Assembly (NCBI GenBank): GCA_030280995.1
Contig: JASXTE010000016.1
Coordinates: forward strand, 25,009,501 to 25,073,500
DNA from: Hemileia vastatrix
Lineage: Eukaryota; Basidiomycota; Pucciniomycetes; Pucciniales; Zaghouaniaceae
DNA: 64,000 bases
Reading direction: 5' to 3'
Position 1 is the stretch's first letter, and each line of letters opens with the position of its first letter. Positions 1-64,000 of this stretch are shown here, one piece after another. Position numbers and translations under genes: made by a program. Under the pieces are notes generated by a model. That model was not told the origin of the DNA. It was given only the letters and a program-made list of their open reading frames with translations, and made no database searches.

Positions 1-580
1 ATTTTGCTTTGTTGTCTTCACCTTTACAGTGCTTAATGAGAAAAGATGTTGTATGGGATTGGATGGAGAAATGCAAGGAGTCATTTGAGTTATTAAAAAG
101 GATTGTAGGGAAAGATATTCTTTTGAAGAAATTGGAGTGTGGACCAGGCACTGGGAAAATTACTCTAGCAGTGGATTCTAGTGTGTTTTCAGTGGGCTCA
201 GTTTTGATGCAGGAGAATGAGGAAGGTAATGATAGACCTGTCCTTTATGAATCTAAAACTTTTACCAAAGTGGAGTCCAGGTACTCTCAGTCCAAGCTGG
301 AGTTATGGGGAGTAGTGAAAATTCTTAAGAAGCTACAATGGATTCTTTGTGGGAAACATTTTGAGCTGCAGGTTGATGCGCTATCGTTGGTGCAAATGAT
401 TAGTAGCCCAAGTTTACCAGATGCGCCATGACTTTCTGAGTAGCGCAGATTAATTTGTTTTCTTTTGCTTTAGTCCATAAGCTGGGAAAATCATTCCCTA
501 TTCTGGATTCATTATCTAGAAGACCGTTGTGTGAAGAAGACTCAGAAGCCAAAGAATTTGAAGAAGATAAGAGATGGGTA
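1..580 (+). pseudogene. A1 pol remnant: end of reverse transcriptase and RNase H
   Basis: The window opens inside pol. The frame from base 9 aligns almost residue for residue with A2 positions 8940-9450. The RT thumb end is followed by an RNase H domain with an acidic residue in AVDSS (about base 172), a Glu in SKLELWG (about 300) and an Asp in LQVDA (about 372), the usual RNase H acidic set. The frame stops at 429-431, shortly before the conserved end of the domain. It continues shifted from 455 with the HKLGKSF...SRRPL motif that precedes integrase in this lineage. The stop and shift mark a pseudogene. No start lies in the window. Confidence 0.82.
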
Positions 581-760
581 AATAGGATAGATTATTTTTT
601 TGAAAGATTTGGAAGGAACGTCCGCAATGACAATAAACTAGCAGGCAGGTACTTCCGCGATGACAATGAACTAGTAACGTGGAATTTTAGTAAAGACTTT
701 AAAGTACATATTGACGATGCAAAGGATGTTTGTAGCAAGGGTAGTCTGAAACTTGATTGA
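455..760 (+). pseudogene. A1 pol remnant: RNase H to integrase connector
   Basis: This 101-residue frame starts with the RNase H tail (HKLGKSF, SRRPL) and runs into an acidic, charged connector. It corresponds to A2 9390-9690. The connector contains a short imperfect internal repeat: a unit reading roughly RNDNKLAG / RDDNELVT at about 624-680. It ends at a stop at 758-760, after which the acidic stretch goes on in another frame to about 900. This is probably spacer in the polyprotein rather than a catalytic part. The function of the connector is not known. Confidence 0.6.
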
Positions 761-907
761 CGGGAGGCTGAAGCTAGAAAAAGTAGTGGAAGAGTCAGAT
801 GATGAAGATGATTCAAGGGGAAGTCAAGACAGTAGTACTCATCTTGAAGAGGGGGAGTATTCTAAAGAAAATGAATCTACTGATGAGGGAGTAGAGTAAG
901 GTTATAT

Positions 908-2140
908 TTGGAAGGTAATATTTGTCCATATTTTTGCAATAAAAAGGTTTGGCACAATATTGAGAAGTGCGCTAAAGGCTATTTTATTAAAAATGGGAAT
1001 TTATTGAAGAATCAAGCTTCATCTCCTCAGTTAGTTGTTCAAACTAGGGAAGGGAAGGAGAAGATAATCAGGGAGTTACATGAGAATTTAGGACATAGAG
1101 GTCAAGATAAGACGTATTGCAGAGTTAGGGAAAGATTCTGGTGGCCCAATATGAAGAATGAAGTAAGAAATTGGGTTAAATATTGTCCTGAATGTCAGCG
1201 CAGGAGTTACAGAAAGCCAAAAGAGAAAAGTAGAGCTATGGGCGAAGATACTGTTTTTGGTAGGGTCAGTTTAGATTCAGTTCATATAAAAGAAGGACGC
1301 TTTAAATACTTTGTAGTAGCCAGGGATGATCTATCAGAATGGGTTGAAGCAGAACCATTGGTATAAATCTTAGGGAAAGTAATGTAGCTGAATTTTTGAA
1401 GAAAGCATGGGTTTATATATATGGGGTAATGAAGATGGTAACCGTAGATGGTGGTGATGAATTTTATGGAGATTTCCAAGAGGTATTAAAAGGTATTGGC
1501 ACAAAGTTACGAGTTGAAACAACATATTATCCTGAAGCAGAGGGAATGGTAGAAAGAGGGCATCAAGTTATAAAGGATGTGTTAGTTAAATTATGTGGAA
1601 ATAATGGGGAAAAGTGGAAGAACTACTTGCCATTAGTTTTTTTTGCGGACAGGATTTCAGTTAATATGACAGCAGAATTTTCACTGTATGAACTGATGTT
1701 TGGTCAAAGGGCAGTATTACCTATTGGTCTGGAGGCTGGATCTTTTCTAGGATGTGACTGGGATCAAGCGCGCTCAACTGAAGATTTGATTATAGCAAGG
1801 GTAGCGCAGCTTGAAAGGAAATACCAGTTTGTGGAGAAGGACTATGAAAGAATGAGGCAGATCTGGGACAAGTCAGTTAAATATTGGGATAAGAATTTAC
1901 CGCATAGGTTGAGAAAGCCATTTAACCCAGGAGATTTGGTTTTGTTTTATGATAGAAGTTTAGAAAGCCAATAAGGGATGATTTTTTCTGACAGATGGAA
2001 TGGTCCTTATAGGATAAGAAAGCAGATAAGTGGAGGGTCTTACTTACTGGAGGAACTGGATTGTACTGAGTGGAAGCAATGTGTGGCTGCAGATCAGATC
2101 AAAAGATTCTACCCAAGGGGTGTTCCAGTGATACAATAAT
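908..2140 (+). pseudogene. A1 integrase remnant
   Basis: The integrase would insert the cDNA copy into the genome. An HHCC zinc domain is visible (LHENLGHRG, then CPECQ at about 1189). The DDE core follows: Asp in SLDSVHI (about 1270), Asp in TVDGGDE (about 1446) and Glu in GMVERG (about 1551). A frameshift at about 1362-1396 separates the first Asp from the rest of the core. A stop at 1972-1974 cuts the C-terminal part, which is still recognisable to about 2140 (LVLFYDRSLESQ, FSDRWNGPYRI). There is no chromodomain. The remnant is closely similar to the A2 copy at 9900-11134. Confidence 0.85.
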
Positions 2141-2715
2141 ACCTCCGGAATGAGGAAAAAATACCAAAATAATACCTTTAGGAAGAGGTTAAACTAAAAA
2201 GTTATGATAAGCTTTGTTTTTCTATAAAGACTCACAGGATGCTTGACACAGTTGTGACGGATAGAGGGCGCTAACTTAAAATTAGGTGGACTATGGCTGA
2301 ACAGGAAACTGGCATAAGCACTCAGATGAGGATGTAGAGGAAAATGAAATCTTATCTTTTTATTGTTCGATGGGACATGACAAGATAGGCAATTGGATTA
2401 AAGGAGAGGCATACCATATAAATGCAAAAGACACTGGGAATTTAGCTAATGAGTTAACTAACCAGGAGTAGAATAACAATTTATAGATGGGGCACTCTAC
2501 AGTTCAATTCTTATTTGACATTTCATATTTCTGTATCACAGTAAAGGCGGTTTAGTTTTATGATTTAAAATGTTTATTTATGATTTTTTAGGGTTTAAAG
2601 TCTTTTAAAGAAAGTAGAGGGAGCAAATTTAGGTGCTCTAAACTTAGAAGAAAAGTATTATGGAAGACAGGTGTAGTAAATAGTGCCATGTCTAAAATGA
2701 TTATTTAAAGGCATA
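2141..2715 (+). other. A1 post-pol spacer, no gene seen
   Basis: This noncoding stretch after integrase aligns with A2 11135-11706. It includes the shared block around 2240-2275 (cacagttgtgacggatagag). It is probably the converging 3' untranslated regions of pol (+) and of the antisense gene (-). I see no conserved reading frame. Confidence 0.6.
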
Positions 2716-2934
2716 GTGTGGAAAATATATGAAGACTATATACAAGGAGAATGGACAGAGGAGGCTCATAAGGAGAGCACTAGTGGACTATTCAGTTTTG
2801 GGGTGAAAGCTATTAGGATATCCTTTCCAGTCTTCAGGCAAGAGGAAACGCGAGGATTGGAGGGAAATCCAAGAATAGTTGATGAGCTGATTTTGTTCAT
2901 TAGTTGACCTATCATTTCTATATGGATATAGCAA
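2716..2934 (-). pseudogene. A1 antisense beta gene, C-terminal piece, cut off by A2
   Basis: On the minus strand this reads IHIEMIGQLMNKISSSTILG and onward. It matches the C-terminal part of the A2 beta protein at 11707-11950. In A1 the rest of the gene lies beyond A2, from 15425 up to 16077. A2 therefore landed inside this gene. The frame drifts after about 2840, where A2 keeps a longer tail. No function is known; see the N-terminal piece for the Cys-rich domain. Confidence 0.7.
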
Positions 2935-4396
2935 TGTGGTACAGGCCTTTCAGGTAGCATAATTTTAGAACAATCAGTGCATGTAGTCCAGGAAGGACAA
3001 AGGGAGTTAGCGGAGTAGGTAGTGCTAAAATATAATATGTATTTGTGTGTTTCAAAGAACAAAGGAAATGGAAGCACGGAAAAGGATTAAAAGTCAGTGC
3101 GCTTGGATTTTACAGCGAGATGTGCCGCACAATGGGGAATTGTGTGTTATTGATTTAGTACTGTAAAACGCTAAACAATATGGATTTGGACTTTCCAATA
3201 ACTATGTTTTATGCATTAAGGAAGGAGTTATGGCTTAAGGATGACTCAAGTGCATAATATACTGCACCGCAGCTAGTTGGGTAGACTTACTGAAACAGGT
3301 AATAAAGGAGTCTAACTAGTAAAGTGAATTGTCAGAACTGGGTTGGTGAGCTCATATTTTGCAGCGAGATATGCGGCACAATGGGGAATAGTGTGTAATT
3401 GATTTAGGACTGCAAGCGCTGAACTATATGTATTTGTATTTTCCAATAATTGTTTGTTACACATGTAGGAACGAGTTATGGCTCAAGGACGACTCAAGTG
3501 CTTAGTATACTGCACTGCGGCTAGTTGGGTAAGCTTAATGAAACAGGTAATAAAGGAGGCTAACTAGTTATGTGAATTGTCAGAAATATGAACTTAGTAT
3601 TAAAAAAAGGAGAGTGGGGACTCAATCACAAAACTACCCAAGAGTCAAGGTGACTAGGATCAGCGTTAGAATGGGTCAAACCTGAAAGTAATGCTGAAAC
3701 ATAACAAAGGTATAGTCAAAAGTGCATATGTGGAGTATGAGTAAAACAAGTTAATACTAGTGTTAGTAATCATAGGGTATGTTTTAGGCGCTGTAAATGC
3801 AACAAGAAGTGTACGTAGTTGACTAATATATTAGTTATTGTTTTACTAATGTGGTTCTAGAGCCAGCGCTGGAGAGCCACTAGGGAGCTGTGTCTTGAGT
3901 ACTGGAAAAATATAAAAGGAGGACTATTTGATAGAGATAGGAGAGTCTTTTTGTAAGTAGAATATAAGAGGAATAGAATAAGTGAATTAGAGATATTTTC
4001 TGAGTCTTTTATCATTCCTGCGTCTGTGTGTATATTTCATATAGTATAGTGAAAAGAGCGCAACATAGAAATAATATATAGATTTAGCAGGATTGACTAT
4101 TATTAGAGTTATTTTATTGCTATAATAAGGCATATTCAAAGACAGTGCTTCAAGAGGGAGTAGCTGTGGATATTAGTGATTGTTAAGAATAGAAATATCC
4201 AGATAGTAATACTTGTTTTTCCTGATCTCTAAAACTCATCTCTAAACTTATAGATTTTCTAATCAAATATTAGTGTTACACATTATTTGGCTGTCTTTAA
4301 AAATAAGAGTGGTAGGCACTTCTTTTAAGAAATTGAAGAGGAGAAACAACCCATCTTGCATTGTGTCTACTGCTTAGTACTTTAGAACAGTCTACC
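2935..4396 (+). repeat. A2 5' LTR (1462 bp)
   Basis: It starts TGTGGTACAGG, right after the GCAA target copy, and ends TCTACC just before the primer site. It aligns with the 3' LTR at 14211-15424 and with A1's split LTR. It is about 250 bp longer than its partner because of an internal tandem duplication at 3105-3600. A candidate promoter region lies near 3890-3970, where the LTR copies share the block around GGAAAAATATAAAAGGAGGA (TATA-like). Confidence 0.88.
3105..3600 (+). repeat. Tandem duplication (about 249-bp unit) inside the A2 5' LTR
   Basis: Two diverged direct copies start at about 3105 and 3354. Each begins around CAGCGAGATRTGCSGCACA, and each runs through the landmark TATACTGCAC and the block AACAGGTAATAAAGGAG. 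The A2 3' LTR and the A1 3' LTR have one unit only. Confidence 0.85.
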
Positions 4397-4398
4397 AT

Positions 4399-4415
4399 TG
4401 GTGTCCCAACAGTGG
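4399..4415 (+). promoter_or_regulatory. A2 primer binding site
   Basis: TGGTGTCCCAACAGTGG follows the 5' LTR after two bases. It is a decayed form of the TGGTGCCCAACGTGGGG site of B and is like that of D. The leading TGG would pair with the CCA end of a tRNA that primes minus-strand DNA synthesis. I cannot name the tRNA. Confidence 0.75.
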
Positions 4416-4638
4416 CATAATTGTAACTAGTATTTTTTGATTAGATTGTTTTGTTTTTCAGGGCTTCGTCAAGAGGATGTAATCAAGCTGGTGCTTCAGA
4501 GGAAGAGTTGTAGGATCTACAACGAGTGAATCAATAGCCATTATCAGATGATAGCGTAGAGCTTTATTGTTAATATAGTCAGGTTTAATTACCAAGTGTG
4601 TGTTTTTGTGATCTCTGTTTCGATTTTATATTTCGGGA

Positions 4639-6960
4639 ATGGATCCTACTGCGACTACATCTAGGGAATGTCAGGAGAGGGTTAAATTGCCCAATTCTTT
4701 GGCATTGTTTCCAAAGATGGTAACAATGATTATTAGTTTTATAGATGAAAGATTGCGTTTTGAAGGCATTAATACCAAGAAGTTTTGATGCAGGTTTGAA
4801 CAAGCAACTGAATATGATATGGTGCGTCAAGTACTATTCTTTGTAACTAATGAATGCAAAGATGATTTAGAGGATCTAAAGGGGCATGAAGAGCAAAATT
4901 TTTCAGCGCTAAAAGATTAAAAGACCTTTTACAAATAAATGTGAAGCAGACATTAATTTAATTGGTCTTCCCTTAAGTTGATCTTTGCTGCTGTTACCTT
5001 TTACAAATAAATATGAAGCAGACATTAATATAATTGGTCTGCCCTTAAGTTGATCTTTGCCACTGTTACTTAACAAAGAAAATAATAATATTTGAGAGAG
5101 ATAAAAAGATAATAAGTAGGTAATAGCTAAAGACAAATCCTAACCTTTTACAAATAAATATGAAGCAGACGTTAATATAATTGGTCTTCCCTTAAGTTGA
5201 TCTTTGCTGCTGTTACCTATATACATTAGCTATAAGTTTTGATAGAATTAATAAAATGATCAATAGTCGGGATAAAAATTAATCCTGACCTAAAAAATAA
5301 AATAATAATATTTGAGTGAGAGAAAAAGTTGGGAAAACATTAGATAACCCAGAACATATATATTTGTATATCTCGCTCAACATGAATAAGCATCATTGAA
5401 CAGCAACACGCAAGAACGCCACTCAAATGTGGGCATGTCACTACACATGTGATAATAACATCTACTCATATATAAAAAAAATAAAAATAGAATTATAAGA
5501 TAGAAAATAGTAAAACACCTATTTGTTCATACAAAAGAACAGATTCTCAAGAGATGGCCAAAGGTTCCTGAGGAAACTAGGTATACAATGAAGGACCTGG
5601 ATATCTTGGTAAATAGGGTCAAAGCTAAAGGGGGTTTTTGAGACCCAAAGGAATTTAAAAGTTTTAGGGAAGACTTCAAACGAATAGTGGAATATTTAGT
5701 TAGGAATGAAGATTTTAGTGATGCTAATGCGTCTTTACCTTGGTTTTGTGAAGTGTTAGCACCAAACCTTGAAGACTGGGAAAAAAGGAGCTTGGATAAC
5801 AAAGGAAAGCTGGTTTAAAAAATGGATGGAAATTATAAGTACCCTGGATTAGAAGAAGTAGAAATGGCAGTGGAAGCTGAAATGGAGTTGCCTCAAGTTG
5901 AGCGTCGCCCAGCTAGGGTTGCTTTGGATAATGAGGAGATGAATGAAGATGCGTCTGGTGTACAATTGCCTCCTCAGATGTTGTCTCCTAAAGTCAAAGT
6001 TTTCACTAAGGAGCCAGATTCAGTTATGGCAAGAATTGATGAGTTGGAGAAAAAAGTAATTGAAGCGGCAAAGGCAAAAGAATTGTTTAGGCCCAAGAGT
6101 TTGCCTCAACCTTTGTGTTTTTCTGCTATGGTGTGCTATTATTGTAATAACCGGGGTCATAATAGGATGAGGTTTAATGTGCTTCAGTAAGATAAAGAGG
6201 AAAAGGTATTTTACGAGGACGGGACTACGCTTATGTTGGAAGACAGCACTAAGCTTGTTAAATACAAGGATTGAGGGATGCGAGCCATTGTCATCAATCA
6301 TATTAATAGAAAGTCTATGGAAGGCAGGTCTAGCAAGTGCAAAGAGCCTGAAATTAAAGAGAAAGGCAAGGATGCAAAGTCAGTCAACTTTGAAGTTACT
6401 TGCGCAGTGCTGGACTTTAAATTAAAAGAGGGAGCAGTTGCAGCACGTTTGGAGATGTTTGAAGCAAAGCACAAGAAAATAGCCCCAGCTACAATTACTA
6501 TGCCAAGAAGGACTGGCGCCAGGGATGTGAATCCAGAGGATATGGAGGAATTAGGGTATACTACTAGAGAGAATACACCTGCACCTATCGAGGCTTTTGA
6601 AATTGATGGTATGGAACCAGGTGGTTATGATGTGGATTATCAGGTAGAAGATCAAATGGAAATGTTGGAGGAGTCAGAGGTAGTACAGCAAAGAGCGGTA
6701 CCTGCTGAAGGAATGCCAGGAGCAAGGCATAAAACTCCAAAGAACCCACCTGGATGAGCGAAAGCTGGTGTGAAGGCTACTCAACCTAAATGGAGAATTC
6801 AGCGCCTGGTTCACTCTGATTTTCCTAAAGCGGCCAAGGATTTTCTTGTGCAATGTTTGAAGACTACAGTCTCTGTTCCATTGGGGATGCTGACAGCAGT
6901 AGTGCCAGATGTAGCAAATGGAATTGTGGATAATTGCAGGAAGCAAAGGATTGCTAATTG
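4639..6960 (+). pseudogene. A2 gag remnant with zinc knuckle, broken by an insert
   Basis: The frame starts at ATG 4639 (MDPTATTSRE). A region with a KKF...FEQATEYD pattern resembles the B gag start at about 31700 on the minus strand. It is interrupted at 4919-5540 by an unrelated insert and resumes at about 5550 (RWPKVPEE...). Stops occur near 4787 and 5817. The zinc knuckle at about 6130 reads CYYCNNRGHNRMR: the first Cys pair and the His are kept but the last Cys is lost. The C-terminal acidic, Pro/Glu-rich region (6278-6757) is still open. Gag would form the particle shell and bind the RNA; this copy cannot. Confidence 0.75.
4919..5540 (+). mobile_element. 622-bp insert in A2 gag with three 75-bp direct repeats
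   Basis: This AT-rich segment interrupts gag. Direct copies of AGATT flank it (4914-4918 and 5541-5545), a possible 5-bp target duplication. It holds three near-identical repeats of about 75 bp at 4923-4998, 4999-5070 and 5143-5218, each with GAAGCAGAC...TTAAGTTGATCTTTG. A second short motif (AATAATAATATTTGAG) occurs at about 5081 and 5299. It has no reading frame and no TG...CA ends. It could be a fragment of a nonautonomous transposon or an expanded satellite. The class is unknown to me and the borders are tentative. Confidence 0.45.
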
Positions 6961-7480
6961 AACTGAGTTTGATGTTGAAAAGCAGTCATTTCAGCCAGTT
7001 ATGGCATTAACTAGGGCGCCACATTATGCAGGACCCTTAGGGTATTTAACAATTACTGTAAATGGTAAGCAAATTAAAGCGTTAGTGGATACAGGTTCAC
7101 AAATCAATGTGGTGTCAGTGGGTGATGCTGGGGAGTTAGGTCTTCCTGTTAAAGATGGTTAGGGTACTGTTGCAGGAATTGGTGGAGGTAGGTTACCTGT
7201 TGTAGGTGTAGCAGAGTATGTATGCACTAGAGTTGTGGGAGCAACAAGGGATATACATTTTTATGTTCCAATGGGTGTAGTTAAACCAGTTTTAGGCATG
7301 CCATTTTTAATGGATTATTCTGCAACTATATATTATTGTTTGAATAAGACTATTGGAATATGGATTATGGGTGATTATGGTGTTCCAGTAACAGAAGTCT
7401 TAGTAGTGCTCTAGGATGGTGGCTGGGAAAATAAGTACTCTGGAGCTGCGCGGTTAGAGAAAGAAAGAGAATTTTATGAG
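6961..7480 (+). pseudogene. A2 retropepsin-type protease remnant
   Basis: An aspartic protease motif is visible: ALVDTGSQINVVS at about 7080, then GGIxGG-like glycine repeats (VAGIGGG) and a hydrophobic FYVPMG...LGMPFLMDY segment (about 7258-7315). This is the layout of the B and D proteases (VDSGSQINLIS...FLMDF). There are stops at about 7160 and 7412. The protease would cut the polyprotein. Between 7480 and 7860 the sequence is a degraded linker in which I cannot follow any frame. Confidence 0.78.
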
Positions 7481-7862
7481 GAAGTCTCAGATGACAAGAT
7501 AGGGAAACAGCCAGGAAGACGCCAATATTTTCATTAGGGACTGGGATTTTAGGTGTTACTATCTCCCAGGATGAGAGGAACTCGGATAGTGACCAGTCAG
7601 TCCAACAAGATGGGATACGTAAAGCGGTACTTCAAAGTGTCTTGGGAATACTACTGTAGAATGTATTATACCTAAGATTTTTAATTTCTTTGATTATTGA
7701 TAATGTTATGCTTATATTAAAAAGAAAATACCAAAACAGGATTTAGGTGCAACCCGTAGTTATATTAGAAAGGGTTGGATTTTAATTTATGAATAAAGCA
7801 GCAAGAGTTGTTTTTCAACAAAGTATAAACCAGTAGCCATTAAAGTTAAACCAGTTAGTGTA

Positions 7863-9073
7863 GTGATGCCTGATTTGAATCCTCCTTTGCAGAGGCCGGC
7901 GCTGTCCAGAAATACTTATGATACTCCTTTAACAAAGTTTCCGCCTGATTTTGTACCTACTAATAAGATTACGATGGAAAGTCTTCAGATTTTGGAGCAG
8001 AGGATTGGTTATCACAGGAAGAAAGGAAGTCTTTGTTACATGTTATGGTTTTTAGGCAAAATGCTATTGCGTTTTCAGAAGAGGAAAGAGGTTTGTTGAA
8101 ACACTCTTATGTTCAACCTTATATTGTTCCAGTTATACCTCATGAGCTGTGGCAGAAGAAGGCTTTTTTAATACCAGCGGCTATAAGAGAAGAGTATACA
8201 GAATTAATTAGGGGAAGGTTAAAGTCTGGCTTGTATGAACAGTCTATGTCTATTTATTCAAGTCCAGTGTCTTGTGTTGTTAAAAATAATGGTAAATTAA
8301 GGGTTGTTCATGATCTTAGGGATATGAACAAGGTTATGGTGAAGGACGCAGGAATGCCACCAACTCCAGAGGAGTTCATGGATTCTTTTGCGGGAGGTAC
8401 ATGTTATGGATTAGGTGATATTATGGGAGGTTACAATGAGCACAAATTGGATGTGTCATCCAGACCCATGATGACGTTTGAAACACCACTGAGGCCCTTC
8501 AGGTTGACAAGGTTACCGCAAGGCGCAACAAAATCTGTGGAGGTAGATCAAGCACAGATGATGTGGATATTGCAGGATGAAATTCCAGAACATGTGGGAA
8601 TTTTCATTGATGATGGAGGTATAAAACGACCAGCCAGTGATTATGATGGGGAAGTGTTAGAAGAGAATCTGTATATTAGAAAGTTCGTTTGGGAATATGA
8701 GATTACTCTGGAAAGATTGCTATTTAGGATAGAGGAGGCAGGATTAACAATTTCTGGGACCAAATTTGCCTGTTGTGTTCCAGCGCTTGATATAGTGGGA
8801 CATGTGGTATGCAAGGAAGGGAGAATTGTTACTAAAAAACAGGGGAATAAGGTACTTACATGGCCAAGACCAAGAAATACTAAGGAAGTTAGAGGGTTTT
8901 TAGGCATCTGTACATATGTAAGAATTTTTATTCAAGATTTTGCTTTGTTGTCTTCACCTTTACGGCGCTTAATGAGAAAAGATGTTGTATGGGATTGGAC
9001 AGAGGAATGCGAGGAGTCATTAAAGTTATTGAAAAGGATTTTAGGGAAAGATATTCTTTTGAAGAAATTGTAG
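7863..9073 (+). pseudogene. A2 reverse transcriptase
   Basis: The RT copies element RNA to DNA. The N-terminal segment (MPDLNPPLQRP, 7863) shifts frame near 8020 to the frame that runs to 9073. Landmarks are IPAAIREEY (8174), SGLYEQS, NGKLRVVHDLRDMN (about 8290), LTRLPQGATKS (about 8503) and the catalytic box GIFIDDGG (about 8598). This lineage has FIDD where most elements have Y-x-DD; B and D have the same, so it is not damage. The thumb motif EVRGFLGICTYVRIF lies at about 8887. A stop at 9071 (YG lost after KKL) separates RT from RNase H. Confidence 0.88.
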
Positions 9074-9450
9074 TATGGACAAGGTGCTGGGAAAATAACC
9101 CTAGAGTTGGATTCTAGTGTGTCTGCGGTGGGCGCTGTTTTGATGCAGGAGGATGAGGAAGGTAATGATAGACCTGTCATTTATGAGTCTAAGACTTTTA
9201 CTAAAGTGGAGTCCAGGTACTCTCAGTCCAAGCTGGAGTTATGCGGAGTAGTGAAAATTCTTAAGAAGCTTCAAAGAATGGTTTGGGGGCAACATTTTGA
9301 GCTGCAGGTTGATGCGCTATTGTTGGTGCAAATGATTAGTAGCCTGAGTTTACCAGATGTTCCCATGATGAGATTGGTAGCGCAGATTAATTTTTTTTCT
9401 TATGATTTAGTCCATAAGCCAGTAAAATCGTTCACTATGCCAGATTAATT
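9074..9450 (+). pseudogene. A2 RNase H
   Basis: This continues RT after the stop at 9071-9073. The acidic residues of RNase H are visible in LDSSVSAVGAVL (about 9107), KLELCGVVKIL (about 9230) and LQVDALLLV (about 9304). The tail VHKPVKSFTMPD corresponds to the HKLGKSFTMPD motif of B and D. A stop follows at 9446. RNase H removes the RNA strand of the hybrid. The connector 9450-9690 is degraded. Confidence 0.82.
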
Positions 9451-9688
9451 GTCATGAAGACCGTTGTGTTAAGAGGACTTGAAAGCAGAAGAATTTGAAG
9501 AAGATAAGAGATGGGTGAATGGGATAGATTATTGTTATGAAAGATTTGATAGTGACATCCGCAATGACAATAAACTAGCAGGCAGTATTGTCTGCGATTA
9601 CAATAAACTAGTAACGTGAAATGTCCGTAAAAATCAAAAACTAGATATTGACAATGAAAAGGATGTTTGTAGCAAGGGTAGTCTGCAA

Positions 9689-11134
9689 ATGGATTTAGGG
9701 GACGCTGAAGCTAACCAAGTGACTAGAAGTGTGCAGGGCGAGGTAGTGGAAGAGTCAGATGATGAAGATGATTCAAGGGTAAGTCATGACAGTAGTACTC
9801 ATCTTGAAGAGGGGGAGTATTTTGAAGACAACGCATCTACTGATGAGGGTGTAGTAATGTTAAGGTTACATTTGGAAGGTAGTAGTCAACCAGATTTTTG
9901 CAAAAAAAAAGTTTGGTGCAATATTAAGAAGCGCGCTAAGGGTTACTTTATTAAAAATGAGAAGTTATGGAAGAATCAAGCTTTGTCTCCTCAGTTAGTT
10001 GTTCAAACCTGGGAATGGAAGGAGAAGATACTCAGGGAGTTGCATGAGAATTTAGGACATAGAGGTCAAGATGAGACTTATCACAGAGTTAGGGAAAGAT
10101 TTTGATGGCCCAATATGAAGAATGAAGTAAGAAATTGGGTTAAATCTTGTCCTGAATGTCAGCGCAGGAGTTACAGAAAGCCAAAAGAGAAAAGTAGAGC
10201 TATGGGCGAAGATACTGTTATTGGTAGGGTCAGTTTAGATGCAGTTCATATAAAAGAAGGACACTTTAAATACTTGGTAGTGGCCAGGGATGATCTATCA
10301 GGATGGGTTGAAGCAGTGCCATTGGTAAATCTTAAGGAGAGTAATGTAGCTGAATTTTTGAAGAAAGAATGGATTTACAGGTATGGGGTAATGAAGATGG
10401 TAACCCTAGATGGTGGCGCTGAAGTTTCTGGAGAATTCCATGAGGTAGTAAATGGTATTGGTGCAAAGTTACGAGTTGCAACACCATATTATCCTGAAGT
10501 AGAGGGAATGATAGAAAGAGGGAATCAAGTTATAAAAGATGCGCTAGTTAAACTATGTTGAAATAATGGGGCAAAGTGGAAGAACTACTTTCCATTAGTT
10601 TTGTTTGTGGACAGGATTTCAGTTAAAAGGACAACAGGCTTTTCACCATATGAAATGATGTTTGGTCAAAGGGCGGTATTACCTATTGATATGGAGGCTG
10701 GATCTTTTCTAGGATGTGACTGGGATCAAGCGCGCTCAACTGAAGATTTGATTATAGAAAGGTTAGCGCAGCTTGAAAGGAAAGAAAAGTTTGTGGAGAA
10801 GGAGTATGAAAAAATGATGCAGATCCAGGAAAAGTCAGTTAAATATTGGGATGAGCGCTAAGAGCATAGGTTAAGAAAGCCATTGAACCCAGGAGATTTG
10901 ATTTTGGTTTATAATAGAAGTTTAGAAAGCCAATAGGGAAAGATGTTTTTTGACAGATTGAATGGTCCTTATAGGATAAGAAAGCAGATAACTGAAGGGT
11001 CTTACTTAATGGAGGAATTAGATGGTACTGAGTGGAAGCGACGTGTGGCTGCAGATCAGATCAAAAGATTCTACCCAAGGGGTGTTCCAGTGATACAATA
11101 TTACCTCCGGAATGAGAAAAAACTACCAGAATAA
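9689..11134 (+). pseudogene. A2 integrase
   Basis: The frames at 9689-10105, 10115-10561, 10601-10861 and 10943-11134 are in register apart from stops. Several of these are single-base, for example TGG to TGA at 10103-10105 where A1 keeps Trp. The HHCC zinc domain is LHENLGHRG...CPECQ. DDE residues are Asp in SLDAVHI (about 10235), Asp in LDGGAE (about 10408) and Glu in GMIERG (about 10513). The GPY/F-type motif NGPYRIRKQ is at about 10961. The protein ends with an IQYYLRNEKK tail and has no chromodomain. 4-bp target duplications go with this integrase type here. Confidence 0.86.
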
Positions 11135-11706
11135 TACCTCCGGGAAAAGGCTAAACTATCAATAATTTTTTATGTTTTTATGTTACCTCCGGGAAGAGGT
11201 TAAACTAACAAGTTATGTTAAGTTTTGTTTTTCTTAGAGGAATCACAGGAGGCTTTGACACAGTTGTGACAGATAGAGGGCGCTAACAGGAAGTTAGGCG
11301 GACTATGGCTGAGCAGGAAACTGGCATAAGCGCTTAGATGAGGGTGTAGAGGAAAATGAAATCTTATATTTTCATTGTTCGAGGGGACATGACGAGATAG
11401 GAAATTGGATTAAAGGAGATGTGTACCATGTAAAAGTAAAAGAGGCTGGGAATTTAGCTAATGCGTTAACTAAAGGAGTGATATAGTGAATTGTAGATGG
11501 GGTGCTCTACAGTTCAATTTTACATTTCATATTTCTGTATTGCAGTAAGGGGGGTGAAGTTTTATGATTTAAAAGGTTTATTTATGATTTTTAGGCTTTA
11601 CAGTCTTTTAAAGAAAGTAGAGGAGCAAAGTTAGGCGCTCTAAATTTAGAAGAAAAGTATTATGGAAGACAGGTGTAGTAAATAGCGCTATGTCTAAAAT
11701 GATTAT
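11135..11706 (+). other. A2 post-pol spacer with short TACCTCCGG repeats
   Basis: This is noncoding and homologous to 2141-2715. Three copies of a TACCTCCGGRA motif occur at about 11101, 11135 and 11183, the last two followed by a TTAAACTA-like block. It is probably the overlapping 3' ends of the pol (+) and beta (-) transcripts. I see no gene. Confidence 0.55.
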
Positions 11707-12587
11707 TTAAAGGCATAGTGTGAAAAATATATTAAGACTATGTACAGGGAGAATGGACAGAGGAGGCTCATAAAGAGAAGCGCTAGTGGGATATTCAGTA
11801 TCAGGGTGAAAGCTAATAGGATATGCTTTCCAGTCTTCAGGCATGACAAAGCTACAGGGATAGGTGGGGAATCCAAGAATAGTTGATGAGCTGATTTCTA
11901 TTATTAGTTGACCTATAATTTCTATATGGGTATAGCGAGCTTCAAGTTCAGCATCAGAAAAAGCTGGTGCATTAGAAGAGGATAGAGACATAGCGTCATA
12001 TATAAGACAAAGTCTGGAAAATATTTGCATGGAATGGACAAAGTGTAAAGGAATAGGAACTCATCCGAGGGCGATAGATTCATTGAAGCCTGAAAAGTAG
12101 TCAGTGGGAAAGGGGAGCATAAGTATAATGAAGGATACTTACTTGCTAATAAGTTTTGTGTGCGCGCTGATGGTGAAGTAATAGTAACTGCCTCAGGAGC
12201 AGCTGCAGTGGAGCCTGAGCAGATAGAAGCATTAGAACTTGGAGTGGAAGAAGGTGTAGCGCTAGGCCAAATAGATATTTTGCACCTGGGAAAACTAGGA
12301 AGCAATGATGATTCATAAGGAACATTATTATTAGTGGAAATAGTGGGACTAATGGTGGTAAATATGGGAGCGCTACTAGTAGAGCTAGGTGGAAAGCAAA
12401 TATAACCAGTAGTCTGAGGAGTTTTCTGGTTTAGAGAGATATTGCAAGTTTTGTGGTATCTAATGCAATTGTCACAGGCAGGTCTAAAGGGGGCATACCC
12501 CCAAGGTTTAGAAAATTTACAATGAAAGTTGGGGCACTTACAAAAAAAGCACGCTTGATCTTTGGGAACCGTACGATATTGAGTCAT
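11707..12587 (-). pseudogene. A2 antisense beta gene: Cys-rich protein, two exons
   Basis: Exon 1 is 12587-12143 and exon 2 is 12089-11707. The 53-nt intron (12142-12090) has GTAAGT and TTTTCAG ends, and splicing joins two otherwise separate frames, which supports it. The start is ATG 12587 (MTQYRTVPKDQ). The N-terminal 50 residues form a Cys-rich module: CFFCKC, HCKFSKPWG, then RPACDNCIRYHKTC. The last part resembles the CxxC...C spacing of fungal zinc clusters. A Ser/Thr/Pro-rich linker and a hydrophobic C-terminal domain (CLIYDAMSL...STILGFP) follow. One nonsense codon (TGA, just after the splice, where A1 has TGG for Trp) breaks it. Zinc or nucleic-acid binding is an inference. Confidence 0.72.
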
Positions 12588-13066
12588 GATATTTGGATGA
12601 AAAAGATCTAGGTTATTAGAAGGGCTATTTATAATATAACAATGGAATTATAGAGAAGTCATCAGTTGCACTATGTCTGACTTGAGCACTGGATGGTTTC
12701 TAAGAAGATAGTGAAAATTTTTTCGTCATGATGAAGGACCCAAGGAAAGGAAAATCTTTAGCAGTCGAGGGAAAGTCATATATTGCAAAGATCTGAAGAT
12801 TACAAGAGAGCGCATGCATATACAACGCAGGGGAAGTATTTGATGCTATAGAAAGTAGAAACGATCTCAAGTTGTTACTTTTTCGTTTCATCATCCATAG
12901 GCACTTAGTAGAAGGGTGCGGGGTTAGAAAAAGAATGATATTTTTTTTGAAGGCAACTAATCTTGCAGTTGTAGAATTTTCACAGGAAAATTAAGGGAAA
13001 GTAAAATTACATTTTTTTACAAGGTTATATACAATTTACAGGGAATATATAGAAGGAAGATTTTTA
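12588..13066 (+). other. A2 region between antisense genes, weak sense-strand ORF
   Basis: This stretch separates beta and alpha. A plus-strand frame from 12731 (MKDPRKGK...) is matched by a longer open copy in A1 (16220-16411). It has a stop at about 12796 here. It could be a small gene, an exon or chance. The upstream part (12588-12700) probably holds the promoter of beta. Confidence 0.35.
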
Positions 13067-14032
13067 TTATTCTGTGTCATCAAAGATTGGAACACAGAAA
13101 GCCCAGTCGTAAACAGCCTCTTGCATGTTTTGTTGCAAGGTGGTTATTAGCTGTTTTCGTTTATTATACTTGGCGCAAGTATAAACTGGGACCGCCTCGA
13201 GGAATCCTTCGACGGCAGTTAACATGTTGTTCATACAACGCATGGTAGCATCGTATGGAGCCTAGGCAATTTGCTCTGTAAATTCCCAGTTTTGAGCCAT
13301 GGCGGGCTGTTCTTCAATGACTTCCGGAAATGTTTTGATGGGCCATTTGTCCAGGTTTATGGTATCAAAGACTGGCTGCATAATTGTCCAGTCAGGAGTG
13401 GGTATACAAGGAGTACACTCCAGAAAAGGTTTGGTATGCCAGATGGGATCTTCTTCCAAGGCTGGAAGGAATAGAGGAACGTTAGGAGGCGGAGGCATTT
13501 CAGCATAAGGTGTGCCTGGCGCATTCTAAAAGAGGAAAAAAAGAGAATTTTAGAATTAGAAAAGGAAGAAGTAGGAAAAGAAGACTTACTGTACTCTCCT
13601 CTGAAAAGAGAGATCTTGGGATAAAAGCGAGGCCACTGGGTTTAGGTTTGCGGTAACCAACCTTGGCTCGTTTGTTGCCAGGTGGGGTAGTAGGAGCAGG
13701 TGCTGGGCGCTTGATGGTCATTTGACTTATCATATTAGTTGTGGAAGTGTTAGGTTCCAGGAATGCAACAGTGGGCAGCCCATTGTAACTACACTTATTT
13801 TTGCATTTCTTGCAGTAATTGCATGACTAAAAAAAAGGGGAAAGAAATGAAAGGTTAGTAACAATAAGGATGGAAAGTGAAGATAACTTACAGTAAAGAA
13901 ATTATTGCCATGGAAGGCTTTTGAGAAATGACAGGGAATTATGCCATTCTCAATACAGTGGGTTCATCTTGTCCCACCCATCAGTGTAGTTATGGGCGTT
14001 AATGGTACAGCAGAAGGGGGCTTAGTGCACAC
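13067..14032 (-). pseudogene. A2 antisense alpha gene: three exons, zinc-cluster-like
   Basis: The exons are 14032-13892, 13826-13590 and 13525-13067. The introns are 13891-13827 (65 nt) and 13589-13526 (64 nt), both GTAAG...AG. The start codon corresponds to the A1 ATG but is GTG here. Exon 1 lost a Cys codon to TGA. Exon 2 keeps a CNYCKKCKNKC-type cluster and a basic Pro-rich stretch (RPAPAPTTPPGNKRAK). Exon 3 encodes a conserved C-terminal domain (MAQNWEF..., CMNNMLTAVEGFLEAVP, ending VPIFDDTE) with one internal TAG at about 13262, where A1 has a Cys codon. I do not recognise the family. The Cys pattern and basic tract suggest nucleic-acid binding. Confidence 0.72.
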
Positions 14033-14200
14033 AAACTGTCAAATTGCTTTGACAACTTTGGCGGTATTTTCAGTGTTAGGATTAGTTTTTCCAGTATTCA
14101 TTGAAAGATATAAAGGAAAATAAGATAAGAAGATAGAAGATGGAGGAAGGAAACGCTGCAAGATGAAGGTATTTATGGGCTCCTGGGGACAGTCGCTAGT

Positions 14201-14210
14201 AGAGGAAGGA
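14201..14210 (+). promoter_or_regulatory. A2 polypurine tract
   Basis: AGAGGAAGGA lies directly before the 3' LTR. The same position in A1 reads AGAGGGAGGA (17751-17760). It would prime plus-strand DNA synthesis. Confidence 0.8.
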
Positions 14211-15424
14211 TGTGGTACGTGCCTTGCAGGTAGCATAATTTTAGACCAATCAGCGCACGTAGTCCAGGAAGGACAAAGGGAGTTAGCGCAGTATTTAGTG
14301 CTAAAATATAATATGTATTTGTGTGTTTCAAAGAACAAAGAAAATGGAAGCGGAGACAAGGATTAAGGGTCAGTGCGCTCAGATTTTTCACCAATATGTG
14401 CCGCACAATGGGGAATTGTGTGTTATCGATTTAGGACTGTAAAGCGCTAAAAAATATGGATTTGGACTTTCCAATAACTATGTGTTACAAATTAAGGAAG
14501 GAGTTATGTCTTAAGGACAACTCAAGTGCATAGTATACTGCTCAGCGGCTAGTTGGGTAAACTTACTGAAACAGGTAATAAAGGAGGCTAACTAGTTAAG
14601 TGAATCATCAGAACTATGAACTTAGTATTAAAGAAAGGAGAGTGGGGACTCAATCACAAAACTACACAAGAGTCAAGGCAACTAGTATAAGAGTTAGAAT
14701 GGGTCAAACCTGAAAGTAGCGCTGAAACATAACAAAGGTATAGTCAAAAGCGCATATGTGGAGTATGAGTAAAACAAGTTAATACTAGTGTTAGTAATCA
14801 TAGGGTATGTTTTAGGTTCTGTAAATGCAACAAGAAGTGTACGTAGTTGACTAATATATTAGTTATTGTTTTACTAATGTGGTTCTAGAGCCAGCGCTGG
14901 AGATCCACTAGGGAGCTGTGTCTTGAGTACTGGAAAAATATAAAAGGAGGACTATTTGATAGAGATAGGAGAGTCTTTTTGTAAGTAGAATATAAGAGGA
15001 ATAGAATAATTGAATTAGAGATATTTTTTGAGTTTTTTGTCATTCCTGCGTCTGTGTGTATATTTCATATAGTATAGTGAAAAGAGCGCAACATAGAAAT
15101 AATATATAGATTTAGCAGGATTGACTATTATTAGAGTTAGTTTATTGCTATAATAAGGCATATTCAAAGACAGAACTTCAAGAGGGAGTAGCTGTGGATA
15201 TAAGTGATTGTTAAGAATAGAAATATCCAGATAGTAATACTTGTTTTTCCTGATCTCTAAAACTCATCTCTAAACTTATAGATTTTCTAATCAAATATTA
15301 GTGTTACACATTATTTGGCTGTCTTTAAAAATAAGAGTGGAATGCACTTCTTTTTAGAAATTGTAGAGGAGAACCAACCCATCTTGCATTGTGTCTACTG
15401 CTTAGTACTTTAGAAAATTCTACA
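14211..15424 (+). repeat. A2 3' LTR (1214 bp)
   Basis: It starts TGTGGTACGTG and ends TCTACA, followed by the target copy GCGA. It carries the single unit of the segment duplicated in the 5' LTR. Alignment by eye shows many point differences from the 5' LTR, so the insertion is old. Confidence 0.9.
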
Positions 15425-15428
15425 GCGA

Positions 15429-16077
15429 GCTCCAAGTTCAGCTTCAGAAAAAGCTGGTGCGTTATAATAGGATAGAGACATAGCATCATATATAAGACAA
15501 AGTCTGTAAAACATTTGCATGGAATGAACAAAGGGTAAATGAATAGGAACCCATCCCAGGGAGATGGATTCATTGAATCCTGACAAGGAGTCAGTGGGCA
15601 AGGATAACGTATGTATAATGAAGGATACTTACTTTCTAATAAGTTTTGGGGACACCCTGATGGCAAAGTAATGGTAACTGTGTCAGGAGAAGCTGTAGTG
15701 GAGCATGAGCACATAGAAGTATTAGAGCTCGGAGTGGAAGAAGGTGTAGCGCTTGGCTGTATAAAAATTTTGCTCCTGGGAAAACTAGGAAGCAATGGTG
15801 ATTCTTAATAAACATTATTATTAGTGGAAATAGTGGGACTAATTGTGGTAACTATGGGAGCGCTACCAGTAGAGCTAGGTGGAAAGCAAATATAACCAGT
15901 AGGCTGAGGAGTATTCTGGTTTAGAGAGATATTGCAAGTTTTGTGGTATCTAAAGCAATTGTCACAGGAAGGTCTAAAGGAGGCATACCCCCAAGGTTTA
16001 GAAAATGTACAATGAAAGTTGTGGCTTTTACAAAACAAGCACACTTGATCTTTGGGAACAGTATAGTATTGAGTCAT
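15429..16077 (-). pseudogene. A1 antisense beta gene, N-terminal piece
   Basis: Exon 1 is 16077-15633, the intron 15632-15580 (53 nt, GTAAGT...CAG), and exon 2 runs from 15579 to the A2 junction. The start is ATG 16077 (MTQYYTVPKDQ). The Cys module is CLFCKS, HCTFSKPWG, SCDNCFRYHKTC. A TAA at 15805 replaces a codon that is open in A2 and is the only stop before the junction. Exon 2 keeps the Trp codon (SLGWVPI) that is a stop in A2, so the two copies together show that the spliced frame was once coding. The C-terminal piece is at 2716-2934. Confidence 0.72.
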
Positions 16078-16582
16078 GATATTTGGATGAAGGAGATCTA
16101 GGATATTAGTTGAGCTGTTTATAAGATAAAAATAGCATTATAGATGAGTTACCAGTTGGGCCATGTATGGCTTGAGCGCTGGATGGTTTCTAAGAAGAAA
16201 GTGAAAGATTTTTGTCATAATGAAGGACCCAAGGAAAGGCAAATATGTCGCAGTCAAGGGAAAGTCATATATTGTGAAGATCATAAGATTTCAAAAGAGA
16301 GCATTCATATATGATGCAGGGGAAGTATTTGCTGCTATAAAAAGTAGCGACAACCTTAAGTTGTTATTTTTTATTATTATTGTTGTTGTTTTATTTTTCA
16401 TAGGCACTTAATAGAAGGGTGTGCTGCTTAGAAAAAGGATAATATTTTCTTGGGGGCAACTCATCTCGCAGTGGCAGAATTCTCAAAGGAAATTCAAGTA
16501 AAAATAAAAATAAATATATTACATTTTTTTACAAGGCTATATACACATTACAAGGAATAAATACAAAAGAAGATTTTTTTTT
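16078..16582 (+). other. A1 region between antisense genes with small sense-strand ORF
   Basis: A plus-strand frame at 16220-16411 (63 residues, MKDPRKGKYVAVKGKS...) ends in a run of hydrophobic residues and has a decayed homologue in A2 at 12731. The hydrophobic end comes from a T-rich tract closing with TTCATAG, which looks like an intron 3' end, so the true product may differ. Whether it is expressed is unknown. Confidence 0.35.
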
Positions 16583-17541
16583 TTAGTATTCTGCTTCATC
16601 AAGGATAGGGAGGCAGAAAGCCGAGTTGTTGACAGCCTCTTGCATGTTTTTTGCAAGGTGGTTAATAGCTGTTTTTTTTATTATACTTGGCGCTAGTATA
16701 AGCCGGGACCGCCTTGAGGAATTCTTTGATGGCAGTTAGCATGTTGTTCATACAACACATAATTTTATTGTATGAAGTGCAGGCAATTTTATCTGCAAAT
16801 TCCCAGTTTTGAGCCATGGAGGGCTCCTCATCATTGACATCCAAGAAAGTTTTGGTGGGCCATTTGTCAAGGATGATGGCATCAAAGACCGGATGCATTG
16901 TTGTCCAGTAAGTTGAGGGTATACAAGGAGTACACTCTGGATTAAGTTCAGTATCTCAGATGGGATCTTCTTTCAAGGCAGGAAGGAATAAAGGGATGTT
17001 AGGAGGTGGAGGCGTTTCAGCGTAAGGTGTGCCTGGCGCATTCTAAAAGAAAAAAAAAGAAAAATGTTAGCATAAGAAGAGAGAAAAAAAAAACTTACTG
17101 TGCTCTCCTCTGATAAGAGAGATCTTGAGACAGAAGCGACGCTACTGGGTGTAGGTTTGCGGCAACCAACCTTGGCTTGTTTGTTTCCAGGTGGGGTGGT
17201 AGGAGCAAGTGCTGGGCGATTGATGGTCATTTGACTCATCATACTGCTTGTAGATGCATTGGGGTCCAGGTGAACAACAGTGAGTGGCCCATTGTAACTA
17301 TACTTCTTTTTGTGTTTCTTGCAGTAATCACATGACTGCATAAGGAAGAAATGAAAAGTTAGTTATAATAAAGAAGGAAAGGAAAGTGAAGATAACTTAC
17401 ACTAAAAAAATTATTGCCACAGCAGGCTTTTGAGAAATTACATGGAGTTATGACTTTCTTGATGCAGCAGGTGCATCTTGTCCCACCCATCAGTGTAGTT
17501 ATTGGCCTTGCTAGGGGAGCAGAAGGGGGCTGAGTACGCAT
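16583..17541 (-). pseudogene. A1 antisense alpha gene: three exons, zinc-cluster-like
   Basis: Exon 1 is 17541-17401 (ATG, MRTQPPSAPLARP), with intron 17400-17336 (65 nt). Exon 2 is 17335-17099, with intron 17098-17043 (56 nt). Exon 3 is 17042-16583. Both introns have GTAAGT donors and AG acceptors and keep the frame. Exon 1 ends with RCTCCIKKVITPCNFSKACC. Exon 2 starts SCDYCKKHKKKYSYNG, so the Cys module spans the first splice. The second cluster has Tyr where A2 has Cys (KCSYNG). Exon 3 holds the MAQNWEF...CMNNMLTA domain. A TGA at about 16957 and a frameshift in the A-rich end near 16675 break it. Its order before beta is the same as in B. Confidence 0.75.
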
Positions 17542-17750
17542 GAACTGTCAAATTGTGTCCATGACGTTGGAGGTATTTTCAGTGTTAGGAGGGGTTCTTC
17601 TAGTAGTCATTGAAAGATATATAAAAAATAAATAAATAATAAGAGGGAAAAGAAGATGATTATAATAAATAGGAGAAGAAGATAGAAGATGGAGGAAGAA
17701 AATGCTGCGAGATGCAGGGTACTTATAGGCTCCTGGGAACAGTTGCGAGT

Positions 17751-17760
17751 AGAGGGAGGA
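17751..17760 (+). promoter_or_regulatory. A1 polypurine tract
   Basis: AGAGGGAGGA lies just before the 3' LTR start. It is equivalent to 14201-14210 in A2. Confidence 0.78.
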
Positions 17761-17808
17761 TTTGGTACAGGCCTCGCAGGAAGCGTGGTTTTAGACTAAT
17801 GAACATGC

Positions 17809-18901
17809 TGTAGACAATCCTATAGTACTAGCTATAGGCCTTGACCAAGGGAGTTGGAGAAAACCCAGAGAGAAAATCCCCTGTCCTTTTAGAAAAATAG
17901 AGTGAGATTTACTTGCTAAAGTAAGTTGGTTCCTGTTTTGCTAAAGCCCCCTTTCCAACACACTTGACTGCTTCATGAGACAAGAAAGTAGTCACCAGAT
18001 AGACTACCAGACCAAAGAACTGAAATGTAGACCAATGTCCACACCAGAGACAGCAAAGATACTTGATGTAGGCTGCAAATCCACACCAGAGACAGCAATA
18101 ATACTTGCTATAGCTTGCAAGACTATAACAGAGAAAACAGTTGCCAAAGTTAAGTTAAATGAAGAACTCACTTGCAACAATCAAAGCCAAATTGTGGCCA
18201 GAAACAGTGAAAACTGAGTGAGGAACAAGGATATTGCCTCCGGATGGTTGTATGATAATTAAAGTTGCCCCAAACTGTCTATTCACTATGTAAACTCAGA
18301 CCACTATCTAAGAGCCCATTCACACCCACAAATCTGTTGCCTGTACCCGCCAAATTGAATAAAAAACCCTCCAGAAGTGCTCCCCAACCTTCTAAAACAG
18401 AGGTGGGCAGGATGCCTGACGTCAGAGGTGCCGCCTGAAACGGCCCGGCCTCCCTGAAGCCAGAAAACCAATAAAAACAACTAATCTACTTAGAAAAATT
18501 ATCTACAACTACTAAAACCTTTAAAACGCGGAATTTTACTATAACAACATTGTGACATGAAATATAGAGAAAAATTAGCCCTATCCAATGGTACTAAGCA
18601 CTTAAGCCTAAGAGTTAAGGTTAGCCCGTAAAACACAAAAAACAATATTAAACAGCTATCTTTTATAAATGAAAAATGAGGAATTGAACCCTTAAGACTT
18701 AGAATATGAAAAATTTCTTCCAGACATTAAATATAAAGAAAAACCGGGGCCATCCAATAATAGTACCCACATACCGGCAGACTCAATATCCACGGAATAA
18801 AACCAGAAAAATACCCAATTCCTTAACAGATGTCAATTAAGACATGCACAAACAGTGCCAAATCACACAACAAAGGCCCCTTCCAATGTTGGAAGACGAC
18901 A
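17809..18901 (-). repeat. Solo LTR of the B family (1093 bp)
   Basis: It reads TGTAGACAATCC at 17809 and ends GAAGACGACA at 18901. It has the same length as the B 5' LTR (31928-33020) and aligns with it throughout. It is flanked by ATGC (17805-17808) and GCGC (18902-18905), consistent with a 4-bp target duplication of GCGC after two transitions. It is left by LTR-LTR recombination of a full element. It carries a decayed copy of the GC-rich patch at 18401-18454. Confidence 0.88.
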
Positions 18902-19996
18902 GCGCGTAGTCCAGGAAGAACAGAAGGAGAGTTAGCGCCGTAGATAGTATTAAAATATAATATGTATTTGTGTGTTTCAAGAAAGGGAAATAGAAGAACC
19001 AAAAAAAAGGATATATGGTCTGTGCGCTTGGACTTTGCAGCGGGATGTGCCGCACAATGGGGAATTGTGTGTTATTAATTTAGGACCATAAGTGCTAAAA
19101 AATATGGATTTGGGTTTCCAATAATTGTGTGTTACGCATTAAGGAATGAGTTATGGCTTAAGGAAGACTCAAGTGCATAATATACTGCACTGTGGCAAGT
19201 GCTATAATTATTGAGACAAGTAACGTAAGTTTCAGAGTCTAATTAGTCAAGTAAATTACCAGGACTATCGACTAGTAATGAGGCGAGGAGCATGGGGACT
19301 CGATCACAAAAAAAACTACTCAAAAGTCAAGGCAACTAGGATCAACGTTAGAATGGGCCAAACCTGGAAGTAACACTGAAACATAACTAAGGTATAGTCA
19401 AGAGCGCCTATATGGAGTATGAGTGAAACAAGTTAAAAACTAGTGTTAGTAAGCATAGGGTGCAATTAGGTGCTGTAGTTTCTACAAGAAATGTACATAG
19501 TTTACTAATAGAATTGTTATTGTTTTACTAATGTGGCGCTAGAGCCAGCGCCAGAGATTCACTAAGGAACTGTGTCTTGAGCGCTGGAAAAATATAAAAA
19601 AGGAGGACTATACAATAAAAGAAGTACATTGAGTAGGAAAAAATAATAACAATTGACAAATAATTAGTTAATATACGATGTAGACAATCCTATAGTACTA
19701 GCTATAGGCCTTGACCAAGGGAGTTGGAGAAAAAATATAAAGAATAACCCCTGTCCCTTTAGAAAAACAAGTTAGATTTACCTGTTGCAGCAAATTGGAG
19801 ATCTGTTTTCTAGACCCTCTAATTAAACACACTTGACCCCTTTAAAAGTGAAGATAATAGTCCCAGACAGACTACCAGAAGGAGTTGAAATGAACAGTAA
19901 TATATGCCAACAAAAACAAGCCAATGAGAAAGTGAGGAACAGAGAGGCGATGAGTAAAGAGATAAGATTCTTCCCTAAAAATCTTCCCACACATGC

Positions 19997-21070
19997 TGTA
20001 GACAATCCTATAGTACTAGCTATAGGCCTTGACAAAGGGAGTTGGAGAAAAAACAGAGGGAAAATCCCCTGTCCCTTTAGAAAAATAGAGTGAGATTTAC
20101 TTGCTAAAGTATGTTGGTTCCTGTTTTGCTAAAGCTCCTGTTTAACACACTTGACTGCTTGATGAGCCAAGAAATTAGTCACCAGATAGACTACCAGACC
20201 AAAGAACTGAAATGTAGAACAAAGTCCACACCAGAGACAGCAAAAATACTTGATGTAGGCTGCAAATACACACCAGAGACAGCAATAATTCCTTCTATAG
20301 CTTGCAATACTATAACAGAGAAAACAGTTTCCAAAGTTAAGTTAAATGAAGAACTCACTTGCAACAAACACAGCCAATTGTGGCCAGAAAACAGTGAAAA
20401 CTGAGTGAGGAACAATGAGATCACCTCCGGATGGTTGTATGATGATTAAAGTTGCCCCAAACTGTCTTATTCACTATTTACACACAGACCACTAACTAAG
20501 AGCCCATGCGCATTCACCAATCTGGCGCCTGTACCCGCCAAATTTCATAAAAAACCCTTCCGAAGTGCTCCCCAACCTCCTAAAACAGAGGTGGGCGGGC
20601 CGCCCGAAGCGGCCCGGCCTCCCTGAAGCCAGAAAACCAACAAAAACAACTAATCTACTTAGAAAAATTAGCTACAACTACTAAAACCTTTAAAACACTG
20701 AATTTCACTGTAACAACTTTGAGACATGAAATATAGAGAAAAATTAGCTCTATCCAATGGTACTAAGCACTTAACCCTAAGACTTAAGGTTAGCCCGTAA
20801 AACACAAAAAACAATCTTAAACAGCAATCTTTTATAAATGAAAAATGAGGAAATGACCCCTTAAAACTCAGAATATGAAAAATCTCTTCAAGACATAAAA
20901 TATAGAGAAAAACCAGGGATATCAAATGATAGTACCCAAATAACCGCAGACCCAATGTCTGGGGAATAAAACAAGAAAAATACCCAATCCCTTAACAGAT
21001 GTCAATTAAGACATGCACAAACAGTGTCAAATCACACAACAAAGGCCCCTGCCAATGTTGGAAGACCACA
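19997..21070 (-). repeat. B 3' LTR (1074 bp)
   Basis: On the plus strand it reads TGTAGACAATCC...GAAGACCACA. It is 19 bp shorter than the 5' LTR, mostly from loss of about 20 bp within the GC-rich patch (20589-20624). In the sense direction it is preceded by a purine-rich GGAGGGATGA (21080-21071), the polypurine tract. Confidence 0.9.
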
Positions 21071-21196
21071 TCATCCCTCCAATTGAGAATGTTTGCATTC
21101 TTTCTTCACCCAACCACCATGTTTAACCTTCTTCCCAAATCTGCCTCTGAAATGGGTTCCTGCTAATACTGCATTGACAATAATTTAATCTGAACC

Positions 21197-21758
21197 ATGA
21201 CAACACCTGTCCATCCATACAGAACATCCTGCAATGTATGCCAATCTAGAAAGAAGACCTGCCACAGACCTGGTCCACTTTCTTCTGCAACAGATTCACC
21301 TCCACCTCAACCTGGGCCATCTTCTGCCAGCACAAAAAGGTCTAGGCCATCCATCCTGATACCCAGATTAATCAAAAAGCTTCACTCTTCCCAGTAGAGT
21401 GTCACAACCCAGAAAACAACTAGTTCCACCATCCCTGGTCCATCTGATGGTGAGAACATTCTTTTCTTCCTTCAACTTTAAAACTGATGACTTCTCAGTT
21501 CCTCCATCTTCTGATAGTGATGATAACAATGTAGGATCCATTGCACCACCAACACCAAGGCACTTGCCCACTATCAAGGCCAAGTTCCAACAACACACAT
21601 CTCAACACAAACAACTTCTGCTTCACTACTTCCAATCCACTCCTGCTAGAGATCCACAGGACATTGAGAACAGAAGACACCTCATTCACCAGTTCAAGGC
21701 TAATTCTGAACACTTTATTTCATCTCTTGATTCCCTCTGTAATTCCACTAGTACTTGA
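21197..21758 (+). pseudogene. B antisense gene 1 (alpha position): small Cys-rich protein
   Basis: It starts at ATG 21197 (MTTPVHPYRTSCNVCQSRKK). CNVCQSRKKTC is a C-x2-C-x6-C cluster like half of a fungal Zn2Cys6 domain. It is followed by a Ser/Pro-rich, basic tract (KRSRPSILIPRLIKK). A stop at 21395 and a frame change near 21440 lead to a second frame (to 21758), with an acidic stretch and a helical Gln/His-rich end (FQQHTSQHKQLLLHYFQS). This could be two exons of one gene or a broken gene; I see no clear splice pair. It lies nearest the 3' LTR, as alpha does in A. Its function is unknown. Confidence 0.6.
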
Positions 21759-21814
21759 GTTTGATTCAGAAAAGAGAAATTGACCACACCCTCTATAGGA
21801 TGTAACCGCAAACA

Positions 21815-22330
21815 ACCCTCAGTTTTAAGTTTTGGGGGACTATCCTCATTTTATAGTCTTGGAGGACTCAAAAACCCTCAGTTTAAAGTCTTGGGGGACT
21901 CAAAAACCTAAATCATAAACCCAGAACCAGAGATCAACCACATTAAGACACAGAGAAAAAACTAACATTCTGGGGTAATTGTAAATAGAGCAGCCAGCCC
22001 ATCAATTACCCCCAAACTTGCCTTTGCTAAATTCGGAGGCTCCCCCTGTGGATACCCTCCACCAATCTTTCAAAACAACTCCAACACAAAAACTTTTCCC
22101 TCAGTTTATAGTCTTGGGGGACTTACAACCCTCAGTTTAAAGTCTTGGGGGACTAACACAGTGTTCAGTTTAAAGTATTGACGGACTAGTCTTGATAAAA
22201 TCTTGAAACCAGCCAGTTTAAAGTCTTGGATGACTTCATACCATAGCTTTTTCAGTTTAGAGTCTTGATGGATTGATCTTAATACCATAGATTTTTCAGT
22301 TTAGAGTCTTGATGGACTGGCCGAATTTTG
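21815..22330 (+). repeat. Array of about nine AGTTTAAAGTCTTGGGGGACT units and a hairpin
   Basis: Copies lie at about 21820, 21853, 21877, 22101, 22133, 22165, 22211, 22252 and 22297, with small changes. Each contains a short AGTC...GACT inverted repeat. Related copies are at about 24740 and 25008 in B, and in reverse at about 60690 and 61488 in D. A stem-loop of the conserved type sits at 21972-22012. The array lies between antisense genes 1 and 2, where a terminator and a promoter would be expected. Confidence 0.75.
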
Positions 22331-22469
22331 CATAAAATAGACGCAGCCAATTTCATGCAGAACACCTCTACAGCCAACCTGCTGAACTATCACCTTCACT
22401 TCATCATCTACCTATCACTGACAAAAATCTCCTCCTATCCCTTTTCATCATCTTTTCTCACCAAAGATC

Positions 22470-24020
22470 ATGGCTGGATCTCCTGATGTTAACCCTTCTA
22501 CTCTCCCTTGCTTCACTGCTCCCAAGGACTATGCCTGGAAACAGTTCATCCACATGTGCAGACCTTGCACATTCACTCTTCCAACTCCTGAATCCAAATT
22601 CTACAACAGGGCTTGTGATTCTTGCTATTCCAAAAAGAAAAGATGTGACAGAGATTCCAACTACCCTATTCCTCCTTCTTCACCTTCCCACAAATACATC
22701 TCCAGAACTTGGTCCATCCTCTTCCTCTCTATCTTCTGCTCCTTCCAGAAGATCCAGAAGCTCAGCTTCCCGCACTCTTCCCAAAAGACCAGCATTAGCT
22801 TCACAAGAAACTGCTTTTATCTCTGCCAAATTAGCTCCAAAAGCTTCAAGATCAACTCCCAGGCTTCTAGACCGCATTTAGGCAGCCTGGCCGACATCGG
22901 GCGGCCTGCCCTCCTCACCAAACAGTGAAAATCAGGGCCAAAACCTCCAAAAACGGCCAGAAAACAGCCAAATTCATCCACAAAACAACAACAACTCAAC
23001 CAAACTACCTCCTACTGCTCCCAGAGTAATGCAATCAACCCTTCCAAGGTCCAAAAGCACCAAAATTTCCCAGATTTATAAGATACCTGGCAGAGAACCC
23101 CAAGAAGAAACCAGAACACCACACACTGCACCCAAACAACAACTTTGTCCCCAACTAAGACAAGGAAACTACACCTCTCCTCTGTCATCCAACTACTCTT
23201 CTGACAGTTCCATCTCTTCAAAAGCTCCATCCAGAAGAGATCAATCTTCTTCCAAATTCCCCTCTCCTGCTTTATCCTTTAACAACCCTGGTACTCCATA
23301 ACCAGCACCTCCTCCAGCTGAATCCAACAGAAATAACAACCACAACAACAACAACAATCCCACTTCTCCAACTAGGCCCCAGGAACATCAGCATCCCAGT
23401 TCACCCTCTCAGGATCCTTCAGAGGAAGACCATGAGAATCCATATCTTTCCCTAGTTGATCCACCCACTATGACCATTACAAAATCTTCAGAGATCCAAA
23501 TCCCAGCTGCTTACAGATTTGATGAGCTTCCAATCTGTAAGTACCAAATTAATTATCCCATTTCTTTAACAGAAATAATTACTGATCCAATTCTTCTTGT
23601 CTAGTTGGCACCCCTCCTCCTGAATCTATTATTGGAGTTGGCCAAACTCTTGAAACTTCTTTGACCCTGGATTATGGAGACATGAAGAAACACCTAAGCA
23701 CCATGTGTTCCAACATGATAAAAGCCTTTGTCCTCCATGGACCTTTGAATGACTTTGAAAAATCCCTGAGAAAGCGCCTGTTAGACGACCACTGGAAAAT
23801 TCCTAGGATCATTAAGCACACCCTCCATCACTCCATTCCTGCCTCTTCTTTTTCCTCCTCTGAACTTCCCTTTAATCCAATTCCTGATCATTACAATCTC
23901 TATCATCTCTCCAGCAGGATGCACTTCAAAGAACACAGTGCTACCCACAATCCCAACAAAAAACAAAAACGTCATCACAATCCGGACCAGCCTCCAGAAG
24001 CTTCATCATACAGAAAATGA
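22470..24020 (+). pseudogene. B antisense gene 2 (beta position): Cys-rich N-terminus, spliced
   Basis: It starts at ATG 22470. Residues about 15-55 hold APKDYAW, MCRPCTF and RACDSCYSKKKRCDRD, parallel to VPKDQACFFCKC...RPACDNC in the A beta protein. A frameshift near 22680 leads to a long Ser/Pro/Asn-rich frame with stops at about 22879 and 23299. A 68-nt intron (23537-23604, GTAAGT...TCTAG) joins this frame exactly to the last one. The end encodes ESIIGVGQTLETSLTL, a helical block (MKKHLSTMCSNMIKAF) and a Lys/His-rich tail ending at 24020. The frame kept across the intron argues for a real spliced gene. A GC-rich patch interrupts it at 22880-22915. DNA or RNA binding is inferred only. Confidence 0.7.
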
Positions 24021-25312
24021 GCTCCTGCAAAAGGATGAGAAACATAATAATAATATAAAACAATTAATAAAAATGATTCCAGATTTTTTTTTTTTTTTTT
24101 TTGTATCTACTAATATACTAAAATTGAAAATTAATAAAAAAAAATGAAATAAAATAAATGAAATAAAATATAATATAAAAAATAATAGAAATGGTATCCC
24201 CCAGCCAATTGATGAGCTGATCCCCTAATACCTTACCCACATCCAAGTGCACCTTGATGTGGATACACAATAAATTCTTTTAAATGATTAACAGAAAACA
24301 AAATTTAAAAAATTTAGAAATTCAAAAGATAATAAAAATAATGAAACACAGAAACACATGAAATGAATAATAAATAAAAAAAATAAAATAGCATTTCCCA
24401 GCCAATTGATGAGCCTTTCCCCACCAATGCTTGCCCACATCCAGGTGAACCTGATGTGGTAACACCCTATATTTTTGATTTTATAATTTTAAACAACCCC
24501 CATAAAAAAATTAAAAGAAAAAAATAGAAAAAAGAAAATAATCTAAAACTGCTATCTAGCAAAAAACATAACTGAAAAATCAAGGACAGTCCAGCTCCAT
24601 AGATGGTCCAATAATGAAAAGTCCAATCCATAGAAATGATCACTGGGTGGGCTCCCTCCAATAAGTAAAAATGATGGGAGACCACCAGTGATCCACCACC
24701 AATCTAAAAGAACCAAAGATAAAGAAGCCAGTCCCAAACCAGTTTAAAGTTAAAGTGGACTTAAAACCTAAATAATAAACAACAGAACTAGAATTCAACT
24801 CGGAAAGACAAAGACTTGAAACAGACATTCTGGGGTAACAGTTCTACAGAGCAGCCAGTTCATCAGTTACCCCCACACTTTCCAAAATAAAATCTAGAAG
24901 CCCCCCCTGGGTACCTTCTAACAAAATCACAACATCCAACACAAAAAAAACCAAAACCAATAAACAGTGAAGAGTCCAGCACTTAAAAACCAGAGGAAAT
25001 TCCAGTTTAAAGTCATAGAGGACTAAAACCTGTGAAAAGAAACCAATACTAGGGTTCAACCAAATCAGGAGAAAGGGTTGGAAACAGACAATCTGGGGTA
25101 ACTGTTGATAGAGCAGCCAGCCCATCAGTCACCCCCACACTTTCCAAGACAAAATCTAGAGACCCCACCCATGGGTACCCTCTAACAAAAGTTTCTAAAA
25201 AACAGATGAATAGCATCACCACATAAAAACAAAAATTAAAGAATGGTCCGTAGTTTATCCTCATTGCGGAGTCAATCTTCTTCTTGCCTAGTGCCTCTGG
25301 GATAGAACCTCT
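24021..25312 (-). other. B post-pol noncoding region with repeated stem-loops
   Basis: This lies between the 3' ends of integrase (-) and antisense gene 2 (+). It contains T- and A-rich tracts and two copies of a CCCAGCCAATTGATGAG block (24197 and 24398). It also contains two copies of a roughly 250-bp unit with stem-loops at 24832-24873 and 25095-25135. D has the same units at 60540-61420. I see no reading frame with support. Confidence 0.65.
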
Positions 25313-26665
25313 TCACTTAGTCTTCAGCCATCTCTTTTTCAAGACTGCACCATCCAACTCTTCCAGAACATAAGAACCTCCAGAAGCCTGAGATCTGACT
25401 CTGTAAGGTCCATTCCATCTGTCAGCAAACATTTTCCCCCACTGACTCTCCAAACTTCTATTATACACCAAAACCAAACAACCAGGCTTCAAGGGATTCC
25501 TGAGTCTATGAGCCAACTTCTTGTCCCAGTACCTGACTGATTGTTTCCTAATCTTCATCATTCTAGAGTATGCCTTCTCCTGACATTCCTCTCTACATTC
25601 CAATTGTTGCATCCTGGTACAGAGCAAATCTTCTGTTGAGTGCAGGTCATCCCAATCAATTCCAAGATAAGAGACAGCTTCCAAGTCCACTGGTAGAACG
25701 GCTTTCTGACCAGACATTAACTCATAAGGAGAATAGCCAGTTGTCCTCTTCACAGTGACCCTATCAGCAAATAAAACCAAGGGTAAATAATGCCTCCACT
25801 TTTCAGCACTATCTCCACACATCTTCACCAAAGCATTCTTGATAACTTGATGGCCTCTTTCAACCATGCCTTCCGCTTCAGGATAATAAGGTGTATCCAC
25901 TCTAACTTTAGAACCAACACTAGCCACAGCTTCTTTAAATTTGGCACCAAACTCTGGCCCACCATCAACAGTGACCAACTTCATCAACCCATACCTATAA
26001 ATCCACTCCTTCTTCATAAAGTCTGCCACATTCTTGGAAGTCAAATTAATCAGAGGCACTGCCTCAACCCAACCAGACAAATCATCCCTAGCAACAATCA
26101 AGCATTGATACCTGCCCTCTTTAATATGGACAGCATCCAGACTGACCCTTGCAAAAACAGTTTATTCACCAGTAGCATGGCTCACCTTATTAGGTTTCAA
26201 GTGACTTCTTCTTTGACATTCTTCGAAAGATTGAACCCAACCCTGCACAGCCAACTTCATACCTGGCCACCGAAATCTGTCTGCTACTCTTCTATAAGTC
26301 TCCCCAAAGCCTCTATGACCAAGGTCTTTATGCAAAGACTTCAAAACCAATTCTTGACCCTTCTTCTGGGTCACCACCACTTGAGGATTAGGATGCCTTC
26401 TCCTCATCAACCTTCTTCCTGACACATAGAATCCAGGACTCTTCTTCTTGATTGCTAACCAAGTATCATCATCACAACTATCTGGCCTCTCCAAGGTCAA
26501 CAGATATTCCACCAAAATAAAATAAAACCTAGACTGACCCCAGGTCAAATCTTCAAAATCCAACAACACCACATCCAAGGGTACGATTCTGTCATCAAAA
26601 TCACCAGTATGAACATCAGCCAATTGAGCAGCCCAACCAGGACACCAATCCTTAAATTTTGGCAT
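25313..26665 (-). pseudogene. B integrase
   Basis: The first frame (26665-26162) holds the HHCC zinc domain: LHKDLGHRG (about 26330), then EECQRRS. Its first Cys of the CPEC pair is Phe (QSFEECQ). The second frame (26101-25313) holds the core with Asp in TVDGGPEF and Glu in EAEGMVERGHQ. It also has the WNGPYRVRS (GPY) motif and ends LDGAVLKKRWLKTK at 25313. The first catalytic Asp region (about 26140) lies at the break between frames, where a single stop (about 26161) separates them. Compared with A and D the core is very well preserved. There is no chromodomain. Confidence 0.88.
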
Positions 26666-26680
26666 GTCCTTCTCTTTCCA

Positions 26681-27552
26681 CTAAACCTTGTGAGAATCTA
26701 GTTCACTAAAAAAAACACTCTTTTCCAATTTTGAGCTGTCCCAAACAACAACTCCATCTTCATCAACAAAAAAATCCTGATCACCAGAATCAAGATCACA
26801 TCCAGCCAGTTTAGCCTCTTGGGGGAGGTCAGAAAAATCTTCAGTACCCTTTGTGCTGGCCCTAACCACTGGAACATCCTCATCAAACTCTTCAGCCTCA
26901 GAATCTTCATCTGTAGGTGGTCTCCTTGATAATCCATCAGGCATAGTAAAATTTTACCTGGTTTGTGTACCAGGTCAAAAGAAAAATGTTAAATAAATGC
27001 CACCCCCTTAGTCATTGGAGCATTTGGAAGACTAGGTGTATTGATCATCTGAACCAAAGACTTTGCATCCACCTGTAGCTCAAAATGCTGCCCCCACAAA
27101 ACCGTCTGTAGCTTCTTTAAACTTTTAGCTATGCCACACAATTTCAACTTAGGTTGTGAATACCTAGATTCCACCTCATTAAACATCACAGACTCATATC
27201 TTACTGGACTGAACCTCCCAGTCTTATCCTCCTGAGACAAAACAGCACCAGCAGCAATATAACTTGAGTCCACTGCCAGATAAATTTTCCCAGCATAAAC
27301 ACCATAATCCAACTTGTGAAGAACAATATCTTCACCAACAACCTTTTTCAACTTCTGAAAAGCCTCTTCACACTCTTCAGTCCATTCCCAATCTGCAACT
27401 TTTCTGGTCAACCTCCTTAAAGGTGAAGCCAACAAAGAAAAATCCTTAATAAAAATCCTAACATATACACATACACCCAAAAATCCTCTGACTTCAGTAG
27501 TGTTTTTAGGCCTTGGCCATGACTGGATTTTATTAATCTTCTTCTTTGCCAT
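26681..27552 (-). pseudogene. B RT thumb end, RNase H and connector
   Basis: The frame 27552-26989 starts KKKINKIQSWPRPKNTTEVR, the RT thumb end. RNase H follows, with LAVDSSYIAAGAV, PKLKLCGIAK (Lys where D has Glu in the second acidic position) and LQVDAKSLVQ. It stops at 26989. The next frame (26944-26681) is MPDGLSRRP followed by an acidic connector of about 80 residues ending SHKV. The Glu-to-Lys change at a metal-binding position would by itself disable RNase H. Confidence 0.8.
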
Positions 27553-27558
27553 AATCCT

Positions 27559-28771
27559 TCACTCTTTACATACCACATGACCCAGAATTTCCAAAGAAGG
27601 AACACAACAACAGAATTTTGACCCTGAAATGGTCAAACAAGCCTCTTCAATCCTAAACAACACTCTCTCTAGAGTTTTTGCATATTCCCACACAAACCTC
27701 CTCATGACAGGGTTCTCCACTAACACCTCATTACCATAATCAGTGGATGGTCCTTTAATTTCACCATCATCAATAAAAATACCAGCATGAGTAGGAACCT
27801 CATCCTGCAAAATCCAAGCCATCTGTGCTTGATAAACTGCCACTGAATTAGTTGCTCCTTGAGGCAACCTAGTGAGCTTAAATCTTCCCAAAGGAGTCTC
27901 AAAAGTTGTTAGAGGCCTTGAATCCGTATGGAGTTCCCTCTCATCATAACCACCCATAATTTCACCCAAACCATAACACCCTTCCAGCAAAAGCTTCAAC
28001 AAAATCCTCTGCACTTGGTGGCATACCAGCCTCCTTGATAGTGACTCTATTCAAGGCTCTAAGATCATGAACCACCCTCAACTTTCCATTCTGCTTTTTT
28101 ACGCAGAAAATCAGACTTGAGTAGCTGGAAGTTGATTGTTTGTATAACCCAGTTCTGACTCTTTCTCTAACAATCTCTACAAAATCCTCTCTAATAGCGG
28201 CTGGAATTGGAATAGGTTTGATTTTCCAAGGTTCATGGCAAACCACAGGAATCAAGTAAGGTTCCCCATTAGAGTGCTTCAATACACCTCTTTCCTCCTC
28301 AACAAACGCCATAGCTTTCTCCCTTAGCACAATAACGTGCAACAACAACTTCTTTTCTTCCTCAGACAACCACCCATCAGGACCAAAATTAACAACTTTT
28401 AACCTTTCCACGGTCACCCTAGGCGTCTCTATATATTCTGGAGGATTCTTCACCAAAGGAGTACAGTACAGATCTCTCAACAAATGGGGTCTCTTCAAAG
28501 GCAGATTCAAACCCACAGGCATAGGCTCATTGACAGGCCTAATCTTCTGCGCTACCTTCTTATACTTTGCCGCTCCACCTTCAACTTGAGGGATCTTCAG
28601 GAAATCTTCACCACCAGATCTGGAACAAAAAACAAGGGTTTCCCCATTGCTCACATGTGTGGCCAAGGTAATGTTTTTGAAATGTGTAGAAGAGACCCTA
28701 GCGGTGCACAATTGGGAGGACTTACTTTTACACCCCAATCTCACCACTCCAAATCTTTTCCGCAATTCCAC
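27559..28771 (-). pseudogene. B reverse transcriptase
   Basis: The frame 28771-27962 opens with the second copy of the linker block (SKSKSSQLCTARVSST), then VEGGAAKYKKV and the RT N-terminus (IPIPAAIREDF, NGKLRVVHDLRALNRV). One frameshift near 27985 leads into the frame 28014-27559 with LTRLPQGATNSVAVYQAQMA, the catalytic GIFIDDGEIKG box (about 27770) and the HVVCKE end. FIDD replaces the usual Y-x-DD, as in A and D. A stop at 27556 follows. Otherwise the domain is complete. Confidence 0.88.
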
Positions 28772-29224
28772 ATCTTTATCCTCACTTCAATCTTCTAAAT
28801 TTTCTAATCTTGATTCATCGTCAGAATCAACTCTTCTTAAATAATGCAGTTTATCCTCATGCTGGAGGCCCAAAAATCGATCTTGATGATCTTCTCTCTT
28901 AAAAATTTTCTGCAGCTTAACCTCATTCTGGAGGCCCAAAAATAGATCTTGACGATCTTCACAAAAATATTTTGCATCATATTTCTTCATTATCTTCAGA
29001 TTTTTTTCTTGATTTTCATGAATTATCTTGAAATTTTTCCCTTTTTTTTTTTTTGAGTTTTCTTCTGACCTACAAAAATAACCAGGGGTTTCCCCAATTC
29101 TCACAGGTGTGGCCCAGGTAATGTTTTTAAAAGGTGTAGAAGAAACCCTAGCCGTGCACAATTGGGAGGACTTACTTTTAGACCCCAATCTCACTTCCCC
29201 AAAACTTTTCCGCATATCTTTCAA
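28600..29224 (-). other. B protease-RT linker with duplicated conserved block
   Basis: The frame 29224-28787 (MKDMRKSFGEVRLG...) contains SKSKSSQLCTARVSST, PFKNIT and ETPGYF. It then runs into a Lys-rich tract and two RQDLFLGLQ / HQDRFLGLQ repeats. The same block recurs at 28770-28610 at the start of the RT frame. D has the pair too (37404-37550 and 38082-38215). The block is more conserved between B and D than the Lys/Asn-rich sequence around it. Its function is unknown. Confidence 0.75.
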
Positions 29225-29454
29225 TAAAGATATATAACCAATCTTCTTCTTTGAACTTTAATTATAAATAATTAAGAATCTTGAGAGAGAACAGAGACTT
29301 GATAAAAAACTTGATGAATACTTGCAGAGAAGAGAAACATTAAAAAGAGAAAGTTGGGAATCCACTTGGTATATCTCCAAGGGAGCTAACCTACTACAAC
29401 ATGGGATTTCCTCATCTTAGGGAGAGGTTGTAGCACTAGGGTGATCAGCCCTTA

Positions 29455-30003
29455 TTACTCTAAAAAAGACAGACTCTCAATAGAGCCTAAGCCGCACTCC
29501 AAAAAACCAGAGGCAGTACCCACTTCCTTCCTTCTCCTGCAACAGTTCATGCACTGGCACATTGAAGATAAACCAGGCCTGGTCTCCCAACCATCCTCTC
29601 CAGGGGATGAAAACCTCATGTGAAGTCTCCTATCATCTTCACCAGTCAACTCCAAACTGATTCCAAAATCTAATTGATAACCAATTCTTGCGTGAAAATC
29701 CATCAAGAATGGCTCACCCAAAACTGCTTTTACATTACCTTTAGCAATGTAAAAATGAACCTTCCCTGAGGCTCCTCCAACATCTAGCTTCACAAACTCT
29801 GAATTTCCAACCAATTCAGTGACATGGCCACCGATCCCACTCAAATTCCCACCAATACCAGTTTTGATGGGGAGGCCCATATGAGTTGCCTCAAACAAAG
29901 AAATCAGGTTTATCTGAGAACCTGAATCCACCAATGCCCTTGTCTCCCTGCCATTCAGAGTGACATTGACATATCCCAGAGGAGCAGAAAAATGAGTTTC
30001 CAA
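29455..30003 (-). pseudogene. B protease (retropepsin-type)
   Basis: On the minus strand the frame begins METHFSAPLGYVNVTLNGRE. It has the active-site motif ALVDSGSQINLIS, a GIGGNLSGIGGH glycine pair and the late hydrophobic motif AVLGEPFLMDF. A Cys-rich segment (SMCQCMNCCRRRKE) follows and is also present in D (ASCQCCTCSRKRKD). It is in frame with gag apart from one stop at 30037. The segment 29225-29454 between protease and linker shows no frame I can follow. Confidence 0.85.
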
Positions 30004-30039
30004 CCCCTCACCAAACTTTTCAGCAGAATCACAAATGTA

Positions 30040-31836
30040 TTATACCTCACCAGAAGAAACTCTTCTCCTGGTCAACAACTTCTTCTGCCTATCAGCCAAC
30101 CCTGGACTGATAGCATACAATTCCCCATAAGATAGGGAAACCTGACCCTGGTTCATCCTTTCCAGGACAGAGTCCATAAAATTAACTTGACCAGACTCTA
30201 CTGGCCTCTCAAAGTGAGCTCTTTGCTTCACCACCTTGGTCCTAGAAGATTCTTGAGGACCAGCACCACCAACAGATTTACCATTAACAGGAACCAAACC
30301 AGATCCCTCACCAGAACCTCTGACTCCAACAGGCTTTGGCAATGAAGCCAAAGGGACATCCTCCTCAGAGTCAGAATCCACCTCCATTGGCATTGGCTCA
30401 CCATTCAGGTCCAATGCACCAAAACTAGGGGGGCCCATATCAGCCATACCCTTCTGCATCTTGTACAGCTCCTCTTTGCTGTACCTCTTCCTAGCTGCAC
30501 TCAGCTTAGGATTCACCTTTGAAGCATTTGGCTTTGGTCGGGCCTGAGAACTGCTCTTAGGCCTTCTCACCTTTCCTGCTTCCACATCATAAACACCAGC
30601 CAAGCATTAACCACTTGACTGTCCACCACAAGAATACAACTCCAAACCACCAAAGAAAGTAGAAAAAGTGACCTTATTGACTTCCTTCCCCTTTCCCTTG
30701 ACGTCCTCATCTACCTTAACAGAAGACTTCCCTTGATCAGGAATCTCCTCAAACCTTGGCCTCCTTTGATTGAGACCACCCCTTCTCCTGACCAAATCCA
30801 CAGGAGCCTGCCCCTCACTGGGCTTCAAAAAAGAACCCTCAGGGAACTTAAAAACCCTGCCATCAAACTCCACTTTTCCTTCAGACACATCTCTGTTCAG
30901 TGCCCAACAATTATTGGACCTGTGCCCCCTCCTACTGAAATAAGAGCAAACCCAAGGATCACTCCTACCAGCCCTCCTTTCAAAATCTCTAGGCAGAGAA
31001 GTTGCCTTATTAACCTTCTTGGCCTCCTGAACAAAAATGTGCAGCTGCTTTGTGAGATCAGCCAACTGCTCCACCATTGGGTCCCTCTCCTGTTTGGGAG
31101 CCTGCACCAAATTTTTCTCCTCCTTCTTCTTCTTATCTTCCTCTTCAGCCAAAGCCTCACTGACTTTGCTGACATACTTGGCACACCCCTCCTGATAGGT
31201 TTCCACAGCCAATAACTTCAAATGGGCCTCAACAGCCTTCTTCACCTTATCCAAGGCAGGCAACTTCTGGTCCCCATTAGAAAGAGTCTTCATCAATTCC
31301 TTTCTTGACAACTCCTTCAACACATCCATCCTGACATCTCTAGCCAGGGAAGACCAAAAAACATCTTTGGCAGCATTTTCATGTGCCAGCTCCTCCACTT
31401 CCACCAAATATTCCACCACAGGATCAAACTGTAGCAGAAACTTCAAGTAACTATGTAAGTTACCAACACCACCATAAGATTTCCATTAACTGACAACCTT
31501 TTTCAGATCCACCATAGTGAGCCTGACACCCCATCTATCCACCATCTCACTACACAACAATTTCCAATCCCTCTTCTTGTAGCCAGACATGGCCACAATC
31601 TCCTTCTCCACTGACCTATCACCAATGAAGAAGATAATATTCTTCACCATTTCCAGGTAGGAAGCACCATCCACTCCAGAAGCAGTTTCATACTTCTCTA
31701 GAAATCACTTGACATCCTCCCCATTAAACTTGGTACCATCCCAAGTTTTAATCCTCACACACTCCCTAACCATCACAGAAGGAGGACCATCCCCCCCACT
31801 GACAGTCACCACAGGAATAGCAGAACCAGAAGCCAT
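30040..31836 (-). pseudogene. B gag
   Basis: It starts at ATG 31836 (MASGSAIPVVTV). The capsid-like part includes LEMVKNIIFFIGDRSVEKEI and DRWGVRLT, with stops near 31707 and 31483. The frame 31446-30607 continues with EYLVEVEELAHENAAKDVFW, a Lys/Glu-rich coiled-coil-like segment and a zinc knuckle CSYFSRRGHRSNNC. The second Cys of that CCHC set is Phe. After one stop (about 30604, where D has Glu) the frame continues to 30040 with an acidic spacer (DSDSEEDVPLASL). Gag would form the particle and select the RNA. Confidence 0.82.
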
Positions 31837-31906
31837 TTTTCCAGTCTAAAACACCAAAAAGAGCCAATCAAAGAAAACAGAGATTTCAAAGAACTAGCAA
31901 GTTCCA

Positions 31907-31923
31907 CCCCACGTTGGGCACCA
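31907..31923 (-). promoter_or_regulatory. B primer binding site
   Basis: On the minus strand this is TGGTGCCCAACGTGGGG, four bases after the 5' LTR. The D site (TGGGGCCAACGTGGGG) and the A2 site are variants, so one tRNA probably serves all three families. Confidence 0.82.
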
Positions 31924-31927
31924 GAAA

Positions 31928-33020
31928 TGTAGACAATCCTTTAGTACTAGCTATAGACCTTGACCAAGGGAGTTAGAGAAAAACCAGAGAGAAAATCCCC
32001 TGTCCCTTTGGAAAAATAGAGTGAGATTTACTTTCTAAAGTAAGTTGGTTCCTTTTTTGCTAAAGCTCCTGTTTAACACACTTGACTTCTTGATTAGCCA
32101 AGAAAGTAGTCACCAGATAGACTACCAGACCAAAGAACTGAAATGTAGAACAAAGTCCACACCAGAGACAGCAAAGATACTTGATGTAGGCTGAAAATCC
32201 ACACCAGAGACAGAAATAATACTTGCTATAGCTTGCAAGACTATAACAAAGAAAACTGTTGCCAAAGTTAAGTTAAATGAATAACTCACTTGCAACAATC
32301 ACAGCCAAATTGTGGCCAGAAACAGTGAAAACTGAGTGAGGAACAAGGATATTGCCTCTGGATGGTTGTATGATAAATAAAGTTGCCCCAAACTGTCTTC
32401 TTGACTATGTACACACAGACCACTATCTAAGAGCCCATTCACACCCACAAATCTGTTGCCTGTACCTGCCAAATTGAATAAAAAACCCTCCAGAAGTGCT
32501 CCCCAACCTTCTAAAACAGAGGCGGGCAGGCTGCCTGACGTTGGGGGTGCTGCCTGAAACGGCCCGGCCTCCCTGAAGCCAGAAAACCAACAAAAACAAC
32601 TAATCTACTTAGAAAAATTAGCTACAACTACTAAAACCTTTAAAACACGGAATTTCACTGTAACAACATTGTGACATAAAATATAGAGAAAAATTAGCTC
32701 TATCCAATGGTACTAAGAACTTAACCATAAGACTTAAGGTTAGCCCGTTAAAAACGAAAAACCAAATTAAACAGCAATCTTTTATAAATGTAAAATGAGA
32801 AAATGACCCCTTAAAACTCAGAATATGAAAAATGTCTACAAGACATAAAATATAGGGAAAAACCAGGGCTATCCAAGGATAGTACCCACATACCTGCAGA
32901 CCCAATTTCCACGGAATAAAACCAAAAAAATACCTAATTCCTTAACAGATGTCAATTAAGACATGCACAAACAGCGTCAAATCACACAACAAAGGCCCCT
33001 GCCAATGTTGGAAGACCACA
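31928..33020 (-). repeat. B 5' LTR (1093 bp)
   Basis: In the sense direction it runs from TGTGGTCTTCC (33020) to GGATTGTCTACA (31928). It carries the GC-rich patch at 32521-32573. Confidence 0.9.
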
Positions 33021-34104
33021 ATGCATCATACAGCCAGTGCACAGACCACCCTGACCAATTCCCCACCCGAAATTCAGCTTTCCCAGCCTTTTTCATGCAT
33101 AAAAGTGCATTTTAGCGCCTCCCCAGCGCCCAGGCGGGCAGGCCGCCCGACATTGGAGGTGCCGCCTGAAGCGGGCGGGCCGCTTCTAGGCCCTAAAACA
33201 CCCATACAACCCATAAAAACACTAAAAACCCTAAAAACCCATAACTTCACTAATAAAAAAGATAAACACACATAAGACATACCAAAATGAAAAGAAAATA
33301 AAGGAAAATAAGCTGAAACATAATAATTGATGCTAGATACAAGCACCACTAAGCAATAAACATCCGATAAATACCAATAATAACACCATAACTACCCTAT
33401 AAAACAAGGTAACCACCCAAAATGGATACCAAAATGAAGAGAAAATAAACGAAATTAAGCTGAGACATAAAAAGTGACCCTAGCTTAAGCCTCCATAAAC
33501 ACTACTAACTATCTCCTAAATATGAAAAAATCCACAAATAACACCATAAATCCAATAACATCCTACATACCAAATACCCCAAAATATTCACTCCAAAGGC
33601 CTAACCAGGTTTGGATCACCACAACGATAAGTTAATAATTGTGAAGTCAGGTATAAGATATAAATTTTTCTTTGGTCATTTGTTTGAAAATAATATTAGA
33701 TATATTTCTGAGTCCTTTACATTTGCGCATCTGTGTGTGTATTTCATATATTATAGTGGGAAAATGCAGCATAGAGAGAATAGATAGATTCAGTAGGATT
33801 GACTATTTTTAGAGTTATTTTATTGCTATAATAAGGCATATTCAAAGAGAGAGCTTCAAGAGGGAGTAGCTGTGGATATTAGCGCTTTTTAAAAATAAAA
33901 ATATCCAGATAGTAATGTTTGTTTTTCCTGATCTTTTACTTATCTCTCAACTTTTAATCTTTCTAATCATATATTTGTGTAACACTATATTGGGCTGTCT
34001 TTAAAAATAAGAGTGGAAGGCGTTTCTTTTTAGAAATTAAAAAGGAGAACAAACCCATATTGTATTGTGTCTACTGCTTTGTACTTTAGAACTATCTACA
34101 TTGT

Positions 34105-34190
34105 TGCCGACCAACACGTCCCAACTGACTTTGACCACATCTTTGGTCTTTGGGATTACCCAGTACTTAGTCTTGCTAAATCTTTGCTAT
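34105..34190 (-). pseudogene. H: fragment of an E-type antisense gene
   Basis: The minus strand reads RFSKTKYWVIPKTKDVV and then KVSWDVLVGNN. This matches RFTKTKYWVIPKTKEVV... of the E antisense protein (about 56280-56210). It lies directly against the A1 3' LTR end, so A1 had inserted into this gene. The rest of H is outside the window or lost. The flank 34191-34223 still shows a weak continuation upstream. Confidence 0.75.
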
Positions 34191-34223
34191 ATGTCCTAAT
34201 TTTTTTTAAAAAGAATCACACAT

Positions 34224-35583
34224 TGTGGCATTCCAAATCTGGGTAGGCTACTTAGGTGAAAATTTGATTGGACCATGGTTGGAAGAAAATCATGGTGTTA
34301 GCAGGTGTTAATTTGGTTGAAGGGAGTTAAATGGTTTTTTTTTATTTTTTTAATTTATTTATTTATTTATTTATTTTTAGTGGATTTATGGTTATTTTTG
34401 GAGGATTTATGGTGATTTTTTTGGAGGATTTTTAGTGATTTGGAATGGATATATGTTGTTATTCCTATTTTTATTTGATGGTTTCATGGATTGGGTATTG
34501 GTTTTACTGGATTTTATAGGGGTCTCTTGGTATTTTTGGTGGATGCAGTGTGCTCATAGAGTAGCCATTTTTTTTCTGGTGCACTCCGGTGCGCTTTGGT
34601 TTGCTCCGGTGATTTTCTGGTGCAAAAGCGAAGTCACTGTGGCAAATTTGGTCACTGCAGAAAAGTCTAGGCAATGTGGCAAAGTTTGGTCACTGCAGAA
34701 AAGTCTGGGCACTGTGGCAAAGTTTGGTAACTGTAGAAAAGTCTGATCACCAGTGCAAAGGTTGGTCACTGCAGAAAAGTCTGGGAACTGTGGCAAAGTT
34801 TGGTAACTGTAGAAAAGTCTGATCACCATTGCATAGTTTGGTCACTGTGCAAAAAGTTTGGCTATTGTGGCAAAATTTGATTAGAAAGTTATTATGCTTA
34901 CTAGATCATATGCATGTAGGGTATTGTTGGAAAGGTCTGTAGCAGGAGAATCAAATGGGGGAGGGGAGAATCTTAGTCTTCTACATGTTTTTTGTCTATT
35001 AGTTTCGATAATAAGGGTTTTTTTTGATAATTAACAATATTTAACATATAATAACAATTATAATAAAAAATATCAACATATAGGGTACAATTGGATAGCT
35101 CTCATCCTTGGGACTCAAATTTATTTCTTTTCTAATAAAATTTATAAAATAAAAATATAATAAAGAACAATGTTTAATTTTGGTGTTAAACTGGGTAAAT
35201 CTGGGTCAGACCTTTAATAAGGCACCTTTGAACAGATCATCCCAAGGGTAGGTTCTGGGGTACTTTACTGTACTTTTCAGTCTCTGGGGCAAGTTTTGAG
35301 GCTTGTTCTAAGTTTTTCTGTGACTTGTGTCAGTGTAATCTGGTATTAGGTATATTTTTTCGGGGTGTAATCATATATTGCACTTATTTTTTTCTATATT
35401 ATAGGTTTCCAACACTTTCAAAGTCTTTCTCTCAGATTTTCAACCTATCCAACTCTTCAAGCAGATCTTCATGCTTAGTTAATTGAATCTTACATTTACT
35501 TAGAGGGGAAGTGATTTCTTTGTGTTTTTCCAACTCCCTTGGATTCTGCCTGCAGCAAGGTGACTGTAGGAGTCTACTCTACA
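34224..35583 (+). repeat. D 5' LTR (1360 bp)
   Basis: It starts TGTGGCATTCC and ends TCTACTCTACA. It has a long T-rich/ATTT tract near 34337-34378 that differs in length from the 3' LTR, and a tandem array at 34625-34880. Confidence 0.9.
34625..34880 (+). repeat. Tandem array in the D LTR (about 37-40-bp units)
   Basis: Units of the type GGCAAAGTTTGGTCACTGCA, then GAAAAGTCTGGGCACTGT, are repeated about six times with variation. The same array is in the 3' LTR at about 62335-62590. It lies in the likely promoter (U3) part. Confidence 0.8.
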
Positions 35584-35587
35584 TTTT

Positions 35588-35603
35588 TGGGGCCAACGTG
35601 GGG
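35588..35603 (+). promoter_or_regulatory. D primer binding site
   Basis: TGGGGCCAACGTGGGG lies four bases after the 5' LTR. It is nearly the same as the B site. Confidence 0.8.
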
Positions 35604-36600
35604 TTCAAATGCTCTAGCTTCTGAAGAAACTTACAGGTTGGACTTCTGGATTTTGGTTTTCAGATTGTTGGACTTTGAATAGGGATCAGGATGTTGTTGA
35701 GTAATATTTGATTGAAAGGTACTTAGGTTTCCTAATTGATTATTTATCAAGCCCAGTGAAGGTCAGGCTCCTTCGGATTCGGTGAGGGGGAATAGTATGG
35801 GTGAAAAGAGAGCTAGGTTTGAGGAATTGCCTACTGAGGCTTCTTCTGGTACTGGAAATAATTCTGGAGATAAGGGGAAGGCAAAAGAGGTTAGTAAGGC
35901 AAATTTTTCTACTTCATATGGTAATTTGAAGTTAGTAAAGGTTGTTAAGGCGGATGGTGAGTGTATGGCTGGTGTATATGATGTGGAGGCTGCTAGGAGG
36001 GTAGCTGCTTCTAAATCTAGAAGCAGTATTTCTAATCAGTTAAGGTCAAGAGGTGAAAAGGCAGATTCTAAGAGGGCTTAAGATCCCAAGAAGATTTATA
36101 AACCTTAAGAGATTTTTCAGATGCAGAAGGGGATAGCTGATATGGGTTCCCCTAGTTTTGGTGATTTTGATCTTAATGGTGATCCTATGCCTTTGGATGA
36201 TGGTTCAGATACAGAGGAGGATGTGCCTTTGACTTCTTTCCTAGGCCAAGTTCTAGTGTGCCAATGGAGGGATTTAGAGCTACTGTTGATGGTTCTGGTT
36301 TGGTCTCTGTGGATGGAAAGGTTCATGGGGATAATTCTGATGTGGATATGCATGATGTTGTAGGTAATGTGTGACCTCAGGAGTCTTCTAGGGCAAAGGT
36401 TGCTAGGAGTAAGGCTCATTATGAGAGGCCAGTTGTTTCTGGTCAAGAGAATGCTATGAATTTTGTTTTGGGAAGGGTGAATAAGCTTCAAATTCCATTA
36501 TCTTTGGGTGAATTTTTCACTATTAGTCCACCCCTTGCTTAAAAACAGAAGAAGAATTTGAATAGGAGAAGAGTGGCTACTGGTGAGGTGGAGTATATGT
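35604..36600 (+). pseudogene. D gag remnant, N-terminal capsid part deleted
   Basis: After a noncoding leader (35604-35750), recognisable gag begins only at KPSEGQAP (about 35752), which is near the B gag residue at 30820. The whole capsid region and the zinc knuckle are absent. The rest (KRARFEELPTEA, MAGVYDVEAA, QKGIADMGSPSFGDFDLNGD) follows B closely. Stops occur at about 36079 and 36106 and a frameshift near 36240. This copy could not make a normal particle by itself. Confidence 0.78.
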
Positions 36601-37181
36601 GTGAAAATGTGGAGAAGTTTGGTAATGAGGTGGAAACTCATTTTTCTGATCCTTTGTGATATTTTGTGGTTTCTTTAAATGGCAAAGATGTGAAGGCATT
36701 GGTTGATTCAGGCTCACAAATAAATTTAATTTCATTGGATCAAGCAACTAGTCTGGATTTGCCAATTAAAGCTGGTGTTGGAGGAAATCTCAGAGGGATA
36801 GATGGGCATGCTACTGACTTGATTGGTACAGCGGAGCATGTAAAGTTAGCTGTAAGTGGAGATGTTGAAAAAGTTCATTTTTATGTGGCTAGAGGAGCTG
36901 TGAAGACAGTTTTAGTAGGGCCATTTTTGATGGATTTTGAGGCCAAGATTGGTTATCAGTCTGGTGTTGGGATTAGTTTGGAGATTACTGGGAAGGATAT
37001 GAGGCAGTTACATATGAGGTTGGCACCCCCAGGTGATGAAGGTTGGGCAACTAGGCTTGGTGTTTCTGCATCTTGTCAGTGTTGCACTTGCAGTAGGAAG
37101 AGAAAAGATTTGAAGTTCTCTTCTGGTGTATTTGAGGATAGTGGTGATCATTTTGTTGGTGACCCTTCTTTTTTTGGGTAG
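36601..37181 (+). pseudogene. D protease
   Basis: The frame reads VEYMCENVEKFGNEVETHFS, one stop at 36658, then VVSLNGKDVKALVDSGSQIN (active site), GVGGNLRGIDGH, TVLVGPFLMDF and the Cys-rich tail ASCQCCTCSRKRKD. It ends at 37181. It is about as long as the B protease. Confidence 0.83.
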
Positions 37182-38645
37182 ATAGGGCTGATCAGTCTAG
37201 TGGTGTAATCTCTCCTCAAGAAGAAATCCTGGATTGCAGTAGGTCAGCTCAAGTGAGATATATCAAGTGGAATCTCAACTTTTGTAGATAATTTTACTTT
37301 ATTATGTCAATTTTCGTCAAATTATTTGTCTGGTTTCTGTTTTTCTTCAAGTTTTTCTCTCATGTTTATTTCAAGTTCTGAAGATGTTTTGGGGAAAACT
37401 TTGTTGGAGAGGAAAAGTTTTGGAGTGGTGGCAAATGGGTCTAAAAGTAAGTCCTCACAATTGTGCACTGCTAGGGTTTCTTCTACACCTTTCAAAAACA
37501 TTACCATGGCCACACATGTGAGCATTGGGGACACCCCTGGTTGTTTTTCTAGATATAGCAAGAAACCATTAGACAAAAATAAAGATAACTGAAAATCAGC
37601 AAAAAAAATATTTATATAAAGATGTTGTCAGTAGGAAGGAGCCTACTTGGTTTACTGGTGGCCTCCAGCATGAGTATAAACTGCACAATAATTCTCAACT
37701 AATGTCTTATTCTGATTTCTCTCAAGAAAAATTGAAAATGCAAAAAAATTGTCTGAATAACAAAAAGCAAAAAAAAGGTGTTTGTTGATTTGGGTTCTGT
37801 GATGTGTGGTGATGATTTGGTTGGTGGTTTTGTTGGCAACACTGGTGTGTCTGTGTCCAGTTGCAGAAGAGAGTTACTCCAGCATGAGCATAAAAGGCAT
37901 GACTTTCTAGCTTCTGGTGGGGCGGTAACTGCAGTGCAGGACCTATCTGAAGGTAACATGGGCAGTCTCTGTGATGAGAATACTGAACCTAATGATGATG
38001 TTTATTGCCCTAGGGGTATTTTTGATTTGGTTGGTGATTTGGGTACTGGTGAAGTGGATGAGCAGAATTTGGTACGGAAAGGTTTTGGAGTGGTGGCAAA
38101 TGGGTCTAAAAGTAAGTCCTCCCAATTGTGCACCGCTAGGGTTTCTTCTACACATTTCAAAAACATTACCATGGCCAAACATGTGAGCATTGGGGACACC
38201 CCTGGTTATTTTTTGAGGAATAGCAAGAAACAATTGGACGAAAATCAAGAAAAAAATCTCAAGATAAATAAAAATAAACAAAAAAATTATTTATGTAAAG
38301 ATATTGTCAATAGGTCTGAGCCTACTTGGCATGCTGGTAACCTCCTGCATGAGGATAGACTGCCAAATTTTCATACTTTTGATTATTCTTTTCTTATTTC
38401 TAAAAATATAAATCAAATTAAAAATTGTTTGCATAATGAAAAACTAGATAACAATATTTTTGAAAATTCCAATAATTCTGTTTCTAAAAACTTTAATAAT
38501 TCTTTTTCAAAAAATAAAAATAAAAATAAACAGATAAAATTTCTTATCTGATTCTAATAATTCTTTTTGTAAAAATTCTGTTACTCTTAATTCTGATGAA
38601 GATGAAGATTCTGTTGATGAAAGAATCTCAATTCCTCAAGTACAT
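37182..38645 (+). other. D protease-RT linker with two copies of the conserved block
   Basis: Block copy 1 is 37404-37550 (SFGVVANGSKSKSSQLCTAR, then VSSTPFKNITMATH). Copy 2 is 38082-38215 (GFGVVANG..., with VSSTHFKNIT). In frame 37778-38551 the second block is preceded by an acidic and Cys-containing stretch and followed by a Lys/Asn-rich, low-complexity tract. A shorter Asn-rich part, with frame changes, reaches RT at 38646. The block DNA is nearly identical to that in B. Confidence 0.75.
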
Positions 38646-38977
38646 GTGGAAGTGGAAGCGGCAAAATATAAGAAGGTTGCTGTGAAAGTTAAACCAATCA
38701 ATGAAGCGCTGCCAACTGAATTGAATCCGCTGTTGAAGAGACCACTTTTGTCAAGAGATCCATATGAAACTCCTTTAAGAAAGAATCCACCTGAATTCCC
38801 TGAAAAGTCAAGAATTACTTTTGATAGGATGGGTGTTGTAAATTTTGGCCAGAGGGTTGGTTATCTGGTGAGGAGATGAATTTGTTGTTGGATGTGATGG
38901 TGTTGAGGGAGAAGGCTATTGCATTTGTGGAAGAAGAGAGGGGTGTTTTAAAGCATTCTTATGGTGAACCTTACAAG
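38646..38977 (+). pseudogene. D reverse transcriptase, N-terminal piece
   Basis: It begins VEAAKYKKVAVKVKPINEAL and follows the B RT start. A frameshift lies near 38850. The last residues are EERGVLKHSYGEPYK, cut by E at the ACAAG target site. It continues at 57402 (IPVVCHEPW). Confidence 0.83.
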
Positions 38978-39782
38978 TGTCACACACCACGTGACACTCG
39001 AGGAAAAAGTAGCTCATTAAATCAATACTAAAGGGTTCAAATCCATACTTGAAGCGCAGAAAGCAACTCTCCATAGCAACTGCTACTTTCCTTTGTGTAC
39101 TCGCTATTCAATTGCGCTAGCCTAAAACTCTAAATCTAAATTAGTCAATCTCTCAATAGTGTGTCTTAGTCTTTTTTCCAATAAGCAAGGTACAGTGCAA
39201 TAGTTAATATATTGGTACATTAAAAGGTTCATGAAATGTCTGTGGGTTATTAAGGGGTAGTGAGCATGGACAGAATGGTTAGTGAAGGATTAAGGGGGTT
39301 GACGGATGTTAGTGAGGAGGGTCCAAGTGTAACAGATATATTTTAAATGGTTTGTGGTGTGCGGAATGGGGGATGAGTATGAGGTCAATGCGAGGAGGAG
39401 TAAAGGATATAAAAGGGGTTGGGTTTTGGGTTCGATACTTTTTAGAATTAAATTATAAAACATATTTATAGGTAATAGTGGTAAAAGTTTTAAGTTAAAT
39501 CATTATTATTGTATCTTTCCTTATCTTCTCAGTAATCATTCCTAAATCCTAAAGCCTTTGATTGTTGAGTTTCCAACCCTTCATGAGATCTTAAGAATTT
39601 TAATATTACCGTTCAATTATATTAAAATCCTTCTCGAACATAACTCGAAGCAGTAGTTCTTCCTTCCAGTCATCTTTGAATCACTTCCTCAAACTATCCC
39701 TCTGTACTTCGAAGAAGTATCTGAACCTTTTATCTCACTTGCAGGAACATCCTCGACCTTGTGCGTAGGTCTTCCGGTGACA
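38978..39782 (+). repeat. E 5' LTR (805 bp)
   Basis: It starts TGTCACACACC and ends CCGGTGACA, so the ends form a TGTCAC/GTGACA inverted repeat. GGATATAAAAGGGG (about 39405) is a good TATA-type promoter and is conserved in the 3' copy (about 57020). Confidence 0.9.
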
Positions 39783-39859
39783 GTATAATTTAATTCTCCG
39801 TAGTTCTCATTCTTTGCACTACTACGTCCCTTTTCAGGTTTTCTCTCTAAATTCTTAAA

Positions 39860-41047
39860 ATGGCACCTGTTCAACGCACTCCACCTACAGGCGCTACTAC
39901 TAGAGCTCGCGCCAGAGGCAGGCCAACAGCCACTAGGCCTGTCTCCCGCACTCACTCCTTGGAGCCACTCGACCTTCAGGAACGGCAACTTTCAGTCCAA
40001 TTGGTAGAAGACATCCCACAAGATTTCAATGATTCTAGTGATGATGAAGAAGGATTGGATACAATGCACGAGGCACCATCCGCCCCTGCTAACCACCCTT
40101 CTGGTCAACCTTCAGAACATGGACCATCCAATTCTCTGGAAGATTTCATGAGACTTTTCATGGAGAACTTTTCAAATTCAACATCTTCAGAGGGATCTAA
40201 ATTCAAAACTCCTTCTATGAAATCTCCTGATAAATTGGATGGAGAACATCCAGACAGATTGTGACCCTTCTTGCAAACCTGCAAGCTTCTTTTCCATAAT
40301 GACCCTTGAACCTTCAATAACGACCAATCGAAAGTTGTTTATGCTTCTTCATTCCTGGCCGGAAAAGCAGCAAGATGGTTTGAACCTTATCTTCTCATGC
40401 TCTCTTCAACTGAAACCCACTTACTTATTCATAACTGGAAAAAGTTCAAAGACCAACTCTTCATGCTGTTTGGTGACCCTAATGAGACTGACAACGCAGA
40501 AATTGAACTTGATTTCCTTTGCATGAGTGATAATGGGAAAGCCTCTGAATATATCTTGAGCTTCAGAGTGCTTCAAACTCGAGTAGGTTGGAATGATGCT
40601 GCCCTTAAGTATCATTTCAAAAAAGGACTTCCTTCGAGGATTCTGGATCAGTTAAATCTTCACGGTCAGAAGATGACTACTTTAACAGATTTAATGGATC
40701 AAACCCTCGAACTTGACGGCGTTTACCAAGGACGACTTCAACATCGTCAATACGCCAACAAATCTCAAGGCTTAAATTTTAAATTGGGACCTTCTTCCCA
40801 CCAACGATCAACTCAATCCTCCTTGACTCAATCCAAACCTATTAAGGGAAAGGACAAACCTCGACCAAAAAGCTTGACCCCAGGCAATATCAGTAAAGTA
40901 CTGGATCCTAAAGGGGAACTTAAAGAATCTGAGAGGAAGAGGCAAACAGATAATGGGTTATGTATGTATTGTGGAAGTAAGCACAAGCTGGAAGATTGTG
41001 TAAAGTTGAAGGAAAGAGAAGGTACTAGTTTGAAGCCAAAAAAATAG
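39860..41047 (+). pseudogene. E gag
   Basis: It starts at ATG 39860 (MAPVQRTPPTGATTRARARG). The N-terminus is basic, then acidic (DSSDDEEGLD). The capsid-type part includes SPDKLDGEHPDRL, KAARWFEPYL, FKDQLFMLFGDPNETD and KGLPSRILDQLNLH, a pattern I associate with fungal gypsy gag. The zinc knuckle is CMYCGSKHKLEDC (complete CCHC, about 40968). In-frame TGA stops are at 40262 and 40309. It ends TAG at 41045, right after seven A residues. Confidence 0.86.
41038..41044 (+). promoter_or_regulatory. Candidate -1 frameshift site at the E gag-pol junction
   Basis: The heptamer A AAA AAA is in the correct phase for gag, directly before the gag stop (41045-41047). The pol frame is -1 relative to gag, is open across this point (reads ...KKIVDSLLVCKV) and continues into protease. 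This is the classical slippery arrangement. I have not shown a downstream pseudoknot. Confidence 0.6.
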
Positions 41048-43192
41048 TAGATAGTTTACTTGTGTGCAAAGTAAACTATCTTATATCTCCCAGTACACAG
41101 AATCTCCATGTCTTAAGGACTGGAGTTGCCTTAAACCGCTTGAGATTCATTCTTTTTAAGGAGGATATCCCCTTCAGTTGTCTTATAGACTCTGGAGCTT
41201 CAACTTCTTTTTTCAGTTCATCTTTTGCCGAGAAGTTACAGCTGACATTTACAGATATCAATCGAACTCCAATTTATTTGGTCAAATCAGAGGAACCCAA
41301 ATATTGGGTCAGTAAGAAAGTTTTATGGGTTTTCAACTTTCAGAATTTCCCTTTCTTTGAGTGGGAACTTACAGTCTTGGACGCCCAAAGCATGGACGAT
41401 ACTATTCTTTACCATGACTTTTTAATGCATTGGAATCCTGAAATTGACTGGACACGGGGATTGATCACCCCACGGACTAAGTATATTTCTAATTCTTCAA
41501 TGCATTTCAATAGGGAGTTGAACAACCCGCCTGACAATGTCCTGCTAGAGGACAAACCTCTGCCAGATGACTTGCAAGCATCTGATCTTTCTTTAAATGA
41601 GCAATTGGCTAACCCTTCTAGCTTGATGACTTCACTCGAAGAGGATTTAAATTGCCTCAAAGTAATCGAATTATGCTCTCTCAATTCTGGTCTTCCCTCA
41701 ACAGATTCTCTCAAAGAAGATGAGGACGACCAAATTGACGTTGAAGCCATTAAATCAACTCTACCAGATATCTATCATTATTTACTCGATGTTTTTTCAA
41801 TCTGCAAGGCTGATAATTTACCACCTCATTGACCCTACAACCATCAGATAGAGTTAATAGGCCCAGTACCTCTGGCAGGTCCTGTCTATTCTTTGTCGAA
41901 GAACGAATCTCAAGTTCTTCGATACTACATTGCAGAGAATGTAGCCAAAGTTTTCATCAAAGCCAGTAAATCTCCAACCGGCTCCCCTGTCCTCTTTGAA
42001 AAAAAGAAGGATGGTAGTCTTAGGTTGTGTGTTGACTATCGAAAGCTCAACACAGTCACTAAGAAGAATGCATATCCTGTTCCTCCTATGTCATTGCTTT
42101 TTAACCTTTTTAATGGTGCTAATTTCTTTTCTATAATTGATCTTAGAGGCGCTTAAAATCTTATTTGCATTGCGGAAGGTCATGAACCACTGACTGCAAT
42201 GCGCACTAGATTTGGTAGTTTTGAATATTTAGTTATGCCTTTTGGATTGTGTAATGCACCATCTACTTTTCAAACTTTTGTCAATGACATCTTTCAAGAT
42301 GTTGTCAAACAATTTTTTGTCGTCTATTAAGATGATATTTTAATTTTCTCGAAGACACTGGATGAACATATTCATCATGTTCGACAGTTTTTAAATCGGC
42401 TTCGAGATCATGTACTCTACGCCAAGAATAATAAATGTGAATTCCATCTTAAATCTAATGATTTTTTGGGTTTTACATTATCCACTGATGGTTTAGTCAT
42501 GGACAACAAAAAAAGTTCAAAAGGTCCTGGAATGGCCTGAGCGCAAATCCGTTAAATCTTTCCAAGGATTTTTGGGTTTTGCAAATTTCTATAGAAGATT
42601 TATTAAAGATTACTCTAAAAATATTTCCAATCTTACTTCTCTTCTTAGAAACGATATTCCTTTTGTTTTTATTTCTACAGCGCAAAAGGGATTCGAAGCA
42701 TTGAAGATGGCGTTCACCACAGCTCCAATTATTCAACACTTTGATCCTACTGCTATGACAATAGTCAAGACAGATGCGAGCAATTATGCTATTGCAGGGG
42801 TCATTTCTCAATTGAATCCGGAAACGAAACTGTTTCATCCTGTTGCTTTTGAGTCATGAAAACTCATTGCAGCAGAGTTAAATGTTGAAATTCATGACAA
42901 AGAGCTTCTAGCTATTATTCATTGTCTTAAAAAATGGCGCTCTTTTCTTCTCAGCCTAGATAGTCCTTTTCATATTTTAACAGACCATAATGCTTTGAAA
43001 TACTTTATGTCTTCCAAAGTGTTAACCAGGCATCAAGCCAGGTGGGCTGAATTTCTGTCTGAATTTCCCTTTTCTATTTCATATCTCCCACGTAAGAACT
43101 GCATTGTCCCAGATATATTGTCACGTCGGGACGACGTTTACCCACAGAGGGGGGACGCATTTGCTGACAAAAATCCAGCAAATGTGAAATAA
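41048..43192 (+). pseudogene. E protease, reverse transcriptase and RNase H
   Basis: The protease motif is CLIDSGASTSFFS (about 41180). RT has [20 protein letters not shown] (about 41968), VDYRKLN, FGLCNAP (about 42241) and a catalytic box FVVY-stop-DD at about 42320, where the variable residue of YxDD has become TAA. A stop lies at about 42153 and a frameshift at the A-run near 42507. The thumb is FQGFLGFANFYRRFIKDYS. RNase H has [27 protein letters not shown] and [11 protein letters not shown]. It ends with a connector at 43192. This is a standard chromovirus-like layout with Y-x-DD rather than FIDD. Confidence 0.88.
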
Positions 43193-43234
43193 ATCTTCAA
43201 CGAATCAATTTTAACTACTCATCAACTTAATTCA

Positions 43235-45817
43235 ATGACAATTCAATTGTTTCAAAATCCACTATCCAACATTCTCGAAGCTCAGTTGAAGGACGATTAT
43301 TGTTTAGGGTTAAAAGACAAAATACTCTCAAAGCAAGGGGCCAAAAGATTTAGTATTGAATCAGGTCTATTAGTCTTCAAAGTTAGAGTAGTCATACCCA
43401 ACAACAATGAGATAAAATTATGGATTTTCAACAGTCAACATGATTCTCCATTAGCTGGTTATTTTGGTGTTGATAAAACCTACCAGTTAATAGCGAGGGA
43501 TTTTTTTGGCCAGGTATGACCAGGGAAATCAAGGCCTATATAAAAGCTTGTTACAAATGTAATAGGAATAAGGCTCCCCGTCACCGGAAGTATGGGTTGC
43601 TTCAACCACTTCCTATTCCCTCTAAACCTTGGGAATCTTTATCGATGGATTTTATTTCTCAACTTCCTCTTTCTAATAATTTTGATGCTATATTAGTAAT
43701 AGTAGATAGATTTTCAAAAATGTCTATTTTCATTAAAACCACTACTACTGCTACTGCAGAAGATCTGTCAAAATTTGTTCTAGAATATGTATTTTCCAAA
43801 CACAGCTTACCTAATGATATTATTTCAGATAGAGGCTCATTGTTTGTATCCACATTCTGGACTCAACTGTGTTAACAACTCAATATCACAAGGAACCTCT
43901 CCACAGCCTATCATCCCGAAACTGACGGGCAAACAGAAAGGGTCAACCAAATCCTCAAACAATACCTTTGAATGTATGTCAGTTACCAACAAGAAGATTG
44001 GACCACATGGCTACCATTGGCCAAATTTGCTTATAATAACTTGACTCATTCTTCGACACAACAATCTCCTTTTGAGACTGTTTATGGAAGACATCCTCAA
44101 TTCAATTCAATCCATGTAGGAACTAATCATCCTGCGGAACATTATCTTCAAACCATATCACGACTCCAAGAGGAACTTAAATCAAATCTGGAATTAGCGG
44201 TTTGAAGGTACAAGGAACAGGCTGACAAACATTGACAAACTGCTCCTCCTTTTAAACCAGGTGACAAAGTATGGCTCGACACACGGTATGGTAAGGTAAA
44301 CTCTTACAGTCGCCTTGCTGTAAGCAGAATCCGGAGGAGATGTGTGGATTTAGTGTGAAACCCCGTCCTTCCAATAAAAATAACAAAATGAGAATTCTAA
44401 ATCACTAAGCTAACCAGTCTACTTGGATCTGATTGATAAAATAATGAAACTCTAAAATAATTAATGCTTATTGAGATTTAAAGAAAGTGGCTGTTGAGAA
44501 AGAAATACTGAATACAACAATTAAGGTGTACCAGTGAAAGATCTGAAAAGATTGACTTTTATGTTTTTATAATAATTTGAATTTTTATGAGACAGCAATA
44601 ATCAAGTCCCAGTGATGAAGACCTTTCTAAAGATACCCTGTATGAAGTGTGATTTAAATTGTTGAGTAGTATTTCTAAAATTTTATATATAAAATATAAA
44701 GTTATAAGGGTATTACAATTTAATTTAATTTGTTGAGTAATAAAAAATGAGACTGTGGTGGTTAATGATTACGCTGTATGTTGTATCCCCCCCTCAATTT
44801 CGAGTTTGAGAGGCTCTTAAGTATTCCTAGTCACGTGCCTAAGTTTTCCCCTCCAGAGCTCTCCCAGAGTCAATCCGGAGCCCGTACAGAGTCCGTACGG
44901 AGTCCATTAGGAGTCCAAACGGAGTCCGTCCAGACTTCCGGACTCAATTAGAACCTTTAAATCTATAATAAAAAATCTAGAAAAATTATACATCATGGAG
45001 CCACTTTTTCTTTACATTCCAAAAAAATTTTCGTAGTCTGCGCAGCTTTAATTACCCCGTGAAAATTCATCAAAGTTAATTAATTTCTGAATACGTAAAT
45101 ATTACTATAAATCTTTAAAATTCATTTAAAAATATAAGAAAAATAATAAAAATTCTGGAAAAATTTCCCAAGGTTCTTGAGTGACTCGACTTGATACTTA
45201 TGAACGTTTCAGACCATAAAAACAAGTTTTCTCTGTAAAATAAATTGATTTCGTGTAGGCTTTTGCTTTTAACCAAATTTCTTTATATTTATAACTCAAA
45301 TTAAATTATTAAAAACCTTTTTTTAAAAATAATAACGCCAATCTTGCATGCCTTAATAACTCCATTTACGTACTTAGGTGCCATACTAAACTTTAGGCTA
45401 CCACAACGGAACATTCGAACAACTCAGCCATCAAAGAAACTGGCTGAAAAATGCTTGGCCCCATTCGAAATTGACTCTGAAGTCTCTAAAACTGCATTTC
45501 AGCTCAAGCTACCTCCTAAATGGCGGACTATTCACCCTGTTTTTCACATATCTCTCCTGGAACTGGCTCGAGAAACATACCTGGGCAAGAACCAATCTCC
45601 TCCAGAACCGGTCGAAGTAGAAGACCATCTAGAGTGGGAAGTAAGCCGTATGCTTGATTCAAGAATGCGCAACGGGAAACTTCAATACCTTGTGGAATGG
45701 GAAGGCTTCCTCGATGACTCAGACAAAACATCCTGGGAACCAGTCATCAATGTTTCTAACACCCCTGAACTCCTAAAATCTTTTCATCTTAAATACCCTT
45801 TATTACCAAAACCTTAA
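43235..45817 (+). pseudogene. E integrase with C-terminal chromodomain, split by G
   Basis: The zinc domain is SQHDSPLAGYFGVDKT...CYKCNRNK, with Tyr for the usual second His. DDE residues are Asp in SMDFISQLP (about 43647), Asp in ISDRGSLFVS (about 43830) and Glu in [13 protein letters not shown] (about 43927). Stops occur at about 43517, 43873, 43969, 44203 and 44234. The frame stops at KVWLDTR (44286), where G is inserted, and resumes at 45410 with NIRTTQPSKKL and HPVFHISLLE. A chromodomain follows: WEVSRMLDSRMRNGKLQYLV, then EWEGF, then TSWEPV. Chromodomains can direct insertion to heterochromatin. Confidence 0.88.
44287..45405 (+). repeat. G: solo LTR-like insert in E integrase (1119 bp)
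   Basis: ACGG copies flank it (44283-44286 and 45406-45409), and its removal restores the integrase frame (DTR to NIR). It starts TATGGTAAGGTAAACTC, not TG, and ends GGCTACCACA. A second copy starts at 63300. A run of GGAGTCCGTACGGAGTCCGT-type short repeats lies at 44877-44945. It has no coding capacity. It is probably a solo LTR, but no internal part is seen in the window. Confidence 0.72.
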
Positions 45818-45837
45818 AACTCTCTTTTTTTCTTTTC

Positions 45838-46630
45838 TCTGTTTTTTTTTTTTTAAAAAATCTAGAACATTTTTATTTCTAAAAAATTCTTTTGTTTTCT
45901 TCTTTATTCTTTCTCTTTTCAAAATGTTTCAATCTTCTTTTAAAATAAAATAAAATAAAATTAAAATAAAAATAAAATAAAGTAAAATAAAAGTAAAAAA
46001 AAAAAAAAAGTAAAATAAAATAAGGTAAAATAAAATAAAAACAAAATTAAAACAAAATAAAAATAAAACAAAAAACAAAAAAAAAAAAAATTCTTCTCAA
46101 TTTTCTATATACATTTTTTCTTTAAAATTTTATTTTCCTTGAACTATCAAAATTCTTCACGAACATTACAGGACCATCTTTCTCGAACTTCACTTTAACT
46201 TCTAAATCACCTTTTTAAATTCTTCGAAAAAAATTACTTCTTTCTTCAAAACCCCTTCGGAAATTTTATTTCGACTCTTCTTTTCTTTCTTTTCTTTTTT
46301 CAAATAACTAAAATCCCTCAAATCTTCAATTAACAAACTTAAATAACAATTTTTTTTTCCTAAATTATCTCAATCAATTATTTCTTTCTTATTTCTTTCT
46401 TCTTACTTAATCCTTTTTTTTTGAACTTTAAAACTAAAAACTCCTTCAATCAACTATTTTTTCTTTTTTTTTCTTCATTTAAACTTCTTCTTTCAAAATC
46501 TTAAAACAAATTCTATTTAAATCTTTTTTTCTGTCTTTTCCTTCTTTCTCTCAAAATCTTATATAAAAAATAATAAAATAAAATAAAAAAATAAAAATAA
46601 AATTCTAAATAAAATAAAAAAGTAAAATAA
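45838..46630 (+). repeat. AT-rich low-complexity tract in E
   Basis: TAAAA-type microsatellite runs lie at about 45940-46090 and 46565-46635, with T-rich sequence between. The tract separates the end of integrase from the end of the convergent antisense gene. No gene is seen. Confidence 0.8.
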
Positions 46631-47351
46631 TTAAATACAAATTGTTTTTACATTCTTTTTCTTCTTTTGAACCAATCCCTTCATCTTCTCCAAAATTTCC
46701 CTTATCTCCTTTCTACATTTTTCAAGGATCTCCCCCTCTCCTACCGGAATCAATTCCCCAAGTTCAAGTAACTCCTCGGCTACGTCAAAGGAAGCGGCAT
46801 CGACAATGTTATCAATCTCGCCACTCAATTCTTCAATATATCTTGCTGGTCGAACCTGACGAGGTTTTTTCGACCATACTTGATCGAGGGTTTCTTCGTT
46901 TTCCTCCCTCGAGGTAACAGTTGGTAATCTATCTTCCACTGACACTTCCACCGCAATGGGCCCCACAAGGGTCGCTTCCACATTTAAAGCTTCTGTTTTA
47001 GGGGCCTCGATGATGACGTCTGAATTCTAAAAACAGAATCATTAGTAATTAAATTAATAAATTATAAAAGGGTGAACTTACTTCGAAGATTGGGTCAGGC
47101 TCCAAAAATAATCTATGAGTGACCTTCTCTGCCACCTCCCTTTCCTCTTCGTCATCTTCAATGATCAAACTTCATTTCTTCGGGGTTTTCCTCGAGATGG
47201 GAATTTCTTCCTTCTCTTCAACCAATTCATCAACTTCCTCCTTGACGACACCCCTCTTGTTCTCAGCCCTAGCCACCCAGATGTTCACATCATCTTCAAC
47301 TTCTTCCTCATTTTCCCCCACAGATTGATCGTCCCCAATGGACACATACCA

Positions 47352-48528
47352 TGTCAGCCTAAATATCCTTAGGACTGAGTATTTCTTATGCTTAAAATAA
47401 GATAACCTTAACTAGATTAAGCTTATATCTTAAAAATAAGGTTAAAATAATAATATATATTATTTTATTATATATATATATAATTATTATTCTATTATAT
47501 AATTTATAATAGTTTAAATAGCTTATCCATGGCCTAATAATACTTATTAAGGTGTTAATGGAGTCATAATATACTTATCTTAAGTGATATGAAGTAATTA
47601 TTGACATACATAAGCTTATATGTATACATAAATCTCATATTCAGTGAAATATGCAGTATATTATGTATATTTAGGTATATAAGTGGGTTTTAGCCCCTTA
47701 ATAGCCTATAACCTTTGTTTTTCTGCTTAGTTTAGGTCATATGGACGAAATAAGTGGACTCACAACGCCTACAGAAGCATAGACACCTATATCAGGCGCA
47801 TACACCCAGTTTGGACAACTGAAATTACTTCCTTGGATGGTTATTCACGGATTTATGGGTTGGAAGTATGTTTCTGGGTTAATATGGATGCTTGGGGATG
47901 TTATTGAGGGCTTGGACATTTTATTTGTTTCCTTTATATGCTTTTATTTTCATTAAATCTCTTTTTGATCATTTATTTTACCTGTTTCTTTATGGTATCC
48001 GCTTTTATCTGGGTTTTCTATTTATGGTATGACTCTGTGTTATTATTAATAGTGATGGAGGGTCCTTACTGGAGGTCTGGGTGTTGAAACTTCTTGAAGT
48101 GGACGCCATGGGGAGGTGATGAGCCCTCACAGTGCTGTAATTGCCGGGGATAGCAGTGACATCATCTGGATTGAAGGTCTGTGCACTCCAGTGGATTTAG
48201 GTATAAGTAAGGAGGGATTTTGATGGTTTATGATCATCATTCAATTACTACACTTCAAACAAACACTACAATACAATTATTAGCATTCAGAAATATATTA
48301 TAAAGCCCTTATAAATTGATATTATCTTTATAATAGCTATAACTATATTTTATTCTTCTATTTTCCACCACTAGCACGCATTTAAATCCAAGTATTGTGA
48401 GTTTTATTTGAGTATAACTATTCTATTAGTCTTCCCCTTAGTTTTAATCACTAAATCATTTATAAATAAGTAGTAGGACCATAAAATAACACTATTATAT
48501 CATACTTATATACTAGACTATACTGACA
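47352..48528 (+). repeat. F 5' LTR (1177 bp)
   Basis: It starts TGTCAGCC and ends ATACTGACA, giving a TGTCAG/CTGACA inverted end repeat. It contains an AT-rich TATATATATATATAATTATT tract (about 47470). Confidence 0.93.
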
Positions 48529-49039
48529 ATTGGGGGTCTTTCCTTATATTTTACTTATTATTTAGTATAAGCCTTGGGACGTGATTTTTACCTTAGTACA
48601 GCTCAAAATTAACCAAATATTTGGGTCTGATGCATATTAGTGGGTCATCATAACTCATTGATTGCGGAAAAGAACCCTTATAATAATTGTACTAATTTTT
48701 TATCATAAAAATTAGATATTTACAGTAGTAACTGTACCCAATATAAACCCGATTTCAATTGGTATTTGGACACCAATATAACACCCAATTAAATTAATAT
48801 TTGGCTAAAGCTTGGTAAGCTAACTATTCACCCTTAAAGAGGTCTATTTAAACTTATTATTATATTTTTAACAGATTTTTTCGAATTTTTCTTATATTTT
48901 ATTTAAATAAATAAAGACATAAATTCAGGGTAAGCTCCATTGCTTTTTTATTAGTAATATAATTGCTAATATCTTTTGTCTACTAATTCCATAGAGTTTT
49001 TTCCTTTTGTAGACGTAAAATATTGTTATTCTGAACAAT
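48529..49039 (+). other. F leader between 5' LTR and gag
   Basis: TGGGGGTCTTTCC at 48531 is a candidate primer binding site two bases after the LTR. The rest is AT-rich, untranslated, and has no clear frame. Confidence 0.55.
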
Positions 49040-50032
49040 ATGAGTGCTCCCCAGGATAGTGTAAGTGAACAGCCTGCTTATAATACCAGGTCTAAAGCTA
49101 ACAAAAACTTTCCAGGACATCACCATGGAGGGACAACAGTACCCCCAGCCAGAAAGCATGAGTATAGAGGAAAAGGACGCCCTCTTAAAAAAGATAAATA
49201 TCTAAAAGACGTCTCCTCCTCTTCAGGATCAACTGTCCCACCTGGCCAAACAGGTTCTGAAGCTAGAGGAATCAAAATCTCTCATGTTCAAAGAAGTAGA
49301 GCTGTTTCAAAACAATTGCAAGGTAGGGTTTCAGCAGATGAATCAGGCAATGGCAGAATTAAAGGGAGGCCAGCCCAGTCAATCAAATCAGCAACCCCCT
49401 ACCCAAGGAGGGTCCACTTACTCCCAGGAGAAAATCCTGGTAGACAAATGGAAATGGGACTGGTTTCACCAACAGTGGACAAGCCACAGTTGCAACAGGG
49501 ATCCACCCCCTCATCTGACTTCCTCAGCTCACCCTTACAAGGGAAAAAAGCGCCAAAAATCAGGACTGGCAACCATCCCTTGGTAAGTAACTTACCCTCT
49601 CAGATTAGACATAATACTGATAATTACAATATAGGTAATTCTATTGATGTTAAATCTGTACAAAAAATAGAGGAGGATTTAAGAAATTTAGGTTTTAGAG
49701 TAGATACACCTGACTTGTCTTTTGTCCATAATAACAGTACTATATACAATGATAATACAGTTAATCCTCAGTTGCAACCACCTACTAGTGAGATGAGAAG
49801 TTCACAGGAGAGTGAGAGAATTGAAAAGGAGGACATGGAATATTTTAACAATAATCCAACTGTCCATAGAATTGTTTCAGCATTGTGGAATAGAATGACT
49901 GATTGTGAGGAACAGACAGTTAAGCTCACTAGTGATACAACTTCATCCTTAACATTGAACATTTCTCAATTAGCAACACGTAATAAAGAATTAGAGAAAG
50001 AACATTTGTCTCTAACTCTTAAATATGATTAA
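49040..50032 (+). pseudogene. F gag N-terminal part
   Basis: It starts at ATG 49040 (MSAPQDSVSEQPAYNTRSKA). Residues about 25-185 are basic, Ser/Gly/Pro-rich and of low complexity. Over 49125-49586 another frame looks more protein-like (see findings), so an indel pair is possible. From about 49600 the main frame is convincing (SVQKIEEDLRNLGFRVDTPD) and leads into a coiled-coil-like region (NISQLATRNKELEKEHLSLT). The TAA at 50030-50032 interrupts that coiled coil, and the same frame simply continues. Confidence 0.72.
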
Positions 50033-53000
50033 TTGAGTAATAAATATAATGACCTTTCAAACAAATTTTGTGAGTTAGAAAAATTATATGAAACACATTT
50101 ATTAAAGACTGAATCAAGAACAAAGTTATCTTTTGCCCAGACAAATCAAAGTGTCTCTGAGTTGCTACAAAGATTAACTAAAGTTGAGATTGAAACTGCC
50201 AATCTACTAATGAACCAGGATAATCATAAGTATAATCAATATAATAATAATCCTTTCATTGGCAAAAGTGAATCTCATTCCTTCCCTGTACCACCACAAT
50301 TAAAACCATCTGGTGGTAGTGTCAAATCTGAAAATGTAAGTCACAAATCCGTGCAGGAAGAAATACAAGACCATTTATCAAAAGTGAATGAGTTGTTGAA
50401 TTTACCTAAGATTAGTGAGATAAAATCCAATCAGAAGAACTGGCCTAAGATAGATCAGTACCCAACTTATGATGGGGAAGCCAGCTCTGATTGGCAAAAT
50501 TTTATTCAAAGAATTGACAACTTGAAATTCTCATATAAGTTACCAGATGAAGAGATAACATCAAAATTAATTTCTTTATTTAAGGATGTTGCTTTATTAT
50601 GGTTTGAAGCTGTCTTAAGTGAGGGTAGAGACTACTCTTGGGCTGAATGGAAACAACTTATTGAAAAACAATTTGGAGGTTCTAAATTCAGGCTTACTCA
50701 GCAAAGACTGTATGAGAAGACTGGGTATAATCCGTTGAATGGTGACAAACCTATGGTATTTTTAATGAATTTAAACAAAATATTAAAAGCCATTGAGCCT
50801 CATATGGATTTTAACTTATGGAAAGATAAGATAATATACAAATTACCTATATCTGTCAGAGACATTGTTGTAGCTAGAACATTAAATGTTACTGAATATT
50901 CTGACTTTATTAATATTTGCAATGAAATATTATTGAACCATAAGTATGAATTAAGGTATTCCACTTATAAGCAAAATTTTGAACCTGTAAAAACTCAGAA
51001 TTCAAAAACACTTCAGGAGAAGCAGAAAAAACCTACTGCACCTGTAGTACCTAAAAATTATGAAACAAATACTTGTTATAAGTGTAACAAGCCTTGGGTA
51101 AAAGGTCACAAATGTGAGAAAAACATAAATATTGTTGAAAATCAACGTGAATCTGAAACTGAAACTGAAAAAAGTAAAGAATCAAGTGATTATGACAGAA
51201 ATATCTCATATAGTGATGAAAATGAAGTCTGTATGTTGGAAGATGATTTGTCCATCTTTGAAAATCCAATATTAAATATGGACTCAAATGAATCTTTAAT
51301 GAATTTTGAGGATGCTGAAATCATTAAGGATATACAAGCTGATAACTTTAGAATGACACCTATCACAGTTCCAGCTTTCATTTCTGGTGAAAATGTTAAT
51401 ATAGTATTGGACACAGGAGCTGCTGGTTCAGTTGTTTCCACTAATACATTACAGAAAATTGATAGTGAATACAAGTTTAAGCTTGAACCACTTCAAAATA
51501 AAAATTGGAGAGGTTTTGGATCAGTACTACACCCCATTGGTAAATACAAAGCTGCTGTTTTCTTTAAACACCAACATGGTTATGTAAGGGTAACTTGTGA
51601 CTTTGTAGTAATGGATAATACTAATTGTAGTAACTGTTTTATCATTGGAAATGATATTCTGACTAAATTTTGTGTAAAATTAGACCCTGCTAATAACAAT
51701 TTTACAATTGGCATGAATGGTAAAAGGAAATTTAAAATAAATTCTTTTAACACAGTCTTACACATTGAGTCAGTAACAAATTCCCCGTCTAAAGGAAGAG
51801 AATCCAATGAGATGGAACTTCTGGAAACAGAAATTTCAAAAGCATCATTTGGCACTCAGATAAGTGAAACTGAGAAAGATAATATTTTGGAATTAATTAA
51901 AGCTTTTCCAATGGCTTTCGCACATGGTACAAATGAACTTGGCCTTATAAAAGATCATGAAATGAAAATTAGTTTAACCTGTGACATGGATAATATTCCT
52001 GCTAGTCTTAAAAAGAAACCATACCCTGCTTCACCAATGAAGAGGAAAGACATAGAGGATAATATTAAGATGTTATTGAAAATGAACATGCTTGAGAAGG
52101 TTGAAACTACGCCAAAATATTGTGTAATATCACCAGTGCTAATTTCTTATGAACAAGATAAAGCAAGACTGTGCGGTGATTATAGAGCATTAAATACATT
52201 TACAGTAGATGATATTTATTCCTTGCCAAGGATTGCCTCTATACATGCTACCCTTAAAGGTGCTAAATATATAAGTTGCCTAGATGGAAATAAAGGGTAC
52301 CATCAAATTCCTGTTGAAAAGAATTCACAGAACTTTTTGTTGATAAAAACACACATGGGAATTTATAAGTATTTCAGAATGCCATTTGGACCAAAAAATG
52401 CTCCATCAGTATTTCAGAAGTTAATGGATATAACATTCCATAATGAAATGATTGAAGGATGGTTAATGGTATACATTGATGACATCATAGTGTTCTCTAA
52501 ATCTTTTGATGAACACTTAATCCATTTAAAGAAAGTATTTCAGAAAATGGATGAAATAAAAATGACCCTTGCATTGAAAAAATGTAAATTTGGGTTTGAA
52601 TCTTTAAAAGTGCTTGGTCATATTGTATCTGGCTTAAAAATATGTGTAGACCAAAATAAAGTGGCTGCAATAAAAAATATTGGCATTCCTCAAAATGTGA
52701 AGGATGTACAATCTTTTCTTGGAATGTGTGGTTATTATAGACAATATATAAAAAACTACCAATCAATTGCTGCACCACTGACCACACTGATAAAGAAATC
52801 AGAAGCTTTCATTTGGAATAATGAAAGACAACAAGCTTTCAATAAGTTGAAGGAATGTTTAATGACAGCTCCTATCTTGGGATTACCAGATTTCCAATTA
52901 CCTTTTGTGTTATATACAGATGCAAGTTTTATTGGACTGGGTGCTGCTTTACATCAAAAACAACTTATTGAAGGAAAAATGTCAGAAGTAGTAATCTGCT

Positions 53001-54040
53001 ATATTTCACGTACTCTGAGAAGTGGTGAATTAAAATATGGTGCTACTCAACTTGAATGTTTGGCAGTAGTATGGGCTCTTGAGAAGCTACATTATTACCT
53101 TGAAGACCAAAAATTTGAGTTAATAACTGACTGTAGTGCAGTTAAGTCACTCTTAAACATGAAAACTCCTAATAGACACATGTTTAGATGGCAATTAGCT
53201 GTACAAGAATACAGAGGACGGATGACTATTACACATAGAGCAGGAACCTTGCACTCTAATGTAGATCTGTTATCTAGAGTACCTCTGCCTAATAATGATG
53301 ATAATCCTGCTTATGTTCCTGAGTCAGAGATTATTAACATTTATGGCAATTATATTGTAGATCTTGAGGATGAATTTATGCAATCGATTCTTGATAATTA
53401 TAATTCAGATCATGACTTAAGTAAATTAACTACAATATTAAATGATCCATCTAATGCTTCAATGAATGTTTTAATAAAAACATTACCAATTAAGTATAAA
53501 GAGGCATTAGAAAAAGGAAAATTTTCCATTGAGGATGGTTTTATATATTACAGGAAAAAATTAAGTAATGTAATTGTAATTTCCCCTTCAATGAAGGAGT
53601 TAATGTTAAGTATATGTCATGATGATATATTAGCAGGTCATTTTGACAACCATAAAACATTAACCAGAGTAAAAAACACAGCTTGGTGGATTAACATGTC
53701 TGAGGATGTTCAGAAATATGTTGAAACATGTGATTCTTGTCAAAAATCTAAAAGATTAACAGGAAAAAGAGCTGGTTTATTACAACAAATTGAGCAACCA
53801 AAAGCTCCATGGGAAATCATTAACATGGACTTTGTAACAGGTTTGCCAATATCAGGGCATAAGAGTTATAACTCCTGCTGGGTAATTGTAGATAGATTTA
53901 CAAAGATGTGTAAATTTATTCCTACCCACAAAGAGGTTTCTGCAAAGGACTTAGCTTTTTTATGGTGGACACATATGTTAAATACAGCAGGTTTCCCCAA
54001 AGCAATAGTTTCTGACAGAGATCCTAAATTTACTTCTTAG
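50033..54040 (+). CDS. F gag-pol polyprotein: capsid, zinc knuckle, protease, RT, RNase H, integrase core
   Basis: This is a 1335-residue open frame in register with 49040-50032. The order is a coiled-coil continuation, then gag capsid (YDGEASSDWQNFIQRID, WAEWKQLIEKQFGG). A Cys-rich knuckle follows (CYKCNKPWVKGHKC, about 51070), then protease VLDTGAAGSVVS (about 51405). RT has LCGDYRALN, MPFGPKNAPSVFQ and a complete MVYIDDIIVFS box (about 52470). RNase H has LYTDASFIGLGAAL, TQLECLAVVWALE and LITDCSAVKSLL. Integrase has HDDILAGHFDNHKT, CDSCQKSKR, NMDFVTGLP and SDRDPKFTS. The TAG at 54038 falls within the integrase core, between the second Asp and the Glu. Apart from the two stops, every key residue I can check is present. 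Confidence 0.9.
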   Translation: MSNKYNDLSNKFCELEKLYETHLLKTESRTKLSFAQTNQSVSELLQRLTKVEIETANLLMNQDNHKYNQYNNNPFIGKSESHSFPVPPQLKPSGGSVKSENVSHKSVQEEIQDHLSKVNELLNLPKISEIKSNQKNWPKIDQYPTYDGEASSDWQNFIQRIDNLKFSYKLPDEEITSKLISLFKDVALLWFEAVLSEGRDYSWAEWKQLIEKQFGGSKFRLTQQRLYEKTGYNPLNGDKPMVFLMNLNKILKAIEPHMDFNLWKDKIIYKLPISVRDIVVARTLNVTEYSDFINICNEILLNHKYELRYSTYKQNFEPVKTQNSKTLQEKQKKPTAPVVPKNYETNTCYKCNKPWVKGHKCEKNINIVENQRESETETEKSKESSDYDRNISYSDENEVCMLEDDLSIFENPILNMDSNESLMNFEDAEIIKDIQADNFRMTPITVPAFISGENVNIVLDTGAAGSVVSTNTLQKIDSEYKFKLEPLQNKNWRGFGSVLHPIGKYKAAVFFKHQHGYVRVTCDFVVMDNTNCSNCFIIGNDILTKFCVKLDPANNNFTIGMNGKRKFKINSFNTVLHIESVTNSPSKGRESNEMELLETEISKASFGTQISETEKDNILELIKAFPMAFAHGTNELGLIKDHEMKISLTCDMDNIPASLKKKPYPASPMKRKDIEDNIKMLLKMNMLEKVETTPKYCVISPVLISYEQDKARLCGDYRALNTFTVDDIYSLPRIASIHATLKGAKYISCLDGNKGYHQIPVEKNSQNFLLIKTHMGIYKYFRMPFGPKNAPSVFQKLMDITFHNEMIEGWLMVYIDDIIVFSKSFDEHLIHLKKVFQKMDEIKMTLALKKCKFGFESLKVLGHIVSGLKICVDQNKVAAIKNIGIPQNVKDVQSFLGMCGYYRQYIKNYQSIAAPLTTLIKKSEAFIWNNERQQAFNKLKECLMTAPILGLPDFQLPFVLYTDASFIGLGAALHQKQLIEGKMSEVVICYISRTLRSGELKYGATQLECLAVVWALEKLHYYLEDQKFELITDCSAVKSLLNMKTPNRHMFRWQLAVQEYRGRMTITHRAGTLHSNVDLLSRVPLPNNDDNPAYVPESEIINIYGNYIVDLEDEFMQSILDNYNSDHDLSKLTTILNDPSNASMNVLIKTLPIKYKEALEKGKFSIEDGFIYYRKKLSNVIVISPSMKELMLSICHDDILAGHFDNHKTLTRVKNTAWWINMSEDVQKYVETCDSCQKSKRLTGKRAGLLQQIEQPKAPWEIINMDFVTGLPISGHKSYNSCWVIVDRFTKMCKFIPTHKEVSAKDLAFLWWTHMLNTAGFPKAIVSDRDPKFTS

Positions 54041-54907
54041 TTCTGGACGTCACTTATGGATGTTTCAGGGTGTCAATTAAAACTTTCTACAGCACACCAT
54101 CCACAAACTGATGGGCTAGCAGAAAGAATGATACAAACCTTAGAAGATATGATAAGAAGATACTGTGCTTTTGGTCTTAATTTTAAAGACAATGACAAAT
54201 TCACACATGATTGGGTAACCCTTATCCCTGGTTTAGAATTTGCATATAATAGTACAGTACATTCTGTCACTGGCAAAAAGCCATTTGAGTTATGGTTGGG
54301 TTATGTACCTAATACCCCTGCTAAAACTCTTAATAAGTTACCTAGATTGGATATTCATCCAGGTACTAAATCTTTTCTTCAGATGCAGGAACTATGCAGA
54401 AAACATGCTCAAAAATGTATAAATAAGGCTTTTGAGTATGAAAAGAAAAGATGGGATAAAGCCCATAAAGAACAAATGTTCAAAGATGGTGATGAAGTCC
54501 TTATTTCAACGCTACATTTCAATTTAAATGGTAATGTTAAATTGAAGGATCCATTCATTGGACCATTTGTAGTTAAAAAGATGGTTGGTAATAATGCTGT
54601 TGAGGTTATTCTATATGCACCATATGATAGAAAACATCCAGTATTTCCTATTTCTCTTATAAAACCATACCATTCTAATGATACTGCTCTATTTCCAAGA
54701 AGATCAGGAAGGCATAAACAGCAACCTGAAGAAATAGTGGAAAAGGCAGAAATTGAAAAGATACTTAAAAAGAGACACCTTACTAAAGAAAAGGGAGTTG
54801 AGTATCTATTAAGATTTAAAAATAAATTAAGTGAATATGACCAGTGGATTCCAGAAAATGAAATCTCTGATCTTAAAAATCTCTTGAAAAAATTTAAATC
54901 TAAATAA
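54041..54907 (+). CDS. F integrase end and chromodomain-like C-terminus
   Basis: This is the same frame after the TAG. It contains the catalytic Glu (HHPQTDGLAERMIQTLEDMI, about 54098), FAYNSTVHSVTGKKPFELWL, the PFIGPFVVKKMVGNNAVEV (GPY-like) motif and HPVFPISLIKPY. A chromodomain-like end follows: IEKILKKRHL, EYLLRFKNK and YDQWIPENEI. It ends TAA at 54905. The stop at 54038 could be a recent mutation or suppressed. Nothing in the sequence shows a known readthrough context. Confidence 0.85.
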   Translation, partial: FWTSLMDVSGCQLKLSTAHHPQTDGLAERMIQTLEDMIRRYCAFGLNFKDNDKFTHDWVTLIPGLEFAYNSTVHSVTGKKPFELWLGYVPNTPAKTLNKLPRLDIHPGTKSFLQMQELCRKHAQKCINKAFEYEKKRWDKAHKEQMFKDGDEVLISTLHFNLNGNVKLKDPFIGPFVVKKMVGNNAVEVILYAPYDRKHPVFPISLIKPYHSNDTALFPRRSGRHKQQPEEIVEKAEIEKILKKRHLTKEKGVEYLLRFKNKLSEYDQWIPENEISDLKNLLKKFKSK

Positions 54908-55014
54908 TACTGTTCATTCAGTATATGTATTATAAAAATTATTTTTTTTATTTTTTATTATTTCACTCCTTAAGTTTAACTAAAATGTCTTAACATTTTT
55001 TTTATTGTTTTTTT

Positions 55015-55026
55015 GGGGTGAGGGAG
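55015..55026 (+). promoter_or_regulatory. F polypurine tract
   Basis: GGGGTGAGGGAG lies directly before the 3' LTR and after a T-run. The T in it is a single break in the purines. Confidence 0.75.
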
Positions 55027-56203
55027 TGTCAGCCTAAATATCCTTAGGACTGAGTACTTCTTATGCTTAAAATAAGATAACCTTAACTAGATTAAGCTTA
55101 TATCTTAAAAATAAGGTTAAAATAATAATATATATTATTTTATTATATATATATATAATTATTATTCTATTATATAATTTATAATAGTTTAAATAGATTA
55201 TCCATGGCCTAATAATACTTATTAAGGTGTTAATGGAGTCATAATATACTTATCTTAAGTGATATGAAGTAATTATTGACATACATAAGCTTATATGTAT
55301 ACATAAATCTCATATTCAGTGAAATATGCAGTATATTATGTATATTTAGGTATATAAGTGGGTTTTAGCCCCTTAATAGCCTATAACCTTTGTTTTTCTG
55401 CTTATTTTAGGTCATACGGACGAAATAAGTGGACTCACAACGCCTACAGAAGCATAGACACCTATATCAGGTGCATACACCCAGTTTGGACAACTGAAAT
55501 TACTTCCTTGGATGGTTATTCACGGATTTATGGGTTGGAAGGATGTTTCTGGGTTAATATGGATGCTTGGGGATGTTATTGAGGGCTTGGACATTTTATT
55601 TGTTTCCTTTATATGCTTTTAGTTTCATTAAATCTCTTTTTGATCATTTATTTTACCTGTTTCTTTATGGTATCCGCTTTTATCTGGGTTTTCTATTTAT
55701 GGTATGACTCTGTGTTATTATTAATAGTGATGGAGGTTCCTTACTGGAGGTCTGGGTGTTGAAACTTCTTGAAGTGGACGCCATGGGGAGGTGATGAGCC
55801 CTCACAGTGCTGTAATTGCCGGGGATAGCAGTGACATCATCTGGATTGAAGGTCTGTGCACTCCAGTGGATTTAGGTATAAGTAAGGAGGGATTTTGACG
55901 GTTTATGATCATCATTCAATTACTACACTTCAAACAAACACTACAATACAATTATTAGCATTCAGAAATATATTATAAAGCCCTTATAAATTGATATTAT
56001 CTTTATAATAGCTATAACTATATTTTATTCTTCTATTTTCCACCACTAGCACGCATTTAAATCCAAGTATTGTGAGTTTTATTTGAGTATAACTATTCTA
56101 TTAGTCTTCCCCTGAGGTTTAATCACTAAATCATTTATTAATAAGTAGTAGGACCATAAAATAACACTATTATATCATACTTATATACTAGACTATACTG
56201 ACA
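55027..56203 (+). repeat. F 3' LTR (1177 bp)
   Basis: It is equal in length to the 5' LTR. The differences seen are scattered single bases, for example GAGTAC/GAGTAT near the start and TTATTAATA/TTATAAATA near the end. Confidence 0.93.
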
Positions 56204-56592
56204 TACCAGATGTCCTCGACTACTTCTTTTGTTTTAGGGATCACCCAATATTTCGTCTTAGTAAACCGACTTTCAATATCAGCATTCTTTGCTAAGGCGT
56301 CACACGCCACTCTTCTCCATTGGCAAAACTCGCACTTCTGGTGAGGCCCTTGTGTTGCCGTTCTCTCCACGCAGAAATACTCCATCAACTTTCAAGCCGT
56401 GCAAGTCTTCGAAAATTTCCGTGTGACAACACCCCCATCCGCTTTAGGGTGTGGAGGTGTGGGAGTTGGTGTAGGGAAATCTGTCATAATGAATTAAAGT
56501 AATAAAATAATAAATAAGTAAATAGGAAGAGAAATTAGTGTGGGAAATATGTTTTACGCTCAACAGAGCTTGTGTTCTTATACCTGGGCATC

Positions 56593-57396
56593 TGTCACGC
56601 GCCACTTGACACTCAAGGCAAAAGTGGCTCATTAAATTAATACTAAAGGGTTCAAATCCATACTCGAAGCACAGAAAGCAACTCTCCATAGCAACTGCGA
56701 CTTTCCTTTGTGTACTTGCTATTCAAGTGCGCTAGCCTAAAACTCTAAATCTAAACTAGTCAATCTCTCAATAGTGTGTCTTAGTCTTTTTTCCAATAAG
56801 TGACGCACAGTGCAATAGTTAATATAATAGTACATTAAAAGGTTCATGAAATTTCTGTGGGTTATTAAGGGGTAGTGAGCATGGACGGAATGGTTAGTGA
56901 AGGATTAAGGGGGTTGACGGATGTTAGTGAGGAGGGTCCAAGTGTAACGGATATATTTTAAATGGTTTGTGGTGTGCAGAATGGTGGATGAGTATTAGGT
57001 CAATGAGAGGAGGAGTAAAGGATATAAAAGGGGCTGGGTTTTTGGTTCGACATTCTTTAGAATTAAATTATAAAACATATTTATAGTTAATAGGGATAAA
57101 ACTCTAAGTGGAAAACATTATTATTGTATCTTTCTTTATTTTCTCAATTATCATATCTAAATCCTAAATCTTTGATTGTTGAGTTTCCAACCCTTCGTGA
57201 GATCTTAAGAATTTTAATATTACCATTCAATTATATTAGAATCCTTCTCAAACATAACTCGAAGCAGTAGTTCTTCCTTCGAGTCATCTTCAAATCACTT
57301 CCTCGAACTATCCCTCTGTGCTTTGAAGAAGTATCTGAACCTTTTATCTCACTTGCAGGAACATCCTCAACCTTGTGCGTAGGTCGTCTGGTGACA
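56593..57396 (+). repeat. E 3' LTR (804 bp)
   Basis: It starts TGTCACGCGCC and ends GTCTGGTGACA, then the ACAAG target copy. It aligns over its whole length with 38978-39782 with scattered changes. The 56488-56592 stretch before it holds no obvious polypurine tract and is probably the upstream region of the antisense gene. Confidence 0.9.
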
Positions 57397-57401
57397 ACAA
57401 G

Positions 57402-58200
57402 ATTCCAGTTGTTTGTCATGAACCTTGGCAACTCAAGCCAATTCCAATTCCTGCTGCTCTTAAAGATGATTATATTGAAGTTGTTAGAGAAAGGATTAGG
57501 ACTGGACTTTATGAACAATCTTCATCAAGTTATTCAAGTCCAGTTTTCTGTATCAAGAAGCCTAATTGAAAGCTTAGAGTGGTTCATGATCTTAGGGAAT
57601 TGAATAGGGTGACTATAAAAGATGCTGATATTCCTCCAAGTGCAGTGGAATTTGTTGATGCTTTTTCTGGAAGGGTATGTTATGGTTTGGGTGATATTAT
57701 GGGGGGCTATGATGAAAGGGAATTACATCCGGATTCAAGACCTCTGACATCTTTTGATACTCCTCTTGGACGGTTACAGCTGACTAGATTTCCTCAAGGT
57801 GCTACTAATTCTGTTGCTGTTTATCAAGCACAAATGGCTTGGATTCTTCAAGATGAAATTCCACAGTATGCTGGTATATTTATTGATGATGGTGGAATTA
57901 CAGGTCCTTCAACTGATTATGATAAGGAAGTGTTGGAGGAGAATCTGGGTATTAGGATGTTTATTTGGGAGTATGCAGTAACTTTGGAAAGGATTTTGTT
58001 TAGGATTGGAGATGCTGGTTTAACTATTTCGGGTTCTAAATTTTCTTGTTGTGTTCCAGCTTTAGTGATTTTTGGTCATGTGGTGTGTAGGGAAGGCTGA
58101 ATTATGTCAAAGAAGAAAGTCAACAAAATTCAATCTTGGCCAAGACCTAGAAACACTACTGAAGTTAGAGGATTTTTGGGAGTATGTGTTTATTAGGGAA
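57402..58200 (+). pseudogene. D reverse transcriptase, main part
   Basis: This continues from 38977: IPVVCHEPWQLKPIPIPAAL, then SSSYSSPVFCIKK, a TGA at about 57567 in place of the Gly or Asn codon, then KLRVVHDLRELNRVTIKDA. It goes on with FPQGATNSVAVYQAQMAWIL, the catalytic GIFIDDGGITG box (about 57878) and GHVVCREG. A TGA at 58098 and a deletion near 58190 (CVYxxIF region shortened to CVY, stop) break the thumb. Confidence 0.86.
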
Positions 58201-58965
58201 TTATCATTATTGGCTGCTCCATTGAGAAGGTTAACTAGGAAGGATTCTGATTGGGATTGGGATGAAGCTTGTGAAGAAGCTTTTGTTAAGTTGAAGAAGG
58301 TGGTTGGTGAAGATGTTATTCTTCATAAGTTGGATTATGGTGAAGGAGCTGGTAGGATTTATTTAGTTGTTGATTCTAGTCAGCTGGCTGCTGGTGCAGT
58401 GCTTTCTCAGATGGATAAGGGTGGTTATATTAGACCAGTTAGGTATGAATCTGTAGTTTTTACTGAGGTGGAATAAAGATATTCATAACCAAAGTTGGAA
58501 TTCTGTGGTGTGGCAAAAATTTTAAAGAAACTTCAAAATTTCTTATGGGGTCAAAATTTTGACCTTCAAGTGGATGCTAAATCTTTAATTCAGATGATTA
58601 ATTCACCTAGTTTACCTCATTCTCCAATGACTAGGTGGGTAGCTTTTATTCAACATTTTTCATTTGATTTAGTGCACAGGCTTGGAAAATCTTTCACTAT
58701 GCCTGATGTATTGTCAAGAAGACCACTTACAGTAGATGATTCCAATTTAGAAGAGTTTGATGAAGATATACTTATAATCAAGGCCAGTACCAAGGGTGCT
58801 GAGGACTTTCCATACCTCCCCCATGAGGTTAAACTGGCTGTTTATATTTTTGTTGAACTTGATGAAGTTGATGATCTTGTTGATCATGAGGTTTTGTTGA
58901 TGAGCATGGTGTGGTTGTTTTGGATAATTGTAAGTTGGTTAATGGTGTTTATGTTTGGGATCTGA
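58201..58965 (+). pseudogene. D RNase H and connector
   Basis: It contains LAAPLRRLTRKDSDWDWDEA, LVVDSSQLAAGAV, a stop at 58474, then KLEFCGVAKILKKLQ, LQVDAKSLIQM and HRLGKSFTMPDVLSRRPL. All acidic residues of RNase H are present, unlike B. An acidic connector follows (EFDEDILIIKASTKGAEDFP) to about 58965, where the frame becomes unreliable. Confidence 0.8.
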
Positions 58966-60399
58966 AGGAGGATATTGTAGCATAGAAAAATGTTTGAATG
59001 AGGTAGATTATGTGAATTTCAGCAAACAGCCAAATGCTCAGAGAATGATTTCTCATTCACAAGTAAGAGATATTGGGGACAGGGAGGTTCCTTTTGATGT
59101 TATATTATTGGATTTTTCTGAAGAAATTTGGGGCCAGACTGGGTTTTATTTTTAAATGGTGAAATATTTGTTGACTCTGGGAAAACCAGAAGAATGTGAT
59201 GAAGCTGAATGGGTGGCTATCAAAAAGAAGTCACCTGGTTTTTATTTATCTGGTAGAAGTTTATGAAAAGAAGACATCCAAATCCTCAAGTTGTTGTATC
59301 TCAAAGAAAAGGTCAAGAATTGGTGATTGAATCTCTTCATGAAGATTTAGGGCATAGGGGATTTGGAGAAACTTATAAGTGGATTTCTGATAGATTTTGG
59401 TTGCCTGGAATGAACATGGCTGTTAGATCTTGGGTTCAGTCATCTGAAGAATGTCAGATAAGAAGTTATTTAAGGCCAAAAGAAACTGGAAATGCTACTG
59501 GTGAAAATACTATCTATGGACGGGTTAGTTTGGATGCTGTTCATATCAAGGAAGGTAAATATAAGTACTTGATTGTGGCAAGGGATGATTTGTCTGGTTG
59601 GGTTGAGGCTGTCCCTCTTATTATTTTATCTGCTAAAAATGTAGCAGAATTTTTGATGAAGGAATGAGTGTATAGGTATGGTGTTATGAAGTTGGTAACT
59701 GTTGATGGTGGATCCAAGTTTGGTGCAGACTTCAAGGAAGCTGTTTCAAAAATTGTCTCAAAGTTTAGGGTTGTGACTTCATATTATCCTGAAGCAGATG
59801 GAATGGTTGAAAGGTGGCATCAAGTTATTAAGGATGCTTTAGTTAAAATGTGTGGAAAAAGTGCTGAAAAGTGGAGGCATTATTTACCCCTTGTTTTATT
59901 TTCTGACAGGGTTACCACCAAGAGGACAACTGGTTATTCTCCTTATGAATTAGTTTTTGGTCAGAAAGCTGCTTTACTAGTTGATCTTGAAGCTCAATCT
60001 TATCTTGGTGTTGACTATGATGTAGTCAAAACTACTGAAGATTTGCTCTGTGCTAGAATGCAACAGTTAGACAAGAAGGAGGAATATTTAGAAAAGGCAT
60101 ACAATAGGATGATCAAGATCAGGGATCAGTGTGTCAGGTATTGGGATCAAAGGTTGGCTCATAGACTCAGGAAGCCTTTGAGGCCTGGTGATATGGTGTT
60201 GGTGTATAATAGGAGTTTGGAAAGTCAGTGGGGGAAAATGTTTGCTGATAGATGGAAAGGACCATATAGGATTAGAGAACAGGTTTCTGGCGGTTCATAT
60301 GTTTTGGAAGAATTGGATGGTGTTATCTTAAATAAGAGGTTAACTGCTGATCAAATGAAGAAGTTTGACCCTAGGGGCACAAAGAATGCTGAAGTTTGA
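58966..60399 (+). pseudogene. D integrase
   Basis: The N-terminal connector is in 58955-59155 and the main frame from 59263. The zinc domain is SLHEDLGHRGFGET...SSEECQIRS, with the first Cys of the pair missing as in B. Catalytic residues are Asp in SLDAVHIKEG (about 59530), Asp in TVDGGSKF (about 59701) and Glu in EADGMVERWHQ (about 59801). A TGA at 59665 falls where B has Trp (KEW). The end has WKGPYRIREQVSGGSYVLEE and MKKFDPRGTKNAEV to 60399. There is no chromodomain. The core is open from 59668 to the end. Confidence 0.86.
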
Positions 60400-61975
60400 A
60401 TCCGAAATGAGGATAAACTACAACATCAATCTTTTAGGAAATCTCACTGTCTTTCAAAAAATCAATCGTTACTTCAATTTTAAAATTTTATTATGTGGTG
60501 AAAATATGAGGGGAAAACAAATTTTTTTACAAGTGTTCACAGGGGAACCTTCTAGATTTTATATTGGCAAGTTTGGGGGTAATTGATGAGTTGGCAGCTC
60601 TATTCACAATTACCCCATAATGTTCGTTTCCAACCCTTCTATGTTTATAGTTGAATCCTAGCTTTGTTTTTTGTTATATACGTAGTCCTCTATGACTTTA
60701 AACTGGAACCTTACGTTGAAACAGCACAATCTTTTGGAAGTCTGGATTTAAGAATTTTGTTTTGTTTAATTTTTTTCTTGTATTGGGGTGGATGATAACT
60801 TGTGGTCTCCAATCATTTTTACAAATTGGAGGGAGCCCACCCAGTGATCATTAGTTTGTTTTATTGATTTTCATTAAATTATCATTTTTCAAATCTTCAA
60901 ATTTTCAAAATTTAATTTTAAAAAAAAAAAAATTATTTTCAAAATTTAATTTTCAAAAAAAAAATTATTAATTTCAAAAATATTTTGTTTTCAAAAATTT
61001 CATTTTATGTTATATTTTTTATTTTTATTTCCTCTGTATCCAAAATCAAGGTGCACTTGGATGTGGGTATGATGTCAGGGGTTTGGCTCATCCAAATGGC
61101 TGGGGGACATCTTTTATTATTATTATTTTTTATTTATCTTTAATTTTATTTCTCTTTTTCTTTTATTATATATTTATTTTATTTATTCTGCTAGTCCATT
61201 TAGACTTAAAACTGAAATTCTTTTCAACATCATTTATGATTGGTCCTAAACTTCAAGACTGTGGAAAACTGAAGATGTCAAAAAAACTAAGAATTATAAA
61301 GGTCAAAATTTGAGGAGGATTTCTTTTAGTTAGAAGTGTTCATTGGGGAACCCTCTAGATTTAATATTGGAAAGTTTTGGGGTAATTGATGAGTAGGCAA
61401 CTCTATACACAATTACACCACAAAGTTTGTTTATATGCTTTAATGTTTATAGATTGATCTCTAGAATTGGTTTTGTGATGCAGGTGGAAGTCTTTTAAGA
61501 CTATAAACTGGTGATTTTTGCGCTTGATGACTCAAGAAAATTTAAGTGAAGGTCGTTTTTGGAAATTGGAGGACCTCATGGCAATGTCCAGATCATTGCA
61601 GTTCTGGCTCAGTGGAGATGAAAGCCCACTCTCTAAATTTTATTTTCTGTAGTTGGTGATTTTGGAAATTGGAGGACCTCATGGCAATGTCCAGATCATT
61701 GCAGTTCTGGCTCAGTGGAGATGAAAGCCCACTCTCTTAATTTTTTTTTTGTTGGAGGTAAATGGTAGAGGAGTTTGGAGGACCTCATGGCAGTGTCTAG
61801 ATCATTGCAGTTCTATCTCAGAAGGGTTTAAAGCCTACTCTTTCATACTCAGCGGATTGAAGCATTAAAAATCAAGTGGAGTCAACTTTAGAAGCAAACT
61901 TTTTATTGAAATGATGGTGGAAAAGTTTTTATGTGATTCAGAATAGAATGGGGACATTCCATATTGGAGGGAGGA
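60400..61975 (+). other. D post-pol noncoding region with stem-loops and repeats, no antisense gene
   Basis: It holds two copies of the conserved stem-loop unit (60576-60616 and 61379-61419) and reverse copies of the AGTTTAAAGTC motif (about 60690 and 61488). It also holds AT-rich tracts (60900-61030 and 61110-61190) and a three-copy tandem repeat (61561-61842). B has about 2.8 kb of antisense genes in the matching place; here none is left. The polypurine tract GGAGGGAGGA lies at 61966-61975. Confidence 0.75.
61561..61842 (+). repeat. Three-copy tandem repeat (about 105-bp period)
   Basis: Copies start at about 61561, 61664 and 61770. Each has GGAGGACCTCATGGCAATGT, then GATCATTGCAGTTCT and a CAGTGGAGATGAAAGCCCAC-like end. 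The third is more diverged. Confidence 0.85.
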
Positions 61976-63295
61976 TGTGGCATTTCAAATCTGGGTAGGC
62001 TACTTAGGTGAAAATTTGATTGGACCTTGGTTGGAAGAGAATCATGGTGTTAGCAGGTGTTAATTTGGTTGAAGGAATTTAACTGGTTTTTTTTTTTTTT
62101 TTTTTTTTTTGGAGGATTTATGGTGATTTTTTTGGAGGATTTATGGTGTTTTGGAATGGATATATGTTGGTATTCCTATTGTTATTTGATGGTTTCATGG
62201 ATTGGGTATTGGTTTTACTTGATTTTCTAGGGCTCTCTTGGTAATTTTGGTGGATGCAGTGTGCTCATAGAGTAGCCATTTTTTTTCTGGTGCGCTCTGG
62301 TGCTCTCTGGTTTGCTCCGGTAATTTTCCAGAGCAAAAGCGAAGTCACTGTGGCAAAGTTGGTCACTGCAGAAAAGTCTAGGCACTGTGGCAAAGTTTGG
62401 TCACTGCAGAAAAGTCTGGGAACTGTGGCAAAGTTTGGTCACTGTAGAAAAGTCTTATCACCAGTGCAAAGTTTGTTCACTGCAGAAAAGTCTGGGCACT
62501 GTGGCAAAGTTTGGTCACTGTAGAAAAGTCTGATCACCAGTGCAAAGTTTGGTCAATGTGCAAAAAGGTTGGCTATTGTGGCTAAATTTGGTTAGAAAGT
62601 TATTATGCTTACTAGATCAATAGTTTACTGTAGATCATATGCATGTAGCATAATGTTGGAAAGGTCTGGATCGGGAGAATCAAATGGGGGAGGGGAGAAT
62701 CTTAGTCTTCTACATGTTTTTTGTCTTTTAGTTTTGATAATTAACAATATTTAACATATAATAACAATTATAATAAAAAATATCAACATATACGGTACCA
62801 TTGGATAGCTCTCATCCTTGTAGACTCAAAATTATTTCTTTTCTAATAAAATTTATAAAATTAAAATATAATAAAGAACACTCATTAATTTTGGTGGGAA
62901 ACTGGGTAAATCTGGGGCAGACCTTTAATAAGGCACCTTTGAACAGATCGTCCCAAGGGTAGTTTCTGGGGTACTTTACTTTACTTTTCAGTCTCTGGGG
63001 AAAGTGTTGCGGCTTGTTTTAAGTAATTGCTGTTACTTGTATCAGTGTAATCTGGTATTAGGTATTTGTTTTTTGGGTGTAATCATCTATTGCACTTATT
63101 TTTTTCCATATTATAGGTTTCCAACACTTTCAAAGTCTTTCTCTCAGATTTTCAACTTATCAAACTCTTCAAGCAGATATTCAAGCTTAGTTAATTGAAT
63201 ATTATGTTTACTTAGAGGGACAGGGATTTCTTTTTGTTTTTCTAACTCCCTTGGATTCTGCCTGCAGCAAGGTGACTGTAGGAGTCTACTCTACA
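61976..63295 (+). repeat. D 3' LTR (1320 bp)
   Basis: It starts TGTGGCATTTC and ends TCTACTCTACA, then the target copy ACGT. It is 40 bp shorter than the 5' LTR, partly because the ATTT tract is replaced by a plain T-run (62089-62110) and the tandem array differs in places. Confidence 0.9.
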
Positions 63296-63299
63296 ACGT

Positions 63300-64000
63300 T
63301 ATGGTAAGGTAAACTCTTACAGTCGCCTTGCTGTAAGCAGAATCCGGAGGAGATGTGTGGATTTAGCTGAAAACCCCGTCCTTCCAATAAAAATAACAAA
63401 ATGGGAATTCTAAATCACTAAGCTAACCAGTCTACTTGGTTCTGATTGATGAAAATAATGAAGCTCTAAAATAATTAACGCATATTGAGATTTAAAGAAA
63501 TTGGCTGTTGATAAAAGAAATACTGATAACAACAATTAAGGTGTACCAGTGAAAGATCTGAAAAGATTGACTTTTATGTTTTTATAATAATTTGAATTTT
63601 TATGAGACAGCAATAATCAAGTCCCAGCAATGAAGACCTTTCTAAAGATACCCTGTATGAAGTGTGATTTAAATTGTTGAGTTGTATTTCTAAAATGTTA
63701 TATATAAAATATAAAGTTATAAGGGTATTACAATTTATTTAATTTGTTGAGTAATAAAAAATGAGACTGTGGTAGTTAAAGATTAAGCTGTATGATGTTC
63801 CCCTCTCTCAATTTCGAGTTTGAGAAGCGCTTAAGTATTCCTAGTCACGTGCCTAAGTTTTCCCCTCCAGAGCTCTTCCAGAGTCAATCCGGAGCCCGTA
63901 AGGAGTCTGTACGGAGTCCGTACGGAGTCCGTCCGGACTTCCGGACTCAATTAGAACCTTAAAACTATAATAAAAAATCTAGAAAAATTACACATAATAG
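63300..64000 (+). repeat. Second G copy, cut by the window end
   Basis: It starts TATGGTAAGGTAAACTC right after the D target copy and follows 44287 onward with few differences. It includes the GGAGTCCGTACGGAGTCCGT-type repeats (about 63890-63950). D inserted at its left edge. Confidence 0.8.

What the first reader, a model, noticed from the sequence alone, without database searches (positions are those of the whole stretch)
11707..14032. Spliced antisense Cys-rich genes carried by three gypsy families between integrase and the 3' LTR
Seen: in A (A1 and A2), B and E, genes on the strand opposite to pol start near the 3' LTR and run toward the end of pol. They have 53-68-nt introns with GTAAGT donors, and splicing joins separate frames in the A beta gene, in B gene 2 and in E. 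Each has an N-terminal Cys module ending in a C-x2-C-x5/6-C cluster (ACDNCIRYHKTC, ACDSCYSKKKRC, CEFCQWRRVACD, SCDYCKK). A and B have two such genes in the same order. Known: antisense extra ORFs exist in some plant LTR elements (for example Grande). Inference: these are accessory nucleic-acid-binding proteins that control the element or its silencing. This is the best candidate for an undescribed system here.
Basis: partly seen in the sequence, partly recalled or inferred. Interest (0 to 1): 0.88.

Follow-up and report, generated by a model that had tools for sequence, protein, structure and literature searches.

The report
Antisense cysteine-rich genes in fungal retrotransposons
Two kinds of jumping gene in a fungal genome, probably a rust, carry backwards-facing genes with introns beside their far end, and these look like old zinc-binding control proteins, although every copy here is now broken.

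Summary
Their introns are 49-68 nt and mostly start GTAAGT. In all six frames a six-cysteine pattern hits only alpha of A2 and A1; a five-cysteine pattern adds only B gene 2 and F. None of 150 random windows has either. A alpha and B gene 2 are probably homologous (BLASTP E 4e-4 for A1, 0.009 for A2). A1/A2 indels avoid exons (2 in 1,393 versus 9 in 886 bases, p=0.005), and an 8-nt length change sits harmlessly inside a beta intron. dN/dS is weak evidence: only beta lies below 1. All copies are broken; expression was not testable. F shows no sequence homology to A/B. Two searches found no relatives; Pfam's zinc-cluster model matches below its cut-off. Best reading: decayed antisense accessory genes for zinc-binding nuclear regulators of their own element, a new variant of a known kind (plant aORF-3R, Botrytis brtn).

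The parts
11707..12587 (-). A2 alpha gene: exon 1 12587-12143 (Cys module 12551-12444), intron 12142-12090, exon 2 12089-11707; one in-frame stop in exon 2
13067..13981 (-). A2 beta gene: exons 13981-13892, 13826-13590, 13525-13067; introns 13891-13827 (65 nt) and 13589-13526 (64 nt); two in-frame stops
15425..16077 (-). A1 alpha: same Cys module and 53-nt intron (15632-15580); stop in exon 1, and cut by the A2 insertion at about 15424
16586..17490 (-). A1 beta (ends taken from the alignment to A2): introns 17400-17336 (65 nt) and 17098-17043 (56 nt); stop and two 1-nt gaps in exon 3
21197..21758 (+). B gene 1: single C-x2-C-x6-C cluster, 49-nt intron 21450-21498, one in-frame stop in exon 1
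22470..24020 (+). B gene 2: N-terminal Cys module 22557-22646, low-complexity middle (frame change near 22.7 kb and in-frame stops), 68-nt intron 23537-23604, C-terminal exon to 24020
56593..56689 (-). F first Cys-module ORF (C-x2-C-x19-C-x2-C-x6-C); starts inside the 3' LTR and runs past its edge at 56593; possible donor at 56583
56204..56487 (-). F second Cys-module exon (contains CEFCQWRRVACD), one in-frame stop, cut by insertion of element E at 56203; own ATG at 56487
46631..47351 (-). F downstream part beyond element E: acidic stretch with one in-frame stop, 55-nt intron 47081-47027, C-terminal exon 47026-46631
2935..15424 (+). element A2 that carries alpha and beta (LTRs about 2935-4396 and 14211-15424), inserted into A1

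Best explanation
The frames are remains of real, spliced, protein-coding accessory genes carried by two gypsy lineages: A/B (no chromodomain found in B's integrase end) and F (chromodomain). They are read from the 3' end of the element against pol. Inferred mechanism: a promoter in or beside the 3' LTR drives an antisense mRNA, introns are removed, and the N-terminal Cys module binds zinc and contacts nucleic acid, probably the element's own LTR or RNA. The product then tunes transcription or silencing of the element, in the manner of HTLV-1 HBZ. Shown here: strand, place, intron-like structure, Cys spacing, probable A-B homology, indel avoidance, present-day decay. Inferred: transcription, splicing in the cell, zinc binding, nuclear target, regulatory role. 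The antisense layout also explains why introns survive: the genomic RNA is sense, so the antisense introns cannot be spliced out of it before reverse transcription.
For: Motif scan: 6-Cys pattern only in alpha A2/A1, 5-Cys pattern adds only B2 and F, 0 of 150 random windows. A1 alpha vs B2 BLASTP E 4e-4, the only A-B pair that strong on either strand; A2 alpha vs B2 E 0.009. Smith-Waterman against B2: as good in 2 (A1) and 6 (A2) of 2,000 shuffles, and in 3 and 21 of 2,000 with Cys kept in place. A profile of alpha+B2 picks B1 as the only non-member of 1,895 window peptides above the inclusion threshold (E 0.0027; 0 of 1,000 shuffles). Indels: 2 in 1,393 exon bases vs 9 in 886 others, p 0.0046; the 8-nt difference in beta intron 2 leaves the downstream frame aligned. 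Substitutions: alpha exons 10.6%, spacer 20.0%. Beta dN/dS 0.61 (0.42-0.97). GTAAGT 9 antisense vs 2 sense. Zn_clus is the only Pfam family touched; LAC9 is the only PDB hit for the one piece tried.
Against: Every copy is broken, so present function is excluded for these copies. Alpha dN/dS is not below 1 with confidence, and several shifted or reversed frames give similar ratios. Alpha dS is itself low (0.137), so its low divergence may not reflect protein constraint. Three low-complexity A1-F pairs reach E-values as good as the alpha-B2 pair (4.5e-5 to 3.1e-4), so that E-value alone is not decisive. Zn_clus hits are below the gathering score. The AlphaFold model is useless (mean pLDDT 33). 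F has no sequence similarity to A/B: 95-937 of 1,000 shuffles score as well. Spliced beta resembles the alpha/B2 profile only weakly (12-43 of 1,000 shuffles as good). No relatives were found in two protein searches. D and E lack the genes. No transcript data.
Confidence: 0.55

Rival explanations
1. The antisense genes are real and translated, but act as anti-silencing or nuclear-import (pre-integration complex) proteins rather than as DNA-binding transcription regulators.
For: They evolve fast next to pol (A-B alpha module about 38% identical; RT pieces 72%), as arms-race factors do; Grande's antisense protein is nuclear and a role of such proteins in reaching the nucleus has been discussed (PMC7264820, section 7 read).
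Against: The only family resemblance is to a DNA-binding zinc cluster, though below cut-off. No nuclear-import or silencing assay can be run here.
Confidence: 0.23
2. The antisense transcript works mainly as RNA (double-stranded RNA or lncRNA that silences the element); the frames are secondary.
For: In Blumeria hordei 823 lncRNAs come from TE antisense strands (PMC10648671, abstract read). All frames here are broken.
Against: An RNA-only role does not predict Cys-pattern conservation, protein-level A-B similarity without comparable DNA similarity in this region, or indels confined largely to introns and spacers.
Confidence: 0.13
3. Captured host genes or chance antisense frames without any role in the element.
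For: D and E do without them. The dN/dS signal is weak.
Against: Same strand and place in A and B with probably homologous products; 0 of 150 random windows with the pattern; donors and acceptors kept in both A copies.
Confidence: 0.09

Closest known systems
Boty brtn antisense gene (Botrytis cinerea gypsy element, Zhao et al. 2011; that paper not seen, only its mention in PMC7264820 and PMC8365987)
   Different: Ascomycete. No passage I saw mentions introns, a pair of genes or a Cys module in brtn; its sequence was not compared here
Plant aORF-3R (maize Grande gene23, rice RIRE2, Silene Retand with TRP28; PMC7264820 abstract and sections 5, 7, 8; PMC11963269 abstract and passages)
   Same: Same location and strand, kept across copies and species, proposed nuclear or DNA-binding role
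   Different: Here two genes per element in A and B, with 49-68-nt introns and a Cys module. The words 'intron' and 'zinc' do not occur in the main text of PMC11963269
HTLV-1 HBZ (PMC1459196, abstract read)
   Same: Antisense, spliced; first exon may lie in the 3' LTR (F only); regulator of its own element's transcription (inferred here)
   Different: HBZ is a bZIP protein (PMC3391691, seen in listing) of a retrovirus; here a Cys module in Ty3/gypsy elements; transcription not shown
Fungal Zn(2)-Cys(6) cluster proteins (Pfam PF00172)
   Same: alpha spacing C-x2-C-x6-C-x14-C-x2-C-x6-C is close to the family pattern (pattern recalled, from no call)
   Different: Below the Pfam cut-off; B2 has five of the cysteines and B1's open frame three; fold not obtained

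Membership tests
Antisense additional ORF between pol and 3' LTR (aORF-3R) | coding frame antisense to gag-pol, between pol end and 3' LTR | tested here: met
   A2, A1, B, F by coordinates. F's first module additionally starts inside the LTR
Antisense additional ORF between pol and 3' LTR (aORF-3R) | present in most copies of the family | tested here: inconclusive
   2 of 2 A copies, 1 of 1 B, 1 of 1 F in this window, absent in D and E; own-genome search did not complete
Antisense additional ORF between pol and 3' LTR (aORF-3R) | antisense transcription | not testable with these tools
   no RNA data
Fungal Zn(2)-Cys(6) cluster (PF00172) | six cysteines in family spacing | tested here: inconclusive
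   met by alpha A2 and A1 only; A1 beta by eye has five of six with x7; B2 has five; B1's open frame three. Family spacing recalled
Fungal Zn(2)-Cys(6) cluster (PF00172) | score above Pfam gathering cut-off (21 bits) | tested here: not met
   14.4 (B2) and 10.9 (alpha) bits; the other 8 of 10 pieces no hit
Fungal Zn(2)-Cys(6) cluster (PF00172) | binuclear zinc fold | tested here: inconclusive
   AlphaFold mean pLDDT 33 with 3 sequences
HBZ-like antisense LTR gene | first exon in 3' LTR and splice into internal region | tested here: inconclusive
   F: ATG 56689 lies 97 nt inside the LTR, donor-like GTATAA at 56583, 103-nt intron candidate to 56481; an alternative ATG at 56487 needs no such splice. 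Not so in A or B
Gag zinc knuckle (CCHC) supplied in trans | CX2CX4HX4C-type motif | tested here: not met
   the only match in six frames to a relaxed CCHC pattern is F's own gag at 40961, none in the antisense genes

The most novel reading that the evidence does not exclude
Two separate gypsy lineages in one fungus (A/B and the chromodomain element F) each carry antisense zinc-cluster-type regulators read from the 3' LTR side. This would be a retrotransposon-encoded class of transcription-factor-like proteins, parallel to retroviral HBZ and arrived at independently, whose introns are protected because they lie antisense to the genomic RNA.
Probability: 0.3. Interest if true: 0.75.

Novelty: new variant of a known kind. 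Interest (0 to 1): 0.52.

Why it matters
Antisense extra genes of LTR elements are described mostly from plants, and the review read here states no known function for them (PMC7264820). Spliced Cys-module genes in pairs, in fungal elements, would give a defined domain to test. They would also show how a retrotransposon can keep introns through its RNA stage. If the proteins bind their own LTRs, these elements regulate themselves, which would bear on how such elements build up in fungal genomes.

Tried and rejected
Nucleocapsid-in-trans idea: rejected, no CCHC in the antisense genes and F's gag has its own; by eye A and B gag carry degenerate knuckles. Chance frames: disfavoured by the motif scan and indel placement. 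RNA family: 0 Rfam matches at gathering score. Structure: one job, mean pLDDT 33, so no fold search was run. Relatives: phmmer of the A2 alpha frame, 169 candidates, none at E up to 0.01; profile of alpha A2, alpha A1 and B2 pieces, 161 candidates, none at E up to 10. Both searches see only relatives sharing 5-residue words and of similar length, so absence is weak evidence. Viral contigs: 2 of 8 scans used (E pol, alpha), no relative. NCBIfam (8 pieces): two chance-level hits only. PHROGs (5 pieces): none. Literature for antisense zinc-cluster genes in fungal LTR elements: the ten answered searches showed no such report in the rows listed; some listings were capped. One search (Zn2Cys6, LTR retrotransposon, antisense, open reading frame together) found 0 papers. 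Own genome: not completed, so copy number and dN/dS across many copies are missing.

It is weaker for A2 than for A1, and low-complexity pairs reach similar E-values, so I now say 'probably homologous' and lowered the main confidence from 0.58 to 0.55.

Paper use: PMC7264820 abstract and sections 5, 7, 8; PMC11963269 abstract and passages; PMC8365987 passages; PMC1459196 and PMC10648671 abstracts; PMC3391691 in a search listing.

Full report
What the window is. It is a nest of Ty3/gypsy elements. A2 (about 2935-15424) sits inside A1; A1's right part runs from 15425, and its 3' LTR is itself split by a copy of B's LTR. B (minus strand) has LTRs at 19991-21070 and 31928-33020. D has LTRs 34224-35583 and 61976-63295 and is interrupted by F (38978-57396, flanking repeat ACAAG), which in turn is interrupted by E (47352-56203, flanking repeat TACCA, LTRs 99% identical). 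A, B and D form one lineage (RT pieces 69-78% identical). F and E carry a chromodomain by Pfam; F/E compared with A/B/D pieces are mostly 22-34% identical (20-residue matches reach 40%). Among the 120 best of 651 relatives of E's pol, the best named is from Puccinia striiformis (47%), many are from Austropuccinia psidii, and an unnamed-source protein reaches 60%. The host is therefore probably a rust or a near relative; it is not identified.

The observation. In A2 the minus strand between integrase and the 3' LTR holds two genes. Beta (13981 to 13067) has three exons and introns of 65 and 64 nt; alpha (12587 to 11707) has two exons and a 53-nt intron. All three introns start GTAAGT and end AG. 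A1 keeps all six splice borders, with lengths 65, 56 and 53. The 64 versus 56 difference is not a multiple of three, yet the third exon stays in the same frame in both copies, as expected if the intron is removed. B has B1 and B2 in the same order seen from the 3' LTR, with introns of 49 and 68 nt that join frames. F has two Cys-module frames near its 3' LTR, one of which starts inside the LTR, plus a further spliced part beyond element E.

More than chance. Across all six frames of the 64 kb, the pattern C-x2-C-x6/7-C-x5/16-C-x2-C-x6/8-C occurs twice, in alpha of A2 and A1. The looser C-x2-C-x5/24-C-x2-C-x6-C adds only B2 and F's first module. None of 150 third-order Markov windows had a match to either. 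The pattern bounds were set after seeing alpha, so this is a guide, not a strict test. GTAAGT stands 9 times on the antisense strand of these stretches and twice on the sense strand, 1.35 expected; 7 of the 9 are in the homologous pair A1/A2, and one of those 7 (12541) is not a donor.

Homology. A1 alpha and B2 align over 58 positions at E 4e-4; A2 alpha and B2 at E 0.009. No other A-B pair on either strand reaches 4.2e-4, but three low-complexity A1-F pairs do (4.5e-5 to 3.1e-4). Smith-Waterman scores against B2 are matched by 2 (A1) and 6 (A2) of 2,000 shuffles, and by 3 and 21 of 2,000 shuffles with Cys held in place. blastn of the same stretches gives only scattered 14-34-base A-B matches at E 0.095 or worse. 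A profile of alpha and B2 also finds B1, by the second half of the module (E 0.0027). Spliced beta scores only a little above shuffles (12-43 of 1,000 as good), and F's two modules not above them (95-937 of 1,000). So A and B probably share an inherited gene; beta is a possible paralogue; F is similar in cysteine spacing and place only.

Selection. Between A1 and A2, alpha exons differ at 10.6% (64 of 604), beta exons 16.4% (129 of 787), introns 15-18%, the stretch before beta 18.4% (42 of 228), the alpha-beta spacer 20.0% (95 of 475), and the stretch from late RT to alpha (8937-11936, pol plus non-coding) 11.5% (337 of 2,920). Indels: 2 in 1,393 exon bases and 9 in 886 others (p 0.0046). dN/dS is 0.61 (0.42-0.97) for beta and 0.76 (0.45-1.45) for alpha, and several shifted or reversed frames give comparable ratios, so this test alone would not convince. 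Integrase pieces, as a control, show an equally weak codon-position bias (24/15/25 and 13/12/12 changes), so the old decay of the copies blurs the test for pol too. Stops lie in alpha and beta of both copies.

What the proteins may be. Of ten pieces scanned, two touch Pfam, both at Zn_clus and both below its cut-off (14.4 and 10.9 against 21 bits). The only PDB sequence hit, for the one alpha piece tried, is the zinc-cluster protein LAC9 at E 0.69. NCBIfam gives two chance hits at similarly weak levels, so these are hints. The fold could not be predicted. Membership in the Zn(2)-Cys(6) family is therefore not claimed; zinc binding through paired C-x2-C is an inference.

How it may work. Inferred: antisense transcription from the 3' LTR side, splicing, and a small zinc-binding protein that controls its element. 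Grande and HTLV-1 show that such antisense promoters and regulators exist (PMC7264820 section 8; PMC1459196 abstract). Because the genomic RNA is sense, antisense introns are not removed from it and pass through reverse transcription; this fits introns being found in these genes. The genes evolve fast next to pol (38% in the A-B module, against 72% in RT), which would also suit a role against host silencing.

Absence. D gives no Cys-pattern hit, and what aligns with B between pol and the 3' LTR is mainly the repeats that flank B's genes, so a deletion between repeats is possible. E has only about 120 nt between pol and its LTR. The genes are therefore not essential to every element here.

Novelty. 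Antisense extra ORFs at this place are known in plants and in Botrytis Boty. The pairing, the introns in several families and the Cys module are what seems new; the answered paper searches listed in Tried and rejected showed no report of them, within an open-access library and capped listings only.

Noticed in passing
21971-22013, 24832-24874, 25094-25136 (B); 60575-60617, 61379-61420 (D): A repeated hairpin-forming unit (GGGGTAA...TTACCCC arms, with variants) sits between pol and B2 and between B2 and B1 in B, and twice after pol in D; recombination between such repeats could have removed D's antisense genes.
   Followed up: partly
21817-22318: Nine copies, some diverged, of a 25-base unit (CCTCAGTTTAAAGTCTTGGGGGACT) between B1 and B2; single copies near 25001 and 60684.
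   Followed up: no
11098-11207 and 2136-2196: Short repeats of a TAGTTT...GGTA unit after pol in A2 (three copies) and A1 (two copies), minus strand; one weak match at 25251 in B.
   Followed up: no
47352-56203: Young element E (LTRs 99% identical) with gag, pol and the integrase end in one frame separated by two single in-frame stops; the 181-aa antisense frame over its pol has no Cys pattern.
   Followed up: no
34568-34892 and 62279-62641: 19-base tandem repeats inside both LTRs of D.
   Followed up: no
12633 (A2) and near 14178 and 17726: TATAAATAG 46 nt before the alpha start in A2; by eye a TATA-like stretch before beta in A2 and A1.
   Followed up: partly
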